Of a stretch of 64,000 bases of DNA, positions 1 through 64,000 are shown one piece after another. The notes under the pieces were generated by a model. The model was not told the origin of the DNA. It did no database searches and saw only the letters and a program-made list of their open reading frames with translations. Numbering within the stretch: position 1 is the stretch's first letter; the number at the start of each line of letters is the position of its first letter. The stretch covers positions 62,001 through 126,000 of the forward strand of contig CANXME010002185.1 of the NCBI GenBank assembly GCA_948144175.1, given 5' to 3'. A program made the translations under genes and the position numbers. This stretch comes from Closterium sp. NIES-65 (Eukaryota; Streptophyta; Zygnematophyceae; Desmidiales; Closteriaceae).

Positions 1-2361
1 GGAGGGGCGGTAGAACTGCCACCCTGGAGCGTCAGGGGGGAAGCCAAGGAAGACACAGGGAGCAGCACGAGGGGACAGCTTGTCCGCAGACAAGTCGCGG
101 ACAAACGCCCGAGATCCCAAGACACGGAACGCAGACGCATCGCCGACCTTCCCCGTCCACAGCAAGACTGGGGACATCGCGGGCCGAGAGACCCTGGGGT
201 GAAGGTTGAGCTGATGCGCCGCGTACCGAACCGCAAACGGCCACAGAAAATGGGGGGCAGCCGCATGCATCATGGACGTACGAGCGACATCCATGACCAT
301 GCCAATGCGGCGCTCAGCAATCCCATTTTGCTGTGGAGAGTCCGGTAGTGTAAAGGTCTGGCGGATCCCCCGTGCACGACAGTAGTCTCGCAGAAGGCGA
401 GAGGAGAACTCCCCACCTCGGTCAGAGTGCAGACGCAGAACAGGAAAGTCCGAGCCGAAGCTCCTCCTGAGCTGGAGACGAGCCTCGCGGATCCAGTCGA
501 TCAGTACCGCAGTGACATCACCCTTGCTGCGCAAGGGGAAGACTGTGGTGTAACGCGAGTAGTCGTCAACCACCAACAGGAAGTAGCGCTCGTGACCTTG
601 CCCACGGACGCGGGCCGGGCCCCACACGTCCATGTGAAGTGTCTGCAGAGGAGCCTCTGTCGGGGGAAACTGGGAGGAGTGAGGAGCAGCCCTGAGGCGC
701 CCCTCGACACAGGGGACACAGGAAGGTCCTGGTCCCGAAGGAAGGGGAGGGAGAGACCGGGGAAGACCAGAGACAAGGATACGGGAAGCCATGCCCTGAA
801 GACGGGACAGGGAGGGGTGACCAAGACGGTGGTGCCACAGGAGAGTCTCGTGAGACAGAAGGCGACACGAACAGGGGGCAGACTCAGGGCCAGACCGGGA
901 CGCAGCAGCAAACAACTGACCTGACGCAGCTACCTGACCAGACGCAGGGATAGGAGGAGACTCAGTGGTCAGGGTGTAGAGGCTCGACCCCGGCCGACGC
1001 GAGAACGTGGCCAGGTGCCGGCCTGTGCGTGCGTCCGTGCAGTGGGTCACCCGCTGACTCGCAGGAGTGAACTGGTGAACCCCCGCATCCTGTAGGTCAG
1101 CACCACTCACCAAGTTCGTCGAGAACGAGGGAAGGTACAGACCAGACAGGGTGCCCGAGGGGGCAGCCGGACACGGGAGGACAGTGGAAAAGTGAGAGAG
1201 GACAGGACCCCCAGAGGGGTCAGCCATGGAGACCGCAACCGGCCAACCAAGCGGCGTGAGGGTGGTGCGGTCTCGAAAGAAGGAGCGAGAAGCCCCTGAG
1301 TCAAGTGTGAAAGTGAGGGAGGACAAAGGCGACGCAGTACCTGAGAGCGCAATCTCACCAGTACCTGAGAGCGCAGACGCACTGGCACCTAGAGCAGCAG
1401 CCTCACAAGCACCTAGCGCAGCAGTACCAATGCCCGGGTCGGGCGGGAAACACCGGTAACAGTCACCCTCCTCACTAATAGTCACAGCATACATAGCAGC
1501 AAGGATAGCATCAAAGTCAAGATCAAAGATCGCTACACCAGCCCTAGAAAGCTCATCCCAGCGGGGAATCTCACTAGCCTCGGGGAACTGCTGACGCCAA
1601 GCGTCCGTCAAACGGCCAAAGCAGCGCCGGGTGGAGTGGGCACCCCCACACTGCTCACCCGCACGGTCGCCGGAACGAAGGACGTAGGTGCACGGACCAG
1701 CACCCCCACCCCTCTGACGCCGAGTGTACCACTCACGGAGCTGCTGGGGCGGAGGGATGTCCCGCGAACGTTGCTGCTGCTGCTGCTGCTGGCGCTGACC
1801 ACTACCAGCACCGCTCCGCTGCGGGGCACCACCCCGACCAGCTCCACCTCCTCCGCCAACACCTCCTCCTCCGCCGCCTCCACCGCCGCCACCACTCCCA
1901 CCGCTGCCGCCACCACCGCCGCCGCCTCCGCCGCTGCCACCACCACTACCACCGCCTCCGCCACCACTCCCGCCGCCACCCCCACTCCCTCCGCCGCCTC
2001 CACCGCCACCTCCACCGCCCCCTCCAGCTCCACCCGCGCCCTTGCCCCCCTTGCCCTTGCCAGAGCGACGTCTCCCACAAGGGGCAGACGCCGCGCCGAC
2101 CGACTCAAGACCAAGCAGGTCGGCAGCAGCAGCAGAGGCAACAGAGGGCAGCAGGGGGGAAGGAGAGCACCCCTCAAAGATGGGGGTGCGAGGGTCACCA
2201 CGAGAAGCTCCTACAGCGACGATGCTCTTCTCCGCCGCTAGGAGGGCCTTCTCGAGGAGGTCGACTGTGAGGGTGGTGGGACAGACTGAGAGAAAGTGGT
2301 CCCTAACTACGCGAAGGGAGTCAAGGAGGCGTGCTACGACGTAGTAGAGAGTGATGTACAT
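1..2361 (-). pseudogene. E1 gag C-terminus, protease and integrase (partial)
   Basis: Reading leftwards from the MYI codons at 2361, I see the gag C-terminal half (LLEKALLAAEKS), a long Gly-rich tract (about 1840-2040), a Cys/His cluster like a variant zinc knuckle, the aspartic protease motif LDSGAS (about 1293), and an integrase with a His-His/Cys-Cys zinc region (WHHRLGH, CVPCVEG) and catalytic core (HMDVWGP, HSDRGGEF, NGIAERR). The frame appears open to base 1, where the integrase C-terminal region (PCVFLGF) is being read. The protein cuts and integrates the element's cDNA. It is cut off from the true gag start by a frameshift at the poly-C run near 2362-2372, so I call it a pseudogene fragment. 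Confidence 0.85.
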
Positions 2362-2833
2362 GGGGGGGGGGGTTCTTGGCGCAGAACTCAGCAGGAAGGG
2401 CGGCGCGGTAGCGAGTGTCACTAGTGCGGAGGTGCGTAATGAGGTCAGCGACAGTGGGAAAGGCAGTGAGGTCAGGAAAGAGGTACGGTAGCATGAGACG
2501 GCTCAGTGCAGCAGTGGCAGGGGAAGAGTAGCGAGCAACTACAGCGTCGTACAGGGTCTGAGCACTCTTGTACTGACTAAAGTGCGCGCGCTCAGTGGTG
2601 GGCAAGTGGCGACGCACAGCAAGACGTGCAGCAGCATCGCGGGTGGCCCACTGAGAGCGAACAGTGGGGTCAGCATCAGCAGCAGGAGCAGGAGAGGCGC
2701 CAGAGGTGAGGTCAAAGAGAGAAAGACCGTCTGCCCTATCGCACTGCAAAAACAACTGCAGGTCGTCGACCTAGACCTCGAAGTCGATGGCTCTGCCCTC
2801 AGCGTCAAAAGCTAGGACACTGGGGGTAGCCAT
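2321..2833 (-). pseudogene. E1 gag N-terminal region, broken
   Basis: The gag start (MATPSVLAFDAEG) is at 2833-2831 on the minus strand. Residues shared with the intact E2 gag follow, but the tryptophan before VDDLQ is a TAG codon (about 2770). The frame resumes as MFLQCDRADGLSLFD and is lost again at an 11-base C run, where the intact element has 10. Gag forms the virus-like particle that packages element RNA. With one nonsense and one frameshift mutation this copy cannot make full-length Gag. Confidence 0.85.
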
Positions 2834-2904
2834 GACGACAGACTAGCAGTGCAAGCAGTGGGGAAAGGGCAAGCGGTAGCAGTGCTGTGCTCACCAGGCA
2901 GGGC

Positions 2905-3670
2905 AGGTCGGGCGACTCGACGGCTGCAGGACGGCACGGCCGTTGCGGGGCGGCTCGGCTGCGACTGGGCGGCTCGGCGGCTCCTGGGCGGCTCGGCTGC
3001 TGTTGGGCGGCTCGGCTGCTGCTGGGCGGCTCGGCTGCTGCTGGGCGGCTCGGCTGCTGCTTGGCGGCTCGGCTCCCGGGCGGCTCGGGTGCAGGGCGGC
3101 TCGGGCGGGGCGGCTCGGCTGCTCCGGTACCGGGTGGCGGGGCCGTGAGTGCAGGGGCGACGGGGCCGCGAGTAGGGGCGGCGGTGTCGCGGTAGTAGGG
3201 GTGGCGGGGCCGCGAGCGCCGGGGCGGCGGGGCCACGAGATCAGGGGCGGCGGGGCCGAGAGCGCTGGGGCGGCGGGGCCGCGAGATCAGGGGCAGCGGG
3301 GCCGTGAGTGCTGGGGCGGCGGGGCCGCGAGATCAGGGGCGGCGAGGGCCGCGAGATCTGGGGCGGCGAGGGCCGCGAGAGAAGGGGCGGCGAGTGCCGC
3401 GAGATCAGGGCGGCGGGGCCGCTGAAGTAGGGGCGGCGGGGCCGCGAGAGAAGAGGCGACGGGGCCGTGAAGGGGCGGCGGGGCCGCGACGGAGAGGCGA
3501 AGCCGCGACGGAGTGGCGGGTCCACGAGGAAGAGGCGGCGGGGCCACGACTGGGTGGCGGGGCCGCGACGGGGCGGCGGAGCCGCGACGTAGTGGCGGGG
3601 CCGCGACTGGACGGCGGGGCCGCGAAGGAGAGGCGGGGCCGCTAGAAGGGCAGCGGGGCCGCGAGGGAAA
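2905..3670. repeat. GC-rich minisatellite leader of E1
   Basis: Two blocks of tandem GC-rich repeats lie between the primer site and gag. The first (about 2905-3110) is built on cggctcggctgctgctggg, the second (about 3140-3670) on ggggcggcggggccgcgag. Both strands lack stops over long stretches, giving spurious Ala/Arg/Pro/Gly frames that I do not call genes. The same kind of block sits at the same place in E2, E4, E5, E6 and LARD-2. Confidence 0.9.
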
Positions 3671-3758
3671 GGGCGACTCGGGGGGTCGCTAAAAAAAAAG
3701 GAGATCGCGCGCCTCGGGGCGCGCTTCGGTGGGCCCTAGGCGAAGTTCCCACAGGGAA

Positions 3759-3772
3759 CCCGCTCTATACCA
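3759..3772 (-). other. E1 primer binding site
   Basis: The minus strand reads TGGTATAGAGCGGG directly after the LTR. It resembles the plant Copia site TGGTATCAGAGC, complementary to the 3' end of initiator tRNA-Met, with one base missing. Confidence 0.8.
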
Positions 3773-3898
3773 TGTGAAAGTAATGAACAGGAATGAATGA
3801 CTAAGGAAAGATTGGGGTACAAATACAACCTAGAAACCTGTACCCCATATGTGCTACCCCACTATAGCCTACAGCAACTATGTCATATAAATCTGACA
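3773..3898 (-). repeat. E1 5' LTR (126 bp)
   Basis: On the minus strand the LTR runs TGTCAGATTT to CTTTCACA. It shares the core GTAGGCTATAGTGGGGTAGC with the E6 LTR at 56866-56994. It is followed directly by a primer site, and beyond its outer end an unrelated reading frame starts. Confidence 0.9.
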
Positions 3899-6868
3899 CA
3901 TCGAGGCAGGCTCAGCACGGGGCGAGCGGCCCGGGCGGCGATGCGAACCAGGACGAGGACTCGAGCTCGGGATCGAGCTCCGGCTCGAGCTTGAGCGATG
4001 AGTCGGTCCAGGACGACGGCGAGGGCGCCGGACATAGAACGGAGCGTACGGGGGAGCACGGAGTGGCGCTCGGGGAGCAGGTGGACGAGCGAGTAGAGCT
4101 TATCGAGCAGCAGGCGACAGGGGAAACTAAGGCTGTCGAGGAGCAGGAGGGCGGAGCGGCTGCGCAGGAGGGTGGGATCGGAGGGCAGCAGCAGGTGGTG
4201 GGCGAGGCGGCTGCGCAGGAGGGCGGGGCAGGAGGGCAGCAGCAGGAGGGCGTGGCGGCTGCGCAGGAGGGTGGGGCAGGAGTGCAGCAGCAGGAGTTTA
4301 GGGTTGCGGCTGCGCGGGTGGGTGGGTCGGGAGGGCAGGAGCAGGAGGACGGGGAGGCTGCTGAGGAGTATCGTCGAGGAGATGAGCGACATGCCGCCGT
4401 AACAAGGAGTCACCGCACAGCCAGTGGCAGCGGACAGGCGGGCCCTTCGACCGGGTGGCCTTCGACGGCAGGCCAATCGACGGCGAACGTTGCACCCGGA
4501 GGCCAGGTCGTCGAGCTACTGCAGAGGGTTGAGAAGGTCGAGGTGTCGCAGAAGCAGCTCGTCGCCGATGTATTTGCGAAACACACTGAGCAAGCCGGAG
4601 TATTCAACAGGCTTGCTGCAGATTTTCGGACGGCGTGGAATACGATTTCGGAGTCGTCGAAGAGCACACTGTCGCAGTGCGCCGAGGCTGTGAAGGGTGT
4701 CACGGCGGAGAGGAACCTGTTGGAAGGGGCGCGGGCGAAGATCGACGAGATGAGCGGGAAGATCATCGAAGGGGTGGCAGCCGCCATCACAAAAGCGAGC
4801 GAGGACGCCGTCGAGAAGCAGCTCAAGCAGGTCGAGGAGCGGCTGGTTGCTGCGGTGCTGAAGGGTTTTGAGAAAGCCATCATGGAGGACATGTTCTGCT
4901 CCACCCTCCCACCCGAGACCATGAAGGAGCTGAAGGACATTGTGAGGGAAGGCTACCATGAAGCCGAAGCAGGGAGGTTGGAAGTCCTCACCGAAGCGAT
5001 GGCGAGAAGTTTTCAGCGCTCTGCGGGCCCGTCGACGAGGTCGCGTCAGGAGGGTGTGGGAGGGGTTCGCAGCGGGGCTGAGCCTCGAGGTCACCAGCGG
5101 TCGGTTCCTCCGTCTTCTTCGGTGGGAGGACATGTCGGCAGCCCGGTTGGATCCCCACCGGCGCGTGGCCGTCATCCCGTCGCCAAGCCCGTCGAGGAAG
5201 TCATTGTACTCGACCAGTCGGCCCTCTCGAAGACCTCTGTAGCGGCTCCGATCGATCCACCTGATGCGTTTGCTTTGATGCGGGACATGCTGCAAGGCCT
5301 GGGGAAAACGGGTGGGAAAGGAGTGGTCGCGGGGGAGAAAAGTGGTGCCCCGAACGAGCACGTCGCCTCGATCGAGAACAGAGCCCTAGGAATGCGAGGT
5401 GCCTCTACCCCGTCAGGCGGCGATGCGGGGAAAGGAGCGGGAGAAGCAAGCGCTGGGTTGCTGTCGAAGACTAAAGCTACATCAGCTGCGCACGGCGGTG
5501 GTGCTGGCCTTGCTGTCGGGCTTGTGGGAAATTGGGCGTCTTCCTCAACCCCTCCAGTTGCTCCTATCGCCGCTGCTCCGTCCCTAGGCAACGTTTGCCT
5601 TAGCGATCCGGGCTCCCCTTCAACGTCGAAGAAGAAACCGGCTGGGACGAAGTCGTCGAAGCGCGCTACACACGCGACAGAGAGCCTTACGTGGTGGAGC
5701 TGGCCAGCGTCCCTGGTCAGGCGCCTGTCGAGAAGACCTCTTTTGTCGTTGCTGCTTGACAGGAAAAGGCGAAGAAGGCCAGGGTCACGGGTCACACCCC
5801 ACCTCCTCGACCGGACGACCAAGGCAAGACGAGAGGCTGCAAACGTCCCTTCAAAGGACCGGGTTTCGGGTTGCGGAAGGGGAAGCCGGTTTCCGAGCAG
5901 ACCGTCGGCGGGAGGAAGCGGTTCCTTGGCACTTTTGAAACAGAGAAGGACCTGAAGTTCTGTACGGCCGTCTGCTGGCGCGTGTACTTCCCCGACGTTG
6001 TCCTTACGGAGTACGAAGGGTACACGGCGCAGGATGAGGAGGACTGAAGGTCTACCTCGATGCGGCCGCAGAAATGCCAACCGGCGTTTGGAGCGTGGCG
6101 CAAGAACAAGGGGAATGTCGTTTCGACGAGTAAGTCCTGTCGAAGTCATGTTGCTAGACTCTGCTGTCGAATTCATGTTGTTTTGGTGAATTGTCGAACA
6201 CCTGCTGTTTTGCGGTGAATGTGCTGTCGGTCGAATTCTGGCCTCTTGACTAACGCATTTCTTGCGATGTGCAGTTACCTGTCGCTGTTGGCGACGGCAA
6301 AAAAGGAAGTGAAAGCTGGAACCGAGAGGGGAATCGCGCTGTGCGTGGCGATTGGTAAGGTCGCGACGCTTGGCCTGAAGCACGGGAATCTGATTTACCC
6401 GGTCCCGAAGGGCATGGCGGCGACACCGCACATGATGGCCATCGCAGCAACTGTGGCGAGCTTGTGGGCGGCCTGCAGGAAGTTGTCGAGGGAGGATATT
6501 AAGAAGGATGCCCTAGCTGCCGCAAACGCGGCGATCTACGCCCCAGAGACTGCAAAGAAGGCTTGTGTGGCTGCCATGTCCGCACTCGTGTCCATACTTT
6601 TGCACGTCGGCAAGACGTTCCCGGTGAAGCAGTGGCCCGATCACCTGTATTCGTCGGCTGTCGAAGGTCTTGGCTCGACGGACGCCATACTGCTGCAGAT
6701 GCTGCGCGTGGCAGCACATGTCTGTACGCAATGGTGCTGCTGTCGAGCTGCTGCCCGCTTGCTGGAGGACGCGGGCTATGGCAGCCTGGCTATGCCAGAA
6801 GAAAAGAGCAAGGCGAAGCAGGGCGACAAGGATGCAGCTGAGACGGAAACGGGCGGGCAAGGGGAGTA
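3899..6868 (+). pseudogene. Coiled-coil low-complexity protein, 5' end removed by E1
   Basis: An open frame runs from the E1 LTR boundary to 5955. It starts with an acidic Ser-rich stretch (about 3940-4030), then imperfect repeats of AAAQEGGAGGQQQE (4155-4330), then a heptad-rich segment (about 4505-5010) likely to form a coiled coil, then Ser/Pro-rich sequence. Conserved-looking reading continues in another frame (KPVSEQTVGGRKRFLG, then KVYLDAAAEMPTG) up to a possible donor at 6130. A possible acceptor at 6273 leads to a last exon, alanine-rich and stopping at 6868 (start of exon: residues LSLLATAKKEV). At least two frameshifts are needed, and the 5' end is lost at the LTR, so I treat it as a broken gene. 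Codon use rich in TCG matches the opposing gene at 7176-10940. I recognise no family; it may be a companion gene of the Crypton-like element. Confidence 0.5.
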
Positions 6869-7175
6869 GTCTAGGCGGGCACTTTGCGTGGGGGTGTTTG
6901 CTATTCTCGACAGTTGTGTTTGTTGCTTCCAAAGTTTAATCGACAGAATGTACATGTTGCATGGATCTTGACTTTCCGTTTGCGATAATGCTCAGAAGGT
7001 TCATACAGGCGAGATGGTCGGTCAGTAATGAGAACCTGCCATGCAATCTCTGAAAGAACACCCTACTCTAGTTTCCCCCCTCGTCACGATTGCCTGTCGA
7101 ACTTGGGCTCTCGCCCAATGTTTTCATGAACTCTTTCCATTTGTCTTTGAACACGTTCTCGGCCCATTTCGTGGT

Positions 7176-8405
7176 TCAAAGCTCGACGCGAATGAGCTCC
7201 CGCGTGATCCTGAGGCGATCTTTGTCCTTCCGGTTGTCTTCTGCTGTCTCGACTTTGCGCTTCTTTGTGAGCTCCTTCCCCGAATCCTCTTTGAGAACGA
7301 GCCCTTCAGCCAGCATGTTGATCGAGTGGTTCGTGACTATTGAGTCAAGCTTATCAATGATCGTCGACGTAGCCGCGCTGCTGTCGTCGACCCTGAACAT
7401 CTCGATGGCCCTCATGACAACCTCCATCTTCCGCAATTTCGACTCGACAGCTTTTGGGGTCGGTGGCTTTTCTTTTGGCTGGTCCACCGCAACGAGGGGA
7501 ACGGTGGGAGGAGTCGGAGTGAACTTGCTGAACTTGATGGCGAAACCCCTCCTGTAAGCGTGTCGAAGACTGTGTCCGTTGTTCAGCGGGCTTGGCCCGT
7601 CCCAGTACGACCACGCCTGCCGCACGGTCTCGCAATTGCACCACGGCCACACCACTGCGTCGAAGAATGCTTGGTCGAGCTGGCTGTCCTTGCTCTGTTG
7701 AGTGGGCGTTGATTGAGGGGGTTACTGTGGTGGCGGGGTGGTTTCTTCGGTCGCCGTCTGCGGCACACTCTCGCCCCCCCCCACATTCGCAGCTGCGGTT
7801 GTCGCGGCGGTAATCTTCAGTGCGTCGAACGCTTTCTGCAATAGCGCGAGTGCTTCTGCCTTCGCCTCCAACTCCGCTTGCATCGCGCCCTTCTCCCGCT
7901 CCAATGACTCGACCTTCTGCTCGAGGCCCTTGAACTTGATTTCTTTTTTCCCACCCTCCTCCTTATGTAAGTTAACCTCTGCCCGAAGTTGCGTGATGAG
8001 GTGCTTGGTGTTGAGTTGAAAGGATGCGTCCTGCGCACAAGATCACGAGCGGTAGGTAACTGGGCTGATGCAACCTGTTCGGATTAAGATTTAGAAGGGC
8101 CATCTTATCGAAGCTTTCGACAGCGTGGGGTTGGTCCGCATCTCGATGCCGTACTTGTCGAGCAGGTACACGTCAAGCGCCCATTTTTGGAAATCCATGT
8201 CCTTGCACAAACCGGACATCTGTGCATAAGGGTGACGCTCGCAGTCGCAAACAGTCACTCCGTCGAAGGGGTGGTCGTCACAATGGACGTAGTACATCGC
8301 AAGATCCTCGGCAATGGGCATTCGGGCGGCTTGCAGGGCCTTCAAGAAACTTTTCCCTGCGAAGAACATATGCTCCTTGTCCTGCTCATTGTTCCATTCC
8401 ATCGC
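7176..8405 (-). CDS. Downstream exons of the Crypton-like gene
   Basis: Three blocks follow the recombinase core on the minus strand. At 8405-8094 an exon after a good acceptor (ttcag at 8406-8410) encodes AMEWNNEQDKEH with a Cys/His-rich stretch (YVHCDDHPF, VCDCERHPY). At about 8030-7722 is a strongly charged heptad segment (LEREKGAMQAELEAKAEAL), a likely coiled coil. At 7694-7176, after a cag acceptor, lies a basic and acidic tail ending in TGA at 7176 (IDKLDSIV, KKRKVE). Intron phases between these blocks do not all agree in my reading, so exon joins are provisional. Function is unknown; they may be the C-terminus of the recombinase or separate fused modules. Confidence 0.5.
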
Positions 8406-8495
8406 CTGAACCAGAACAAACGTGGTGACATTGAGAGATAGACGGGCAAAACTTGCATTCGATGATCACGCTAAGCACTCGACACATCCATACCT

Positions 8496-9371
8496 CGTCG
8501 AGCCACTGCTCCGCCTTTAGGAATATGTGCTCCTCGATAACCTTCAGGACCTTCGCGGGTACTTCGCTCTTCGATCTTCCAAGGTAATAGTCACCCGGTT
8601 CCGTCGTGAAACACGCTTGCAACTGGATAACCCCGCGCGGGATGCCTGTGACGTATGACCAGCGCATCTCGTTCATGTCCCATTGACCCAGCTGCGCGAT
8701 GTTGTCGAGTTCACAGTTTTTGTCGGCGAGGATCTGTGCCGCAGGCCGTCGAAAGATATGTGTGACTTTCGACAGGATCCACTCCGCGCTTTTCATTGCC
8801 CAGGTAACCCATTTGGCATGAGTCGCGTACGGCAACTCGATCTTGTCCTTGTCGAAGAGGGCGAAGAACAGGTGCTTCCTTGACCAATTTTCCGGGTTGC
8901 TGAAATCCAAGGGGGACACGATCTTATCGTTGTTGTAGTGGAGCGGCACAAGGTCGAAAATGAAATGTATCCACATGAACACTGCCACGAAGCCGCACTG
9001 CCGGAAGTCCATGTGTCGAGTCAGGTACAGGTGGCCGAGCTTGTTGTCTTTGATGGTCCTCGAGTTGCGATAGGTGACCACGAGAACGTGGATCGACGAT
9101 TCCCCCTTGCTGTTCGTGATGGGCGGAAGGACGTGAGTGAACATATTGTAGTAGCAGATCTCGCGGATGCTTATCCCCCTGCCCAGCATGTGATGCGCCA
9201 TCAGGATCATCACCCTCACGGCCAAGGCCCTCCACAGCGACTGACTGGGGTAACTCATCGGCTCCCGAAAGTACTCCTTGGCCCAGTACGGCAGGATGTC
9301 TGAAACGAGAATGCGGAACTGCTCCTCCGTGTAAACATCGTCGAGCGAGCCCCGGTGTGGATCGACGCACT
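8496..9371 (-). CDS. Crypton-type tyrosine recombinase / Ndc10-like core exon
   Basis: The exon opens after a cag acceptor near 9372 with QCVDPHRGSLDDVYTEEQ and closes at a donor after WLDE near 8496. Its second half fits the Ndc10 domain II / Crypton tyrosine-recombinase fold: THIFRRPAAQ carries the box II H-x-x-R, GQWDMNEMRWSYVTGIPR matches the G-R/Q-W ... Y-x-T-x-x-P-R block that holds the nucleophilic tyrosine in Cryptons, and PGDYYLGRS follows as in fungal Cryptons. An upstream arginine (VVTYRNSR) may be box I. Such enzymes cut and rejoin DNA through a 3'-phosphotyrosine bond. Family assignment is by motif memory, not a search. The nucleotide signals around it look functional, but an upstream exon has an in-frame stop. 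Confidence 0.72.
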
Positions 9372-9455
9372 GCCTGCATTTAGTGGGCAGATACAGCGAG
9401 TACTTGGGTGAGAATTTGAGTGAAAAGTTTTAGAGTCCGGTGTATGGCAGCCTAC

Positions 9456-10940
9456 TTACTCGAACTGAAAGTCGTGCAGCTGCCGCAGCTTGACCGCAAG
9501 AAGATATCGGGCCTCGGTGATGTCGTCCAAGGGTTTCGTTAGTGGCTCGTCGAAGAGTATGGCCTCTACTCCGCAGAAGCACGTCACCGCAGTAAGGCGC
9601 GCCAGCATCATCGGAGGGGTGCTGGTCCGACCTGTATCCAACGATGCCGCCTATTGGTCGGTCTCAGTCGACATGTATTCAACGTACGCGCGCAAGCGCC
9701 ATTTCGTTATTTTCGGCCCATGCAGGTGCTCCTCGTTACGCAGCGCCTCCCTCCATCTCGGCCCCATATCGTCGCCGATCTCCCTACCGATCTCGTCCTC
9801 GTAGATCACCTGCTCCTCTTTAGGCACTCCGTTGCTTCTCTCGGGTGCCAGAATTTTACAGGTCCAAGCTTTGTAGTGCATGCTACCAGAGACATAGTTC
9901 GGCCGTGTGGAATCCTGGTCAACTCCCAGCAACGGAACCTCACACCGGAGAATCCTGCTTTTAAGTGTTCCGGTCGCCAAGTACGGATTGTCTGCGCCCG
10001 GTTGGTCGCCGAGAATGTGCGCGGCATCCTTCTCTGATATATTTGCCGTAGCAGGCCGCAGAGGGTCCGGCGGTTCGACATCGTCCGCCTCCCGTTGTTC
10101 TCCCGTCCGAACATCCTCATCGTCCGTCGCTTCAGGGACGTTCCTGGCTAAGTCCTCTCTGCTTGGTCTCGTCGAAGTGCGCCTAGGAGCGGCGGGGGCG
10201 GCTCGAGAAGCGGATGTGCCGGCTGGGGGTGGTTGGCGAACCTCAGGCGGAACAGCCCTCGCTCTCCTAAGTCGCCCACCTGTCGAGGTCGGTGCACCAG
10301 CCGAAGGTTCCGTCGAGCGGTGGGGTGTCGACGATGGTGCACGGTCAGTTGGAGCCTCGTGTGTAAAGGGGGCATTTGTTGTCGAGATGGGTTCTACGAC
10401 AACAGGTATGGATTGACCTGTCGAAGGGAATTCGGTCTGTGCACCACCAACTTCAACAGTGACCGGAATACCCATCGAGCGCTGGTCCGTAACAACCGGC
10501 TGTATTACTACCGGTATGGCTCGCGACGTCGAGGTGGGCGCTGCCACCTCCGGTATGGCACGCGTCGTCGAAGGGGGCGCGGAAGAAACCGGCCTGGCTC
10601 CAGAAGACGAAGGGGGTGGTGTCGAGATGGACTCCAATTCGACAGGTATCCGTCCTTCGTCCGCCTGCCGGGAAGGCGCTGTCGTCGACGGATCGGTCTC
10701 CATCAGTGCCCACCGAAAGCTACCGTTTCTCCCTAAATCCTGGCCTGCTGAGACATTTGACGTGGCAGTCAGCAGTTGACGTGAACGTTTGACTGCGACA
10801 GACATGACCCGTCGCCCATCCGACAGCGACAGTTCGCTCGACCGACGAGGCGACAGGTCGGCCGCAGTTGACGTCTCCGTCGATTGCGACCGTCGGCCGG
10901 TTGCGAAACACGTTTCGCAACCGTCGACCGTCAGCGCCAC
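9456..10940 (-). CDS. N-terminal exon of the Crypton-like gene, with one in-frame TAG
   Basis: The frame starts at 10940 (MALTVDGCETCF) and is a Ser/Thr/Pro-rich, probably disordered region with repeated S-x-x-IPVV/VEPIS units (about 10640-10390). It then becomes a more ordered segment (DNPYLATGTLKSRIL, YKAWTCKILAPE, EIGREIGDDMGPRW). It is open to a TAG at 9653-9651 and continues in the same frame (DTGRTSTPPMMLAR) to a donor gtaagt near 9456. The next exon joins in phase (GA|G CAG TGC). The single TAG is either an inactivating mutation or read-through; everything around it is in frame. The region may supply DNA binding or nuclear targeting, but I recognise no domain. Confidence 0.5.
10899..10922. 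repeat. Inverted repeat upstream of the Crypton-like gene
   Basis: Arms ggttgcgaaac and gtttcgcaacc are perfect 11-bp complements with a 2-bp spacer. They lie close to the start codon of the minus-strand gene, within a TCGAC-rich stretch. The repeat could be a recombinase or repressor site; this is inference from position only. Confidence 0.6.
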
Positions 10941-11321
10941 CGTGTAGGCGATGCCCTAGCGACTTGCCACCGGGTGTAACCAGTGTTGTCGGGGGTGCAC
11001 GGTGCTCGACGGCGATTGGCCAATGTCCGTCGAGCACTCTTCGACAAATGTCCCCGAAATTGCAACAGTGCGGCTGACATATATATTGGCATAAGAATAC
11101 GACATTAAACCCGCCGGTTTCGGAGGGTTTTTTGGCCTGGTCAGCCGGGAATTTCCGGGGGCCCGGAGGGATTCCGCGGGTTTTTCGTTTTGCCTCAATT
11201 CCCTTTGTGCCAGGGCGGGCGGGGCGGCATGTGCTGACGTCACCCGTGTGTATATAATCGGGTAACTAATTTCGCAGCACCTCGGTAAGAGCTTCGCGAG
11301 ACGCACTGGGACGTCGCCACC

Positions 11322-11664
11322 GTCCGGACCATGTCTGACACTTTTCTGTCAAAAATTGGTCCGGACTACCCTGCTGACACCGTCCGAACGGCATATCGGA
11401 CCGTCCGATTTTTCTGCGCTGTCATTGGCGCACGATGTGTTGAAAATCTCACCCAATACGACGCCGCCGATTTTTGGAGGCGAGCCCTCACGACACTTTA
11501 CGAGTGCAGTAATGCCTGTTACATTCTGTAACGAAATTTAAAAAAAAAAAAATCGGGTTTCAAAAAAGTTCCACATCTGTGGTCCGGACGGGCTATTGTC
11601 CGGACCTGAGTCTCAAACGTCCGGACGGAGCTCTGTTCGGACGTTTTGGGGGCTCCGTCCGGAC
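11322..11664. repeat. Cluster of six GTCCGGAC palindromes
   Basis: The exact 8-bp palindrome GTCCGGAC occurs at 11322, 11359, 11582, 11598, 11619 and 11657, with several one-base variants between (cgtccgaacg, ggaccgtccg, gttcggacg). The rest of 10941-11876 holds no gene I can support: there is a poly-A run near 11540 and a TATA-like AT stretch near 11080. Confidence 0.75.
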
Positions 11665-11876
11665 ATTTGACGAAAACGGAAAAAGTTACACGCCCTTACT
11701 GGACAAACGGTCAAACATGTAGAAGAGGACTGACCTCCCTGGACCGAAAGATGTCACTGACACATGTTTCAGGACCATGAGCGCATCAATACCATTGAGG
11801 ATCAGAACAAACAGCGTCCTTACAGGGAACATCAGGATTCAGCAGCATCAGCACCAGTACCACCAGTACCAGCAAG

Positions 11877-14800
11877 CTACACTATCTCCACTGCCTTTGC
11901 ACGGTGCATTTCAGATTCAATAAGAGACTGCTTATATCGAAGCATGATGAATCCCAGCTGGTCCAACGCAAAGTCGATCGCGTAAGCAGCAGCGAAGATA
12001 CCAATCAAGATGGAGAACACAATGTAGCACCACTGCAATCGACGAAGTGGGGATACGGGAAGGAAGGTGGGAAAGATAAGTTAGGGGGAAGGAACATGAG
12101 AGGAAATCGAGGGAACAAAACTAATGTAGCCACTTCACGAACGGCAACAAAATGAAGGGGGGGGGGGGGGGTGGAGAACGGAGGGAGAGAGGCACTGGTT
12201 ACTAACAAGCAGCAAGATATAACACGACACGAGCGATACAGTACAAGGAGACACACAGATTACCAGGAAGAAACCAAACAGTTAACTTGCAGAGTCAACC
12301 GTGTGAGGCTCCTCAAAAGACGGTTGCGGGACTCACATGGAGGTTGTAGCCGAATTGGCTGCTTGCAAGGTCAATCCCAAGGTACGTGTTGCTCCAGGCC
12401 ATCGCGACAATCATGAGTCAAGCCAACCACACACTATGCACGCAGCAACTTACATCGAGGTTGTAGCCGAATTGGCTGCTAGCAAGGTCAATCCCAAGGT
12501 ACGTGTTGCTCCAAGCCATTGCCACAATCGCCAGTCCCACCACCCAATGCAGCGCGAACCAATAGCGTCGCGACACGTGTCCCTTGACCGGCCTCAGCTG
12601 GCCTATGATTGGCTGGAGGACGATCAGCAGCAGCACGGCCAATCCCAGCCTGCCATGTGTCGACTGCAGGGAGCTCGACCCTGATTGGATGAATGCCATG
12701 ATGATTCCGACCAATGATAGCACGACAGCAAGGAGCATGATCCACTTGTGGGCGTTGAATGCTTGAGGCTTGGAAATCCAGGGTTTTACAATGGTTAACC
12801 CAGGGCCTATGGCCACTGGGGTAACTGCCCCTGCAAAACCTGCTGCCCCTGCTGCTACTGGCTTTTCTCCTCCATCTCCTGCTACCCCCAGTAAAAGCCT
12901 GTCCGGTTGAACCCTGTCCAGTTCTTTGCTTCCTTGCAAAATGGGCTCAACTGACCCATCCCCTCCCTTTGCTGCTTCTTCCCTTGACACTGCTGCTGCC
13001 GCTGCATCTGCAGGCTTATCCGCCAGAAATATCCTCGATATAAGCATGGCAGCAGGCATGAGAATGCCAAACGCTATAGTGAGAATCCACCCGTGTGCTG
13101 CGTAGACTGTCTCTGGATTGGTTTTCGATTTCCCTGACTCGACTGTGCCTGTAACGAAGTTGATTCTAATGGAGCCTCTGGTGGGTGGAGGGTGGTGAGA
13201 GGGAGGGGGGAAGGAGGAAGTGGGGGATTGGTTTTCGTTTCCCTGATTCGACTGTGCCTGTAACAAAGTTGATTCTAAAGGAGCCTCTGGCGGCTAGTGA
13301 GCAGGAAATGGGGGGCGTGGGAGGTGGAGAAGGGGGGAGTGGAAGGGAGATGAGGTGAGACAAACAGAACAGTATCAATTTCTGTCAATAGGAACTCTTG
13401 TGCCTCAAAAGTCAACTCTTGAGGCGCCTAAGAAACCGGGGCAGCGCAGGGGTCCGCCCAAGCATACTATAGCCATATCTTTCCCCCCCATGCCTTTGAG
13501 TCGACTCAGAAGCAGAAACCGGGGCAGCGCGGGGGCCCGCACAAGCATACTATTGCCATATCTTCTCCCCCCATGCCTGCCCACTCACTCATTGGGCCCG
13601 TAATCGGCCAATTCCTGCGAGTCAGAGCGCGAGAAGGCCTATTGGCTTCCCATGCCTGTAACCGACTGGTTGGGCCAAGCAAGCCCCTTTCTCCCCAGCA
13701 CATGCCACTCACTCATTTGGCCCGTGGTCCTCCCAATGCTGTGAGTCAGAACGAGAGAAGTCCAAGAGCACCCAAGCCCAACCTAACCATACTATAGCCC
13801 CTAACCTTCTTCCCCCCCTGCCTTGCCACTCACTCGTTGGGGCCGTGGTCGTCCAGTTGCTGCGAGTCGGAGCAAGAGAAGGCCCAGAGCACGCTGGTGC
13901 TCACCCATGCTAGCATGTCACTCACTTTTCGAACACAGAACGGATATGCCCCCCCTTTTAAGCTGGCCCACTCACTCATTTGGCCCGTGGTCGTCCAGTT
14001 GCTGCGAGTCGGAGCGAGAGAAGGCCCAGAGCACGCTGGTGGCGCCGCTGCTGCTGATGGGGACCACTCCCACTGAGAGGGGTCGCTCAAAGCTGCAATT
14101 GTGTTGCGGGTGAGGTGAGGTGAAGCCACGGGGGGACAAAAAGTAGGCAGAGTTGAATAGGAGGGAGGCAAGGCGAGAGAATGCGAAGAGCATGTTGGTG
14201 GCGCCACTGCTGCTGATTGGGACAGAACCCACCGAGAGGGGTCGCTCGAAGCTGTGGGCGGGAGGTGAAGGGTGGATAAGATGGGGGAAGGGGGAGGGGT
14301 CGTCGGGCTTAGACCATGAGATGGCCCAGAGCACGCTTGTGGCGCCGCTGCTGCTGAATGGGACAGACCCCACTGACAAGGGGCGCTCGAAGCTGCGCGC
14401 GGGGGGGGGGGGGAGGGGGGGAGGAGTGGGGGTGGTGTGGAGGATGGGGGAGAGGAAGGGAGGCAAGGGTGTGCGGGCTTAGACACTGAGAAGGCCCAGA
14501 GCACGCTGGTGGCGCCGCTACTGCTGATGGGCACGGCTCCCACCGAAACTGGCCGGTCGGAGCTGGGAGAGGTGATGGAGGATGGGGGAGAGGGGGGGAG
14601 CAGGGAGGGGTGTGCGTGCTTAAACTCTGAGAAATGATGCTGCACGGTGTTTTTGAGAATCCTCAAACACACCATGCTTAGACTCTGAGAAACCCCAGAG
14701 CATGCTGGTGGCGCCGCTGCTGATCGATCGGGACCGCACCCACTGAGAGGGGGCGCTCAAAGCTGGGGGCGCGGGGGGGAGGTAAGGATGGGGGGTGGGG

Positions 14801-17800
14801 AGAGTGGGAGGGGTGCGCTGTGCTCTCCTGGTGGCGCCATTGCTGCTGATTGGAACCGATTCCACTGAGAGGGGCTGCTGATTGGGACCGATTCCACTGA
14901 GAGGGGCTGCTGATTGGGACCGATTCCACTGAGAGGGACTGCTGATTGGGACCGATTCCACTGAGAGGGGCTGCTGATTGGGACCGATTCCACTGAGAGG
15001 GACTGCTGATTGGGACCGATTCCACTGAGAGGGACTGCTGATTGGGACCGATTCCACTGAGAGGGACTGCTGATTGGGACCGATTCCACTGAGAGGGGCT
15101 GCTCTAAGCTGGGGTGAGGATAGGGGTGGGATCAGGTTGGGGTAGGGGAAGGGAAAGGACCAAGGGAAAGGCATGATCTGGCCTGAGATCGCCCAGAGCA
15201 CGCTGGTGGCGCCATTGCTACTGATGGGGACGGTTCGCACCGCAAGGGAGGGGTGGCTTGGAGCTGCAGTTGCGTTGCAGGTGTGGTGCAGAGGGAAGGA
15301 ATGAAATGGGGAGAGATGGAAGTGAAGAAAGAGAGGCGAGGCAAGAGAAGGCCCAGAGCACGCTGGTGGTGCCGCCACTGCTGCTGCTGCTGCTGATGGG
15401 GGAGGGGACTGAACTGAACGCACTGCGAGGGGGCGTTCAAACACTGAATCCGACTGCTCAGGCTGAATAAGGAAATCTGAAAAACACCCCACACTCACGT
15501 GATTGTTGTTCGGCCATTTGCTGTGGTGGTCGTCGTGTTGGTCAGCTCGAACGATGACGTCAGCGCCACGTCAGACAGGCCGTAGCCGCTCATGTGATAG
15601 GCTCCCACCGCCGCCCCGTTGGCGAGAGTGCCAGGTGGCAGATTCCCAATGGCTGCGTCAGCGGGGTACATCTTGCTGCTCTTGGACCATCCGATCGCCA
15701 CCCAACCAGACGTCGCCACTTCAGCAGCCATTGCTACTGTGTTTGCCCCGGTCTTCCAATGGAGGATGAAACTGGAAAAAAGGGAGGGCAAGAAGGGGGT
15801 GAGGGGAGAGATGGGGGAGAGCAAGGGCAGGAAAGGGCGTCAAGAAATCACTCCAGCAGCCATAGCTACTGTGGTTGCCCCCAGCTTTCTAATGAGGATG
15901 AACCTAACAGGAGTCGTGAAGTGGATGGGGGGAGAAAAGAGAAGGGGGGCGGATTGCTGAGAGGGACTTTTGAGAATTCTCAAAAGTCACTCCCATATAG
16001 ATGGGGGGGAGAAAAGAGAAGGGGGGGGGGATTGCTGGTGAACGGGGGGGGCAGGAAGGAGCTATGGGGGGAGAGAATAAGGGTGGGGAGGATTAAAATC
16101 AAGAATTTGAGTGCAGGCTGCAGATAATATGTGATTGTAATGAGGGCTGGTGCACGTAGCAGGTAGCTGTGATACTATCTGTGTCAATGAAAACAGTATG
16201 AGGGATGGGCGAGGTGAAAAGCATGTGAGTGGGTGGGATGAGTTTTGAGACACTTTTTGAGGCGCCTCAAGAGCATGTGAGTGGGTGGGATGAGGTTTGA
16301 GACACCTCCAAACATGTGGATTTCTGAGGCGTCTCAAAACGTGTAGACCATGACACACTATCTGCGTGCATGATTCTATTCTGAGAGGAATGGGCAAGGT
16401 GACGAGGATATGAGTGGGGTGTCCGTTAGCTGATTAAGAAACATTCCAGAGAGCAGCAGTTTAAGGGAGAAGGTTTAGCAAAGGTGAAAACAGTTGTAGC
16501 ATGAGCAAGGAGGAATGGGCAAGGTGACGAGGATATGAGTGGGGTGTCCGTTGTGGCTACGAGGGGGCGGGTGGTGTGGTGGTATGAGAAACCAGCTTGA
16601 TTATTCTTCACTGCCCCTCCACTCACCACTGCCCCTCCACTCAATCTCTCCCTTTGAGCTGCACGGAGCAGGCATATCCCGGCAGAGTGGACGGCTGGCA
16701 CGCCTGGTTAGCACTCCCAGACGCAGCAGCAGCAGCTAATAATGTGACTTCTGAGTCGACCAGACAGCCACTTTTTCCTCTCACTCACTCTTTTCCTTTG
16801 AGCTGCACGGAGCAGGCATATCCCGGCCCGGCAGCGTGGACGGCTGGCACGCCTGGCTGCCAGAGTGCTTTGTCCTGGCTTGGCTTGGATACACCCAAGA
16901 ACAACAACAGCTTGCCTTGCAGAGGTCACTCACTCTTTTCCCTTGAGCTGCACGGAGCAGGAATAAACCGGCAGGGTGGACGGCTGGCACGCCTGGCTGC
17001 CACTCCCAGACGCAGCAGCAGCTGCTGACGTGGACCCCGATGATTGGTTCTCATCTTCCTCCTCTTCACCATCATCATCGTCGTCGTCATCATCATCATC
17101 ATCACCCCCATTGTCGTCGTCATCATTGTCGTCATCATCTGAGATTGAGGTGCCAGCAGCAGGTGCAGTCTGACACGTGAAGTCCACATTCATTGAACCT
17201 CTGGTTGTTGGGGGGAACGGGGAGAGGGAGGGGGGGGGGAGAAGACGGTGGCATAAGGGCAGGCGCACTCATTGAGTCTGACACGCAGGTGCAGTCTGAC
17301 ACGTTGAGTCCACATTCATTGAACCTCTAAAACTCACTCTCTCCCATATGCATTCATAAAAACTCTGAGCCTCACTCCTTGCCATCTACACTACATTCAT
17401 CCAACCTCAATAACTCACACGTTGTTGCCGTGAAAGGCCAGCTCAGTGGATTGAGGTCGTTTTTGAGGCGCCTCAAAAACGACCTCCTTGCCATCTACAC
17501 TACATTCATCCAACCTCAATAACTCACGCGTTGTTGCCGTGAAAGGCCAGCTCAGTGGATCCAGACTCAGAGAAGACTCAGAGAAATCTAGTTTTGAGGC
17601 GCCTCAAAACTCTGAGCCTCACTCCTTGCCATCTACACTACATTCATCCAACCTCAATAACTCACACGTTGCTGCCGTGAAAGGCCAGCTCAGTGGATCC
17701 AGACTCAGAGAAAGCCCAGATGAGGCTGTTGGTGCCGCTGAAATTTACCCAAATCCCTCCCCCCCCCCCCCCCCCCCGCCTCCTCTTCTCCTCACCCACT

Positions 17801-19294
17801 CCTTCACTCACTCCCTCCTTCACTCACGCATTGTTGCCGTGAAAGGCCAGGTCAGTCGATCCAGACTCGGAGAAGGCCCAGATGAGGCTGTTGGTGCCAG
17901 TGAAGCTGACTGGTACGGCCCCTCCGTCCCCTTCTGACCGGGCGAACCTGCAGAGCAGGCAGGAGGGGAGAAGAGAGTGCGTTGGAAGGGGAAAAGCCCA
18001 GACGATGCTGCTGCTGCCACTGAAGATCACTGGTATGGGCCCTCTGTCTCCTTCTGATTGAGAGAACCTGCAAGCAGGAGAGGGTTGGTTGGAGAAGGTT
18101 TGAGATGGACCTACGTAGCCTTGGGATAGGAAGAACCTGTGGGCCGGAGCAGGAGGACCAGAAAGTGAACACGAAGGAAGCGTTTTAGTCGACTAAACAA
18201 CCGCCTCATCACTTACGTAGTCTTGGGATAGAAAGAACCTGCGGGCAGGAGCAGGAGGAGCAGGAAGAGCAGAAGGATCAGCAGGAGCAGGAGGAGCAGG
18301 AAGAGCAGAAGGATCAGCAGGAGCAGAATCAGCTGAAGAGCTGTTGGAGCAGGAGCAGGAAAGCAATCATAAGCAGCAGAGGGAACACCATATCAATCGT
18401 ACAGGCCTCTACCATACCCCTCACTCACCTCATGCCACTATCCTCACCTCATAATTGTGCCGCCACCATTACTCGCAGCTGTCAACTCAGGCGTCCCAAT
18501 CGAGAACCCATCAGAAGGCGCCACGTCAGACTGGCTGTATCCGCTGATGTGATACGCGCCGACGCTGCTTCCCGGAAGGTTCCCGACCACGCAATCCGCG
18601 GGGTACATACGGCCGCGGTTTGCCGTCCAGCCGACGGAGAACCAGCCGGACTCGGCCGCACTGGCGGGTTTGGCTTCTAGTGCGAACTGCAGGCGCGAGG
18701 CGTTGAGGGTCCAGTGCAGCATTAGGCTGGGAGGAGAGACCGGGGAGGGAGCGTGGGGAGACAGACAGAGGGGGACAGGAGGGGAAGGAGGGGGGAAGGA
18801 GAGGGGAAATGGGAAAGAGAACGGAGGGTTGGGGATGGGCAAGAGGGAAGAGAGTGAACAATGGACGGAGAACCAGCCGGACTCGGCACCACTGGCAACT
18901 ATTTGCTATGATAGAAGCCGGTCTCGATCGCGTCCATCATCTCGGTCGGTCTGGTTTTCTAGTGATTCGACGATCCAGATGTCTTTCTGATTGTACCCGT
19001 CGTTCCGTTGAGTCAACGCTAGTCAAGTGAAAGAATCCAGAGGCGGCGCATATAACCGAGTGAGTTACTGCCCTGAGCGGTGCTTCGGATTGTTTCCGTA
19101 TGTTAATGAAGTCACTTACATGCAGCAGCACTCTCGACTTACCCATTTCCCGACAGATCTACGGAATTCGCGAAGCCTGGAAGGGACGACGGTTCGCAAG
19201 ACGAGGCGTAATCTACGGAGGCACCGACCACCAAGACGACCATCATGGCACGTGCCAAGCACGCTTCGACCACGTGCGCCGTTGATCGAATCAT
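11877..19294 (-). CDS. Two-DOMON cytochrome b561 protein (CYBDOM), 8 exons
   Basis: Proposed exons, minus strand: 19294-19143, 18726-18448, 17947-17828, 17200-16934, 15771-15499, 14092-13976, 13177-12454, 12032-11877. All have GT-AG borders; the first six junctions are phase 2 and the last phase 0, giving 695 residues and a stop at 11879-11877. Residues 1-51 hold a hydrophobic signal-like segment (MMVVLVVGASV) then CEPSSLPGF. DOMON 1 (exons 1-3; LHWTLNA, GRMYPADCVVG, FHGNNAGS) and DOMON 2 (exons 4-6; CQPSTLPVYSC, LHWKTGA, SKMYPADAAIG, DHGPNEGS) share the same exon layout, separated by a long Asp run. Exons 7-8 form five hydrophobic helices with histidines near 431, 546, 577 and 613, as expected for b561 haems. 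The loop after helix 1 is unusually long (about 85 residues). The family moves electrons across membranes, often from ascorbate. Start codon and exon 6 choice are the weakest points. Confidence 0.8.
12337..12417 (-). repeat. Partial copy of exon 7, 3' end with splice donor
   Basis: About 80 bp repeat the end of exon 7 (12454-12530; residues WSNTYLGIDLASSQFGYN). This copy lies on the intron side, has a few changes, and keeps a donor (cat|gtgagt). Used alone it would be an alternative end of the exon. Confidence 0.85.
13218..13292 (-). repeat. Partial copy of exon 7, 5' end with splice acceptor
   Basis: The segment repeats the first part of exon 7 (RINFVTGTVESGK) immediately upstream of it and keeps the cag acceptor and the AGGCTCC exon start. 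Confidence 0.85.
13433..13575. repeat. 62-bp intronic duplication with palindrome at the joint
   Basis: Copies start at 13433 and 13514 (gaaaccggggcagcgc ... ccatatctt). Between them sits tgagtcgactca (13497-13508), a perfect 12-bp palindrome. A near-palindrome, cttgaggcgcctaag (about 13418-13432), precedes the first copy. Confidence 0.8.
13580..13900 (-). repeat. Three partial copies of exon 6, 3' end with splice donors
   Basis: Downstream of full exon 6 (13976-14092) there are truncated copies at about 13583-13650, 13703-13770 and 13829-13893. Each resembles the exon end (FSRSDSQQLDDHGPN), and the donor motif actcac (gtgagt on the minus strand) lies beside each. The third copy is best preserved (SDSQQLDDHGPNE). 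Confidence 0.8.
14160..14770 (-). repeat. Four partial copies of exon 6, 5' end with splice acceptors
   Basis: Upstream of full exon 6 there are copies near 14185-14255, 14325-14393, 14495-14567 and 14692-14763. They encode FERPLSVGSVPISSSGAT-like residues, and each is preceded on the minus strand by an intact acceptor (cacag, cgcag, cccag, cccag). They run out of exon identity before the exon end, so none has the donor side. The 14692 copy has an insertion that breaks the frame. Confidence 0.85.
14646..14673. repeat. Near-palindrome between duplicated segments
   Basis: Arms ggtgtttttgag and ctcaaacacacc pair with one mismatch. They separate two copies of tgcttaaactctgagaaa (14618 and 14675). 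Confidence 0.75.
14849..15104 (-). repeat. 32-bp minisatellite, eight units, derived from exon 6
   Basis: Units start at 14849, 14881, 14913, 14945, 14977, 15009, 15041 and 15073. Each holds attgggaccgattccactg followed by agaggg(g/a)ctgctg, and is derived from the exon 6 start (FERPLSV, here PLSVESVPIS). Because 32 is not a multiple of 3, the array shifts frame at every unit and is unlikely to be coding. Confidence 0.95.
15180..15455 (-). repeat. Two further exon 6 5'-end copies
   Basis: Copies near 15190-15275 (SLAVRTVPISSNGATSVLWA) and 15350-15450 (FERPLAVRSVQS, expanded by extra CTG units) lie upstream of the minisatellite. They sit between it and exon 5, and both retain acceptor-like cag at their 5' edge. 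Confidence 0.8.
15842..15905 (-). repeat. Partial copy of exon 5, 5' end
   Basis: Residues resembling FILHWKTGANTVAMAAE reappear upstream of exon 5 as FILIRKLGATTVAMAAG, then stop. The exon's acceptor region is duplicated with it. Confidence 0.8.
15922..16042. repeat. Intronic duplication around a 24-bp perfect palindrome
   Basis: Copies of gatggggggagaaaagagaa...ggattgctg (15922-15964 and 15999-16042) flank 15965-15988, which reads gacttttgagaa then its exact complement. Confidence 0.9.
16221..16305. repeat. 33-bp duplication around a GGCGCC palindrome
   Basis: Copies at 16221-16253 and 16273-16305 differ by one base. Between them is a 19-bp spacer containing ttgaggcgcctcaa, a perfect 14-bp palindrome. 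Confidence 0.9.
16640..16867 (-). repeat. Two partial copies of exon 4, 3' end
   Basis: Copies at about 16640-16736 and 16783-16867 repeat the exon 4 end (SGSQACQPSTLPGY...), downstream of the full exon at 16934-17200. The second keeps an adjacent gtgagt donor. An imperfect palindrome (tgagtcgacca) lies between them. Confidence 0.85.
17279..17325 (-). repeat. Partial copy of exon 4, 5' end
   Basis: The start of exon 4 (GSMNVDFTCQ...) is repeated upstream (tcattgaacctct), but the acceptor base pattern has decayed (cctctaaaac). Confidence 0.75.
17375..17745 (-). repeat. Three partial copies of exon 3, 3' end, joined by long palindromes
   Basis: Three copies carry the exon 3 end (SESGSTDLAFHGNN) with its donor, at about 17375-17452, 17484-17583 and 17612-17745. 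The first joint holds a 34-bp perfect palindrome (17453-17486, centre GGCGCC) and the second a 22-bp one (17590-17611, same centre). Full exon 3 is at 17828-17947. Confidence 0.9.
17980..18262 (-). repeat. Three partial copies of exon 3, 5' end
   Basis: Copies at about 17990-18070, 18105-18161 and 18213-18262 each start with an acceptor-like ctgcag or ctgtgg edge and decay before the exon end. A palindrome, tttagtcgactaaa (18184-18197), lies between the last two. Confidence 0.8.
18250..18365. repeat. Imperfect short tandem repeat
   Basis: Units of gcaggagcaggagga and aagagcagaaggatca alternate within the intron between exons 2 and 3. No coding role is evident. Confidence 0.75.
18863..18898 (-). 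repeat. Internal copy of a piece of exon 2
   Basis: The stretch ggacggagaaccagccggac repeats exon 2 near 18632-18670 (ESGWFSVGW). Unlike the other copies it contains no splice site. Confidence 0.7.
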
Positions 19295-20757
19295 GGTGGG
19301 TCGCCGGGTTCGTGGTTTCGCATATCGATTCATGATGATCTCTGGCAGAAGTGAAGGGGGGTTATGACGAGATTGTTAGGAAGCGAATAAGAATGCGGAC
19401 CGAGTCGCAGCTCGTAATGGAATATTTACTTTTTGCAACACAGCAGTAAAATGAGCGACTCTGCTCTGAATGCTCTACCGAGCGCGGCGAAATAGGACCG
19501 TGTGCGGTTGGCTTCACGGTTACGTGCGGTTGGCTTCATGGCTTCATGGAGACTGAGGGTTCGGCCTGGGGAAGGCGGGATCTGTTTGGATCTAGACCGC
19601 TAATTGAAGGAAAATGCATTTATGCCGCGCTGATTTGGGTTAGTTGTGGGTATACACCCTCTTTCTCGCCGTTGTGAATTTGGTTATAGTGAAGTCAAGA
19701 TGGGAAAAGCGCGGTTAACGGTGGTTTAATTAAGTATCGGTACGGTTCAATCAGATAAATCAAAGATAACAAGGTTTTCCACCAGTTCGGCACAGTTCAG
19801 TGTAACGAGAAAGAGGGTGTAGTTGGGTTGAGTGGGTACGGGCCGATGGAGGAGAGGGAGTGAGCGTTTAATTTTGCTCAATACCCTACCCAACCGTTCT
19901 AAACTGTTACTTGAAATTAGAATTGCTCAGTGCATCCCACTGACGGTGACAGCGGGGCTTTATCGAAGGGAGGCTGAATTGACTGTGTGAAGTGCGTGGC
20001 AGCGGAGGCGACGCGCGTGCAGGATGGTAATTGGCTGTTGCCAACGAAGGGATGGGCATGTGCCCGTAACCACAAATGACCAATGCGACCCGGGTCCTGA
20101 AGGCTTCGACACATATTACAGATAGCGTCGGTGGTGTTTGATTGGACAACAGTAGCGTCGCGCGCTATCAATGGCAACGCTGCACACCACACGCAAAAAG
20201 ACCGACGACCATGCTTCTCATCGCTATCCCGTAGAGGCTGTTTCTCTAAATCTTCTTCATGTATGTTTCCTTTCACCATGTCTCTAAGGAATTTTTCAGA
20301 TTCCTTAATTGGTCACTCGACTTTTATAAGACCAGGCTCGGTCCGACGACCTCGCCTCCCGAGCGTACCTCGTGTCGCCTTCAGGATTTGGCAACCCCGG
20401 GCCAGAAACCAACCATCGTGACCCTGCGGACCCCGCCTGGCTAGCTAGTTATTTGATTAGTAGGTGTAACCACTTCCGCGATATTGCATTCTGCACACTC
20501 TTTCACCTGACAACTCATAACAATGTCAAAATCCTGACCACTAGATCATTTTAAAAAAACGTCAGTGACAAAAAACACTGTTTTTCCTTACTGGGGGTAA
20601 GTTGTTTCGTGTACAATCATGAATTTCGAAAATGCAAGTTCGGCAGGTTTGCTTGATACCAAACCAGCCTCGCATCACTTTCAGTTTCCCTTCGCCAACC
20701 TGCACCCAAGCTCGTGTTCTCGAGGTTCTCGCCTTGCTAAGGTAGTCGCTATATTAT
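19295..20757. other. Sequence without a clear gene
   Basis: The DNA upstream of the DOMON-b561 gene probably holds its promoter. A minus-strand frame at 20279-19917 (MVKGNIHEEDLEKQ...) has a start, moderate length and a possible donor (gtaatatg near 20120). I cannot assign it to a family and give it low weight. The rest is of lower GC and shows no repeat or domain. Confidence 0.4.
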
Positions 20758-21018
20758 TGTCAAAATAGTAGGTAATACAGAGTAGAAACATGGGGCCTAG
20801 GCTTAGTAGCCTAGGCCCTAACTTAGTATCGAGCGGGTTTTCACCTAGGGTGAGAGTCGAGTGAGTTGAGAGAGGAATTGTGAAAAGGTGTGTTTCACTA
20901 TAGGTTCAGGGGTACATATAGCATAGAAACACAATAAGGTGCACCACCAACAAAAGTTTACATAACTACACTAACTACAACTACAAGCAATTATAAAACA
21001 TGACAAAGTATTTCGACA
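20758..21018 (-). repeat. LARD-1 3' LTR
   Basis: This is the 261-bp copy next to the polypurine tract; by reading it is identical to the other LTR. Confidence 0.93.
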
Positions 21019-21746
21019 CGCCCCCATAATGCTTGTAGGTAGGTGTGTAGTTATAGCAACAGCAGGTACCCCTACCATCTCCTCACCCTCCTCCTTCCCC
21101 TCCCCCACACTGCTGCAGAAGCAGCAGAGAAAGGGGGAAGAGAGGAGAGGTGGAGGGACGGCTGCTTGTTGCCTCACACCCGCCACCCCGGTACCACTCC
21201 CCCTCCTCACCCACATCCTCACACCCTCCTCCCCCAGCGGCAGCTGCAGCGGTGGGACTGAAAGAAGGAGGAGGGAAAGGGAGAGAGTTGACCCCACGCT
21301 CCAACACCCTCCACCCCCATACCCTCCTCCCCACGGCTGCAGGGAGACAAGAGAAAGGGGGGGGTGGGAAGGAAGAAAGCCGCAGAGCGGCGAAGAGGCG
21401 TCGGTGCAGATGGGTCAGGGGCGGCAGCAGGGAGTGCAGGGGCGGAAAGGCCCGTCGCGGGCCAGTGCCACGGGGCGCACGACGGGTAGAATAAAAGGGC
21501 CCGATCGTGTGCCTCGGGGCACACGACGAGCAGGGCACCATCGTGTGCCACGGGGCGCACGATGGGCAGTAGAAGGGCACCGTCGCGTGCCACGGGGCGC
21601 GCGACGGGCAGGGGGAGTCACACGCCCGTGGGCGGGACAAGGTAAAAATAAAAACCGTCACGCGCCCTAGGCGCGCGACCGTAAAATCTTAGCAGCGGAA
21701 GTAAAGCGGGCCCACAGGCCAGGACGAACACTAAGCTCCGATAACA

Positions 21747-22007
21747 TGTCAAAATAGTAGGTAATACAGAGTAGAAACATGGGGCCTAGGCTTAGTAGCC
21801 TAGGCCCTAACTTAGTATCGAGCGGGTTTTCACCTAGGGTGAGAGTCGAGTGAGTTGAGAGAGGAATTGTGAAAAGGTGTGTTTCACTATAGGTTCAGGG
21901 GTACATATAGCATAGAAACACAATAAGGTGCACCACCAACAAAAGTTTACATAACTACACTAACTACAACTACAAGCAATTATAAAACATGACAAAGTAT
22001 TTCGACA
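21747..22007 (-). repeat. LARD-1 5' LTR
   Basis: This is the 261-bp copy next to the primer site (minus strand TGTTATCGGAGC). Confidence 0.93.
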
Positions 22008-22099
22008 ATTATCTCGCGTCCTTCATTGTACCGTCAGTCCATATTGTATCCCCTTCGTTATTCGTTTTTCCGCGCAACTCTGATTGATAACTCGTACCG

Positions 22100-22199
22100 T
22101 AACAGGGTCAGTGCACGATGCCCTAGGATACGGCACAACGGCAGCGCCAGCATGCGCACACATGGGGATTCGAACCCGAAGAATATGCTATGATACCAT
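22100..22199 (-). mobile_element. Remnant interior of an older SMART-like element
   Basis: The minus strand reads TGGTATCATAGC, then cgggttcgaatcccc, then sequence like the SMART-C interior (ctgccgttgtgcc, tcctaggg). Its LTR continues at 29577 on the other side of E2, which therefore split it. Confidence 0.55.
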
Positions 22200-22336
22200 T
22201 GTGAAAATAGGAAAACAGGAATGAATGAACTATGAATGAAAGGAGTACAAATATGAAACCCTAACTGGGTTGTACCCCCTATGGGATACCCCACTACAGC
22301 CTACACAGCAGTATAAGCTATAGATATGTTCTGACA
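22200..22336 (-). repeat. E2 3' LTR (137 bp)
   Basis: TG...CA ends (minus strand TGTCAGAAC...TTTCACA), adjoining the polypurine tract at 22337-22346. Confidence 0.95.
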
Positions 22337-22543
22337 CACCCCCATAGGCAAAGTGGGGGAGAACAAGGGGTCACAAGACCAGTCAAGCAAGACAAAGCAA
22401 AGCTCAGGGTGGATCACAAAGTCACCACACAGTCCGAGCACAAGAGCAAGGCCAAAGGCCAGTTCACAAGCAAGAGTACAGACATATATATAAAGCTAGA
22501 CAAGCAAGAGCAGGTATATATATATGTCACAGTACAAGTGAAG

Positions 22544-25500
22544 TCAAGAGGAGAGCAAGTGAGGCAAGACAGACACAAGACCCAGCTGGGTGCAGAAGCG
22601 CTGATGGTCACAAGGCGCAAGTGCCTTGGTGAACACATCAGCAGTGTTGGCCTCAGAGGCCACGTACGCAAGTCGCAACTGACCACGCTGCTGCAGCTCA
22701 CGAGCAAGGAAGTAGCGGAGAGCAATGTGCTTCGTTCTGTGCTCCAAGCGCTGCTCTCGACACAAGGCCAGCATAGCCTTGTTGTCTACGTACAGCACTG
22801 GAGGAGAACGAGGCGGCTCTCCAAGGTCAGTCAGCAGGTAGGTGAGCCAGCGAAGCTCCTGTGCAGCCATGGCCCCGGCGTAGATCTCAGCCTCACAACT
22901 GGAGCCGAGAACCGAAGACGAGCGAGTAGACCGCCACGAGACAGAGCCGGAACCAAGGCTGAAGGTGTAACCCTGTGACGACCGCTGCGTAGCCTGGTCG
23001 TCAGCCCAAGAAGCGTCCGCGTGGCCGGCAAGGACCACTGGACTCCGCCCTCCAAGCACTAGCCCCATGCCTGACGTACTGCACAGGTAGCGCAATACCC
23101 TCTTCGCTGCAGCCATGTGCTCCGGTCTGTGTCTCCCAGGAGCAACATAGCGTGCAAGAATGCTCAGAGGGTATGCAAGGTCAGGTCGTGTGCAGGTCAT
23201 CAGGTACATGAGGCAGCCAACAAGCTCCGCATACGGACCACTCGACTCTACGGACTCATCCGAAGGCAGAGCTGAGAGTGAGTGGCGAGTAGGCAGAGGA
23301 GTGGCCTGAGGCGAGGAGTACGTGAAGCCGAAGCGCTGAAGGACCTGCTGCACCATGTGTGACTGAGTCAAGGTAATGGTGCGGCGTGCTCTGTCCCGAG
23401 TGATCTGCAAGCCAAGGTAGCTGCGCAGTTCACCCAGGTCTGTGCACGTGTGTCTCTTCAACAGCTCGGACTTCACGTAGGCGAGTCCAGCAGTGTCCGC
23501 TGTGGCAAAGACCAGGTCGTCGACGTACACGAGGATGTAGAACGGCGGCAGGGAAGTGTCGGTGCGAAGAAACAGCGACGGGTCAGCAGTAGAAGGAGCA
23601 AACCCAAGAGCCGCAAGCGTAGTCCTCAGTGTGTCGTGCCACTCACGCGGTGCCTGGCGGAGACCGTAGACTGGCCGTCGGAGGCTCCACTGGGTGCCAG
23701 GAGGGAAAGTCCCAGTGAAGCCAGGTGGACGGCGAAGCCAGATCTCCTCGTGCAGGCTACCCTGCAAGAACGCAGTGCTGAAGTCGAGAGAGTGAAGCTC
23801 GTAGTCGCGCTGAGCGGCTATGTGCAGCAGCACCCGAAGAGTAGTCATCTTCGGGGTGGGGGAGAAGGTCTGAAAGTAGTCAACTCCCTGCCGCTGACTG
23901 AAGCCACGAGCAACGTACCGTGCCTTGAAGACAGGTGGAGAGCCCGGCGGCCGCTTCACCCTGAAGATCCACATGCCACTGACGATGTTCGCCCTAGGAG
24001 GGGGAACCGCGTCAACGTAGGTGCCTGTGGACTTCCAGGAAGCCATCTCTGCATCCATAGCTGCCTGCCACTGAGAGGAGTAGGGACCCTCTACGGCCTC
24101 CGCGTAAGAACGCGGAGTCGGGATGTCTAGTGCATCCGGGTCTCCCTCAGGGGCAAGCAGTACAGACGCGAGATGAGGTGAAGCAGCCGCTAGACACAGT
24201 AACTCCTCCTGCCTGTCCTCTAGGACGTCCGTGCCAAGAGCACACTCACCCCCGACGGACGGAGGACAGACAGACGCAGACTCAGCAACAAGACTAGCAG
24301 CGTAGTCGAGACGACAGCGAGCAGCAAAGTCGACGAGCTCAGCGACTAGAGCAGACGCAGCAGTGGACTCAAAAGAGGGGTCAGTGACGACAGTAGCAAG
24401 CAGACGCGTGACAGTGGGACTGGCAGCACGAAGAGAGTCCGACTCAGGGTCGGCAAGCGCAGGAAGAGAGGACTCAGGAGGAGAAGGCAAAGGGGCACGC
24501 AGAGGAGCAGTGGACGGACGTAAAGACATCCGGTGCGTGCCAGGGACAGGAGGAGGACGCTGACGCGAACTGCGACCACTAGCGCGAGCAGCACGAACAG
24601 GCGACGCGGGACGAGACGCAGGCTCACGACGCTCAGCAAGACCTCCAGTAGGACCAGTGTAAGGAGAGGGAGCAGGTAGTGGAGAGGAAGGCTCCAGTAG
24701 GGGCTGCGACTGGACCGGCGGTGGACCCTCTACTGGAGGAGAAAGACCAAGAACCTGCTGAAGGAGCGGAACGAAGTACGGCCGAGGCCGCGCGGCAGCT
24801 CCAGACTCAGCAGGGACAGAACCAGCACCCTCAGCGACAGCACCAGCGCCACCCACACCTCCAGCGGCAGGACCAACAGCAGCAGGCTCAGCACGAACGC
24901 CCTCAGCAGCTCCAGCTCCAGGAGGACCCACAGGGCCAGCAGCTCCGGGACCGGCTGCACCCGCACCCTCGACGGTCGAAGAAGCTCCAGCTCCAGCTCC
25001 AGCAGCACCTCCAGACTCAGCAGCACGCCTCCAGCGGCGAGCGAACCACTCGCGCAGCTCCTGTGGAGAGCGGGGCTCCCGGCGAGACGCAGCAGCAGGA
25101 GAAACCCCAGGCTCAGCAGCTCCAGACGCAGCACCCCCAGGCTCAGCAGCTCCCAGCTCAACACCCCCAGGCTCAGCAGCTCCCGACCCAGCACCCCCAG
25201 ACCCAGCACCTCCAGGCACAGCACCCCCCGGCTCAGCACCCCCAGGCTCCGCACCCTCCGCAGTAGCACCCTCAGGCCCAGCACCCCCAGCAGTAGCACC
25301 CCCAGGCTCAGCACCCCCGTGCACAGCACCCCCAGAGTCAGCACCCCCAGGCTCAGCACCCGCAGCAGCACCAGAGTCACCAGTAACCTCGACCGGGTCA
25401 ACGGCGTCTACCTGGGACACACCTGAGGGGGCAGGAACCTGAGGGGGGAGGGGGTCTACCGGGGGGGGAACCGGCACAAGGAAGTCCGGGGGAGGGGGGA

Positions 25501-28471
25501 GGGAAGGAGTGCGGTAGGGGAAGAGACGGTAGAAGGGGACTGACTCGTCGAACGTGACGTCCTGGGAGGACAGAACACGACGAGAGGAGGGGTGGTAAAA
25601 CTGCCACCCTGGGGCGTCAGTGGGGAAGCCAAGGAAGACACAGGGAGCAGCACGAGGGGACAGCTTGTCCGCAGACAAGTCGCGGACAAACGCCCGAGAT
25701 CCCCAGACACGGAACACAGACGCATCGCCAACCTTCCCCGTCCACAGCAAGGCTGGGGACATCGCTGGCCGAGAGACCCGGGGATGAAGGTTGAGCTGAT
25801 GCGCCGCGTACCTCACCGCAAACGGCCACAGAAAATGGGGGGCAGCCGCATGCATCATGGACGTACGAGCGACATCCATGACCATGCCAATGCGGCGCTC
25901 AGCAATCCCATTTTGCTGTGGTGAGTCCGGAAGCGTGAAGGTCTGGCGGATCCCCCGTGCACGACAGTAGTCTCGCAGAAGGTGAGAAGAGAACTCTCCG
26001 CCTCTGTCAGAGTGCAGACGCAGAACAGGAAAGTCCGAGCCGAAGCTCTTCCTGAGCTGGAGACGAGCCTCGCGGATCCAGTCGATCAGCACCTCAGTGA
26101 CCGCACCCTTGCTGCGCAAGGGGAGGACTGTGGTGTAACGCGAGTAGTCGTCAACCACCAACAGGAAGTAGCGCTCGTAACCCTGCCCACGGACGGGGGC
26201 AGGGCCCCACACATCCATGTGAAGCGTCTGCAGGGGAGCCTCTGTCGGGGGGAAGTGGGAGGAGTGAGGAGTAGCCCGGAGGCGACCCTCGACACAGGGG
26301 ACACAGGAAGGTCCTGGCCCGGAGGGGAGAGGAGGGAGAGACTGGGGAAGACCAGAGACAAGGACACGGGAAGCCATGCTCCGAAGACGGGGCAAGGAGG
26401 GGTGGCCAAGACGGTGGTGCCACAGGAGAGTCTCGTGAGACAGGAGGCGACAAGAATAGGGGGCAGACTCAGGACCTGACCGGGACGCAGCAGCAAGTAC
26501 CTGACCCGACGCAGCCACCTGACCAGACGCAGGGACAGGAGGAGACTCAACGGTCAGGGTGTAGAGACTCGACCCCGGCCGACGTGAGAACGTGGCCAGG
26601 TGTCGGCCTGTGCGAGCCTCGGTGCAGTGGGTCACCCGCTGACGCGCAGGAGTGAACTGGTGAACACCCCCATCCTGCAGGTCCGCTCCACTCACCAAGT
26701 TCGTAGAGAACGAGGGAAGGTACAGACCCGACAGGGTGCCCGAAGGGGCAGCCGGACAGGGGAGGACAGTGGAGAAGTGAGACAGGACAGGACCCCCAGA
26801 GGGGTCAGCAAGGGAGACCGCAACCGGCCTGGCGAGCGGCGAAAGGGTAGTGCGGTCTCGAAAGAAGGAGCGAGAAGCTCCGGAGTCAAGTGTGAAAGTG
26901 AGGGAGGACGAGGACGACTCAGTACCTGAGAGCGCAGTCTCACCAGTACCTGAGAGCGCAGACGCACTGGCACCTAGAGCAGCAGCCTCACAAGCACCTA
27001 GCGCAGCAGTACCAATGCCCGGGTCGGGCTGAAAACACCGGTAACCCTCATGCTCCTCACTATAATCCACAACATACATAGCAGTAAGGATAGCATCAAA
27101 ATCAAGATCAAAGATCGCTACACCAGCCCTGAGAAGCTCATCCCAGCGAGGGATCTCACTAGCCCCAGGGAATTGCTGACGCCAAGCGTCCGTCAGGCGG
27201 CCAAAGCAGCGCTGGGTGGCGTGGGCACCCCCACACTGCTCACCCGCGCGGTCGCCGGAACGAAGAACGTAGGTGCAGGGACCAGTACCCCCACCCCTCT
27301 GACGCCCAGCGTACCACTCACGAAGCTGCTGAGGCGAAGGGATGTCCCGCGAGCGCTGCTGCTGCTGCCGGTGCGAGCGCTGGCCACCACCACCGCCGCT
27401 ACGCTGCTGGGTACCACCCCGACCCGCTCCACCTCCTCCACCACTACTGCCTCCTCCGCTGCCGCCTCCACTGCCTCCACCTCCGCCGCCTCCACCTCCG
27501 CCGCTGCCTCCACCACCACCGCTGGCACCACCACCACCGTCTCCGCCGCTGCTGCCGCCACCACCACCACCACCCCCGCCACTAGTCCCGCCGCCACCCC
27601 CACTCCCTCCGCCGCCACCCCCACTCCCTCCGCCGCCACCGCCGCCACCGCCACCGCCCCCTCCAGCTCCACCCGCGCCCTTGCCTCCCTTGCCCTTGCT
27701 GGAGCGACGTCTCCCACTAGGGGCAGACGCCGCGCCGACCGACTCAAGACCAAGCAGGTCGGCAGCAGCAGCAGAGGCAACAGAGGGCAGCAAGGGGGAA
27801 GGAGAGCACCCCTCAAAGATGGGGGTGCGAGGGTCACCACGAGAAGCACCTACAGCGACTATGCTCTTCTCCGCTGCAAGGAGGGCCTTCTCGAGGAGGT
27901 CGACGGTGAGAGTGGTGGGACAGACTGCGAGAAAGTGGTCCCTGACGACGCGAAGGGAGTCAGGGAGGCGTGCGACTACGTAGTAGAGAGCGATGTACAT
28001 GGGGGGGGGGTTCTTAGCGCAGAACTCAGCAGGAAGGGCGGCGCGGTAGCGAGTGTCACTAGTGCGGAGGTGCGTAATGAGGTCAGCGACAGTGGGAAAG
28101 GCAGAGAGGTCAGGAAAGAGGTAGGGAAGCATGAGACGGCTCAGTGCGGCAGTGGCAGGGGAGGAGTAGCGCGCAACTACAGCGTCGTACAAGGTCTGAG
28201 CACTCTTGTACTGACTAAAGTGCGCACGCTCAGAGGTAGGGAGGTGGCGACGCACAGCAAGACGTGCAGCAGCATCGCGGGTGGCCCACTTAGAGCGGAC
28301 AGCGGGATCAGCATCAGCAGCAGGGGCAGGAGAGGCGCCAGAGGTGAGGTCAAAGAGAGAAAGGTCGTCAGCCCTGTCGCACTGTAAGAACAGCTGCAGG
28401 TCGTCTAACCAGACCTCAAAATCAATGGCGCGACCCTCAGCGTCAAAGGCTAGGACACTAGGGGTAGCCAT
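22544..28471 (-). CDS. E2 Copia gag-pol polyprotein
   Basis: The polyprotein has about 1975 residues from MATPSVLAF; an in-frame ATG eight codons upstream is also possible. In order: gag (LFLQCDRAD, YKSAQTLYDAVVARYSSP), Gly-rich tract (about residues 270-380), variant zinc knuckle C-x3-H-x4-C (about 410), protease LDSGAS (about 529), integrase zinc region WHHRLGH...CVPC, catalytic D (HMDVWGP, about 752), D (HSDRGGEF, about 819) and E (IAERR) spaced D-x35-E, GGAEP-type repeat spacer (about 1030-1130), RT with YVDDLVF (about 1650), and RNase H (HADASW, CEAEIYAG, YVDNKA). All catalytic motifs are present. It copies element RNA to DNA and integrates it. Gag and Pol share one frame, as in many plant Copia elements. 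Confidence 0.96.
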   Translation of the reverse strand: MATPSVLAFDAEGRAIDFEVWLDDLQLFLQCDRADDLSLFDLTSGASPAPAADADPAVRSKWATRDAAARLAVRRHLPTSERAHFSQYKSAQTLYDAVVARYSSPATAALSRLMLPYLFPDLSAFPTVADLITHLRTSDTRYRAALPAEFCAKNPPPMYIALYYVVARLPDSLRVVRDHFLAVCPTTLTVDLLEKALLAAEKSIVAVGASRGDPRTPIFEGCSPSPLLPSVASAAAADLLGLESVGAASAPSGRRRSSKGKGGKGAGGAGGGGGGGGGGGGGSGGGGGGSGGGGGTSGGGGGGGGGSSGGDGGGGASGGGGGSGGGGGGGGGGSGGGSGGGSSGGGGGAGRGGTQQRSGGGGGQRSHRQQQQRSRDIPSPQQLREWYAGRQRGGGTGPCTYVLRSGDRAGEQCGGAHATQRCFGRLTDAWRQQFPGASEIPRWDELLRAGVAIFDLDFDAILTAMYVVDYSEEHEGYRCFQPDPGIGTAALGACEAAALGASASALSGTGETALSGTESSSSSLTFTLDSGASRSFFRDRTTLSPLARPVAVSLADPSGGPVLSHFSTVLPCPAAPSGTLSGLYLPSFSTNLVSGADLQDGGVHQFTPARQRVTHCTEARTGRHLATFSRRPGSSLYTLTVESPPVPASGQVAASGQVLAAASRSGPESAPYSCRLLSHETLLWHHRLGHPSLPRLRSMASRVLVSGLPQSLPPLPSGPGPSCVPCVEGRLRATPHSSHFPPTEAPLQTLHMDVWGPAPVRGQGYERYFLLVVDDYSRYTTVLPLRSKGAVTEVLIDWIREARLQLRKSFGSDFPVLRLHSDRGGEFSSHLLRDYCRARGIRQTFTLPDSPQQNGIAERRIGMVMDVARTSMMHAAAPHFLWPFAVRYAAHQLNLHPRVSRPAMSPALLWTGKVGDASVFRVWGSRAFVRDLSADKLSPRAAPCVFLGFPTDAPGWQFYHPSSRRVLSSQDVTFDESVPFYRLFPYRTPSLPPPPDFLVPVPPPVDPLPPQVPAPSGVSQVDAVDPVEVTGDSGAAAGAEPGGADSGGAVHGGAEPGGATAGGAGPEGATAEGAEPGGAEPGGAVPGGAGSGGAGSGAAEPGGVELGAAEPGGAASGAAEPGVSPAAASRREPRSPQELREWFARRWRRAAESGGAAGAGAGASSTVEGAGAAGPGAAGPVGPPGAGAAEGVRAEPAAVGPAAGGVGGAGAVAEGAGSVPAESGAAARPRPYFVPLLQQVLGLSPPVEGPPPVQSQPLLEPSSPLPAPSPYTGPTGGLAERREPASRPASPVRAARASGRSSRQRPPPVPGTHRMSLRPSTAPLRAPLPSPPESSLPALADPESDSLRAASPTVTRLLATVVTDPSFESTAASALVAELVDFAARCRLDYAASLVAESASVCPPSVGGECALGTDVLEDRQEELLCLAAASPHLASVLLAPEGDPDALDIPTPRSYAEAVEGPYSSQWQAAMDAEMASWKSTGTYVDAVPPPRANIVSGMWIFRVKRPPGSPPVFKARYVARGFSQRQGVDYFQTFSPTPKMTTLRVLLHIAAQRDYELHSLDFSTAFLQGSLHEEIWLRRPPGFTGTFPPGTQWSLRRPVYGLRQAPREWHDTLRTTLAALGFAPSTADPSLFLRTDTSLPPFYILVYVDDLVFATADTAGLAYVKSELLKRHTCTDLGELRSYLGLQITRDRARRTITLTQSHMVQQVLQRFGFTYSSPQATPLPTRHSLSALPSDESVESSGPYAELVGCLMYLMTCTRPDLAYPLSILARYVAPGRHRPEHMAAAKRVLRYLCSTSGMGLVLGGRSPVVLAGHADASWADDQATQRSSQGYTFSLGSGSVSWRSTRSSSVLGSSCEAEIYAGAMAAQELRWLTYLLTDLGEPPRSPPVLYVDNKAMLALCREQRLEHRTKHIALRYFLARELQQRGQLRLAYVASEANTADVFTKALAPCDHQRFCTQLGLVSVLPHLLSS

Positions 28472-28559
28472 GGTGACGACAGCGACGCAGTGCAAGCAGT
28501 AGGGAAAGAGCTCGCAGTGTCAGTGGGACAGTGCTCACCAGGCAGGGCAGGTCGTGCAG

Positions 28560-29345
28560 TCAGCAGAAAGGCGGCTCAGCGACCGGGCGGCTCGGGTGCA
28601 CAGCTGCTCGGCTCCCGGGCGGCTCGGCGGCTGGGCGGCTCGGGCGCAGGGCGGCTCGGCTCCCGGGCGGCTCGGCGGCTGGGCAGCTCGGGTGCAGGGC
28701 GGCTCGGCTCCCGGGCGGCTCGGCGGCTGGGCGGCTCGGGTGCAGGGCGGCTCGGGTCCCGGGCGGCTCGGCTGCTGGGGCGGCTCGACCGGGAGATGCA
28801 GTGTCGGGCCGGCAGGTGCAGCGTAGGGCCGGCAGGTGCAGCGTAGGGCCGGCAGGTGCAAGTGGCGGGCCGTAAGAGGCGGCGGGCCGATGGGTGCAGC
28901 GGCGGGCCGGTAGGTGCAGCGGCGGGCCGGCAGGAGCAGCGGCGGGCCGGCAGGGTGCAGCGGCGGGCCGGCAGGAGCGGCGACGGGCCGGCAGGGTGCA
29001 GCGGCGGGCCGTAGAGTGCAGCGGCGGGGCCGTCGGCAGCAGAGGCGGGGCCGCGCCAGAGGAGGCGGCGTGGCCGCGTCAGGGGAGGCGGCGGGGCCGC
29101 GTCAATGGAGGCGGCGAGGCCGCGTCAAGGGAGGCGGCAGGGCCGCGTCAGGGGAGGCGGCGGGGCCGCGTCAGGGGAGGCGGCGAGGCCGCGTCAAGGG
29201 AGGCGGCGTGGCCGCGTCAAGGGAGGCGGCCGGGCCGCGTTAAAAGAGGCGGCGGGGCCGCGTCAAGGGAGGCGGCTGAGCCGCGTCAGGGGAGGCGGCA
29301 AAGCCGCGTCAGAGGAGGCGGCGGGGCCGCGAGTGAAAAGGCGAC
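28560..29345. repeat. E2 GC-rich leader minisatellite
   Basis: Units of gggcggctcggctcccgggc (28600-28790), then gcggcgggccggcaggtgca (28800-29030), then gaggcggcggggccgcgtca (29040-29330). They sit between primer site and gag. Open frames through the array in several frames have repeat composition only. Confidence 0.9.
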
Positions 29346-29435
29346 CCGAGGGGTCGCTAAAAAAAAAGGGCGCGCCTCGGGGCGCGCGTCGGTGGGCCCA
29401 GACAACGGTCCTAAGGTAGGACCCGCTCTATACCA

Positions 29436-29572
29436 TGTGAAAATAGGAAAACAGGAATGAATGAACTATGAATGAAAGGAGTACAAATATGAAACCCTAA
29501 CTGGGTTGTACCCCCTATGGGATACCCCACTACAGCCTACACAGCAGTATAAGCTATAGATATGTTCTGACA
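29436..29572 (-). repeat. E2 5' LTR (137 bp)
   Basis: Identical to the 22200 copy. The primer site (plus strand cccgctctatacca) directly precedes it at 29422-29435. Confidence 0.95.
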
Positions 29573-29576
29573 ACCA

Positions 29577-29707
29577 TGTTATAATAACATAACAGAATTA
29601 TCTGTCTAAGTAGAGTTGCGATACAAATACGCAACCTTAAAATAGTTGTACCTTCTAACGAGTAAACCAGTGTAGCTTTATTTTATATTATATCGTTTTA
29701 CGCAACA
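29577..29707 (-). repeat. Decayed LTR split from its primer site by E2
   Basis: The 131-bp AT-rich LTR-like sequence has TG...CA ends (plus tgttataata...acgcaaca) and a weak match to the shared LTR core (gttgtacc...accagtgtagc). Removing E2 and one accat joins it to gataccat at 22192-22199, the complement of a TGGTATC primer site. Confidence 0.65.
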
Positions 29708-30278
29708 CTCACATTGAAATTCGATTGCGTTGTCTTCTCAAAGAACGAATTGCAGAATGATGATTGAAGTAGCTAGGATGGGACCCTAATCTGTTATACC
29801 CTCTATAATATACCTTAGTGCAGCCCAACACAATTTTAAACATGGTTTGATACACCCCCATTGGCTAAGTGATGTGCATAAAAAAAAAAAAGCAAAGGAA
29901 ACAAATGGCCATAAGATAAGTCAAGAGAAGCAACATCACAAAGCTCTGGGTGGATCATGAACTCACCACACAATCAGAGCACAAGCAAGAGGTCACAAAA
30001 GTTCACAGATATATAAATGTATATAAATAAAATGACAAACATAGCAAGAAATAAGAGGCAGGATTACCGCAAACGACGGCTTACCTCAACAAGGTTTAAC
30101 TGTTGGCAGAACCTCTGATGGTCACAAGGCGGAGAGGCCTTGGTGAAGATGTCTGCAGTGTTGGCCGCTAAGGCCACAAAGTCCAAACATGCCTAGCTGC
30201 GTCGCTGCAGCTCTCGCAGTAGAAAGTATCTCTTGTCGATGTGCTTCACTTTGCCATCTAACCAAGGCCTTTTCGCCT

Positions 30279-30587
30279 TCAAGGCTCTCGACACAGGAGG
30301 ATCATAGCCCTGTTGTCACCGAATAAGGTCGGTGCACAGCTCGGCCGCTCACCAAGGTCAGTAAACAAGAAGGTCAACCAGCGAAGATCCTGCACAGCCA
30401 TGGCACTCGCATAGATCCTGGTCTCGGCGCTAGACTGCACCACAGACGAAGACCGAGTAGACCTCCACGACATTGCTCCAGAGCCCAAGCTGAAGCAGTA
30501 TCCTTGAGTAGACCTTGAAGTATTCACGTTGTTGGCGTAGGAAAAGTCGTAGTGACTGGCCAGCACAACTGTCTGTGTTCCAAGCAC
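30279..30587 (-). pseudogene. E3 RNase H fragment
   Basis: Residues YCFSLGSGAMSWRSTRSS, YASAMAVQDLRWLTFL and FGDNRAMILLCRE match Copia RNase H. The active-site E of the CEAEIY motif reads AETRIY here, and the frame ends early at LCREP. Confidence 0.85.
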
Positions 30588-31498
30588 TTCCCCATGACTA
30601 ATGTAGTCACCATGTACATTGTTACCCTCACAGCTGCCGCCCAGTGAACGGGACGTTGTCTCTTAGTCGCAACAGTGCGAGCCAGGATGCTGAGAGAAAA
30701 AGCGAGGTCCAGACAAGTACAGGTCATCACGCACATAAGACAACCCAAAAGCTCTGCATAGGGACCACTAGACTCAATGGGCTCGACAGAAATAGGAACG
30801 GTGGGCTCGTGGTCAACGGCAAGAGGAGTGGGTTGTGTGGTGGAGAATTGAAGTCCAAACCGATGAAGGACCATGTGTGACTGAGTCAGAGTGATGGTGT
30901 GAGCGGCTCTGTCTCTGGTGATTTGCAAGTCAGGTAGCGCCGCAACTCCCCAAGGTCTGTGCACGTGTGTATCTTCTGTAGTTCGGACTGTAGCGAAAAC
31001 CAAGTCGTCGACGCAGACGAAGACGAAAAGGTGTGTGGGCCCAGAATGAACGACAGCGACGGCTCGGCTGTAGAAGGTCTAAAACAAGGGTCAGCAACTA
31101 TGGAGTGAAGATTGTTGTGCCACTCAGAGGGTGCCTGGCGGAGACCGTAGACCGGTCGTTCCAGGCTCCACTTGGTCACAAGGGGGAAAGGCAGCTGAAA
31201 AGTATAGTGTGTGCAGCTCGTAGTCTCGCTGAGCTGTAACGTGAAGTAACACCCAAAGAGTGGTCATCTTTGGGGTCGGGACAAAGATCTGAAAGTCAAC
31301 TCCCTCATGCTAACTGAAGTCTTTAGCCACGTAGCGCGCCTTAAAGGCAGTCGGTGATCTAGGCGGTCGCTTCACCTTGAAGATCCACATGCCATCGATT
31401 ACGTTCGCCCTAAGAGGGGGAACTGCGTCGACGTAAGTGCTTATGAATCTCCAAGACGCCATCTCTGAGTCCATGGCCGTTATACACTTAGAGGCCAT
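30524..31498 (-). pseudogene. E3 reverse transcriptase fragments
   Basis: Several short frames (31498-31310, 31179-30886, 31003-30524) give WIFKVKRPP, YVAKDFS, RPVYGLRQAP, LTQSHMVLHRFG and LMCVMTCT, all Copia RT landmarks. The YVDD box is destroyed (SASTTWF in another frame) and the region around 31200 is deleted. Confidence 0.85.
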
Positions 31499-31884
31499 TG
31501 CCCTGACACTGCCTCACGGTACATGCAGGGAGTCGGTATGTCACGTGCGTCAGGCTCTCCCTTAGGTGGTAGCAACATGGGACAGAGATGAGGATAAGCA
31601 GCTTTCAATAACTCCAGCTCAAACTGCATGTCCTCTAGGACTTTACAGCCAAAGGTAGACTCACCCCCGGCGGACAGAGGATGGATAGGAGGAGCAGCCA
31701 TCACTCGGGCAGCGTATTCAAAGCGGCGGGTGGTGGCAAAGTCAACGACAGCGACAACAAGAGCCGAGACAGACGGTAGAGAGGCACGAGGGTTAATAGC
31801 AAGAGAGGCGAGAATACGGTAGACAACATGACGGACGGTACGGAAGTAGTTAGTGATAGGGTAAGAGGGGGATGTAAGGGACAA
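31480..31884 (-). pseudogene. E3 integrase-RT linker fragment
   Basis: Residues FATTRRFEYAARVMAAP and GEPDARDIPTPCMYREAV correspond to the linker before RT in E2 (DFAARCRLDYAAS, GDPDALDIPTPRSY). It is degraded at both ends. Confidence 0.75.
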
Positions 31885-32309
31885 CTCAGGAGGTGACGGA
31901 CATACTGAGATGGAGAACGATGAGGACTAGAACTAAACAAGACAGAGTGGAGGTCGGCGACGGGGACGAGGGACGAGCACAAGGAGGATAACGAGTGGTC
32001 TGAATGTGCGGGACAAGAGGAGGGGACGGGGACCGAAGAGGAGAGAAAACAACCGAGGACAAGTCTGGGGGGAGGAAACATAGGACCTGAATTAGGAGGA
32101 GACGGTGAGCGGTCTGAAGGAGGGGAAGGAAGACCGAGGCATGAAGACCACTCACAAGTGGGAACAACAGCGACAAAGGCGGCTTCTGCTGCTGCTGCTG
32201 CTCCAGCTCCAACGTCTCCTGTGCCAACCTTTCCTGCTCCTCGAGCTCAAACTGACGAAGGGCCTGGTGATGCGTCGGGTAGCGTGAGGGGGCGGAGTAG
32301 GCGCCACAA

Positions 32310-32520
32310 TAGGAGTGCCTCCAACTCCAGTCCCCTCAGATTTAGCACCTCCAGTATCAGCACCTCCAGCTCCAACACCCCCAAAACAAGCACCTCTACT
32401 GGCAGCACCTCCGGCTCGAGCACCTCCAGAACTAGCACCTCTAGTGCCATCACCTCCAACTCTAGCACCCTTAGAAGTAGCACCTCATGTACCCACAGCT
32501 CCAACACCCCCAGAATTGGA
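32310..32520. repeat. Ser/Thr-type tandem repeat in E3
   Basis: Units such as ctccagcacc and agcacctcc repeat imperfectly. The position corresponds to the low-complexity spacer of the other elements. Confidence 0.6.
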
Positions 32521-32654
32521 TACCATCTCAGAGAACGAACAGTGCAATGATGATTGCATTAGTTAGGATGAGATACGGTACAAGAAACCCTAATGTGTTA
32601 TACCCTTGAAAATGTAACTCACTAGCCTAACACAATAATAAACATAGTTTGACA

Positions 32655-33214
32655 CATATGCCCGCTATTTTCAGTGTACCACCGATTGTGTAGCAGGTTG
32701 ATACCGTACGTTCCTGGCTTGTTGCCTCGACTTGGTTCTATGTGGGCGGGACCACCTGGTTGCTTGCCTAGGTGGTCGACTCGACAAGATGTGAGAGTGC
32801 GTTGTTACATACATCCCTTTACTATACACAGTACACGGTCAAGTGCGCTGGTAACCCTGCTGGTCAACTCAACCCGACCGTGCCAGGCAATCGGAAAGTC
32901 CCCCAAAATGAGTGGTACATAACACGCTATGGGCAAAGAAGGCACTTCAAATACCGTATTCTCCCGGACATAACACTCTAGGGTGTAATGATAAATACAG
33001 GAAAAATATGAGGGGGTCTTCTCATCGGAAAAAGCCACATACTGCCCAGGTCTATTCATATGACATTTTATGATATAAGGACTTTGATAGATGGAGGGCT
33101 TGGGTGTTTTCACAGTTGGTTTACCATCACACTGAGAGGCGAGAACGCGAGTTTCGGCAAGTGACATCTTGACTACCTTGAAGATGGCGTGTGGCACCTC
33201 TCTGGCCACTTGAC
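32655..33214. other. No gene seen; short MITE-like motif
   Basis: Nothing coding is supported. At about 32950-32985 the sequence accgtattctcccggaca resembles, in reverse, the stretch near 55670-55690 (tccaggagaatacggtat), suggesting two copies of a DNA-transposon end. Confidence 0.4.
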
Positions 33215-33556
33215 TGTCAGAGGTCCACTGGTGATCCCCGATTGATCCTAGGGAAGGGTTACAGGCACGTTGGCCTGGGGGGTTATGGGCGCACTGACCC
33301 GCTACTTAACAAGCCCTTCTATCCCAATGGTCCAGTGGTTGGGATTTTGACATGGTATCAGAGCGAAGGTCTCGGGTTCGAATCCCGGTGTATGCACTTC
33401 GGGCATCCTAGTGCGGGGGGGTGTCAGAGGTGTGATCCCCGATTGATCCTAGGGAAGGGTTACAAGCACGTTGGCCTGGGGGGTTATGGGCGCACTGACC
33501 TGCTACTTAACAAGCCCTTTTATCCCAATGGTCTAGTGGTTGGGATTCTTCTGACA
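33215..33556 (+). mobile_element. SMART/TRIM element A (342 bp)
   Basis: LTR 1 is 33215-33352 (138 bp) and LTR 2 is 33422-33556 (135 bp), both TGTCAG...GACA. The TSD is ttgac on both sides (33210-33214, 33557-33561). The 69-bp interior is only a primer site (tggtatcagagc at 33353, a perfect initiator-Met type), a T-arm-like cgggttcgaatcccgg, and a purine tract (gcggggggg) before LTR 2. It is among the smallest LTR-retrotransposon layouts possible and encodes nothing. Confidence 0.93.
33328..33385 (+). promoter_or_regulatory. tRNA-like A and B boxes in SMART A
   Basis: tggtccagtgg (33328-33338) fits the Pol III A box TRGYNNARNNG, and ggttcgaatcc (33375-33385) fits the B box. They are 36 bp apart, a workable tRNA spacing. 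The A box lies in the LTR and the B box in the interior. Pol III use is inference. Confidence 0.6.
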
Positions 33557-33668
33557 TTGACAACGAAAGTTTCGCCAGCGTGGCGACACAATGAAATTGT
33601 GGGAGGGGGGGAATCTCGGCATATATCATTTGAAAGTTCCGTATAATTTTGTTGAGGGAGGGATTTTC

Positions 33669-33798
33669 TGTCAACTCACATGTTGCAGGTTGTGTAGGTT
33701 GTAGTGGGGTAGCCCATATGGGGTACAATCCAATTAGGGTTTGCTACTTGGACTCCTGCGTACTGTTAATTCACCATTCTCGCTTTCACATTCTGACA
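33669..33798 (+). repeat. E5 5' LTR
   Basis: 130 bp, TGTCAACTC...TTCTGACA, followed by the primer site TGGAATCAGAGCAGG. Confidence 0.92.
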
Positions 33799-33839
33799 TG
33801 GAATCAGAGCAGGTCCTCTCTTAGGACCGTTTTTAGGGC

Positions 33840-34790
33840 CCACCGAATCGCGCTACCCCACACGTTGCGCCGCCCTGTTCGTGTTGCGCTGCCCTGCCCT
33901 GCCCTGCGTTGCGCTGCCCCGCGCACGCCCTGCTTTGCGCCCTACCCTGCCCGCGCGCCACTTGCCACCGTGCGCCCTGCCCTGCCCGCACGCCGCTTGC
34001 CGCCGCGCGCTGCTCCACGCCGCGCGCCCTGCTCTGCCCGCGCGCCGCTCGTCGCTGCGCTGCCTGACCTGCCTGCGCGCGGCCTCGTCGCCCTGCCCAC
34101 GCGTCGCTTGCCGTTGCGCGCCCTGCCCAGCCCGCACGCCGCTTGCCGCCGCACGCCCCGCCCTACCCGCGCACTGCTTGCCGCCGCATCGCCCTGCCCG
34201 CGCGCCGCTTGCCGTCGCGCGCCCTACCCGGCCCGCACGCCGCTTGCCGCCGCGCGCCCTGCTCTACCCACGCGCCGCCTGCCGTCGCGTCGCCCTGCCT
34301 GCGCGCCGCTTGCCGTCTTGCGCCCTGCCCGGCCCGCGCGCCGCTCGTCGCCGCGCGCCCTGCCTTGCCTGCGCGCAGCTCGTCGTCGCGCGCCCTGCTC
34401 TGCCCGCGCGCAGCTCGCCGCTGCGCACCCTGCCCTGCCCGCGCGCAGCTCGGTGCCGCGCGCCCTTCTCTGCCCGCGCGCAGCTCGCCGCCACGCACCC
34501 TGCTCTACCCGCGCGCCGCTCGCCGCCACGCGCCCTGCCCTGCCCGCGCACAGCTTGCCGCCGCGCGCCCTGCCCTCCCCGCGCGCAGCTCGCCGCCGCA
34601 CCGCCTACCCTGCCTGCGCGCCGCTCACCGCCGCGCTGCAGCCCTGCCCGCGCACCCTGCCCAGCCTGGGCGTCGCTCCCTGCCGAGCCGCCCTGCCCGT
34701 GCGCCGCTCGCTGCCGCGCTGCCCTCCCTTGCCCGCTCGCCGCCGCGCCGCCCCGCCCTTCCGTGCGCCGCCCCGACCTACCCTCGTGCT
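33840..34790. repeat. E5 leader minisatellite
   Basis: Tandem units like cgccctgcccgcgcgccgct cover this region. The open frames in several phases have only Ala/Arg/Pro repeat content. Confidence 0.88.
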
Positions 34791-34793
34791 TGC

Positions 34794-35115
34794 TATGGCG
34801 TCTCTTCGTGGTAGCGGTGGGAGTGGTGGCGGCGGTGGTGGCAGCAGTAGGAGCGGTGGCGGTGGCGCGAGACCCTCACGCCCCACCAGCTTCGTGAGTT
34901 GTATGCTAGTTGGGGTAGTGGCGGTGGTCGTAGTGGCAGTCGTCGTGGAGCTGTTCAGAGGGGAGCTTCTGGCAGTGGCCAGATGCAACTGCAGCGGCGT
35001 CCGCATGAGACCCTTATGCCCCAGTAGCTTCGTGAGTGGTACGCTCAGCTTGGGGCGTCACGAAGTAGTGATCCCTGCTCGTACGTCATTCGCACAGGTG
35101 ATCGGGCTGGTCTGA
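34794..35115 (+). pseudogene. E5 remnant of the gag Gly-rich tail
   Basis: MASLRGSGGSGGGG... begins at 34794, where intact elements would have the whole gag N-terminus; about 0.8 kb is missing. Motifs such as SFVSGTLS are an out-of-frame reading of the QLREWY segment. Confidence 0.65.
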
Positions 35116-35159
35116 CTTGCGCGACACCTGGTCACACGCAATCCCACTGCTTCTCCTGT

Positions 35160-35675
35160 TTGAGCGACACCTCGCGTGCGGTGTTTGTCGACGCGGCTGA
35201 GCTCCCCCGCTGGCTAGAGCTGCTTAGGCAGGGTGTGGATATCTTTGCACTAGACTATGACGCTATCCTCACAGCCATGTATGTTTTGACTATTAGAACT
35301 CAGGGTGACTGTTACCTGTATGTGCCGCAAGACCCTGGTATAGAGGCTGCTGCTCTAGGTGCTGGTGCGTCTGCTCTAGATGCTGGTGAGTCTGCTCTAG
35401 GTGCTGGTGAGTCTGCTCTTTCTGGTACTGCGCCTGCTGAGGCCTTGCATACCTTCACGCTTGACTCAGGTGCTTCCCGCTGCTTCTATCGCGACAGCAC
35501 CACGGTCACACCACTCAAGGCACCGGTTGCAGTCTCTCTGGGGACCGATTTTTGCACGTTCCTCCACTGTTCTCCCGTGTCCGACGGCTCCGTCTGGCTC
35601 AGTGTCAAGCCTTCACCTCCCCTCGTTCTTTACGAACTTGGTGAGCAACGACGTCCTTCAGGTAGAATGGGTTAA
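35160..35675 (+). pseudogene. E5 protease region
   Basis: LRQGVDIFALDYDAILTAMY and LDSGASRCFYRD match the protease region of E2. The D-S-G catalytic triad is kept, but the frame runs out after a deletion near 35550. Confidence 0.85.
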
Positions 35676-35917
35676 TACCTTTACTCCTTGAGGACAGCCT
35701 GTGGCGATCTGCACGTGTGCATGGACGGGCTGTCACCTGGCCAGTTTCACCCGTCGGCTTGGGTCGAGCCTGTACACACTGACTACTGCGCCTCCTTAGG
35801 TAGTTGCATCTGCGTCCGCATCAGGTCAGCTAGCAGCCCCCTGTTTGTGTCGCCTCCTATCGCACCAGACTCTCCTTTCGCACCATCGTCTAGGCCACCC
35901 CTCTTTGTCACGCCTCT

Positions 35918-36691
35918 GTGGCACGCACTTTCGTCTCTGGTCTTCCCAGGCCACTGCCTCCCCTCCCACCCTCGCCTGCCCCTCCCTGCCTTCCCTATGT
36001 CGAGGGGCGGCAGCGCGCCGCTCCTCACTCCTCCTCATTTCCCCCGATGACTACTCCCCTGCAGACTCTCCACATGGACGTGTGGGGCCCAGCCCGTGTC
36101 CAGGGACAGGGCCGCGAGCGATACCTTCTGCTGGTCGTTGACGAATATTCGCGTTACACCACGGTCTTCCCCTTGCGCAGCAAGGAGGAGGTCCCTAATG
36201 TTTTGATCCCTTGGATCCGCGCTGTCTGTCTCCAGCTCCGCGAGCGGTTCGATACGGACCTTCCTGTCCTGCGTTTGCACTCCGACAGAGGTGGTGAGTT
36301 CTCCTCTGACCTCTTGCGGGACTTTTGTCGTGGGGAGGGCATCCTCCAGTCGTTCATGCTTCCGGCCTCTCCGCAGCAGAATGGGGTTGCTGAGCGCCGC
36401 ATTGGCTTAGTCATGGAGGTCGCTCGTGCCTCCATGATCCATGCACCTGCTCCCCATTTTCTGTGGCCGTTTGCTGTCCGGTATGCTGCGCATCAGCTCA
36501 ACCTCTGGCCCCGTGTCTCCTTACTGGAGACCTCACCTACACTGCATTGGACGGGAGAGGTTGGCGATGCGTCGGTGTTCCGGGTCTGGGGCTGTCTTGC
36601 CTTTGTCCGCGATACCTCCGCGGACAAGCTCTCCTCGCGCGCCGCTCCTTGCATCTTCCTTGGCTTCCCCCCTGACGCGCCTGGCTGGTAG
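35918..36691 (+). pseudogene. E5 integrase
   Basis: The catalytic core is recognisable: HMDVWGPARV, YSRYTTVFPLRSK, HSDRGGEFSS, QQNGVAERRIG. The zinc region upstream is frameshifted (RLLSHQTLLSHHRLGH in another frame near 35850), and a TAG replaces the tryptophan of GWQFY at 36689-36691. Confidence 0.88.
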
Positions 36692-36839
36692 TTTTACCTT
36701 CCCACCTCGCGCCGTGTCCTACCCTCTCAGGACGCCACATTCGACGAGTCGGTTCCCTTTTACCATCTCTTCCCCTACCTCACTGCCCCTCTCCCCCCAC
36801 CGCCGCTCTTCCTTGCTCCAGGTCCCCCCTCAAGTAGAC

Positions 36840-38345
36840 CCCCTCCCCCCTCAGGGTCCTGCTCCTTCAGGTGTGTCTGAGGTAGACCCACTCCCCTTGG
36901 TTGAGCCTGTTGAGGTCACTGGTGACTCTGGTGCTGCTCGGGGTGCTGCGTCTAAGGGTGCTGAGCCTGCGGTTGTGGAGCCTGAGCGTGTGGAGCCTGG
37001 AGGTGCTGAGCCTGAGCGTGCGGAGCCTGGGGGTGCTGAGCGTGAGCGTGCGGAGCCTGGGGGTGCTGAGCCTGCGAGTGCGGAGCCCGGGGGTGCTGCG
37101 TCTGAGCGTGCGGAGCCTGGGGGTGCTGAGCCTGAGTGTGCGGAGCCTGGGGGTGCTGAGTCTGGGGGTGCTGCGCCTAGGGGTCCTGCATCTACACTAT
37201 GGGAGCCTCTCTCACCACAGCAGTTGCGCGAGTGGTACGCTCGGCGCTGTAGCCTTCAGAGTGGCGCTGCTGGAGCTGGAGGCCCTGGAGCTGCTAATCC
37301 TTGAGGTGCTGAAGGTACTGCTGGTACTGGAGGTACTGGAGGTGCTGGAGTTACTAGTCCTGGAGGTTCCACTGGTGCCTCGCCCCAGCGGTCTAGCCGG
37401 CGGGAGCCTCTCTCACCACAGCAGTTGCGCGAGTGGTACGCTCGGCGCTGTAGCCTTCGGAGTGGCACTGCTGGTCCCGGGGGTGCTCGTGCTGGTGGTG
37501 GAGCTGCCGGAGCTGGTGGTGCTACTAGTGCTGGAGGTGCTGGAGGTAGTGGAGTTTCTGTCGGTGCTGGAGCCGCTAGTCCCGGAGGTGCTCGAACTGG
37601 TGGTACTGGAGCTGGTGGTGGTGCTGCTGCTGCTGGAGGTGTTGGAGCTACTTGTCCCGGAGGTGCTCGTACTTGAGGCACTGGAGCTGCCAAAGCTGGT
37701 GGTACTACTGCTACTGGAGGTACTGGAGGTGCTGGAGCTGCTGGTCCCAAAAGTGCTCGTACTGGAGGCACTGGAGCGGCCGGAGCTGGTGGTGGTGCTG
37801 CTACTGGAGCTACTGGAGGTGCTGGAGCTGCTGGTCCTGGAGGTGCTTGTGCTGGAGGCACTGGAGCTGCCGGAGCTGGTGGTAATGCTGGTGCTGGAGG
37901 TACTGGAGCTGTTAGAGCTGGTGGTGCTGCTGGTGCTGGAGGTGCTGGTCCCGGAGGTGCTCATACTGGAGGTACTGGAGCTGCTGAAGCTGGTGGTGCT
38001 GCTGGTGCAGGAGGTGCTAGCGGTACAGGAGTTGCTGGAGGTGCTGGAGCTGCTAGAGCTGGTGGTGCTGCAGGTGCTGGAGCTGGAGAACCTGGAGCCG
38101 GAGGTGCTGGCGCTGGGGGTGCTGGAGTTGTCGGTACTGGTGCTGGAGGCACTTTGCAGCGGCGCCTGTTTTTCATTCCGCCGTTGCCGTCGTCTCTGCC
38201 GCCTCCTGGCTTGGCACTTCGCCAGGTTCTTAGTCTCCCGACTTCTACTGGCCTTACTCCTTCCTTGCTGTGTCCACCCCCTGACAAGTTGCAGCCACAG
38301 CTACAGCCAGACTCCCCACTACCTGCTCCTTCTCCTTACACTTAG
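36840..38345 (+). pseudogene. E5 repeat spacer between integrase and RT
   Basis: GGAEPERAEPGGA-type repeats (36900-37200) are followed by two tandem copies of a segment containing PLSPQQLREWYARRC (about 37205-37260 and 37408-37460) and a long Gly/Ala expansion (37290-38150). Frames shift several times. The QLREW segment duplication is specific to this copy. Confidence 0.75.
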
Positions 38346-38689
38346 CAGTCAAACTCTCTTACAGAACGTCGTGAGCCTGCGTCTCGCCCTGCCTCGCCTG
38401 TTCGCGCTGGTTGTACTGGTAGTCGTGTTCCGCATCCGTGTCCTCCTCCAATCCCCGGCACGCACCATATGGCACTTCGTCCTTCCTCTGTTCCACAGTG
38501 TGTCACTCTGCCGTCTCCTCCTGCATCCTCTCTTGCTGACAAACCGGACCCTGAGTCTGACCTCCTTCGTGATGCTAGTCCTAATGTCACGCGTCTTCCG
38601 GCCACTGTTGTCACTGACCCTTCGTTTGAGTCCACTGCTGCGTGTGCCCTAGTTGCTAAGCTTGTTGACTTTGCTGCTGCCTGTTGTCG

Positions 38690-40155
38690 GCAACCCGTAT
38701 ACCTTCTGCTTCCTTCCTCTTTGTCCCTGTTCTCTTCCCTTCCTTACCCTCATTCTCGCCCTTTTCCTGTTCTTGATCCCGTCCATTGTTCTCAGCCACC
38801 ACCTGCCCCCTCCTGTGTCCGTGCCTTAGCTGCTCGGTCGCGAGTCACAGGACTCCAAGCTGAGGACAGCTGCTCGTCACCCCTGCCTTGTGGGTCTGGT
38901 GGTTCACGGTCTGCTCTCCCTTCTTCTCCAGCACCAACACTCCCACCCCTCCCACTGCTTGCGCCCTTCCTTCCACTCTTCCCTGTTTCACCTCTTGTGT
39001 ATCCTTCTTTGCTCTTCTCTTCCCGTCCTATCCCTACAACTTCCTTTGTCCTTCTGCTGCCCTGCTGCTGCCGCTACTCATAGCTGCACGCCTTCCCCAA
39101 TTGCACTGTATGCAGGTCCTCTACCGCTGCCTGTATCTCTTCCTGCAGGTATCCTGCTGCCTTAACTCCCTCCCATGTCACCTAGCTCTCAGCCTCGTCC
39201 ATTCCCACTGGTTCTGTCCGCATCTGGGTTGCTAGCGGCATCGTCTCATCTTCCCATGTCTCTCTCTTAATCCACCTCACTGTCGCCATGGCCTTTTTTC
39301 CATTCTGCCTCACCACATCTCCCATTATACGTTCTACTTCTTCCTCCCCTGGCATGCTTGCACTTGCCCCTAGTTCCTCACCCTCCCTCTCTTCTTCCTT
39401 CAGCTCCTGGGCCTTGTCCCATTCAGGCCCTTCCCACCCTGCGACCCGTAGCTCCCTTTGTAAGCAGTTGCTCACCATTTTGGCTGGTCCACCCTCCCTG
39501 ACCCTCGCCTTCTCGACCCTCCCTTTTGCTTATGCTGTTGCTGCTATACATGCCCGTGCCTCTATCCCCTCATCCTTCCCTTCCGCTTTTGCCACTACTG
39601 ATGTGCATGCCTGTGTCCCCACCTTCCCTTCCTTCCCCTCCGATCTCGATGTCATTGGAGCACTTGCCCGTACCCCCACCTTCTCATTCTTCCCTTCCGC
39701 TTCCGATGCTGCTGGTACGCACGCCTGTGCTCTCAACTTCTCGTCCCTCCCTTCCGCTTCTGCTACATCTGGTGCGCACGCCTGTGCCCCCACCTTCTCT
39801 GCCTTGCTTTCTGCTATTGCTGGCATGCCCTCTTGTGCCCCCACCTTCCCTTCCTTCCCTTCCGCTTCCGTTACCACTCGTACACCCGACCAATCCCTCA
39901 TCTTCTCGTTCTTCCCTTGTGCTTCCGCTGCTGCTGGTGCACTCGGTTCTGGCCCCACCTGCTCGTCCTGTTCCTTCGCTACCGCTGCTGCTGGTACACA
40001 CGGTTCTGCCCCCACCTGCTCGTCCCGCTCCTCCGCTACCGCTGCTGCTGGTGTTACTAACATACACGCCCGTGCCCCCACCCTACGCACCTGCTCCCTT
40101 CGTCCCTCCTTGCCCCCACTGCACAGCCTCATGTCTTCATGGCCACGTAGCACCG
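38690..40155 (-). other. 3' part of nested insertion, low-complexity
   Basis: The minus strand encodes degenerate repeats near 40070-39540 (EGKEGKVGAQAC, AEAEGKDEKLRAQAC) with scattered stops. Plus-strand Ser/Pro-rich frames are their reverse complement. I see no enzyme domain, so this may be a decayed spacer. Confidence 0.45.
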
Positions 40156-40264
40156 CAAAAGACTGCTCAGGCTTCTGCTCCTCTTCCTCCTCCTCCCCTT
40201 CCTTCCTCTCTGTCCTTCCTCCCAGTGCCTGGAGTTGGGCTTTTAACCTTCCGATCTCGTCCTA

Positions 40265-40455
40265 AACTTCCCCGGGTGACCTCTTTGGTCCACCTGCTCC
40301 CTGGTAGCATTCCCTGCCTTGATGCCCCCTTTTTCCACATTCCTCACAGGTCGGTGCGTTCGGACAGTCTTTTCGACGGTGTCCGGGCCTACCGCATACA
40401 TCACAATTCTTGCAGTCTCTCTGGATATGCCCTACCTGCCCGCACCTGTGGCACG
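40265..40455 (-). CDS. Triple CCHC zinc-knuckle segment of nested gag
   Basis: Reverse-complement reading gives CHRCGQVGHIQRDC, CDVCGRPGHRRKDC and CEECGKRGHQGREC, three perfect C-x2-C-x4-H-x4-C knuckles, then a stop at about 40265. These bind RNA in retroelement Gag. They lie downstream of the gag core but in a separately opened frame, so at least one frameshift or intron separates them. Confidence 0.8.
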
Positions 40456-40543
40456 TACGTGTCTCTGGTCGCGTCTCCTGCTACTGCTCCTCCCTGTCCC
40501 CGTGCTCAGGTATCATCGCCGTAGCCCACGTGGGCTGTCTCTT

Positions 40544-41977
40544 CTATGACACCTTCGGCAGGTACGACTCATACCGCCTCTGCGCCAGCTCCACCCTCTT
40601 AGCTAGCTCGAACACCTCCTCTAGTGTAGCGTCTGTGCCCATCTCATACACTCGCATACGCAACCCACCACTCAGCCCTTCATCCACGCCGCCCAAGAAC
40701 TTACTAATTAGCATGCTGCTGTCTGTGCATACCACGTCTTCTGCCAAGTTAACCAACCTTCTGAAGTACGTTAGCAGTGACTCACTCTCCCCTCACCTAA
40801 ACTCTTGAAACTCTCTTATCCTGTCAGCCGTGTGCCCAGGGAATTGCTTCCTTAGTCGCTCCAGGAACAACAAGGTCGGGTCCTCGTCATCCTCCTCCGC
40901 CCGTCTCAGCCATTCCGTCATCTTCATCCGGTACAGCGTCTCTGCATCTCCTCCCAAGGTATTGGATAAGCTTAGAAAGAACTCAATTGGATCCTTCCCG
41001 CTCCGATCGCACCGATACTTCACGTTGCCTATCTGCATGAGATAATTCTTAAGTCCCGTCCCTATCCCCGCGTTCCCTGTGAATCTGACAGGTACCTCCA
41101 CCTTTGGCAGCTCCATGGCGCTCCACCTCCCCGTCTCCCATGTCACCGACACCCCTCTGCCCGTCTGTCTGTTCCTTCTGCCCCACGCTTCCGATCCCTT
41201 GCTCCTCTCCCTTGCATCATACAGCACTTGCTCCATACTTTCTCTGGCCACTCTTGCTTCTGCTAAGCTTCCCCCCGCCCCCCATGGCCTATCGTGCCTA
41301 TCTGGACTCGGGCTTCTCCCCATCCTTTCCCGTACTGTATTCTGCTTTTCCTGCCCCTCCCTGAACCTTTCCTTTTCATCAGGGCGGAATCCCTGTCGGT
41401 GATGCTTCCCCTCACCACTTCGCTGGTGCTCTTGTCTGAACCACTCTTTTCCACCTTCACTCTCTCCTCCCCTCAACTTCTCCCTTACTTTGCGCTGTCC
41501 CTCACCTCTCCCCCTCATTTCTTCCCCTCTCTTTCTCCCTTTCATCTCTTCAGCTGCTTTCCTTGTCTCCCTACTCCTCTCTCCTATCCCATACAGGATG
41601 TAGTCGATGCCCTCTCTGGCCGCCCTCGCTTCCCTGAAGCCCTCCCATGACTGTTGCGCCCTCCTATGCCACACCGGACTCGGGCTCCTTCCCCGTTCAT
41701 TCTCATACGCCTCCCTTCGCCTTTCTGAACCTCCCCTCTCCCCGTCTTCCTTTTTAGGCGAATATTCCCTGCGACGCCACTCCCGCTCTCCCCCTTCTTG
41801 GCGGCTATGGTCCTCTCTTCCAGCCTCCTCGCCAGGTGATAGCTCATGGCGATAGCATTCTCCCTCGCCCTTCCTAATTCGTTCCTCTCTCTCTTGTCGC
41901 CTCCTTGCCTCTCCGCCCAAATCCTTCGCAGCCTCTGCCCTTCCTCGTGGGTGCACTTCCCTTCCTTCCTGGCTCAC
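40544..41977 (-). pseudogene. Nested element gag-like protein
   Basis: MSQEGREVHPRG... is rich in Arg/Glu, and later has two related segments (VWHRRAQQSWEGFREARAAREG, then DRPWGAGGSLAEARVARES). These precede a typical retrotransposon gag core (FFLSLSNTLGGDAETLYR, FLERLRKQFPGHTADR). A TGA follows EFQEFR at about 40793; the same frame continues (LVNLAEDVVCTDS, FLGGVDEGLSG) to 40544. This resembles PF03732-type gag by pattern. It is inactivated by the internal stop unless that is read through. Confidence 0.72.
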
Positions 41978-42091
41978 TCTTGCATCTACTCCCGAGGTGC
42001 CTGGCGACGAACGGTCACCAATCCTGACCCGCGCCTTCCCCTAGTGACTCCGCCCCCGTGCTGGCGAGCGCAGCTCGCGCCTTTCCTCATA

Positions 42092-43006
42092 TTATTCTTC
42101 TGCTTCCTCTTCCTGCCTCTCCGGCGATTGCCATCCGCCCATCGCCATGCGCCTCCTCCTCTCATGGCCTTGCCTTGGCTCGGGTGAGCGATACGCTTTT
42201 GCGGGTTCATGACATCGACCCTCATCTTCTCGACGCCCAGCTACCGCGTGATCTGCCGCCATGTTCCCGCGACGCCTCATGCCACTTCCGCGCATCTCCT
42301 CTGGTGCGCGATCTGCGTCTGCGATCTTCCCCTGGCGCCTCACGTCACCTCCGGGCATCTCCACTGGCGCGCGATCTGCATCCGCGCGGCTCCCCTGGCG
42401 CCCCGCGCCACTCCCGCGCACCTCCTCTGGCGCGCAATCTGCATCCGCGCGGTTCCCCTGGCGCCCCACGCCACTCCAACGCACCTCCTCTGGCGCGCGA
42501 TCTGCATCCGCGCGGCCCCCCTGGCACCTCGCGCCACTCCCGCGCACCTCCTCTGGTGCGCGATCTGCATCCGTGCGGCTCCCCTGGCGCCTGGCACCAC
42601 TCCCGCACACCTCCACTGGCACGCGATCTGCATCCACGCCCCCGCGTCGCCTCTCGCCACGCCCACGCATTTCGTCTGCCGAGCGATCCGATCGCGTCGC
42701 CTTCCCTCGCTCTTCGCGTTTTTCTCCTTGTCGCTTTTCCGCGACCATTATGTCCCATCTCATCTGTAGACCAAGCTCGCCTTCACCGTGCAGTCCGTCA
42801 TTGGTCGCCATCCAATCCGCCCGATCCGCCTCTTTGCTAGGCGAGCGACCTGGCGATCTTCCGCACTCCTTCGAGCGCATCCTTCGCGACGGCGGTATCT
42901 CCCGCCGCGAGTACGTCCGCTGCCACCGCAGCTCATGGCAGACCATACTGCCGATCTGTTCTCTCGTTTGTGAGAGATTCTGCCTCCCCCACGGATGGCT
43001 GCCCAC
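42092..43006 (-). CDS. Nested element ORF with 21-residue repeats
   Basis: The 304-residue frame starts at 43006 (MGSHPWGRQNLSQ). From about 42640 to 42230 it consists of some seven repeats of a 21-residue unit (DADRAPEEVRGSGARRQG). It lies upstream of the gag-like frame in the same direction and could be its leader ORF or N-terminal part. I recognise no function. Confidence 0.5.
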   Translation of the reverse strand: MGSHPWGRQNLSQTREQIGSMVCHELRWQRTYSRREIPPSRRMRSKECGRSPGRSPSKEADRADWMATNDGLHGEGELGLQMRWDIMVAEKRQGEKREERGKATRSDRSADEMRGRGERRRGGVDADRVPVEVCGSGARRQGSRTDADRAPEEVRGSGARCQGGRADADRAPEEVRWSGVGRQGNRADADCAPEEVRGSGAGRQGSRADADRAPVEMPGGDVRRQGKIADADRAPEEMRGSGMRRRGNMAADHAVAGRREDEGRCHEPAKAYRSPEPRQGHERRRRMAMGGWQSPERQEEEAEE

Positions 43007-43379
43007 AGTGGCCTAGTTACCTAAGCAGGAGTTAGCTGTGAAACAGTAACCTTAATCCACTATAACGAGCAAACAAAGAAGAGAACAAGTGACGCTAGCT
43101 GTTCCTAGGCTATTTGCACTTCCGACGCCCTGTCGCACAATTTCCAACTCCAGTCGCAAACTCCTGATTGGTCCTCCAAATTATCCTTCGCCCAATGTCC
43201 CTTGAACCTTCCTCTTAGCGACCCGAATGTCGCTCAGTCACCAACTTCGCACTATTCCCACGAACCCACACCTCCCTTCTACAGTACTTTCAACAATCCT
43301 TCTACAGTGCTCCACATCATTCCGTCTACACCAAACTAGCATGTAACGAATTTATTGCACTTACCAATAGATTCTGTGA

Positions 43380-44639
43380 CACTGTCGTCTCAACTACGCT
43401 GCTATTCTTGTTGCTGAGCCTGAGTCTGTCTGTCCTCCGTCCGTCGAGGGTGAGTGTGCTCTTGACACGGACGTCCTTGAGGACAGGCAGGAGGACTTTG
43501 AGTGTTTTGCAACTGTTGTACCTCATCTCGTGTCCAAGCTGATTGCACCTGAGGGAGACCCGGATGCACCAGACATCCCGACCCCGCGCTCTTACACAGA
43601 GGCGATTACGGGTCCGTTCTCCTCTCAGTGGCAGACAGCCATGGACGCGGAGATGGCATCCTGGAAGTCCACAGGCACTTACGTCGACGCAGTTCCCCCT
43701 CCTGGGGCGAACATAGTCGATGGCATGTGGATTTTCAGGGTGAAGCGGCTGCCGGGTTCTCCGCCTGCCTTCAAGGCTCGTTACGTTGCACGAGGCTTCA
43801 GTCGGCGACAGAGAGTTGACTTCTTCCAGACCTTCTCCCCTACCCCAAAGATGACCACTCTTTGGGTACTGCTGCACGTCGCTGCTCAGTGTGACTATGA
43901 GCTTCACTCTCTTGACTTCAGCACAACTTTCCTACAGGGCAGTCTGCACGAGGAGATCTGGCTGCGCCGCCCACCTGGCTTCACTGGGTCGTTTCCTGCA
44001 GGTACCCAGTGGAGCATCCGGCGGCCAGTCTACGGTCTCCGGCAGGCGCCTCACGAGTGGCACAACACACTGAGGACGACGCTTGCGGCTCTTGGGTTTG
44101 CTCCTTCGACTGCTGGCCCGTCGCTGTTTCTACGCACCGTCACCTCTCTGCCGCCGTTCTACTTCCTTGTGTACGTCGACGACTTTGTCTTTGCCACTGC
44201 TGACACTAAGAAACTGGCCCTAATGAAGTCGGAGCTGCAGAAGAGACACACGTACACAGAGCTGGGTGAACTGCGTAGCTATCTTGGCTTGCAGATCACC
44301 CGGGACAGAACACGACACACCATTACCTTGACTCAGTCACACATGGTGCATCAGGTCCTTCAGCGCTTCGATTTCCAGTACTCCTTGCCACAGTCCACTC
44401 CTCTGCCTACCGGTCACTCGCTCCCAGCTCCACCTTCGGACAAGTCCGTAGAGCCGAGTGGCTCGTATCCAAAGCTTGTGGGCTGCCTCATGTACCTGAT
44501 GACTTGCACTCGACCTGACCTTGCCTATTGTCTTAGCATCCTCGCACGCTACGTTGCGCCCGGGAGGCCGCTAAGAGGGTGTTGCGCTACTTGTGCAGTA
44601 CGTCGGGCATGGGGCTCGTGCTTGGAGGATAGGGTTTAG
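43380..44639 (+). pseudogene. E5 reverse transcriptase
   Basis: The frame from 43530 reads ITGPFSSQWQTAMDAEM, WIFRVKRLPGSPP, YVARGFSRRQRVDFFQTF, STTFLQGSLHEEIW, RPVYGLRQAP and YVDDFVFATAD, a complete Copia RT domain. The catalytic YVDD is intact. The frame breaks after a deletion at about 44560 (GRPLRG...), before RNase H. Stops lie upstream of 43530. Confidence 0.9.
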
Positions 44640-45119
44640 TTGTCCTCACTGGACACGCGGACGCTTCCTGGGTTGACAACTTGGCTACGCAGCGGTCGTC
44701 ATAGGGTTACACTTTCAGCCTTGGCTCCAGCTCTCTTTCTTGGCAGTCTACCTGCTCGTCTTCTGTTCTCAGCTCCAGTTGTGAGGCTGAGATCTACGCA
44801 GGGGCCATGGCTTTACAGGAGTTACGCTGGCTCACCTACCTGCTGACTGACTTGGGAGAGCCGACTCGTTCTCCTCCAGTTCTGTACGTCGACAACAAGG
44901 CCATGATTGCCTTGTGACAGGAGCACAGAAAGAAGCACATCGCTCTGCGTTACTTCCTTGCTCGAGAGTTGGAGCTGCGTGGTCAGCTTCGTCTTGCTTA
45001 CGTGGCCTCTTGGGCCATCACTGCTGATATCTTCACCAAGGCACTTCAGCCTTGTAATTATCAGCGTTTTTGTACTGTTTTATGCTTTGTGCCTACTTTG
45101 CCTCACTTGCTCACTTTTT
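44640..45119 (+). pseudogene. E5 RNase H
   Basis: Pieces in more than one frame give HADASW, CEAEIYAGAMALQEL, YVDNKAMIAL and AYVASWAITADIFTKAL. A TGA replaces the codon after IAL (44916-44918), and the QRLEHRT segment is deleted. Confidence 0.85.
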
Positions 45120-45350
45120 GACTTTGCTTGCAATGTGATCTATATACTTATACTTGCATGCTTACACTTGCTAGGTTTTGATCACTATACTGCTTGTTCT
45201 CTATTATATTACCGTGCATATAAATTGGCCTTGTGGCCATTTTCTTGTGCTGAAAGTGTGTGGTGACTTCGTGATCCACCCTGAGCTTGCTTCGCTTTTC
45301 TTGACTGGTCTTGTGACCTCTTGTTCTCCCCCACTTTGCCTATGGGGGTG

Positions 45351-45481
45351 TGTCAAACTCACATGTTGCATGTTATGTAGGTTGTAATGGGGTAGCCCAT
45401 GTGGGGTACAACCCAATTAGGGTTTGCTACTTGTACACATGCATACTGTTAGTTCACCATTCTTGCTTTCACATTCTGACA
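45351..45481 (+). repeat. E5 3' LTR
   Basis: 131 bp, following ctatgggggtg; flanked by the TSD ttttc. Confidence 0.92.
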
Positions 45482-45486
45482 TTTTC

Positions 45487-45941
45487 GCGTCCTCTTGTAC
45501 TTGCACATACTCGTTTCATTATCCGTTAATATAATAAGAAATCAATATAAAAGGGGAATTTTATTGAAAATCACCGCAAAAGGGGGGGTATCACCACAAA
45601 CACCCACCCTGCACAAGCTACCCCGGGGCAGGGCTGACATTTCATATTATGCCTCCCTGATTCCGGGGAAAAAAATTCCCCTCTATTATGAGTCCACATT
45701 TGTCAGATTAGTAACGCGCCCTTTGTCACCGGGGAAAAAGTCTCACCCTGTGTAACGCCTGCGCTCTTTGTTTCGCGCAAACTTTGAGCGCGCTAATTTT
45801 CACCCGTTTACTTTTACCAAATCATATTTATCCACATGTTTTAGTGCGGGGAAGAGACGAGCGATTTCGGTCAACCAAACATTCCGATTTGATACCACAG
45901 ATGTGCCAAGTTTTTTATTCGCCGAGTACCTGAATGTCGCC
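45487..45941. other. No gene seen
   Basis: AT-rich spacer with short frames only. The words ccccggggcagggctgac (about 45620) and the reverse in 55620-55660 (gccctgccccggggtg) show a shared old repeat. Confidence 0.4.
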
Positions 45942-45946
45942 AACAT

Positions 45947-47539
45947 TGTCAAAATTTAGAAGAAAGAAAGAGGATTGAACTAGCAAGAATGAGGATACAA
46001 ATAGCAAACCCTAGAAGGGTTGTACTCGCTATAGAGCACCCCACTACAGGCTAGAACAATAAGATAATATTCTGACACACCCCCATAGCCAAAGTGGGGT
46101 GTAATCAGCAGAGCAGGCAAAGCAAAACAAGCTCAGGGTGGATCACAATGTCACCACACATTCTGAGCACAAGTTCAAGAAGAAATAGTTTAGAGTTCAC
46201 AATTATAAGCAAAGCTAGTGGTAGTCACAACGGGCAAGTGAGGAGGAGGAGGGAGAGTGAGGGGAGAGGAGACAGGAGGCGACGGCTGAAGCTGCAGACA
46301 CACGGGCAACAGGAGGCAGACTGGCACAGCGGCTACCGGACAGCGCCCGGACTACAGGAGTAACAGGCCCCGCGGCTCAAATAGCGGCGGACGGGCAACG
46401 GACCCACGGGCGGCTGGCACAGCTGGCTACGACTGGGCTACCGGGACAGCGCCCCGGACTACAGGTGCTGCTGACGACAAACTGGCAACCTCCGCTCATC
46501 CTCCCGCACACAGTCCCACCCCCCTGATACACACCCACTGCTACACCACTAGCTCTACTCCCACGCACCCCCCTAAAACCCTAAACCCCAGTCTCCCACA
46601 CAACCACCCCCCTCAGCGACAACTGCAGCAGTGGGAGACGAAGGAGGAGGAGGAGCAAGGGAGGAAGGCACACCGGCCACCCCCATACCCGCCACCCCAC
46701 AGCTCGCCCCTCCCGTCGTCCGTCGCGGCTCCTTCGGGGGCCGCAAGCGGCCCCCTCAGGTCGCCACGACGGACGACGGGAAATGGGGGAAGGGGAGAAA
46801 GGGGGGGGGGGCCCACCACGGACCTGAGGGGAGGGCGGGGCCGCGACAAGGGGCGGGGCCGCGACGAGCGGGGCGGGGCCGCGACGGTCGGGGTGGGACC
46901 GCGACGTAGGGTGGGGCCGCGACAGGTCGGGGCCGCGAAGGTAGGGCGGGGCCGCATAGGGTCCGGGGCGGGGCCGCGACGTAGGGCGGGGCCGCTTCGA
47001 GGGGCGGGGCCGCGACGCAGGGGCGGGGCCGCGACGAGGGGCGGGGCCGCGACGGTCGGGGCGGGGCCGCGACGGAGGGGCGGGACCGCGACAGGTAGGG
47101 CGGGGCCAAGCCGGGCAGGCGCACGGGCGGCGACGGGCCGGGGCGGGGCCGCGACGAAGGGCGGGGCCGAGCCGGGCAGGCGCACGGGCGGCGACGGGCC
47201 GGGGCGGGGCCGCGACGTAGAGGAGAAGCCCGCCGCGCGCCCCGGGGCGCACAGCGGGCAATGAACCGCCGCGCGCCTCGGGGCGCACGGCGGGCAGAAA
47301 ACCGCCGCGCGCCTCGGGGCGCACGGCGGGATGAAAAAGTAGCAGCGGAAGCAAGGTGGGGACACACCCACAGGATCGATCCAAGGGGATCGACCTGCTC
47401 TGATAGCATGTCAAAAGTTAGAAGAAAGAAAGAGGATTGAACTAGCAAGAATGAGGATACAAATAGCAAACCCTAGAAGGGTTGTACTCGCTATAGAGCA
47501 CCCCACTACAGGCTAGAACAATAAGATAATATTCTGACA
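45947..47539 (-). mobile_element. Non-autonomous Copia derivative LARD-2 (1593 bp)
   Basis: LTRs at 45947-46077 and 47409-47539, each 131 bp, differ at about one site. The TSD is aacat (45942-45946, 47540-47544). On the minus strand the primer site reads TGCTATCAGAGCAGG, and ctatgggggtg precedes the 3' LTR. Downstream of the left LTR, gctcagggtggatcacaa is shared with the E2 3' untranslated region. The interior keeps the leader minisatellite (46840-47230) but no gag or pol. It looks like a full Copia with its coding region deleted. Confidence 0.93.
46840..47330. repeat. LARD-2 GC-rich minisatellite and hairpins
   Basis: Units of gcggggccgcgacg(t/a)aggg, then three copies of ccgccgcgcgcctcggggcg with complementary cgcacggcggg, able to fold into hairpins. 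Confidence 0.85.
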
Positions 47540-47544
47540 AACAT

Positions 47545-47926
47545 CGCTGTGCGAAACGCTAAAATGGTTCTGGTAACTTCACGCACACGCAATTACAGCA
47601 GTAGAACAACATATTCACAACTCGTTAAAGTAACAAGCATCGAGTGTACTTGACTGTTAGACATGTTGCTGTCCGTCGCTCACGCACTGGCTGTACTGCG
47701 ATCAATCCGAAGGGGGATATCGGAAGGAAATTTCCGAGAAACTTTGTCTCGATAAGGTCAAAATCAGGGACCACAGATTCGATACCCTATCAAGTCAGGG
47801 TCCACTAGCAGGCTATTCTGTGACACTATACTCGAAACCAGGGATAGGAAAACTATTACTCTGATTTGAACAGGGTTGAGAACTCAGTAATTCTGAAATC
47901 TCAGTCTCCGCAAAGTGGAAAGCCTG
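47545..47926. other. No gene seen
   Basis: Unique-looking AT-rich spacer between LARD-2 and E4; no frame, repeat or RNA signal supported. Confidence 0.4.
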
Positions 47927-47931
47927 AAATC

Positions 47932-48053
47932 TGTCAAATTATAATATTGTGTAGGCTATAGTGGGGTAGTCTATATGGGGTACACATTTCTAGGGTTGCA
48001 TATTTGTATCACTTCCATTCCTTAGTCAATTCATTCTCGTTCTACTTTCCTCA
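47932..48053 (+). repeat. E4 5' LTR (122 bp)
   Basis: TGTCAAATT...TTCCTCA, followed by tggtatcgagca. Confidence 0.94.
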
Positions 48054-48159
48054 TGGTATCGAGCAGGTTCCCCCTTGGGAATTGTGCCTAGGGCCCACCA
48101 CATCGAGTTTCACTTTTTTTTTTCTCTCCTGCCCGAAGCGCGCTCCGCCCGAGTCGCGC

Positions 48160-49150
48160 TCTGGGCTCTCACCTCGCCGAGCCGTCCTAGCGGCCCCTAC
48201 GACCTAGCGACCCTATCGCCCTAGCGGCCCTATCGCCCTATCGCCCTAGCAGCCCCTTCCCCTAGCGGCCCCGCCGCCCGTCGTTTCGGTCCCGCCGCCC
48301 TTTAGTGCGGCCCCGCCGCCCGTCACAGCGGCCCCTTCGCCCCGCATTGCGGCCCCGCTGCCCGTCTCCGCGGCCCCGCCGCCCGTCTCCGCGGCCTCGC
48401 CGCCCGTCGCTGCGGCCCCGCCCTTCTCGGCGGCCCCGTCGCCCTACTCAGCGGCCCTGCCGCCCCTCTCCTCAGCGGCCCCGCCGCCCTACTCAGCGGC
48501 CCCGCCGCCCTTCTCCTCAGCGGCCCCGCCGCCCTACTCAGCGGCCCTGCCGCCCTTCTCCTCAGCGGCCCCGCCGCCCTACTCAGCGGCCCCGCCGCCC
48601 TTCTCCTCAGCGGCCCCGCCGCCCTACTCAGCGGCCCCGCCGCCCTACTCAGAGGCCCCGCCGCCCTTCTCCTGAGCGGCCCCGCCACCCTACTCAGCGG
48701 CCCCGCCGCCCTTCTCCTCAGCGGCCCCGCCGCCCTACTCAGCGGCCCCGTCGCCCTTCTCCTCAGCGGCCCCGCCGCCCTACTCAGCGGCCCCGCCGCC
48801 CTTCTCCTGAGCGGCCCCGCCGCCCTACTCAGCGGCCCCGCCGCCCTTCTCCTCAGCGGCCCCGCCGCCCTACTCAGCGGCCCCGCCGCCCTTCTCCTCA
48901 GCGGCCCCGCCGCCCTTCTCCTCAGTGGCCCCGCCACCCTTCTCCTCAGCGGCCCCGCCGCCCTACTCAGCGGCCCCGCCACCCTTCTCAGCGGCCCAGC
49001 CGCCCCTCGCACCAGCGGCCCTGCCGCCCTACACCGCCCGCGCCGCCCGAGCCGCCCGAACCGCCCAAGCCGCCCAAGCCGCCCGACCTGCCCGAGCTGC
49101 CCGAGCTGCCCAAGCCGCCCGACTCGCCCGAGCCGCCCGAGCCGCCCGAG
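48160..49150. repeat. E4 leader minisatellite
   Basis: About 40 units of gcggccccgccgccctactca alternating with gcggccccgccgcccttctcctca, then ccgcccgagccgcccaa units. The long Arg/Pro frame (48305-49267) is a by-product of the array. Confidence 0.92.
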
Positions 49151-49331
49151 CCGCTTGAGGAGCCGAGCCGCTGGTGCCACAGAGCCGCAGTTGCTGCAGT
49201 GCCGTCCGAGCAGCCGTGTTGCCGTGCTGCTGTACCGCTGAGCTGCCCGACCCGCCCTGCCTGGTGAGAGCAGCGCTTCTGTCACTGCACTACCCCTGTC
49301 CTACAGTTGGTACTGCTGGTCCACTATTGTC

Positions 49332-50506
49332 ATGGCTACCCCCAGTGTTCTCGCTTTTGACGCTGAAGGTCGAGCCATTGACTTTGAGGTTTGGGTAGAT
49401 GACCTGCAGCTTTTCCTACAGTGCGATAGGGCAGACGGTCTTTCCCTCTTTGACCTCAACTCTGGTGCTTCCCTTGCCCCTGCTGCCGATGCCGACGCCA
49501 CTGTTCACTCCCAGTGGGCCACTCGCGATGCTGCTGCACGTCTTGCTGTGCGTCGCCACCTGCCTAACACTGAGCGCGCGCACTCTAGTCAGTACAAGAG
49601 TGCTCAGACCTTGTACGACGCTGTCGTTGCACGCTACTCTTCCCCTGCAACTGCTGCACTGAGCCGCCTCATGCTACCGTACCTCTTTCCCGACCTTGCT
49701 GCCTTTCCCACAGTCACTGACCTCATTACGCACCTTCGCACTAGGGACACTCGCAACCGCGCCGCGCTTCCTGCTGAGTTCTGCGCCAAGAACCCCCCCC
49801 CCCCATGTACATCACTCTCTATTATATAGTCACCCGCCTCCCTGACTCCCTTCGCGTAGTCAGGGACCACTTCCTCTCAGTCTGTCCCACCACTCTCACT
49901 GTTGACCTCCTACAGAAGGCCCTCCTAACAGCGGAGAAGAGCATAGTCGCTGTAGGAGCCTCTCGTGGTGACCCTCGCACCCCCATCTTTGAGGGGCGTT
50001 CCCCTTCCCCCCTGTTGCCCTCTGTTGCCTTTGCTGCTGCGGCCAACCTCGTTGGTCTTGAGTCGGTCGGTGCGGCGTCTGCCCCTAGCAGGAGACGCCG
50101 CTCTGGCAAGGGCAAGGGGGGCAAGGGCGCGGGTGGGGCTAGCGGGGGTGGTGAAGGTGGCGGTGCAGGCGGCGGAGGGAGTGGGGGTGGCGGTGGGAGT
50201 GGTGGCGGGGGTGGAGGTGGCAGTGGCAGCGGCGGAGGCGGAGGCGGCGGTGGCGGTAGCGGTGGGAGCGGAGGCGGCGGTGGTGGTGGAGGTGGAGGCG
50301 GTGGTGGTGAAGGAGGTGGAGCTGGTCGGGGTGGTGCTTCGCAGCGGAGCGGCTACGGGAGTGGTCAGCGCCAGCAGCAGCAGCAGCGTTCTCAGGACAT
50401 CCCCCCTCCTCAGCAGCTCCGTGAGTGGTACACGCAGCGTCAGCGTGGTGGGGGTTTTGGCCCGTGCACCTACGTCATTCGCTCCAACGACTGCACGGGT
50501 GAGTAG
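49332..50506 (+). pseudogene. E4 gag, frameshifted
   Basis: MATPSVLAFDAEG starts at 49332. The frame is lost at 49793-49804, where 12 C stand in place of E2's 10, and resumes as MYITLYYIVTRLPDS from 49805. It continues through a Gly-rich tract (50120-50330) and QLREWYTQRQRG to a TAG at 50504-50506 that replaces the codon before the C-x3-H-x4-C knuckle (CGGAYPTQRC). Confidence 0.93.
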
Positions 50507-50662
50507 TGTGGGGGTGCTTACCCCACCCAGCGCTGCTTTGGCCGCCTGACGGACGCTTGGCGTCAGCAGTTCCCGGAGGCTAGTGAGATCCCCCGCTGGG
50601 GAGAGCTGTCTAGGGTAGGCGTAGCTATCTTTGATCTTGACTTTGATGCTATCCTTGCTGCC

Positions 50663-52039
50663 ATGTATGCTGTGACTATTAGTGATGAGGGTTACTGTTA
50701 CCGATGTTTCCCGCCCGACCCGGGCATTGGTACTGCTGCTCTAGGTGCTGGTGAGGCTGCTGCTCTAGGTGCCAGTGCGTCCGCGCCCTCAGGTGCTGGT
50801 GAGTCTGCGCTCTCAGGTACCACGTCGGCTTCGGCCTCCCTCACCTTCACACTTGACTCACGGGCTTCTCGCTCCTTCTTTCGAGACCGCACCACACTCA
50901 CGCCGCTTGGTCGCCCAGTTGCAGTCTCCATGGCAGACCCCTCTGGGGGTCCTGTCCTCTCTCACTTCTCCACTGTCCTCCCGTGTCCGGCTGCCCCCTC
51001 TGGCACCTTGTCTGGTCTTTACCTCCCCTCGTTCTCTTCCAACTTGGTGAGTGGTGCTGACCTGCAAGATACGGGGGTTCACCAGTTCACTCCTGCGAGT
51101 CAGCGGGTGACCCACTACACCGACGCTCGGACAGGCCGACACCTGGCCACGTTTACACGTCGGCCGGGGTCGAGCCTGTACACACTGACCACTACATCTC
51201 CTCCACTCCCTGCGTCTGGTCAGGTAGCTGCGTCGGGTCAGGTGTTTGTTGCAGCGTCCAGGTCTGGTCCTGAGTCTGCCCCCTGCTCGTGTCGCCTCCT
51301 GTCTCACGAGACTCTCCTCTGGCACCACCGTCTTGGTCACCCCACCCTGCCTCGTCTCCGAGGCATGGCCTCCCGTGTCCTTGTCTCTGGTCTTCCCCGG
51401 TCCCTCCCTCCCCTTCCTCCGGGGCGTGGTCCTTCCTGTGTCCCCTGTCTCGAGGGGCGGCTCCGGGTTGCCCCTCACTCCTCTCCGTTTCCCCCGACAG
51501 AGGCCCCGCTGCAGACGCTTCACATGGACGTGTGGGGCCCGGCCCGCGTCCGTGGACAGGGTCACGAGCGCTACTTCCTGCTGGTGGTTGACGACTACTC
51601 GCGTTACACCTCAGTCTTCCCCTTGCGCAGCAAGGGTGATGTCACTGAGGTGTTGATCGACTGGATCCGCGCAGCTCGTCTTCAGCTCAGGAGGAGCTTC
51701 AGCTCGGACTTTCCTGTTCTGCGTCTGCACTCTGACCGAGGCGGAGAGTTCTCCTCTGGCCTTCTTCGAGCCTACTGTCGTGCGCGAGGCATCCGCCAGA
51801 CCTTTACACTACCGGACTCTCCACAGCAAAATGGGATTGCTGAGCGCCGCATTGGCATGGTCATGGACGTCGCTCGTACGTCCATGATGCATGCGGCTGC
51901 CCCCCATTTTCTGTGGCCGTCTGCGGTTCGGTACGCGGCGCATCAGATCAACCTTCACCCCAGGGTCTCTAGACCGGAGACCTCCCCAGCCTTGCTGTGG
52001 ACGGGGAAGGTCGGTGATGCGTCTGCGTTCCGTGTCTGA
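50663..52039 (+). pseudogene. E4 protease and integrase N-terminal and core part
   Basis: MYAVTISDEGYCYRC leads to the protease. The usual LDSGAS reads LDSRAS, so the catalytic glycine position is altered. Then come WHHRLGHPTLPR, CVPCLEG, HMDVWGPARV, HSDRGGEFSS and QQNGIAERRIG. The frame ends in a TGA (52037-52039) in place of the tryptophan of FRVWGSR. Confidence 0.93.
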
Positions 52040-52063
52040 GGATCTCGGGCGTTTGTCCGCGAC

Positions 52064-55000
52064 TTGTCTGCGGACAAGCTGTCCTCTCGTGCTGCTCCCT
52101 GTGTCTTCCTTGGCTTCCCCCCTGACGCCCCTGGGTGGCAGTTCTACCACCCCACCTCTCGTCGTGTTCTATCCTCCCAGGACGTCACGTTTGACGAGTC
52201 AGTCCCCTACTACCGCCTCTTCCCCTACCGCACTCCTTCCCTCCCCCCGCCGCCGCACTTCCTTGTGCCAGGTCCCACCCCGGTAGACCCCCTCCCCCCT
52301 CAGGGTCCTGCCCCTTCAGGTTTGTCCCAGGTAGACGCAGTCGAGCCGGTCGAGGTTGCTGGTGACTCTGGTACTGCTGCGGGTGCTGCGCCTGGGGGTG
52401 CTGACTCTGGGGGTGCTGCGCGCGTGGGTGCTGAGCCTGGGGGTGCTGAGTCTAAGGGTGCTGCGACTGGGGGTGCTGAGCCTGGGGGTGCTACGACTGG
52501 GGGTGCTGAGCGTGGGGGTTCTGCGACTGGGGGTGCTGAGCCCGGAGGTGCTACGACTGGGGGTGCTGAGCCTTGGGGTGCTGCGTTTGGAGCTACTGAG
52601 CCTGGTGGTGCGGAGCCAGCGCCTGCTGGACCTACCCGTGTGGCGTCTGGCGCTGCTAGGCCTGGAGGTTCTCCGGGTGCTTCGTCTTGGCGGGAGCCGC
52701 TCTCTCCACAGGAGCTGTGCGAGTGGTTTGCCCGGCGCTGGAGGCGTACTGATCGAGCTGGTGCTTCTTCGGCTGCTGATGGTTCTGGTGCAGCCGGTCT
52801 CGGAGGTGCTCGCCCTGGGAGTGCTAGAGCTGCTGGGCCTGCGAGTGCGACTGGAGTCGGAGCTGCTGAGGGTGTTGGCGCTGAGGATACTGCTGTCAGT
52901 CCTAGCGGCGGTCCTGCTACGGGTGCTGCTGGTGCTACTGGAGGTACTGGAGCTGGAGGTGCTGTTGGCGCTGGTGCTGCCGCTGGGGGTGCTGGTGCTG
53001 TCCCTGCTGTGTCTGGAGTCGCCTCGCAGCCTCGGCCGTACTTTGTTCCGCTCCTTCAGCAGGTTCTTGGTCTTCCTCCTCCCTTAGAGTCTCCACCGCC
53101 TGTCCAGTCACAATCACAGTTACCGCCGGCCTCCCCACTGCCTACTCTTTCTCCCTACACTGGTCCCACTGGAGGTCTTGCTGAGCGTCGTGAGCCTGCG
53201 TCTCGTCCCGCGTCGCCTGTTCGTGCTACTTGCGCTGGTGGTCGCGGTTCGCGTCAGCGTCCTCCCCCTGTCCCTAGCACGCACCGGATGTCTCTGCGTC
53301 CGTCCACTGCTCCTCTGCATGTCGCTTTGCCTTCTCCTCCTGAGTCCTCTCTTCCTGCTCTTGCCGACCCAGAGTCGGACTCTCTTCGTGCTTCCAGTCC
53401 TAGCGTCATGCGTCTCCTTGCTACTGTCGTCACTGACCCCTCTTTTGAGTCCACTGTTGCGTCTGCTCTTGTTGCTGAGCTCGTCGACTTTGCTGCTCGC
53501 TGTCGTCTAGACTACGCTGCTAGTCTTGTTGCTGAGTCTGCGTCTGTCTCTCCTCCGTCCGTCGGGGGTGAGTGTGCTCTTGGCACGGACGTCCTTGAGG
53601 ACAGGCAGGAGGAGTTCCAGTGTCTGGCTGCTGCTTCACCTCATCTCATGTCCGTACTGCTTACCCTTGAGGGAGACCCCGATGCACTAGACATCCCGAC
53701 TCCGCGCTCTTACGAGGAGGCGATAGAGGGTCCCTACTCCTCTCAGTGGCAGGCAGCTATGGATGCAGAGATGGCTTCTTGGAAGTCCACAGGCACCTAC
53801 ATTGACGCGGTTCCTCCTCCTGGGGCGAACATCGTCAGTGGCATGTGGATCTTCAAGGTGAAGCGGCCGCCGAGCTCTCCACCTGTCTTCAAGGCGCGGT
53901 ACGTGGCTCGTGGCTTCAGTCAGCGGCAGGGAGTTGACTACTTTCAGACCTTCTCTCCCACCCCGAAGATGACCACTCTTCGGGTGCTGCTACACATAGC
54001 CGCTCAGCGTGACTACGAGCTTCACACCCTTGACTTCAGCACTGCTTTCCTGCAGGGTAGCCTGCACGAGGAGATCTGGCTGCGCCGTCCACCTGGCTTC
54101 ACTGGGACTTTCCCTCCTGGCACCCAGTGGAGCCTCCGACGGCCAGTCTACGGTCTCCGCCAGGCACCGCGTGAGTGGCACGACACACTGAGGACTACGC
54201 TTGCGGCTCTTGGGTTTGCTCCCTCTACTGCTGACCCATCGTTGTTTCTGCGCACCGACACCTCTCTGCCGCCGTTCTACATCCTCGTGTACGTCGACGA
54301 CTTGGTCTTTGCCACAGCTGACACTGCTGGACTCGCCCACGTGAAGTCCGAGCTGCAGAAGAGACACACGTGCACAGACCTGGGTGAATTGCGCAGCTAC
54401 CTTGGCTTGCAGATCACCCGGGACAGAGCACGCCGCACCATTACCTTGACTCAGTCACACATGGTGCAGCAGGTCCTTCAGCGCTTCGGCTTCACGTACT
54501 CCTCGCCTCAGGCCACTCCTCTGTCTACTTGCCACTCGCTCTCAGCTCTGCCTTCGGATGAGTCCGTAGAGTCGAGTGGCCCGTACCCAGAGCTTGTTGG
54601 CTGCCTCATGTACCTGATGACCTGCACACGACCTGACCTTGCATACCCTCTTAGCATTCTTGCACGCTATGTTGCTCCTGGGAGACACAGACCAGAGCAC
54701 ATGGCTGCAGCGAAGAGGGTGTTGCACTACTTGTGCAGTACGTCGGGCATGGGGCTAGTGCTTGGAGGGCGGAGTCCAGTGGTCCTCACTGGGCACGCGG
54801 ACGCTTCTTGGGCTAACGACCAGGCTACGCAGCGGTCGTCAAAGGGTTACACCTTCAGTCTTGGTTCCAGCTCTGTTTCGTGGCGGGCTACTCGCTCGTC
54901 TTCTGTTCTCGGCTGCAGTTGTGAGGCTCAGATCTACGCTGGGGCCATGGCTGCACAGGAGCTTCGCTGGCTCACCTACCTTCTGACTGGCCTAGGAGAG

Positions 55001-55273
55001 CCGCCTTGTTCTCCTCCAGTGCTGTACGTAGACAACAAGGCCATGCTGGCCTTGTGTCGCGAGCAGCGCCTGGAGCACAGAACGAAGCACATTGCTCTCC
55101 GCTACTTTCTTGCTCGTGAGTTGCAGCAGCGTGGTCAGTTGCGACTTGCGTACGTGGCCTCTGAGGCCAACGCTGCTGATGTTTTCACCAAGGCACTTAC
55201 GCCTTGTGATCATCAGCGCTTCTGCACTCAGCTGGGTCTTGTGCCTGTCTTGCCTCACTTGCTCACCACTTGA
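52064..55273 (+). CDS. E4 integrase C-terminus, RT and RNase H
   Basis: This 1069-residue frame is continuous with the integrase frame after the TGA. In order: PCVFLGFPPDAPGWQFYH, GGAEPGGA-type repeats (about residues 105-190), SPQELCEWFARRW, then RT (SSQWQAAMDAEM, YVARGFSQRQ, YVDDLVFATAD at about residue 745) and RNase H (HADASW, CEAQIYAGAMAA, YVDNKAMLAL, RTKHIALRYF). RNase H has E to Q in CEAEIY, which may hit the active site. It ends LPHLLTT at 55273. Confidence 0.93.
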   Translation: MSADKLSSRAAPCVFLGFPPDAPGWQFYHPTSRRVLSSQDVTFDESVPYYRLFPYRTPSLPPPPHFLVPGPTPVDPLPPQGPAPSGLSQVDAVEPVEVAGDSGTAAGAAPGGADSGGAARVGAEPGGAESKGAATGGAEPGGATTGGAERGGSATGGAEPGGATTGGAEPWGAAFGATEPGGAEPAPAGPTRVASGAARPGGSPGASSWREPLSPQELCEWFARRWRRTDRAGASSAADGSGAAGLGGARPGSARAAGPASATGVGAAEGVGAEDTAVSPSGGPATGAAGATGGTGAGGAVGAGAAAGGAGAVPAVSGVASQPRPYFVPLLQQVLGLPPPLESPPPVQSQSQLPPASPLPTLSPYTGPTGGLAERREPASRPASPVRATCAGGRGSRQRPPPVPSTHRMSLRPSTAPLHVALPSPPESSLPALADPESDSLRASSPSVMRLLATVVTDPSFESTVASALVAELVDFAARCRLDYAASLVAESASVSPPSVGGECALGTDVLEDRQEEFQCLAAASPHLMSVLLTLEGDPDALDIPTPRSYEEAIEGPYSSQWQAAMDAEMASWKSTGTYIDAVPPPGANIVSGMWIFKVKRPPSSPPVFKARYVARGFSQRQGVDYFQTFSPTPKMTTLRVLLHIAAQRDYELHTLDFSTAFLQGSLHEEIWLRRPPGFTGTFPPGTQWSLRRPVYGLRQAPREWHDTLRTTLAALGFAPSTADPSLFLRTDTSLPPFYILVYVDDLVFATADTAGLAHVKSELQKRHTCTDLGELRSYLGLQITRDRARRTITLTQSHMVQQVLQRFGFTYSSPQATPLSTCHSLSALPSDESVESSGPYPELVGCLMYLMTCTRPDLAYPLSILARYVAPGRHRPEHMAAAKRVLHYLCSTSGMGLVLGGRSPVVLTGHADASWANDQATQRSSKGYTFSLGSSSVSWRATRSSSVLGCSCEAQIYAGAMAAQELRWLTYLLTGLGEPPCSPPVLYVDNKAMLALCREQRLEHRTKHIALRYFLARELQQRGQLRLAYVASEANAADVFTKALTPCDHQRFCTQLGLVPVLPHLLTT

Positions 55274-55493
55274 CCTTGCTTGTACCCTTCCATATATATA
55301 TATATACCTGCTCTTGCTTGTTTAGCCTTATATATATAGATATATATGTGTACTCCTGCATGTGAACTGGCCTTGTGGCCCTCACCTTGTTCTTCGGACT
55401 GTGTGGTGACGTTGTGATCCACCCTGAGCTTTGTCTGCTTTGCTTGACTGGTCTTGTGACCCCTTGTTCTCCTCCACTTTGCCTATGGGGGTG

Positions 55494-55615
55494 TGTCAAA
55501 TTATAATATTGTGTAGGCTATAGTGGGGTAGTCTATATGGGATACACATTTCTAGGGTTGCATATTTGTATCACTTCCATTCCTTAGTCAATTGATTCTC
55601 GTTCTACTTTCCTCA
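55494..55615 (+). repeat. E4 3' LTR (122 bp)
   Basis: Differs from the 5' LTR at two positions (ggga for gggg, gattc for cattc). Confidence 0.94.
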
Positions 55616-55620
55616 AAATC

Positions 55621-55955
55621 ACCCTAAAATCAGCCCTGCCCCGGGGTGTACGATTCGGGGGGTGTGTTTTGTCCAGGAGAATACGGTATATTCTAATCCT
55701 ACACGGAACTAAGGGCGGGTCCAGTGCGTACGTTTTCCGTATATTACAGTTGATCCAGTGCGGTAATTTGTACTGCGTCACAGTTCAAAACGGTGTAATT
55801 TCAAAACCGCTATGCACCGCCTGATATCTTTTCAAACCGCGACAAATGAACTGTATAGTGCTTGTAAACGTACGCGCTGGACCCGCCCTAACAATTCCAC
55901 CAAGCTCCTGTTGCAGTGACAAAGAGATAGATACGAAAACAAGAACTCATAGTGA
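55621..55955. other. No gene seen; MITE-like words
   Basis: Contains tccaggagaatacggtat near 55672, related in reverse to 32950-32985, and AC/GT-rich low-complexity. No frame supported. Confidence 0.4.
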
Positions 55956-55960
55956 GTGTT

Positions 55961-56303
55961 TGTTAGAATCCCAACCACTAACCACTGGGATAAGAGGGCT
56001 TGTTTGTGTAGTGGGTAAGTGCGCCCATAACCCCCTAGGCCAACGTGCCTGTAACCCTTCCCTAGGATCAATCGGGGATCACCAGTGGACCTCTGATACC
56101 CCCCCGCACTGGGATGCCCGAAGTGCACACACACTTGGATTCGAACCCGAGAACGCTCTGATACCATGTCAGAATCCCAGCCACTAACCACTGGGATAAA
56201 AGGGCGTGTTTGTGTAGCGGGTAAGTGCACCCATAACCCCCAGGCCAACGTGCCTGTAACCCTTCCCTAGGATCAATCGAGGATCACCAGTGGACCTCTG
56301 ATA
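55961..56303 (-). mobile_element. SMART/TRIM element B (343 bp)
   Basis: LTRs are at 55961-56098 (138 bp) and 56167-56303 (137 bp). The interior, on the minus strand, is TGGTATCAGAGC, then cgggttcgaatcc, then the purine tract. Flanks gtgtt / gttt(t) agree at 4 of 5 bases, a slightly eroded TSD. One LTR start is mutated to TGTTAG on the plus strand, and both LTR ends read ctgata instead of ctgaca, so it is older than C. Confidence 0.88.
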
Positions 56304-56349
56304 GTTTTAAGGTACGTAAGAGCACAGAATATGAGTAACAAAAAAATGT

Positions 56350-56463
56350 ACATACCGTATCACCCCGAATATAGGCGCAGGCCTATGTTAAGCGCATGCG
56401 CTTAGATTTGGAGCAATGGGCTTATGGCCGATCCTCGATCATAAGCGCACCCCCTGTAAAAAC
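56350..56463. mobile_element. MITE-like sequence hosting SMART C and E6
   Basis: taccgtatcaccccgaatat, with inverted ggcctatgttaagcgc and cttatggccgatcctc, and repeated ataagcgca words suggest a small DNA transposon. It continues after SMART C at 56841-56865 (ttattataagcgcat), where E6 then inserted. Confidence 0.45.
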
Positions 56464-56840
56464 TGTCAGAATCCCAACCACTAGACCATTGGGATAAAAG
56501 GGCTTTTTTTCAGTAGCGGGTCAGTGCGCCCATAACCCCCCAGGCGAACGCGCCTGTAACCCTTTCCAGGATCAATCGGGCATCCACAGTGCAGATCTAC
56601 TGACACCCCCCCACACTGGGAGGCCCAGGACTAAGCACAGCGGCAACGGCCTACATGTGCATACACCGGGAATCGAACCCGAGACCGCTCTGATACCATG
56701 TCAGAATCCCAACCACTGGACCATTGGGATAAAAGGGTTTTTTTTCAGTAGCGGGTCAGTACGCCCATAACCCCCCAGGCGAACGCGCCTGTAACTCTCT
56801 CCAGGATCAATCGGGCATCCACAGTGCAGATCTACTAACA
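56464..56840 (-). mobile_element. SMART/TRIM element C (377 bp)
   Basis: LTRs 56464-56605 and 56699-56840 are 142 bp each. The exact TSD is aaaac (56459-56463, 56841-56845). The minus-strand interior (93 bp) is TGGTATCAGAGC, cggtctcgggttcgattcc, then a purine tract (tgggggggtg). The A-box-like tggtctagtgg or tggtccagtgg lies in each LTR. Confidence 0.93.
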
Positions 56841-56865
56841 AAAACTTGACTTATTATAAGCGCAT

Positions 56866-56994
56866 TGTCAGATATATATGACATAGCTGTTGTAGGCTAT
56901 AGTGGGGTAGCACATATGGGGTACAGCTCTCTAGGGTTTGTATTTGTACCAAACGTTCACTTAGTCATTTCATTCCTGTCCTACTATTCTCACA
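56866..56994 (+). repeat. E6 5' LTR (129 bp)
   Basis: TGTCAGATATATATG...TTCTCACA; nearest match is the E1 LTR. Confidence 0.92.
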
Positions 56995-57099
56995 TGGTAT
57001 TAGAGCGGGTTCCCTGTGGGAACTTCGCCTAGGGCCCACCGAAGCGCGCCCCGAGGCGCGCTAACCTTTTTTTTCTCTCTCTCGAGCGACCCTCCGTGT

Positions 57100-57850
57100 C
57101 GCCCTTCCCTCGCGGCCCCGCCGCCCTTTCAGACGCGGCCCCGCCGCCCCTTTCGAACGCGGCCCCGCCGCCATTTCAGACGCGGCCCCGCCGCCCACTT
57201 CGGACGCGGCCCCGCCCGCCCCTTCAGACGCGGCCCCGCCGGCCGCTCCGACGCGGCCCCGCCGCCTGCTCAGACGCGGCCCCGCCGCCCGCTCAGTCGC
57301 GGCCCCGCCGCCTGCTCAGCCGCGGCCCCGCTGCTCGCTCCGACGCGGCCCCGCCGCCTGCTCAGACGCGGCCCCGCCGCCCACTCAGACGCGGCCCCGC
57401 CGCCTGCTCAGCCGCGGCCCCGCCGCCCACTACGACGCGGCCCCGCCGCCTGCTCAGCCGCGGCCCCGCCGCCCACTCAGACGCGGCCCCGCCGCCTGCT
57501 CAGCCGCAGCCCCGCCGCCCGCTACGACGCGGCCCCGCCGCCTGCTCAGACGCGGCCCCGCCGCCTGCTCCGCAGCGGCCCTGCTGCTCGCTCCGACGCG
57601 GCCCCGCCGCCTCCTCAGCCGCGGCCCCGCCGCCCACTCAGACGCGGCCACCCCGCCTTTGCGCGGCCCCGCCGCCTCCTACCTGCGGCCCTACGGCCGC
57701 CACTACTGCGGCCCTTCCTCTCGCGCCGCCCAACTACAGCAGCCGAGCCGCCCACCTGCAGCAGCCGAGCCGCCCACCTGCAGCAGCCGAGCCGCCCACC
57801 TGCAGCAGCCGAGCCGCCGGACCACCGAGCAGCAGTGCACCCGAGCCGCC
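57100..57850. repeat. E6 leader minisatellite
   Basis: Units of acgcggccccgccgcctgctcag dominate to 57650, then cagcagccgagccgcccacct units to 57810. Stop-free in several frames because of composition. Confidence 0.9.
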
Positions 57851-58013
57851 CTGTCTCCGAGCCGCCCGGGAGCCGAGCCGCCCAGTAGCCGAGTCGCTGA
57901 GTCGCCGAGCCGCCCTTCTGCAGAGCTGCCCGACCTGCCCTGCCCGGTGAGCACAGTACCGCTGTCACTATGTGCTCTTCCCCTACCGCTTACACTGCTT
58001 CGCTGTCGTCGTC

Positions 58014-59073
58014 ATGGCTACCCCTAGTGTCCTAGCTTTTGACGCTGAGGGTCGCGCCATTGACTTTGAGGTCTGGGTAGACGACCTGCAGTTGTTTTTA
58101 CAGTGCGATAGGGCAGACGCCCTCTCTCTCTTTGACCTCACTTCTCGCGCCTCTCCTGCCCCTGCTGCTGATGCTGATCCCACTGTGCGCTCTCAGTGGG
58201 CCACCCGCGATGCTGCTGCACGTCTTGTTGTGCGTCGCCACCTCCCTACCTCTGAGCGCGCGCACTTTAGTCAGTACAAGAGTGCTCAGACCTTGTACGA
58301 CGCTGTAGTTGCGCACTACTCCTCCCCTGCCACTGCTGCACTGAGCCGTCTCATGCTTCCCTACCTCTTTCCTGACCTCTCTGCCTTTCCCACTGTCGCT
58401 GACCTCATTACGCACCTCCGCACTAGTGACACTCGCTACCGCGCCGCCCTTCCTGCTGAGTTCTGCGCTAAGAACCCCCCCCCCATGTACATCACTCTCT
58501 ACTACGTAGTCGCGCGCCTCCCTGACTCTCTTCGCGTAGTCAGGGACCACTTTCTCGCAGTCTGTCCCACCACCCTCACCGTCGACGTCGTCGAGAAGGC
58601 CCTCCTCGCGGCGGAGAAGAGCATCGTCGCTGTCGGAGCTTCTCGTGGTGACCCTCGCACCCCCATCTTTGAGGGGTGCTCTCCTTCCCCCCTCTTGCCC
58701 TCTGTTGCCTCTGCTGCTGCTGCCGACCTGCTTGGTCTCGAGTCGGTTGGCGCGGCGTCTGCCCCTAGTGGGAGACGCCGCTCTGGCAAGGGCAAGGGGG
58801 CAAGGGCGCTGGTGGAGCTGGAGGGAACGGTGGAGGTGGCGGTGGAGGCGGCGGAGGGAGTGGGGGTGGCGGCGGGAGTGGTGGTGGGGGTGGTGGTGGT
58901 AGTGGTGGCAGCGGCGGAGGAGGCGGCGGTGGTGGCGGCGGCGGTGGTGGTGGCGGCAGTGGTGGCGGTGACGGTGGGGGAGGCGGCGGCGGAGGAGGCG
59001 GTGGTGGCGGAGGAGGTGGAGCTGGTCGAGGCGGTACCCAGCAGCGGAGCGGCGGTGGTGGTGGTCAGCGCTC

Positions 59074-59106
<33 letters not shown>

Positions 59107-59267
59107 TTCGCGTGACGTCCCTCCGCCCTAGCAGCTCCGTGAGTGGTACACTCGGCGTCAGAGGGGTGGGGGTACAGGTCCTTGTACCTACGTCCTTCGC
59201 TCTGGCGACCGCGCGGGTGAGCAGTGTGGGGGTGCCCACTCCACCCAGCGCTGCTTTGGCCGCCTAA
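58014..59267 (+). pseudogene. E6 gag, frameshifted
   Basis: MATPSVLAFDAEG at 58014 is in frame through the poly-C run (10 C, as in E2). One G is missing at 58796-58800 (5 G where E4 has 6), so the Gly-rich tail is read as Val/Glu/Ala. In the ancestral frame a TAG also replaces Gln at 59129-59131 (PPPQQLREW). A six-fold CAG run (about 59078-59105) extends the Gln tract. Confidence 0.93.
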
Positions 59268-59275
59268 CGGACGCT

Positions 59276-61018
59276 TTGCGTCAGCAGTTCCCCGGGGCTA
59301 GTGAGATCCCTCGCTGGGATGAGCTTCTTAGGGCTGGTGTAGCGATCTTTGATCTTGATTTTGATGCTATCCTTGCTGCTATGTATGCTGTGACTATTAG
59401 TGAGGAGGGTGACTGTTACCGGTGTTTCCCGCCCGACCCGGGCATTGGTACTGCTGCGCTAGGTGCTTGTGAGGCTGCTGCTCTAGGTGCCAGTGCGTCT
59501 GCGCTCTCAGGTACTGGTGAGACTGCGCTCTCAGGTACTGCGTCGCCTCCGTCCTCCCTCACTTTCACACTTGACTCCGGGGCTTCTCGCTCCTTCTTTC
59601 GAGACCGCACTACCCTCACGCCGCTTGGCCGGCCCGTTGCGGTCTCCCTGGCTGACCCCTCTGGGGGTCCTGTGCTCTCTCACTTCTCCACTGTCCTCCC
59701 GTGTCCGGCTGCCCCTTCGGGCACCCTGTCTGGTCTGTACCTTCCCTCGTTCTCTACAAACTTGGTGAGTGGTGCGGACCTGCAGGATACGGGGGTTCAC
59801 CAGTTCACTCCTGCGAGTCAGCGGGTGACCCACTGCACGGACGCACGCACAGGCCGACACCTGGCCACGTTCTCGCGTCGGCCGGCGTCGAGCCTCTACA
59901 CCCTGACCACTACGTCTCCTCCTGTCCCTGCGTCTGGTCAGGTAGCTGCGTCAGGTCAAGTGCTTGCTGCTGCGTCCCGGTCAGGTCCTGAGTCTGCCCC
60001 CTGTTCTTGTCGCCTCCTGTCTCACGAGACTCTCCTGTGGCACCACCGTCTAGGCCACCCCTCCTTGCCCCGTCTTCGGAGCATGGCTTCCCGTGTCCTT
60101 GTCTCTGGTCTTCCCCAGTCTCTCCCTCCCCTTCCCTCCGGGCCAGGACCTTCCTGTGTCCCCTGTGTCGAGGGGCGCCTCCGGGCTGCTCCTCACTCCT
60201 CCCAGTTCCCCCCGACAGAGGCTCCTCTGCAGACGCTTCACATGGACGTGTGGGGCCCAGCCCCAGTCCGTGGGCAGGGTCACGAGCGCTACTTTCTGTT
60301 GGTGGTTGACGACTACTCGCGTTACACCACAGTCCTCCCCTTGCGCAGCAAGGATGCTGTCACTGAGGTGCTGATCGACTGGATCCGCGAGGCTCGTCTC
60401 CAGCTCAGGAAGAGCTTCGGCTCGGACTTTCCTGTTCTGCGTCTGCACTCGGACAGAGGCGGAGAGTTCTCCTCGCGCCTTCTGCGAGACTACTGTCGTG
60501 CACGGGGGATCCGCCAGACCTTCACGCTTCCGGACTCTCCACAGCAAAATGGGATTGCTGAGCGCTGCATTGGCATGGTCATGGATGTCGCTCGTACGTC
60601 CATGATGCATGCGGCTGCCCCCCATTTTCTGTGGCCGTTTGCGGTGAGGTACGCGGCGCATCAGCTCAACCTTCACCCCCGGGTCTCTCGGCCCGCGATG
60701 TCCCCAGTCTTGCTGTGGACGGGGAAGGTTGGCGATGCGTCGGCGTTCCGTGTCTGGGGATCTCGGGCGTTTGTCCGCGACTTGTCTGCGGACAAGCTGT
60801 CCCCTCGTGCTGCTCCCTGTGTCTTCCTTGGCTTCCCCACAGACGCTCCAGGGTGGCAGTTTTACCACCCCTCCTCTCGTCGTGTTCTGTCCTCCCAGGA
60901 CGTCACGTTCGACGAGTCAGTCCCCTTCTACCGCCTCTTCCCCTACCGCACTCCTTCCCTCCCCCCTCCGCCGGACTTCCTTGTGCCGGTTCCCTCTCCG
61001 GTAGACCCCCTCCGGTAG
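59276..61018 (+). pseudogene. E6 protease and integrase
   Basis: 580 residues: LDSGASRSFFRD (protease, about residue 98), WHHRLGHPSLPR, CVPCVEG, HMDVWGPAPV, HSDRGGEFSS, QQNGIAERCIG and PCVFLGFPTDAPGWQFYH. All integrase acidic residues are present. The frame ends early because ccggtagaccccct is tandemly duplicated at 60999-61026. Confidence 0.93.
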
Positions 61019-64000
61019 ACCCCCTCCCCCCTCAGGTTCCTGCCCCCTCAGGTGTGTCCTAGGTAGACGCCGTTGACCCGGTCGAGGTTACTGGTGACTC
61101 TGGTGCTGCTGCGGGTGCTGAGCCTGGGGGTGCTGACTCTGGGGGTGCTGTGCGCGGGGGTGCCGAGCCTGGAGGTGCTGCTACTGGGGGTGCTGAGCCT
61201 GGGGGTGCTGGTCCTGGGGGTGCTACTGCGGAGGGTGCTGAGCCTGGGGGTGCTGAGCCGGAGGGTGCTGTGCCTGGAGCTGCTGAGCTAGGTGGTGCTG
61301 GGTCTGGGGGTGCTGGGTCGGGAGCTGCTGAGCCTGGGGGTGCTGCGTCTGGAGCTGCTGAGCCTGGGGGTGCTGAGTCTGGAGCTGCTAAGCCTGGGGG
61401 TGCTGCGTCTGGAGCTACTGAGCCTGGGGTTTCTCCTGCTGCTGCGTCTCGCCGGGAGCCCCTCTCTCCACAGGAGCTGCGCGAGTTGTTTGCTCGCCGC
61501 TGGAGGCGTGCTCCTGGAGCTGGAGCTTCTTCGACCGTCGAGGGTGGTGGTGCTGCCGGTCCCGGAGCTACTGGGCCTGCGGGTCCTAGTGGAGCTGGAG
61601 CTGCTGAGGGTGTTGGTGCTGAGACCACTGCTGTGTGTCCTGGCGGTGGTTCTGCTGCTGGTGCTGCTGGAGGTCCTGCCGCTGGAGAAGTTGGTGGCGC
61701 TGGTGCTATCGCTGGGGGTGCTAGTGCTGTCCCTGCTGAGTCTAGAGCTGCCGCGCGGCCTCGGCCGTACTTCGTTCCGCTCCTGCAGCAAGTTCTTGGT
61801 CTTTCTCCTCCGGTAGAGTGTCCCCAGCCTGTCCAGTTGCAGTCACTGTTGGAGCCTTCCTCTCCTCTGCCTGCTCCCTCTCCTTACACTGGTCCTACTG
61901 GAGGTCTTACTGAGCGACGTGAGCCTGCGTCTCGTCCCGCGTCGCCTGTTTGTGCTGCTCGCGCTAGTGGTCGCGGTTCGCGTCAGCGTCCTCCTCCTGT
62001 CCCTGGCACGCACCGGATGTCTCTGCGTCCGTCCACTGCTCCTCTGCGTGCCCCTTTGCCTTCTCCTCCTGAGTCCTCTCTTCCTGCACTTGCCGACCCT
62101 GAGTCGGACTCTCTTCGTGCTGCCAGTCCTACTGTCACGCGTCTGCTTGCTACTGTCGTCACTGACCCCTCGTTTGAGTCCACTGCTGCGTCTGCTCTTG
62201 TCGCTGAGCTCGTCGACTTTGCTGCTCGCTGTCGTCTAGACTACGCTGCTCGTCTTGTTGCTGAGTCTGCGTGTGTCTGTCCTCCGTCCGTCGGGGGTGA
62301 GTGTGCTCTTGGCAAGGACGTCCTTGAGGACAGGCAGGAGGAGTTCCAGTGTCTGGCTGCTGCTTCACCTCATCTCGTGTCCGTACTGCTTACCCCTGAG
62401 GGAGACCCCGATGCACTAGACATCCCGACTCCGCGCTCTTACGTGGAGGCTATAGAGGGTCTCTACTCCTCTCAGTGGCAGGCAGCTATGGATGCAGAGA
62501 TGGCTTCTTGGAAGTCCACAGGCACCTACGTTGACGCTGTCCCCCCTCCTTGGGCGAACATCGTCAGTGGCATGTGGATCTTCAGGGTGAAGCGGCCGCC
62601 GGGCTCTCCACCTGTCTTCAAGGCGCGGTACGTTGCTCGTGGCTTCAGTCCGCGGCAGGGAGTTGACTACTTTCAGACCTTCTCTCCCACCCCGAAGATG
62701 ACCACTCTTCGGGTGCTGCTGCACATAGCCGCTCAGCGCGACTACGAGCTTCACTCCCTTGACTTCAGCACTGCTTTCCTGCAGGGTAGCCTGCACGAGG
62801 AGATCTGGCTGCGCCGTCCACCTGGCTTCACTGGGACTTTCCCTCCTGGCACCCAGTGGAGCCTCAGACGGCCAGTCTACGGTCTCCGCCAGGCACCGCG
62901 TGAGTGGCACAACACACTGAGGACTACGCTTGCGGCTCTTGGGTTTGCTCCTTCTACTGCTGACCCGTCGCTGTTTCTGCGCACCGACACTTCACTGCCG
63001 CCGTTCTACATCCTCGTGTACGTCGACGACTTGGTCTTTGCCACAGCGGACACTGCTGGACTCGCCTACGTGAAGTCCGAGCTGCTGAAGAGACACACGT
63101 GCACAGACCTGGGTGAACTGCGCAGCTACCTTGGCTTGCAGATCACTCGGGACAGAGCACGCCGCACCATTACCTTGACTCAGTCACACATGGTGCAGCA
63201 GGTCCTTCAGCGCTTCGGCTTCACGTACTCCTCGCCTCAGGCCACTCCTCTGTCTACTCGTCACTCGCTCTCAGCTCTGCCTTCGGATGAGTCCGTAGAG
63301 TCGAGTGGCCCGTACCCAGAGCTTGTTGGCTGCCTCATGTACCTGATGACCTGCACACGACCTGACCTTGCATACCCTCTGAGCATTCTTGCACGCTATG
63401 TTGCTCCTGGGAGACACCGACCAGAGCACATGGCTGCAGCGAAGAGGGTATTGCGCTACCTGTGCAGTACGTCGAGCATGGGGCTAGTGCTTGGAGGGCG
63501 GAGTCCAGTGGTCCTTACAGGCCACGCTGACGCTTCATGGGCTGTCGACCAGGCTACGCAGCGGTCGTCACAGGGTTACACCTTCAGTCTTGGTTCCGGC
63601 TCTGTCTCTTGGGGGGCTACTCGTTCGTCTTCGGTTCTCAGCTCCAGTTGTGAGGCTGAGATCTACGCCGGGGCCATGGCTGCACAGGAGCTTCGCTGGC
63701 TCACCTACCTGCTGACTGAACTTGGAGAGCCGCCTCGTTCTCCTCCAGTGCTGTACGTAGACAACAAGGCCATGCTGGCCTTGTGTCGAGAGCAGCGTCT
63801 GGAGCACAGAACGAAGCACATTGCTCTTCGTTACTTCCTTGCTCGTGAGCTACAGCAGCGTGGACAGTTGCGGCTTGCTTACGTGGCCTCTGAGGCCAAC
63901 ACTGCTGATGTGTTCACCAAGGCACTCGCGCCTTGTGACCATCAGCGCTTCTGCACCCAGCTGGGTCTTGTGCCTGTCTTGCCTCACTTGCTCTCCTCTT
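61019..64000 (+). pseudogene. E6 spacer, RT and RNase H (to window end)
   Basis: After a TAG (about 61060) the linker reads GVTGDSGAAAGAEPGGA repeats (61080-61420), then SPQELRELFARRW. RT follows: SSQWQAAMDAEM at 62470, YVARGFSPRQ, YVDDLVFATAD at about 63020. RNase H has HADASW, CEAEIYAG and YVDNKAMLAL. The RT-RNase H frame appears open to base 64000. Domains are complete but unlinked from gag by upstream lesions. Confidence 0.9.

What the first reader, a model, noticed from the sequence alone, without database searches (positions are those of the whole stretch)
12337..18262. Exons of one gene are bracketed by truncated copies of their own splice junctions
In the DOMON-b561 gene, partial copies upstream of an exon hold only its 5' end plus acceptor, and copies downstream hold only its 3' end plus donor. 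Exon 7: 13218-13292 upstream, 12337-12417 downstream. Exon 6: at least six upstream (14185-15450), three downstream (13583-13893). Exon 5: 15842-15905 upstream. Exon 4: 17279 upstream, two at 16640-16867 downstream. Exon 3: three upstream (17990-18262), three downstream (17375-17745). The side-specific rule is seen directly. It implies repeated tandem duplication of short segments spanning exon-intron borders, which multiplies splice sites. I know of no named system with this layout; the mechanism is inference.
Basis: seen in the sequence. Interest (0 to 1): 0.9.

Follow-up and report, generated by a model that had tools for sequence, protein, structure and literature searches.

The report
Exon-edge copies crowding Closterium introns
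In three unrelated genes of the green alga Closterium, short tandem duplications have copied the edges of exons into the neighbouring introns, some with tiny palindromes at the joins, leaving surplus splice sites that the cell presumably has to ignore.

Summary
The rule is not peculiar to this gene: in it and two unrelated genes (BIG, XDH; 32 exons) 31 upstream copies reach the exon's 5' end and none the 3' end, 24 downstream copies reach the 3' end and none the 5' end; 11 are internal, none is a whole exon. Shuffled introns give 0. A second genomic copy of the gene, 98.3% identical in aligned bases, differs in several edge copies, so turnover is recent. Best explanation: frequent local tandem duplication of arbitrary segments (typical spacing about 140 bp); those crossing one exon border leave the exon intact, survive and necessarily look side-specific. 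About 30,000 palindromes TTTTGAG-NNNN-CTCAAAA occur in the genome (reversed control 4) and are over-represented between close repeats (13 of 43 spacers against 84 of 13,200 random stretches). They may be an undescribed insert coupled to duplication. One border-crossing duplication is published for potato; I saw nothing like this density or the palindromes in the listings searched. Use of the extra splice sites is untested.

The parts
11877..19333 (-). DOMON-b561 gene, 8 exons, 708 codons
   Evidence: homologues with Pfam DOMON and b561 domains
12331..12429 (-). Downstream copy of exon 7: 3' end plus donor
   Evidence: 86.9% over 99 nt
13225..13324 (-). Upstream copy of exon 7: 5' end plus acceptor
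   Evidence: 82.5% over 103 columns
13579..13899 (-). Three downstream copies of exon 6 (13826-13899, 13705-13771, 13579-13639): 3' end plus donor
   Evidence: 87-95%
14173..15386 (-). Upstream copies of exon 6: six with acceptor (14173-14254, 14318-14396, 14488-14565, 14687-14765, 15067-15137, 15185-15288), a 32-bp array of partial copies (14842-15103) and an internal piece (15333-15386)
15849..15935 (-). Upstream copy of exon 5: 5' end plus acceptor
   Evidence: 73% over 93 columns
16638..16862 (-). Two downstream copies of exon 4 (16781-16862, 16638-16737): 3' end plus donor
   Evidence: 88%
17285..17328 (-). Upstream copy of exon 4: 5' end plus acceptor
   Evidence: 95.5% over 44 nt
17405..17742 (-). 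Three downstream copies of exon 3 (17652-17742, 17514-17582, 17405-17451): 3' end plus donor
   Evidence: 85-87%; the outer two joins carry palindromes at 17461 and 17592
17993..18078 (-). Upstream copy of exon 3: 5' end plus acceptor
   Evidence: 80.5% over 87 columns
18864..18896 (-). Internal piece of exon 2 in intron 1, no splice site (exception to the rule)
   Evidence: 93.9% over 33 nt
17461..17478 (.). Palindrome TTTTGAGGCGCCTCAAAA between exon-3 donor copies; a second at 17592-17609
16255..16272 (.). Palindrome between 33-nt direct repeats; related ones at 16295 and 16322
15968..15985 (.). Palindrome, AATT centre, between about 33-nt direct repeats
14651..14668 (.). Palindrome, AATC centre, between exon-6 acceptor copies
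13431..13591 (.). Intronic tandem duplication, 83-bp spacing, with palindrome 13494-13511 between the copies
12301..12318 (.). Palindrome (2 mismatches) beside the exon-7 donor copy
16385..16552 (.). Intronic 43-bp direct repeat, 100% identical, no palindrome between
   Evidence: D17

Best explanation
This genome undergoes frequent local tandem duplication of segments of tens to a few hundred bases, typically spaced about 140 bp. A duplication that crosses one exon border gives [intron end + exon start] twice, or [exon end + intron start] twice: one copy stays joined to the rest of the exon, the other is a truncated exon edge with its own splice site. The intact exon keeps the gene working, so such duplications persist, and can expand into arrays by unequal exchange. 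Duplications inside exons are removed by selection; those inside introns survive but become unrecognisable sooner, because neither copy is constrained. The side rule is therefore a consequence, not a separate mechanism. Shown: the copies, the rule in three genes, differences in edge copies between two near-identical gene copies, intronic duplications. Inferred: origin by repair of staggered breaks (fill-in and joining, sometimes with filler or a palindrome), expansion by unequal exchange, and skipping of the extra sites because exons are recognised as acceptor-donor pairs.
For: Copies and positions. Rule over 32 exons of three genes: 31 upstream copies with the 5' end and 0 with the 3' end, 24 downstream with the 3' end and 0 with the 5' end, 0 whole, 11 internal; 29 exon-side groups. 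Shuffled introns: 0 in 10 replicates. Copied exon parts match better (606 of 697 bases) than intron parts (337 of 494), as expected if only the real exon is constrained. Second gene copy: edge copies of exons 3 and 6 present in one, absent in the other; repeats within these 76 of 77 and 57 of 58 identical. Intronic repeats of similar size.
Against: No outgroup polarises the differences: each could be a loss. For the extra exon-3 acceptor copy the 66-nt filler matches (84% over 63 nt) a DOMON paralogue about 180 nt upstream of its exon 3, so loss in the window or conversion from the paralogue is possible. 11 of 66 copies are internal and do not follow from a single border-crossing event; five of them lie in or next to the exon-6 32-bp array. 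AG and GT of the copies are slightly better kept than exon bases (65 of 68 against 606 of 697), which pure debris would not need. The break-repair step itself is untested.
Confidence: 0.8

Rival explanations
1. Palindromes drive the process: a short palindromic insert (mobile, or templated during break repair) arrives together with a duplication of its target, and edge copies are such target duplications that happened to span a border.
For: 30,327 exact cores against 4 for the reversed pattern. 13 of 43 spacers between close repeats hold a core against 84 of 13,200 random stretches. 25 of 30 isolated palindromes have flanking repeats against 351 of 1200 control positions; 7 of 30 against 38 of 1200 abut within 2 nt. 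One exon-3 donor copy of the second gene copy comes with a one-arm insert where the window has a single repeat.
Against: Most edge copies of the three genes have no palindrome at the join; the BIG span holds 2 palindromes and the XDH span 4. 18 of 30 isolated palindromes do not have both repeats within 10 nt. Local repeats are common here even without palindromes. At 16255 the other gene copy keeps part of the palindrome, so it is not a clean empty site.
Confidence: 0.2
2. The copies are kept by selection as decoy or alternative splice sites that regulate splicing.
For: AG kept in 33 of 34 bases and GT in 32 of 34 in copies reaching 10 nt into the intron. The deposited NIES-65 model P0005 includes exon-6 copies.
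Against: The excess over exon bases is small and the copies are not independent. NIES-53 and NIES-68 proteins have single clean copies of these exons, and P0005 lacks the b561 domain, so it looks mispredicted. Edge copies differ between near-identical gene copies.
Confidence: 0.08
3. Plain replication slippage or unequal exchange makes the copies, with no break repair involved.
For: Arrays with similar spacing (BIG exon 8 upstream) and short-unit arrays that differ between the two gene copies (32-, 23-, 45- and 36-bp units).
Against: Slippage alone does not explain fillers and palindromes between repeats, nor a first duplication without pre-existing repeats.
Confidence: 0.25
4. Assembly artefact.
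For: Tandem repeats are a classic cause of misassembly; exact lengths of the long arrays may be wrong.
Against: The copies differ from each other and lie within 8 kb; NIES-65 was assembled from 110 Gb of reads with N50 30 kb, Arrow-corrected, with 10x scaffolding and Pilon (methods section of PMC10407611). The same layout is seen in three genes on three contigs and on the second contig of this gene.
Confidence: 0.02

Closest known systems
Tandem duplication crossing an intron-exon boundary, potato RdRp gene (Ma, Lan and Niu 2016, PMC4974935; abstract seen)
   Same: A duplicated segment spans an acceptor and part of the exon; the new intron takes in a previously exonic piece of the upstream copy.
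   Different: One event in one gene there. Here 29 exon-side groups in three genes, on both exon sides, in arrays, some with palindromes; no shown change of intron number.
Small tandem duplications from repair of staggered breaks (Nat Commun 2021, PMC8355091, passages seen; it cites Vaughn and Bennetzen 2014 and Schiml et al. 2016, not held)
   Same: Short direct duplications placed side by side, as expected from fill-in of overhangs and end joining.
   Different: Not shown experimentally here; duplications extend beyond 100 bp, recur at the same place, and a recurrent palindrome lies between some repeats.
Short inverted-repeat transposons (MITE-like) and introner elements (recalled)
   Same: Dispersed short sequence with inverted symmetry and flanking direct repeats.
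   Different: Direct repeats of variable length (23-173 nt), a 4-nt centre, unequal arms; no splice sites of its own seen.
Tandem whole-exon duplication (recalled)
   Same: Local copies of exon sequence in neighbouring introns.
   Different: 0 of 66 copies hold a whole exon.

Membership tests
Border-crossing tandem duplication | Copied segment includes exon sequence and adjoining intron across one splice site | tested here: met
   Intron parts up to the 150-nt limit with exon parts of 33-204 nt; several window-gene copies hold only 2-14 nt of intron
Border-crossing tandem duplication | Copies lie beside the source, direct orientation, on the side of the copied border | tested here: met
   31 and 24 copies by the rule, 0 against (only the same strand was searched)
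Intron gain by tandem duplication | A new intron is spliced out | not testable with these tools
   No RNA data here
Staggered-break repair duplication | Side-by-side duplication with short filler or microhomology at the join | tested here: inconclusive
   Fillers and one direct join seen; no systematic test of microhomology
TIR transposon / MITE | Target duplication of fixed length | tested here: not met
   Flanking repeats 23-173 nt for the 31 palindromes with both repeats within 25 nt
TIR transposon / MITE | Internal sequence between the inverted arms | tested here: not met
   1,130 matches with 5-20 nt between the arms (reversed control 108) against 30,327 with 4 nt; longer internal parts not searched
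Introner element | Element carries splice sites and makes an intron | not tested
   Palindromes of the window gene lie in existing introns and those of BIG and XDH are outside exons; new-intron formation was not examined
Whole-exon duplication | Both splice sites copied | tested here: not met
   0 of 66; 3 hits called 'both' came from XDH exon 1, whose ends were guessed

The most novel reading that the evidence does not exclude
Closterium carries an undescribed class of tiny palindromic inserts (core TTTTGAG-NNNN-CTCAAAA, about 15-56 bp, over 30,000 exact cores). Each arrives with a duplication of tens to more than a hundred bases of target. A possible route: both ends of a staggered break are extended with the same short templated sequence and then joined through its self-complementary centre (mostly TCGA, GCGC, ACGT or AATT); a one-arm product is seen in the second copy of this gene. 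Together with plain duplications this keeps remaking intron ends and multiplying splice sites, and makes the genome a natural test of how cells tell exons from decoys.
Probability: 0.35. Interest if true: 0.82.

Novelty: new variant of a known kind. Interest (0 to 1): 0.62.

Why it matters
Here the introns of ordinary genes hold close copies of real splice borders beside the real ones, and the copies differ even between two near-identical copies of one gene. How the true border is chosen can therefore be asked with RNA data that the strain's authors already used. The layout can also mislead gene prediction, as the deposited model of this gene suggests. If the palindromes are coupled to duplication, they point to a repair or insertion route that did not appear in the listings I searched (several listings were capped).

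Tried and rejected
Sharp ends at splice sites: in the window gene homology often stops within 2-14 nt of the splice site, which suggested copying of exon plus splice site alone.

Boundary test without gene models: donor-like hexamers at repeat edges were only weakly enriched (112 of 1251 against 84 of 1228), so exon-based counts were used instead.

My note after that nearly all palindromes are flanked by abutting repeats was too strong. With controls: repeats in 66 of 80 against 157 of 405 positions, both within 25 nt in 31 of 80 against 46 of 405; isolated ones 25 of 30 against 351 of 1200, both within 10 nt 12 of 30 against 71 of 1200. Local repeats are common here anyway.

The 16255 palindrome as an empty-site proof: rejected. 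The 66-nt exon-3 filler as new sequence: rejected; the listing was cut at 80 lines before reaching it, and the repeat shows a match in a paralogue. Nucleosome-sized units: suggested by the spacing, not tested.

Rows dropped before counting: one search used 15 BIG and 13 XDH exon guesses within 2.5 kb (BIG: 24 by the rule, 3 internal; XDH: 9 by the rule, 3 'both', 2 downstream 5' ends, 2 internal). The 3 and the 2 all belong to XDH exon 1, whose ends were guessed inside an array. One search left out that exon and BIG exons 2, 13 and 15 (no clear splice sites), moved one BIG exon start, cut the distance to 1.6 kb and excluded hits on other listed exons (none occurred). The first BIG match was used in neither. 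In one search an end counted as reached within 6 nt, so the 31 upstream copies include three pieces of the exon-6 array that start at exon position 6 and lack the acceptor.

The 264 kb sample is not random: most loci were chosen around palindrome hits. No other eukaryote genome was available for comparison, so the unusual density rests on no comparison made here.

Full report
What is there. The window lies in Closterium sp. NIES-65: two proteins named for that strain lie on a contig of 394,925 bases, the length of the window's contig C1887. Bases 19333-11877 (minus strand) hold a complete DOMON-b561 gene of 8 exons and 708 codons, all introns phase 2. Related proteins of NIES-53 (partial) and NIES-68 carry single clean copies of the middle exons. 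Two of the three claimed upstream exon-3 copies resemble each other but not exon 3 at E<=1e-3, and one exon-2 piece has no splice site.

Other genes. Two unrelated genes were found in loci fetched for another purpose: BIG, a SEC7 ARF-GEF (C6), and xanthine dehydrogenase (C9). Proteins of Marchantia, Physcomitrium and NIES-67, and of maize and NIES-53, served to place exons. With one pipeline on 32 exons of the three genes there were 66 copies within 1.6 kb: 31 upstream reaching the 5' end, 24 downstream reaching the 3' end, 0 of the opposite kinds, 11 internal, 0 whole. They fall into 29 exon-side groups of a possible 64; 21 of 32 exons have at least one (counted). Ten replicates with shuffled introns gave 0. 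Three of the 31 are array pieces that reach within 6 nt of the exon end but lack the acceptor. The earlier, looser run with its five deviant hits is told in Tried and rejected.

What makes them. Homology often continues into the intron, e.g. 150 nt of intron plus 54 nt of exon at 97% upstream of BIG exon 8, so the unit is a segment straddling the border. Exon parts are kept better (606 of 697 bases) than intron parts (337 of 494), as expected when only the real exon is constrained. Successive copies are spaced 32-246 bp, median 141 (26 spacings). Direct repeats also occur wholly inside introns of this gene (13431-13591, 16385-16552) and widely in the other loci. Hence the process looks general, and the side rule follows from geometry plus selection for an intact exon.

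It is recent. Most DOMON matches in the genome come in near-identical pairs on two contigs. The second copy of this gene (C2122, L036) is 98.3% identical over 5541 aligned bases, gaps aside. It has an extra exon-6 acceptor copy that reads as a tandem duplication (57 of 58 matching bases in the exon part), with a 144-bp insert and a CACCT expansion beside it. It has an extra exon-3 acceptor copy (76 of 77) separated by a 66-nt filler, 83% pyrimidine. That filler matches a DOMON paralogue (84% over 63 nt; L035 about 8793-8855), some 180 nt upstream of its exon 3, so this difference may be a loss in the window or a conversion. It also has an extra exon-3 donor copy with 31 nt resembling one palindrome arm, a 45-bp repeat-palindrome unit about 21 times where the window has a single repeat, and a 23-bp array of about 26 copies. 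The window in turn has seven more 32-bp units, and a repeat-palindrome-repeat at 16255 for which the other copy is not a clean empty site. Without an outgroup each difference could be a gain or a loss.

The palindromes. TTTTGAG-NNNN-CTCAAAA with up to 2 mismatches occurs 9 times in the window, all nine between 12301 and 17609, inside this gene (expected 0.14). Genome-wide there are 30,327 exact matches against 4 for the reversed pattern, and 1,130 (control 108) with 5-20 bases between the arms. In the window and loci L016-L035 (up to 1 mismatch) the centre is TCGA 28, GCGC 23, ACGT 18, AATT 4 and others 8, of 81. Outer arms vary: GTGAC/GTCAC is common, some have locus-specific near-perfect halves up to 28 bp, and arms can be unequal. 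Cores are over-represented between close direct repeats: 13 of 43 spacers against 84 of 13,200 random stretches. Of 30 isolated ones 25 have flanking repeats against 351 of 1200 control positions, and 7 of 30 against 38 of 1200 abut within 2 nt. So the link is clear but not universal, and most edge copies have no palindrome.

Splice sites. In the 34 copies reaching at least 10 nt into the intron, AG is kept in 33 of 34 bases and GT in 32 of 34. This is a little above exon bases and the copies are not independent, so it proves no use. The deposited NIES-65 model P0005 strings several exon-6 copies together and lacks the b561 domain; I take that as misprediction. How the cell skips the copies is inference: exon definition, since an edge copy lacks its partner site.

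Known and new. One tandem duplication across an intron-exon border is published for potato (PMC4974935, abstract), and small tandem duplications from staggered breaks are described (PMC8355091, passages). The Closterium genome paper (PMC10407611: abstract, assembly section, passages) has no occurrence of 'palindrom' or 'pseudogene' in its main text; its methods make mis-assembly unlikely. Searches for the combination gave nothing that fitted by title or start of abstract, in listings that were partly capped. I therefore call it a new variant of a known kind, with the palindromic inserts as the open and possibly new part.

Noticed in passing
window 12301-17609; genome-wide: Family of short palindromes TTTTGAG-NNNN-CTCAAAA, 30,327 exact copies in 874 Mb, none of the nine window matches in the Copia-rich remainder of the window.
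   Followed up: partly
L036:1960-2103: 144-bp insert at the exon-6 acceptor of the second gene copy, flanked by TTGCA and bringing its own TTGCAG acceptor; 91 bp of it match a locus on C9 at 90%. Possibly a small mobile element that rebuilds an intron end.
   Followed up: no
L036:286-1229 and L036:2798-3395: A 45-bp repeat-palindrome unit about 21 times and a 23-bp unit about 26 times, where the window has single or few units.
   Followed up: partly
window 11877-19333: All seven introns are phase 2, and exons 2-3 and 5-6 encode two DOMON copies, so exon sets could be duplicated without frameshift.
   Followed up: no
P0005 and P0018 (NIES-65, contig C1887): Deposited protein models seem to include edge copies: P0005 repeats exon-6 pieces, P0018 repeats the exon-2 5' part twice.
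   Followed up: no
G000 contig pairs such as C1887/C2122, C501/C1682, C43/C1688: DOMON loci come in near-identical pairs on two contigs, a ready tool for dating insertions and duplications in this genome.
   Followed up: partly
window 22544-28495, 49332-55273, 57972-61018: Long open frames with Copia-type polyprotein sequence beside GC-rich 15-60-bp tandem arrays; named from the sequence by eye.
   Followed up: no
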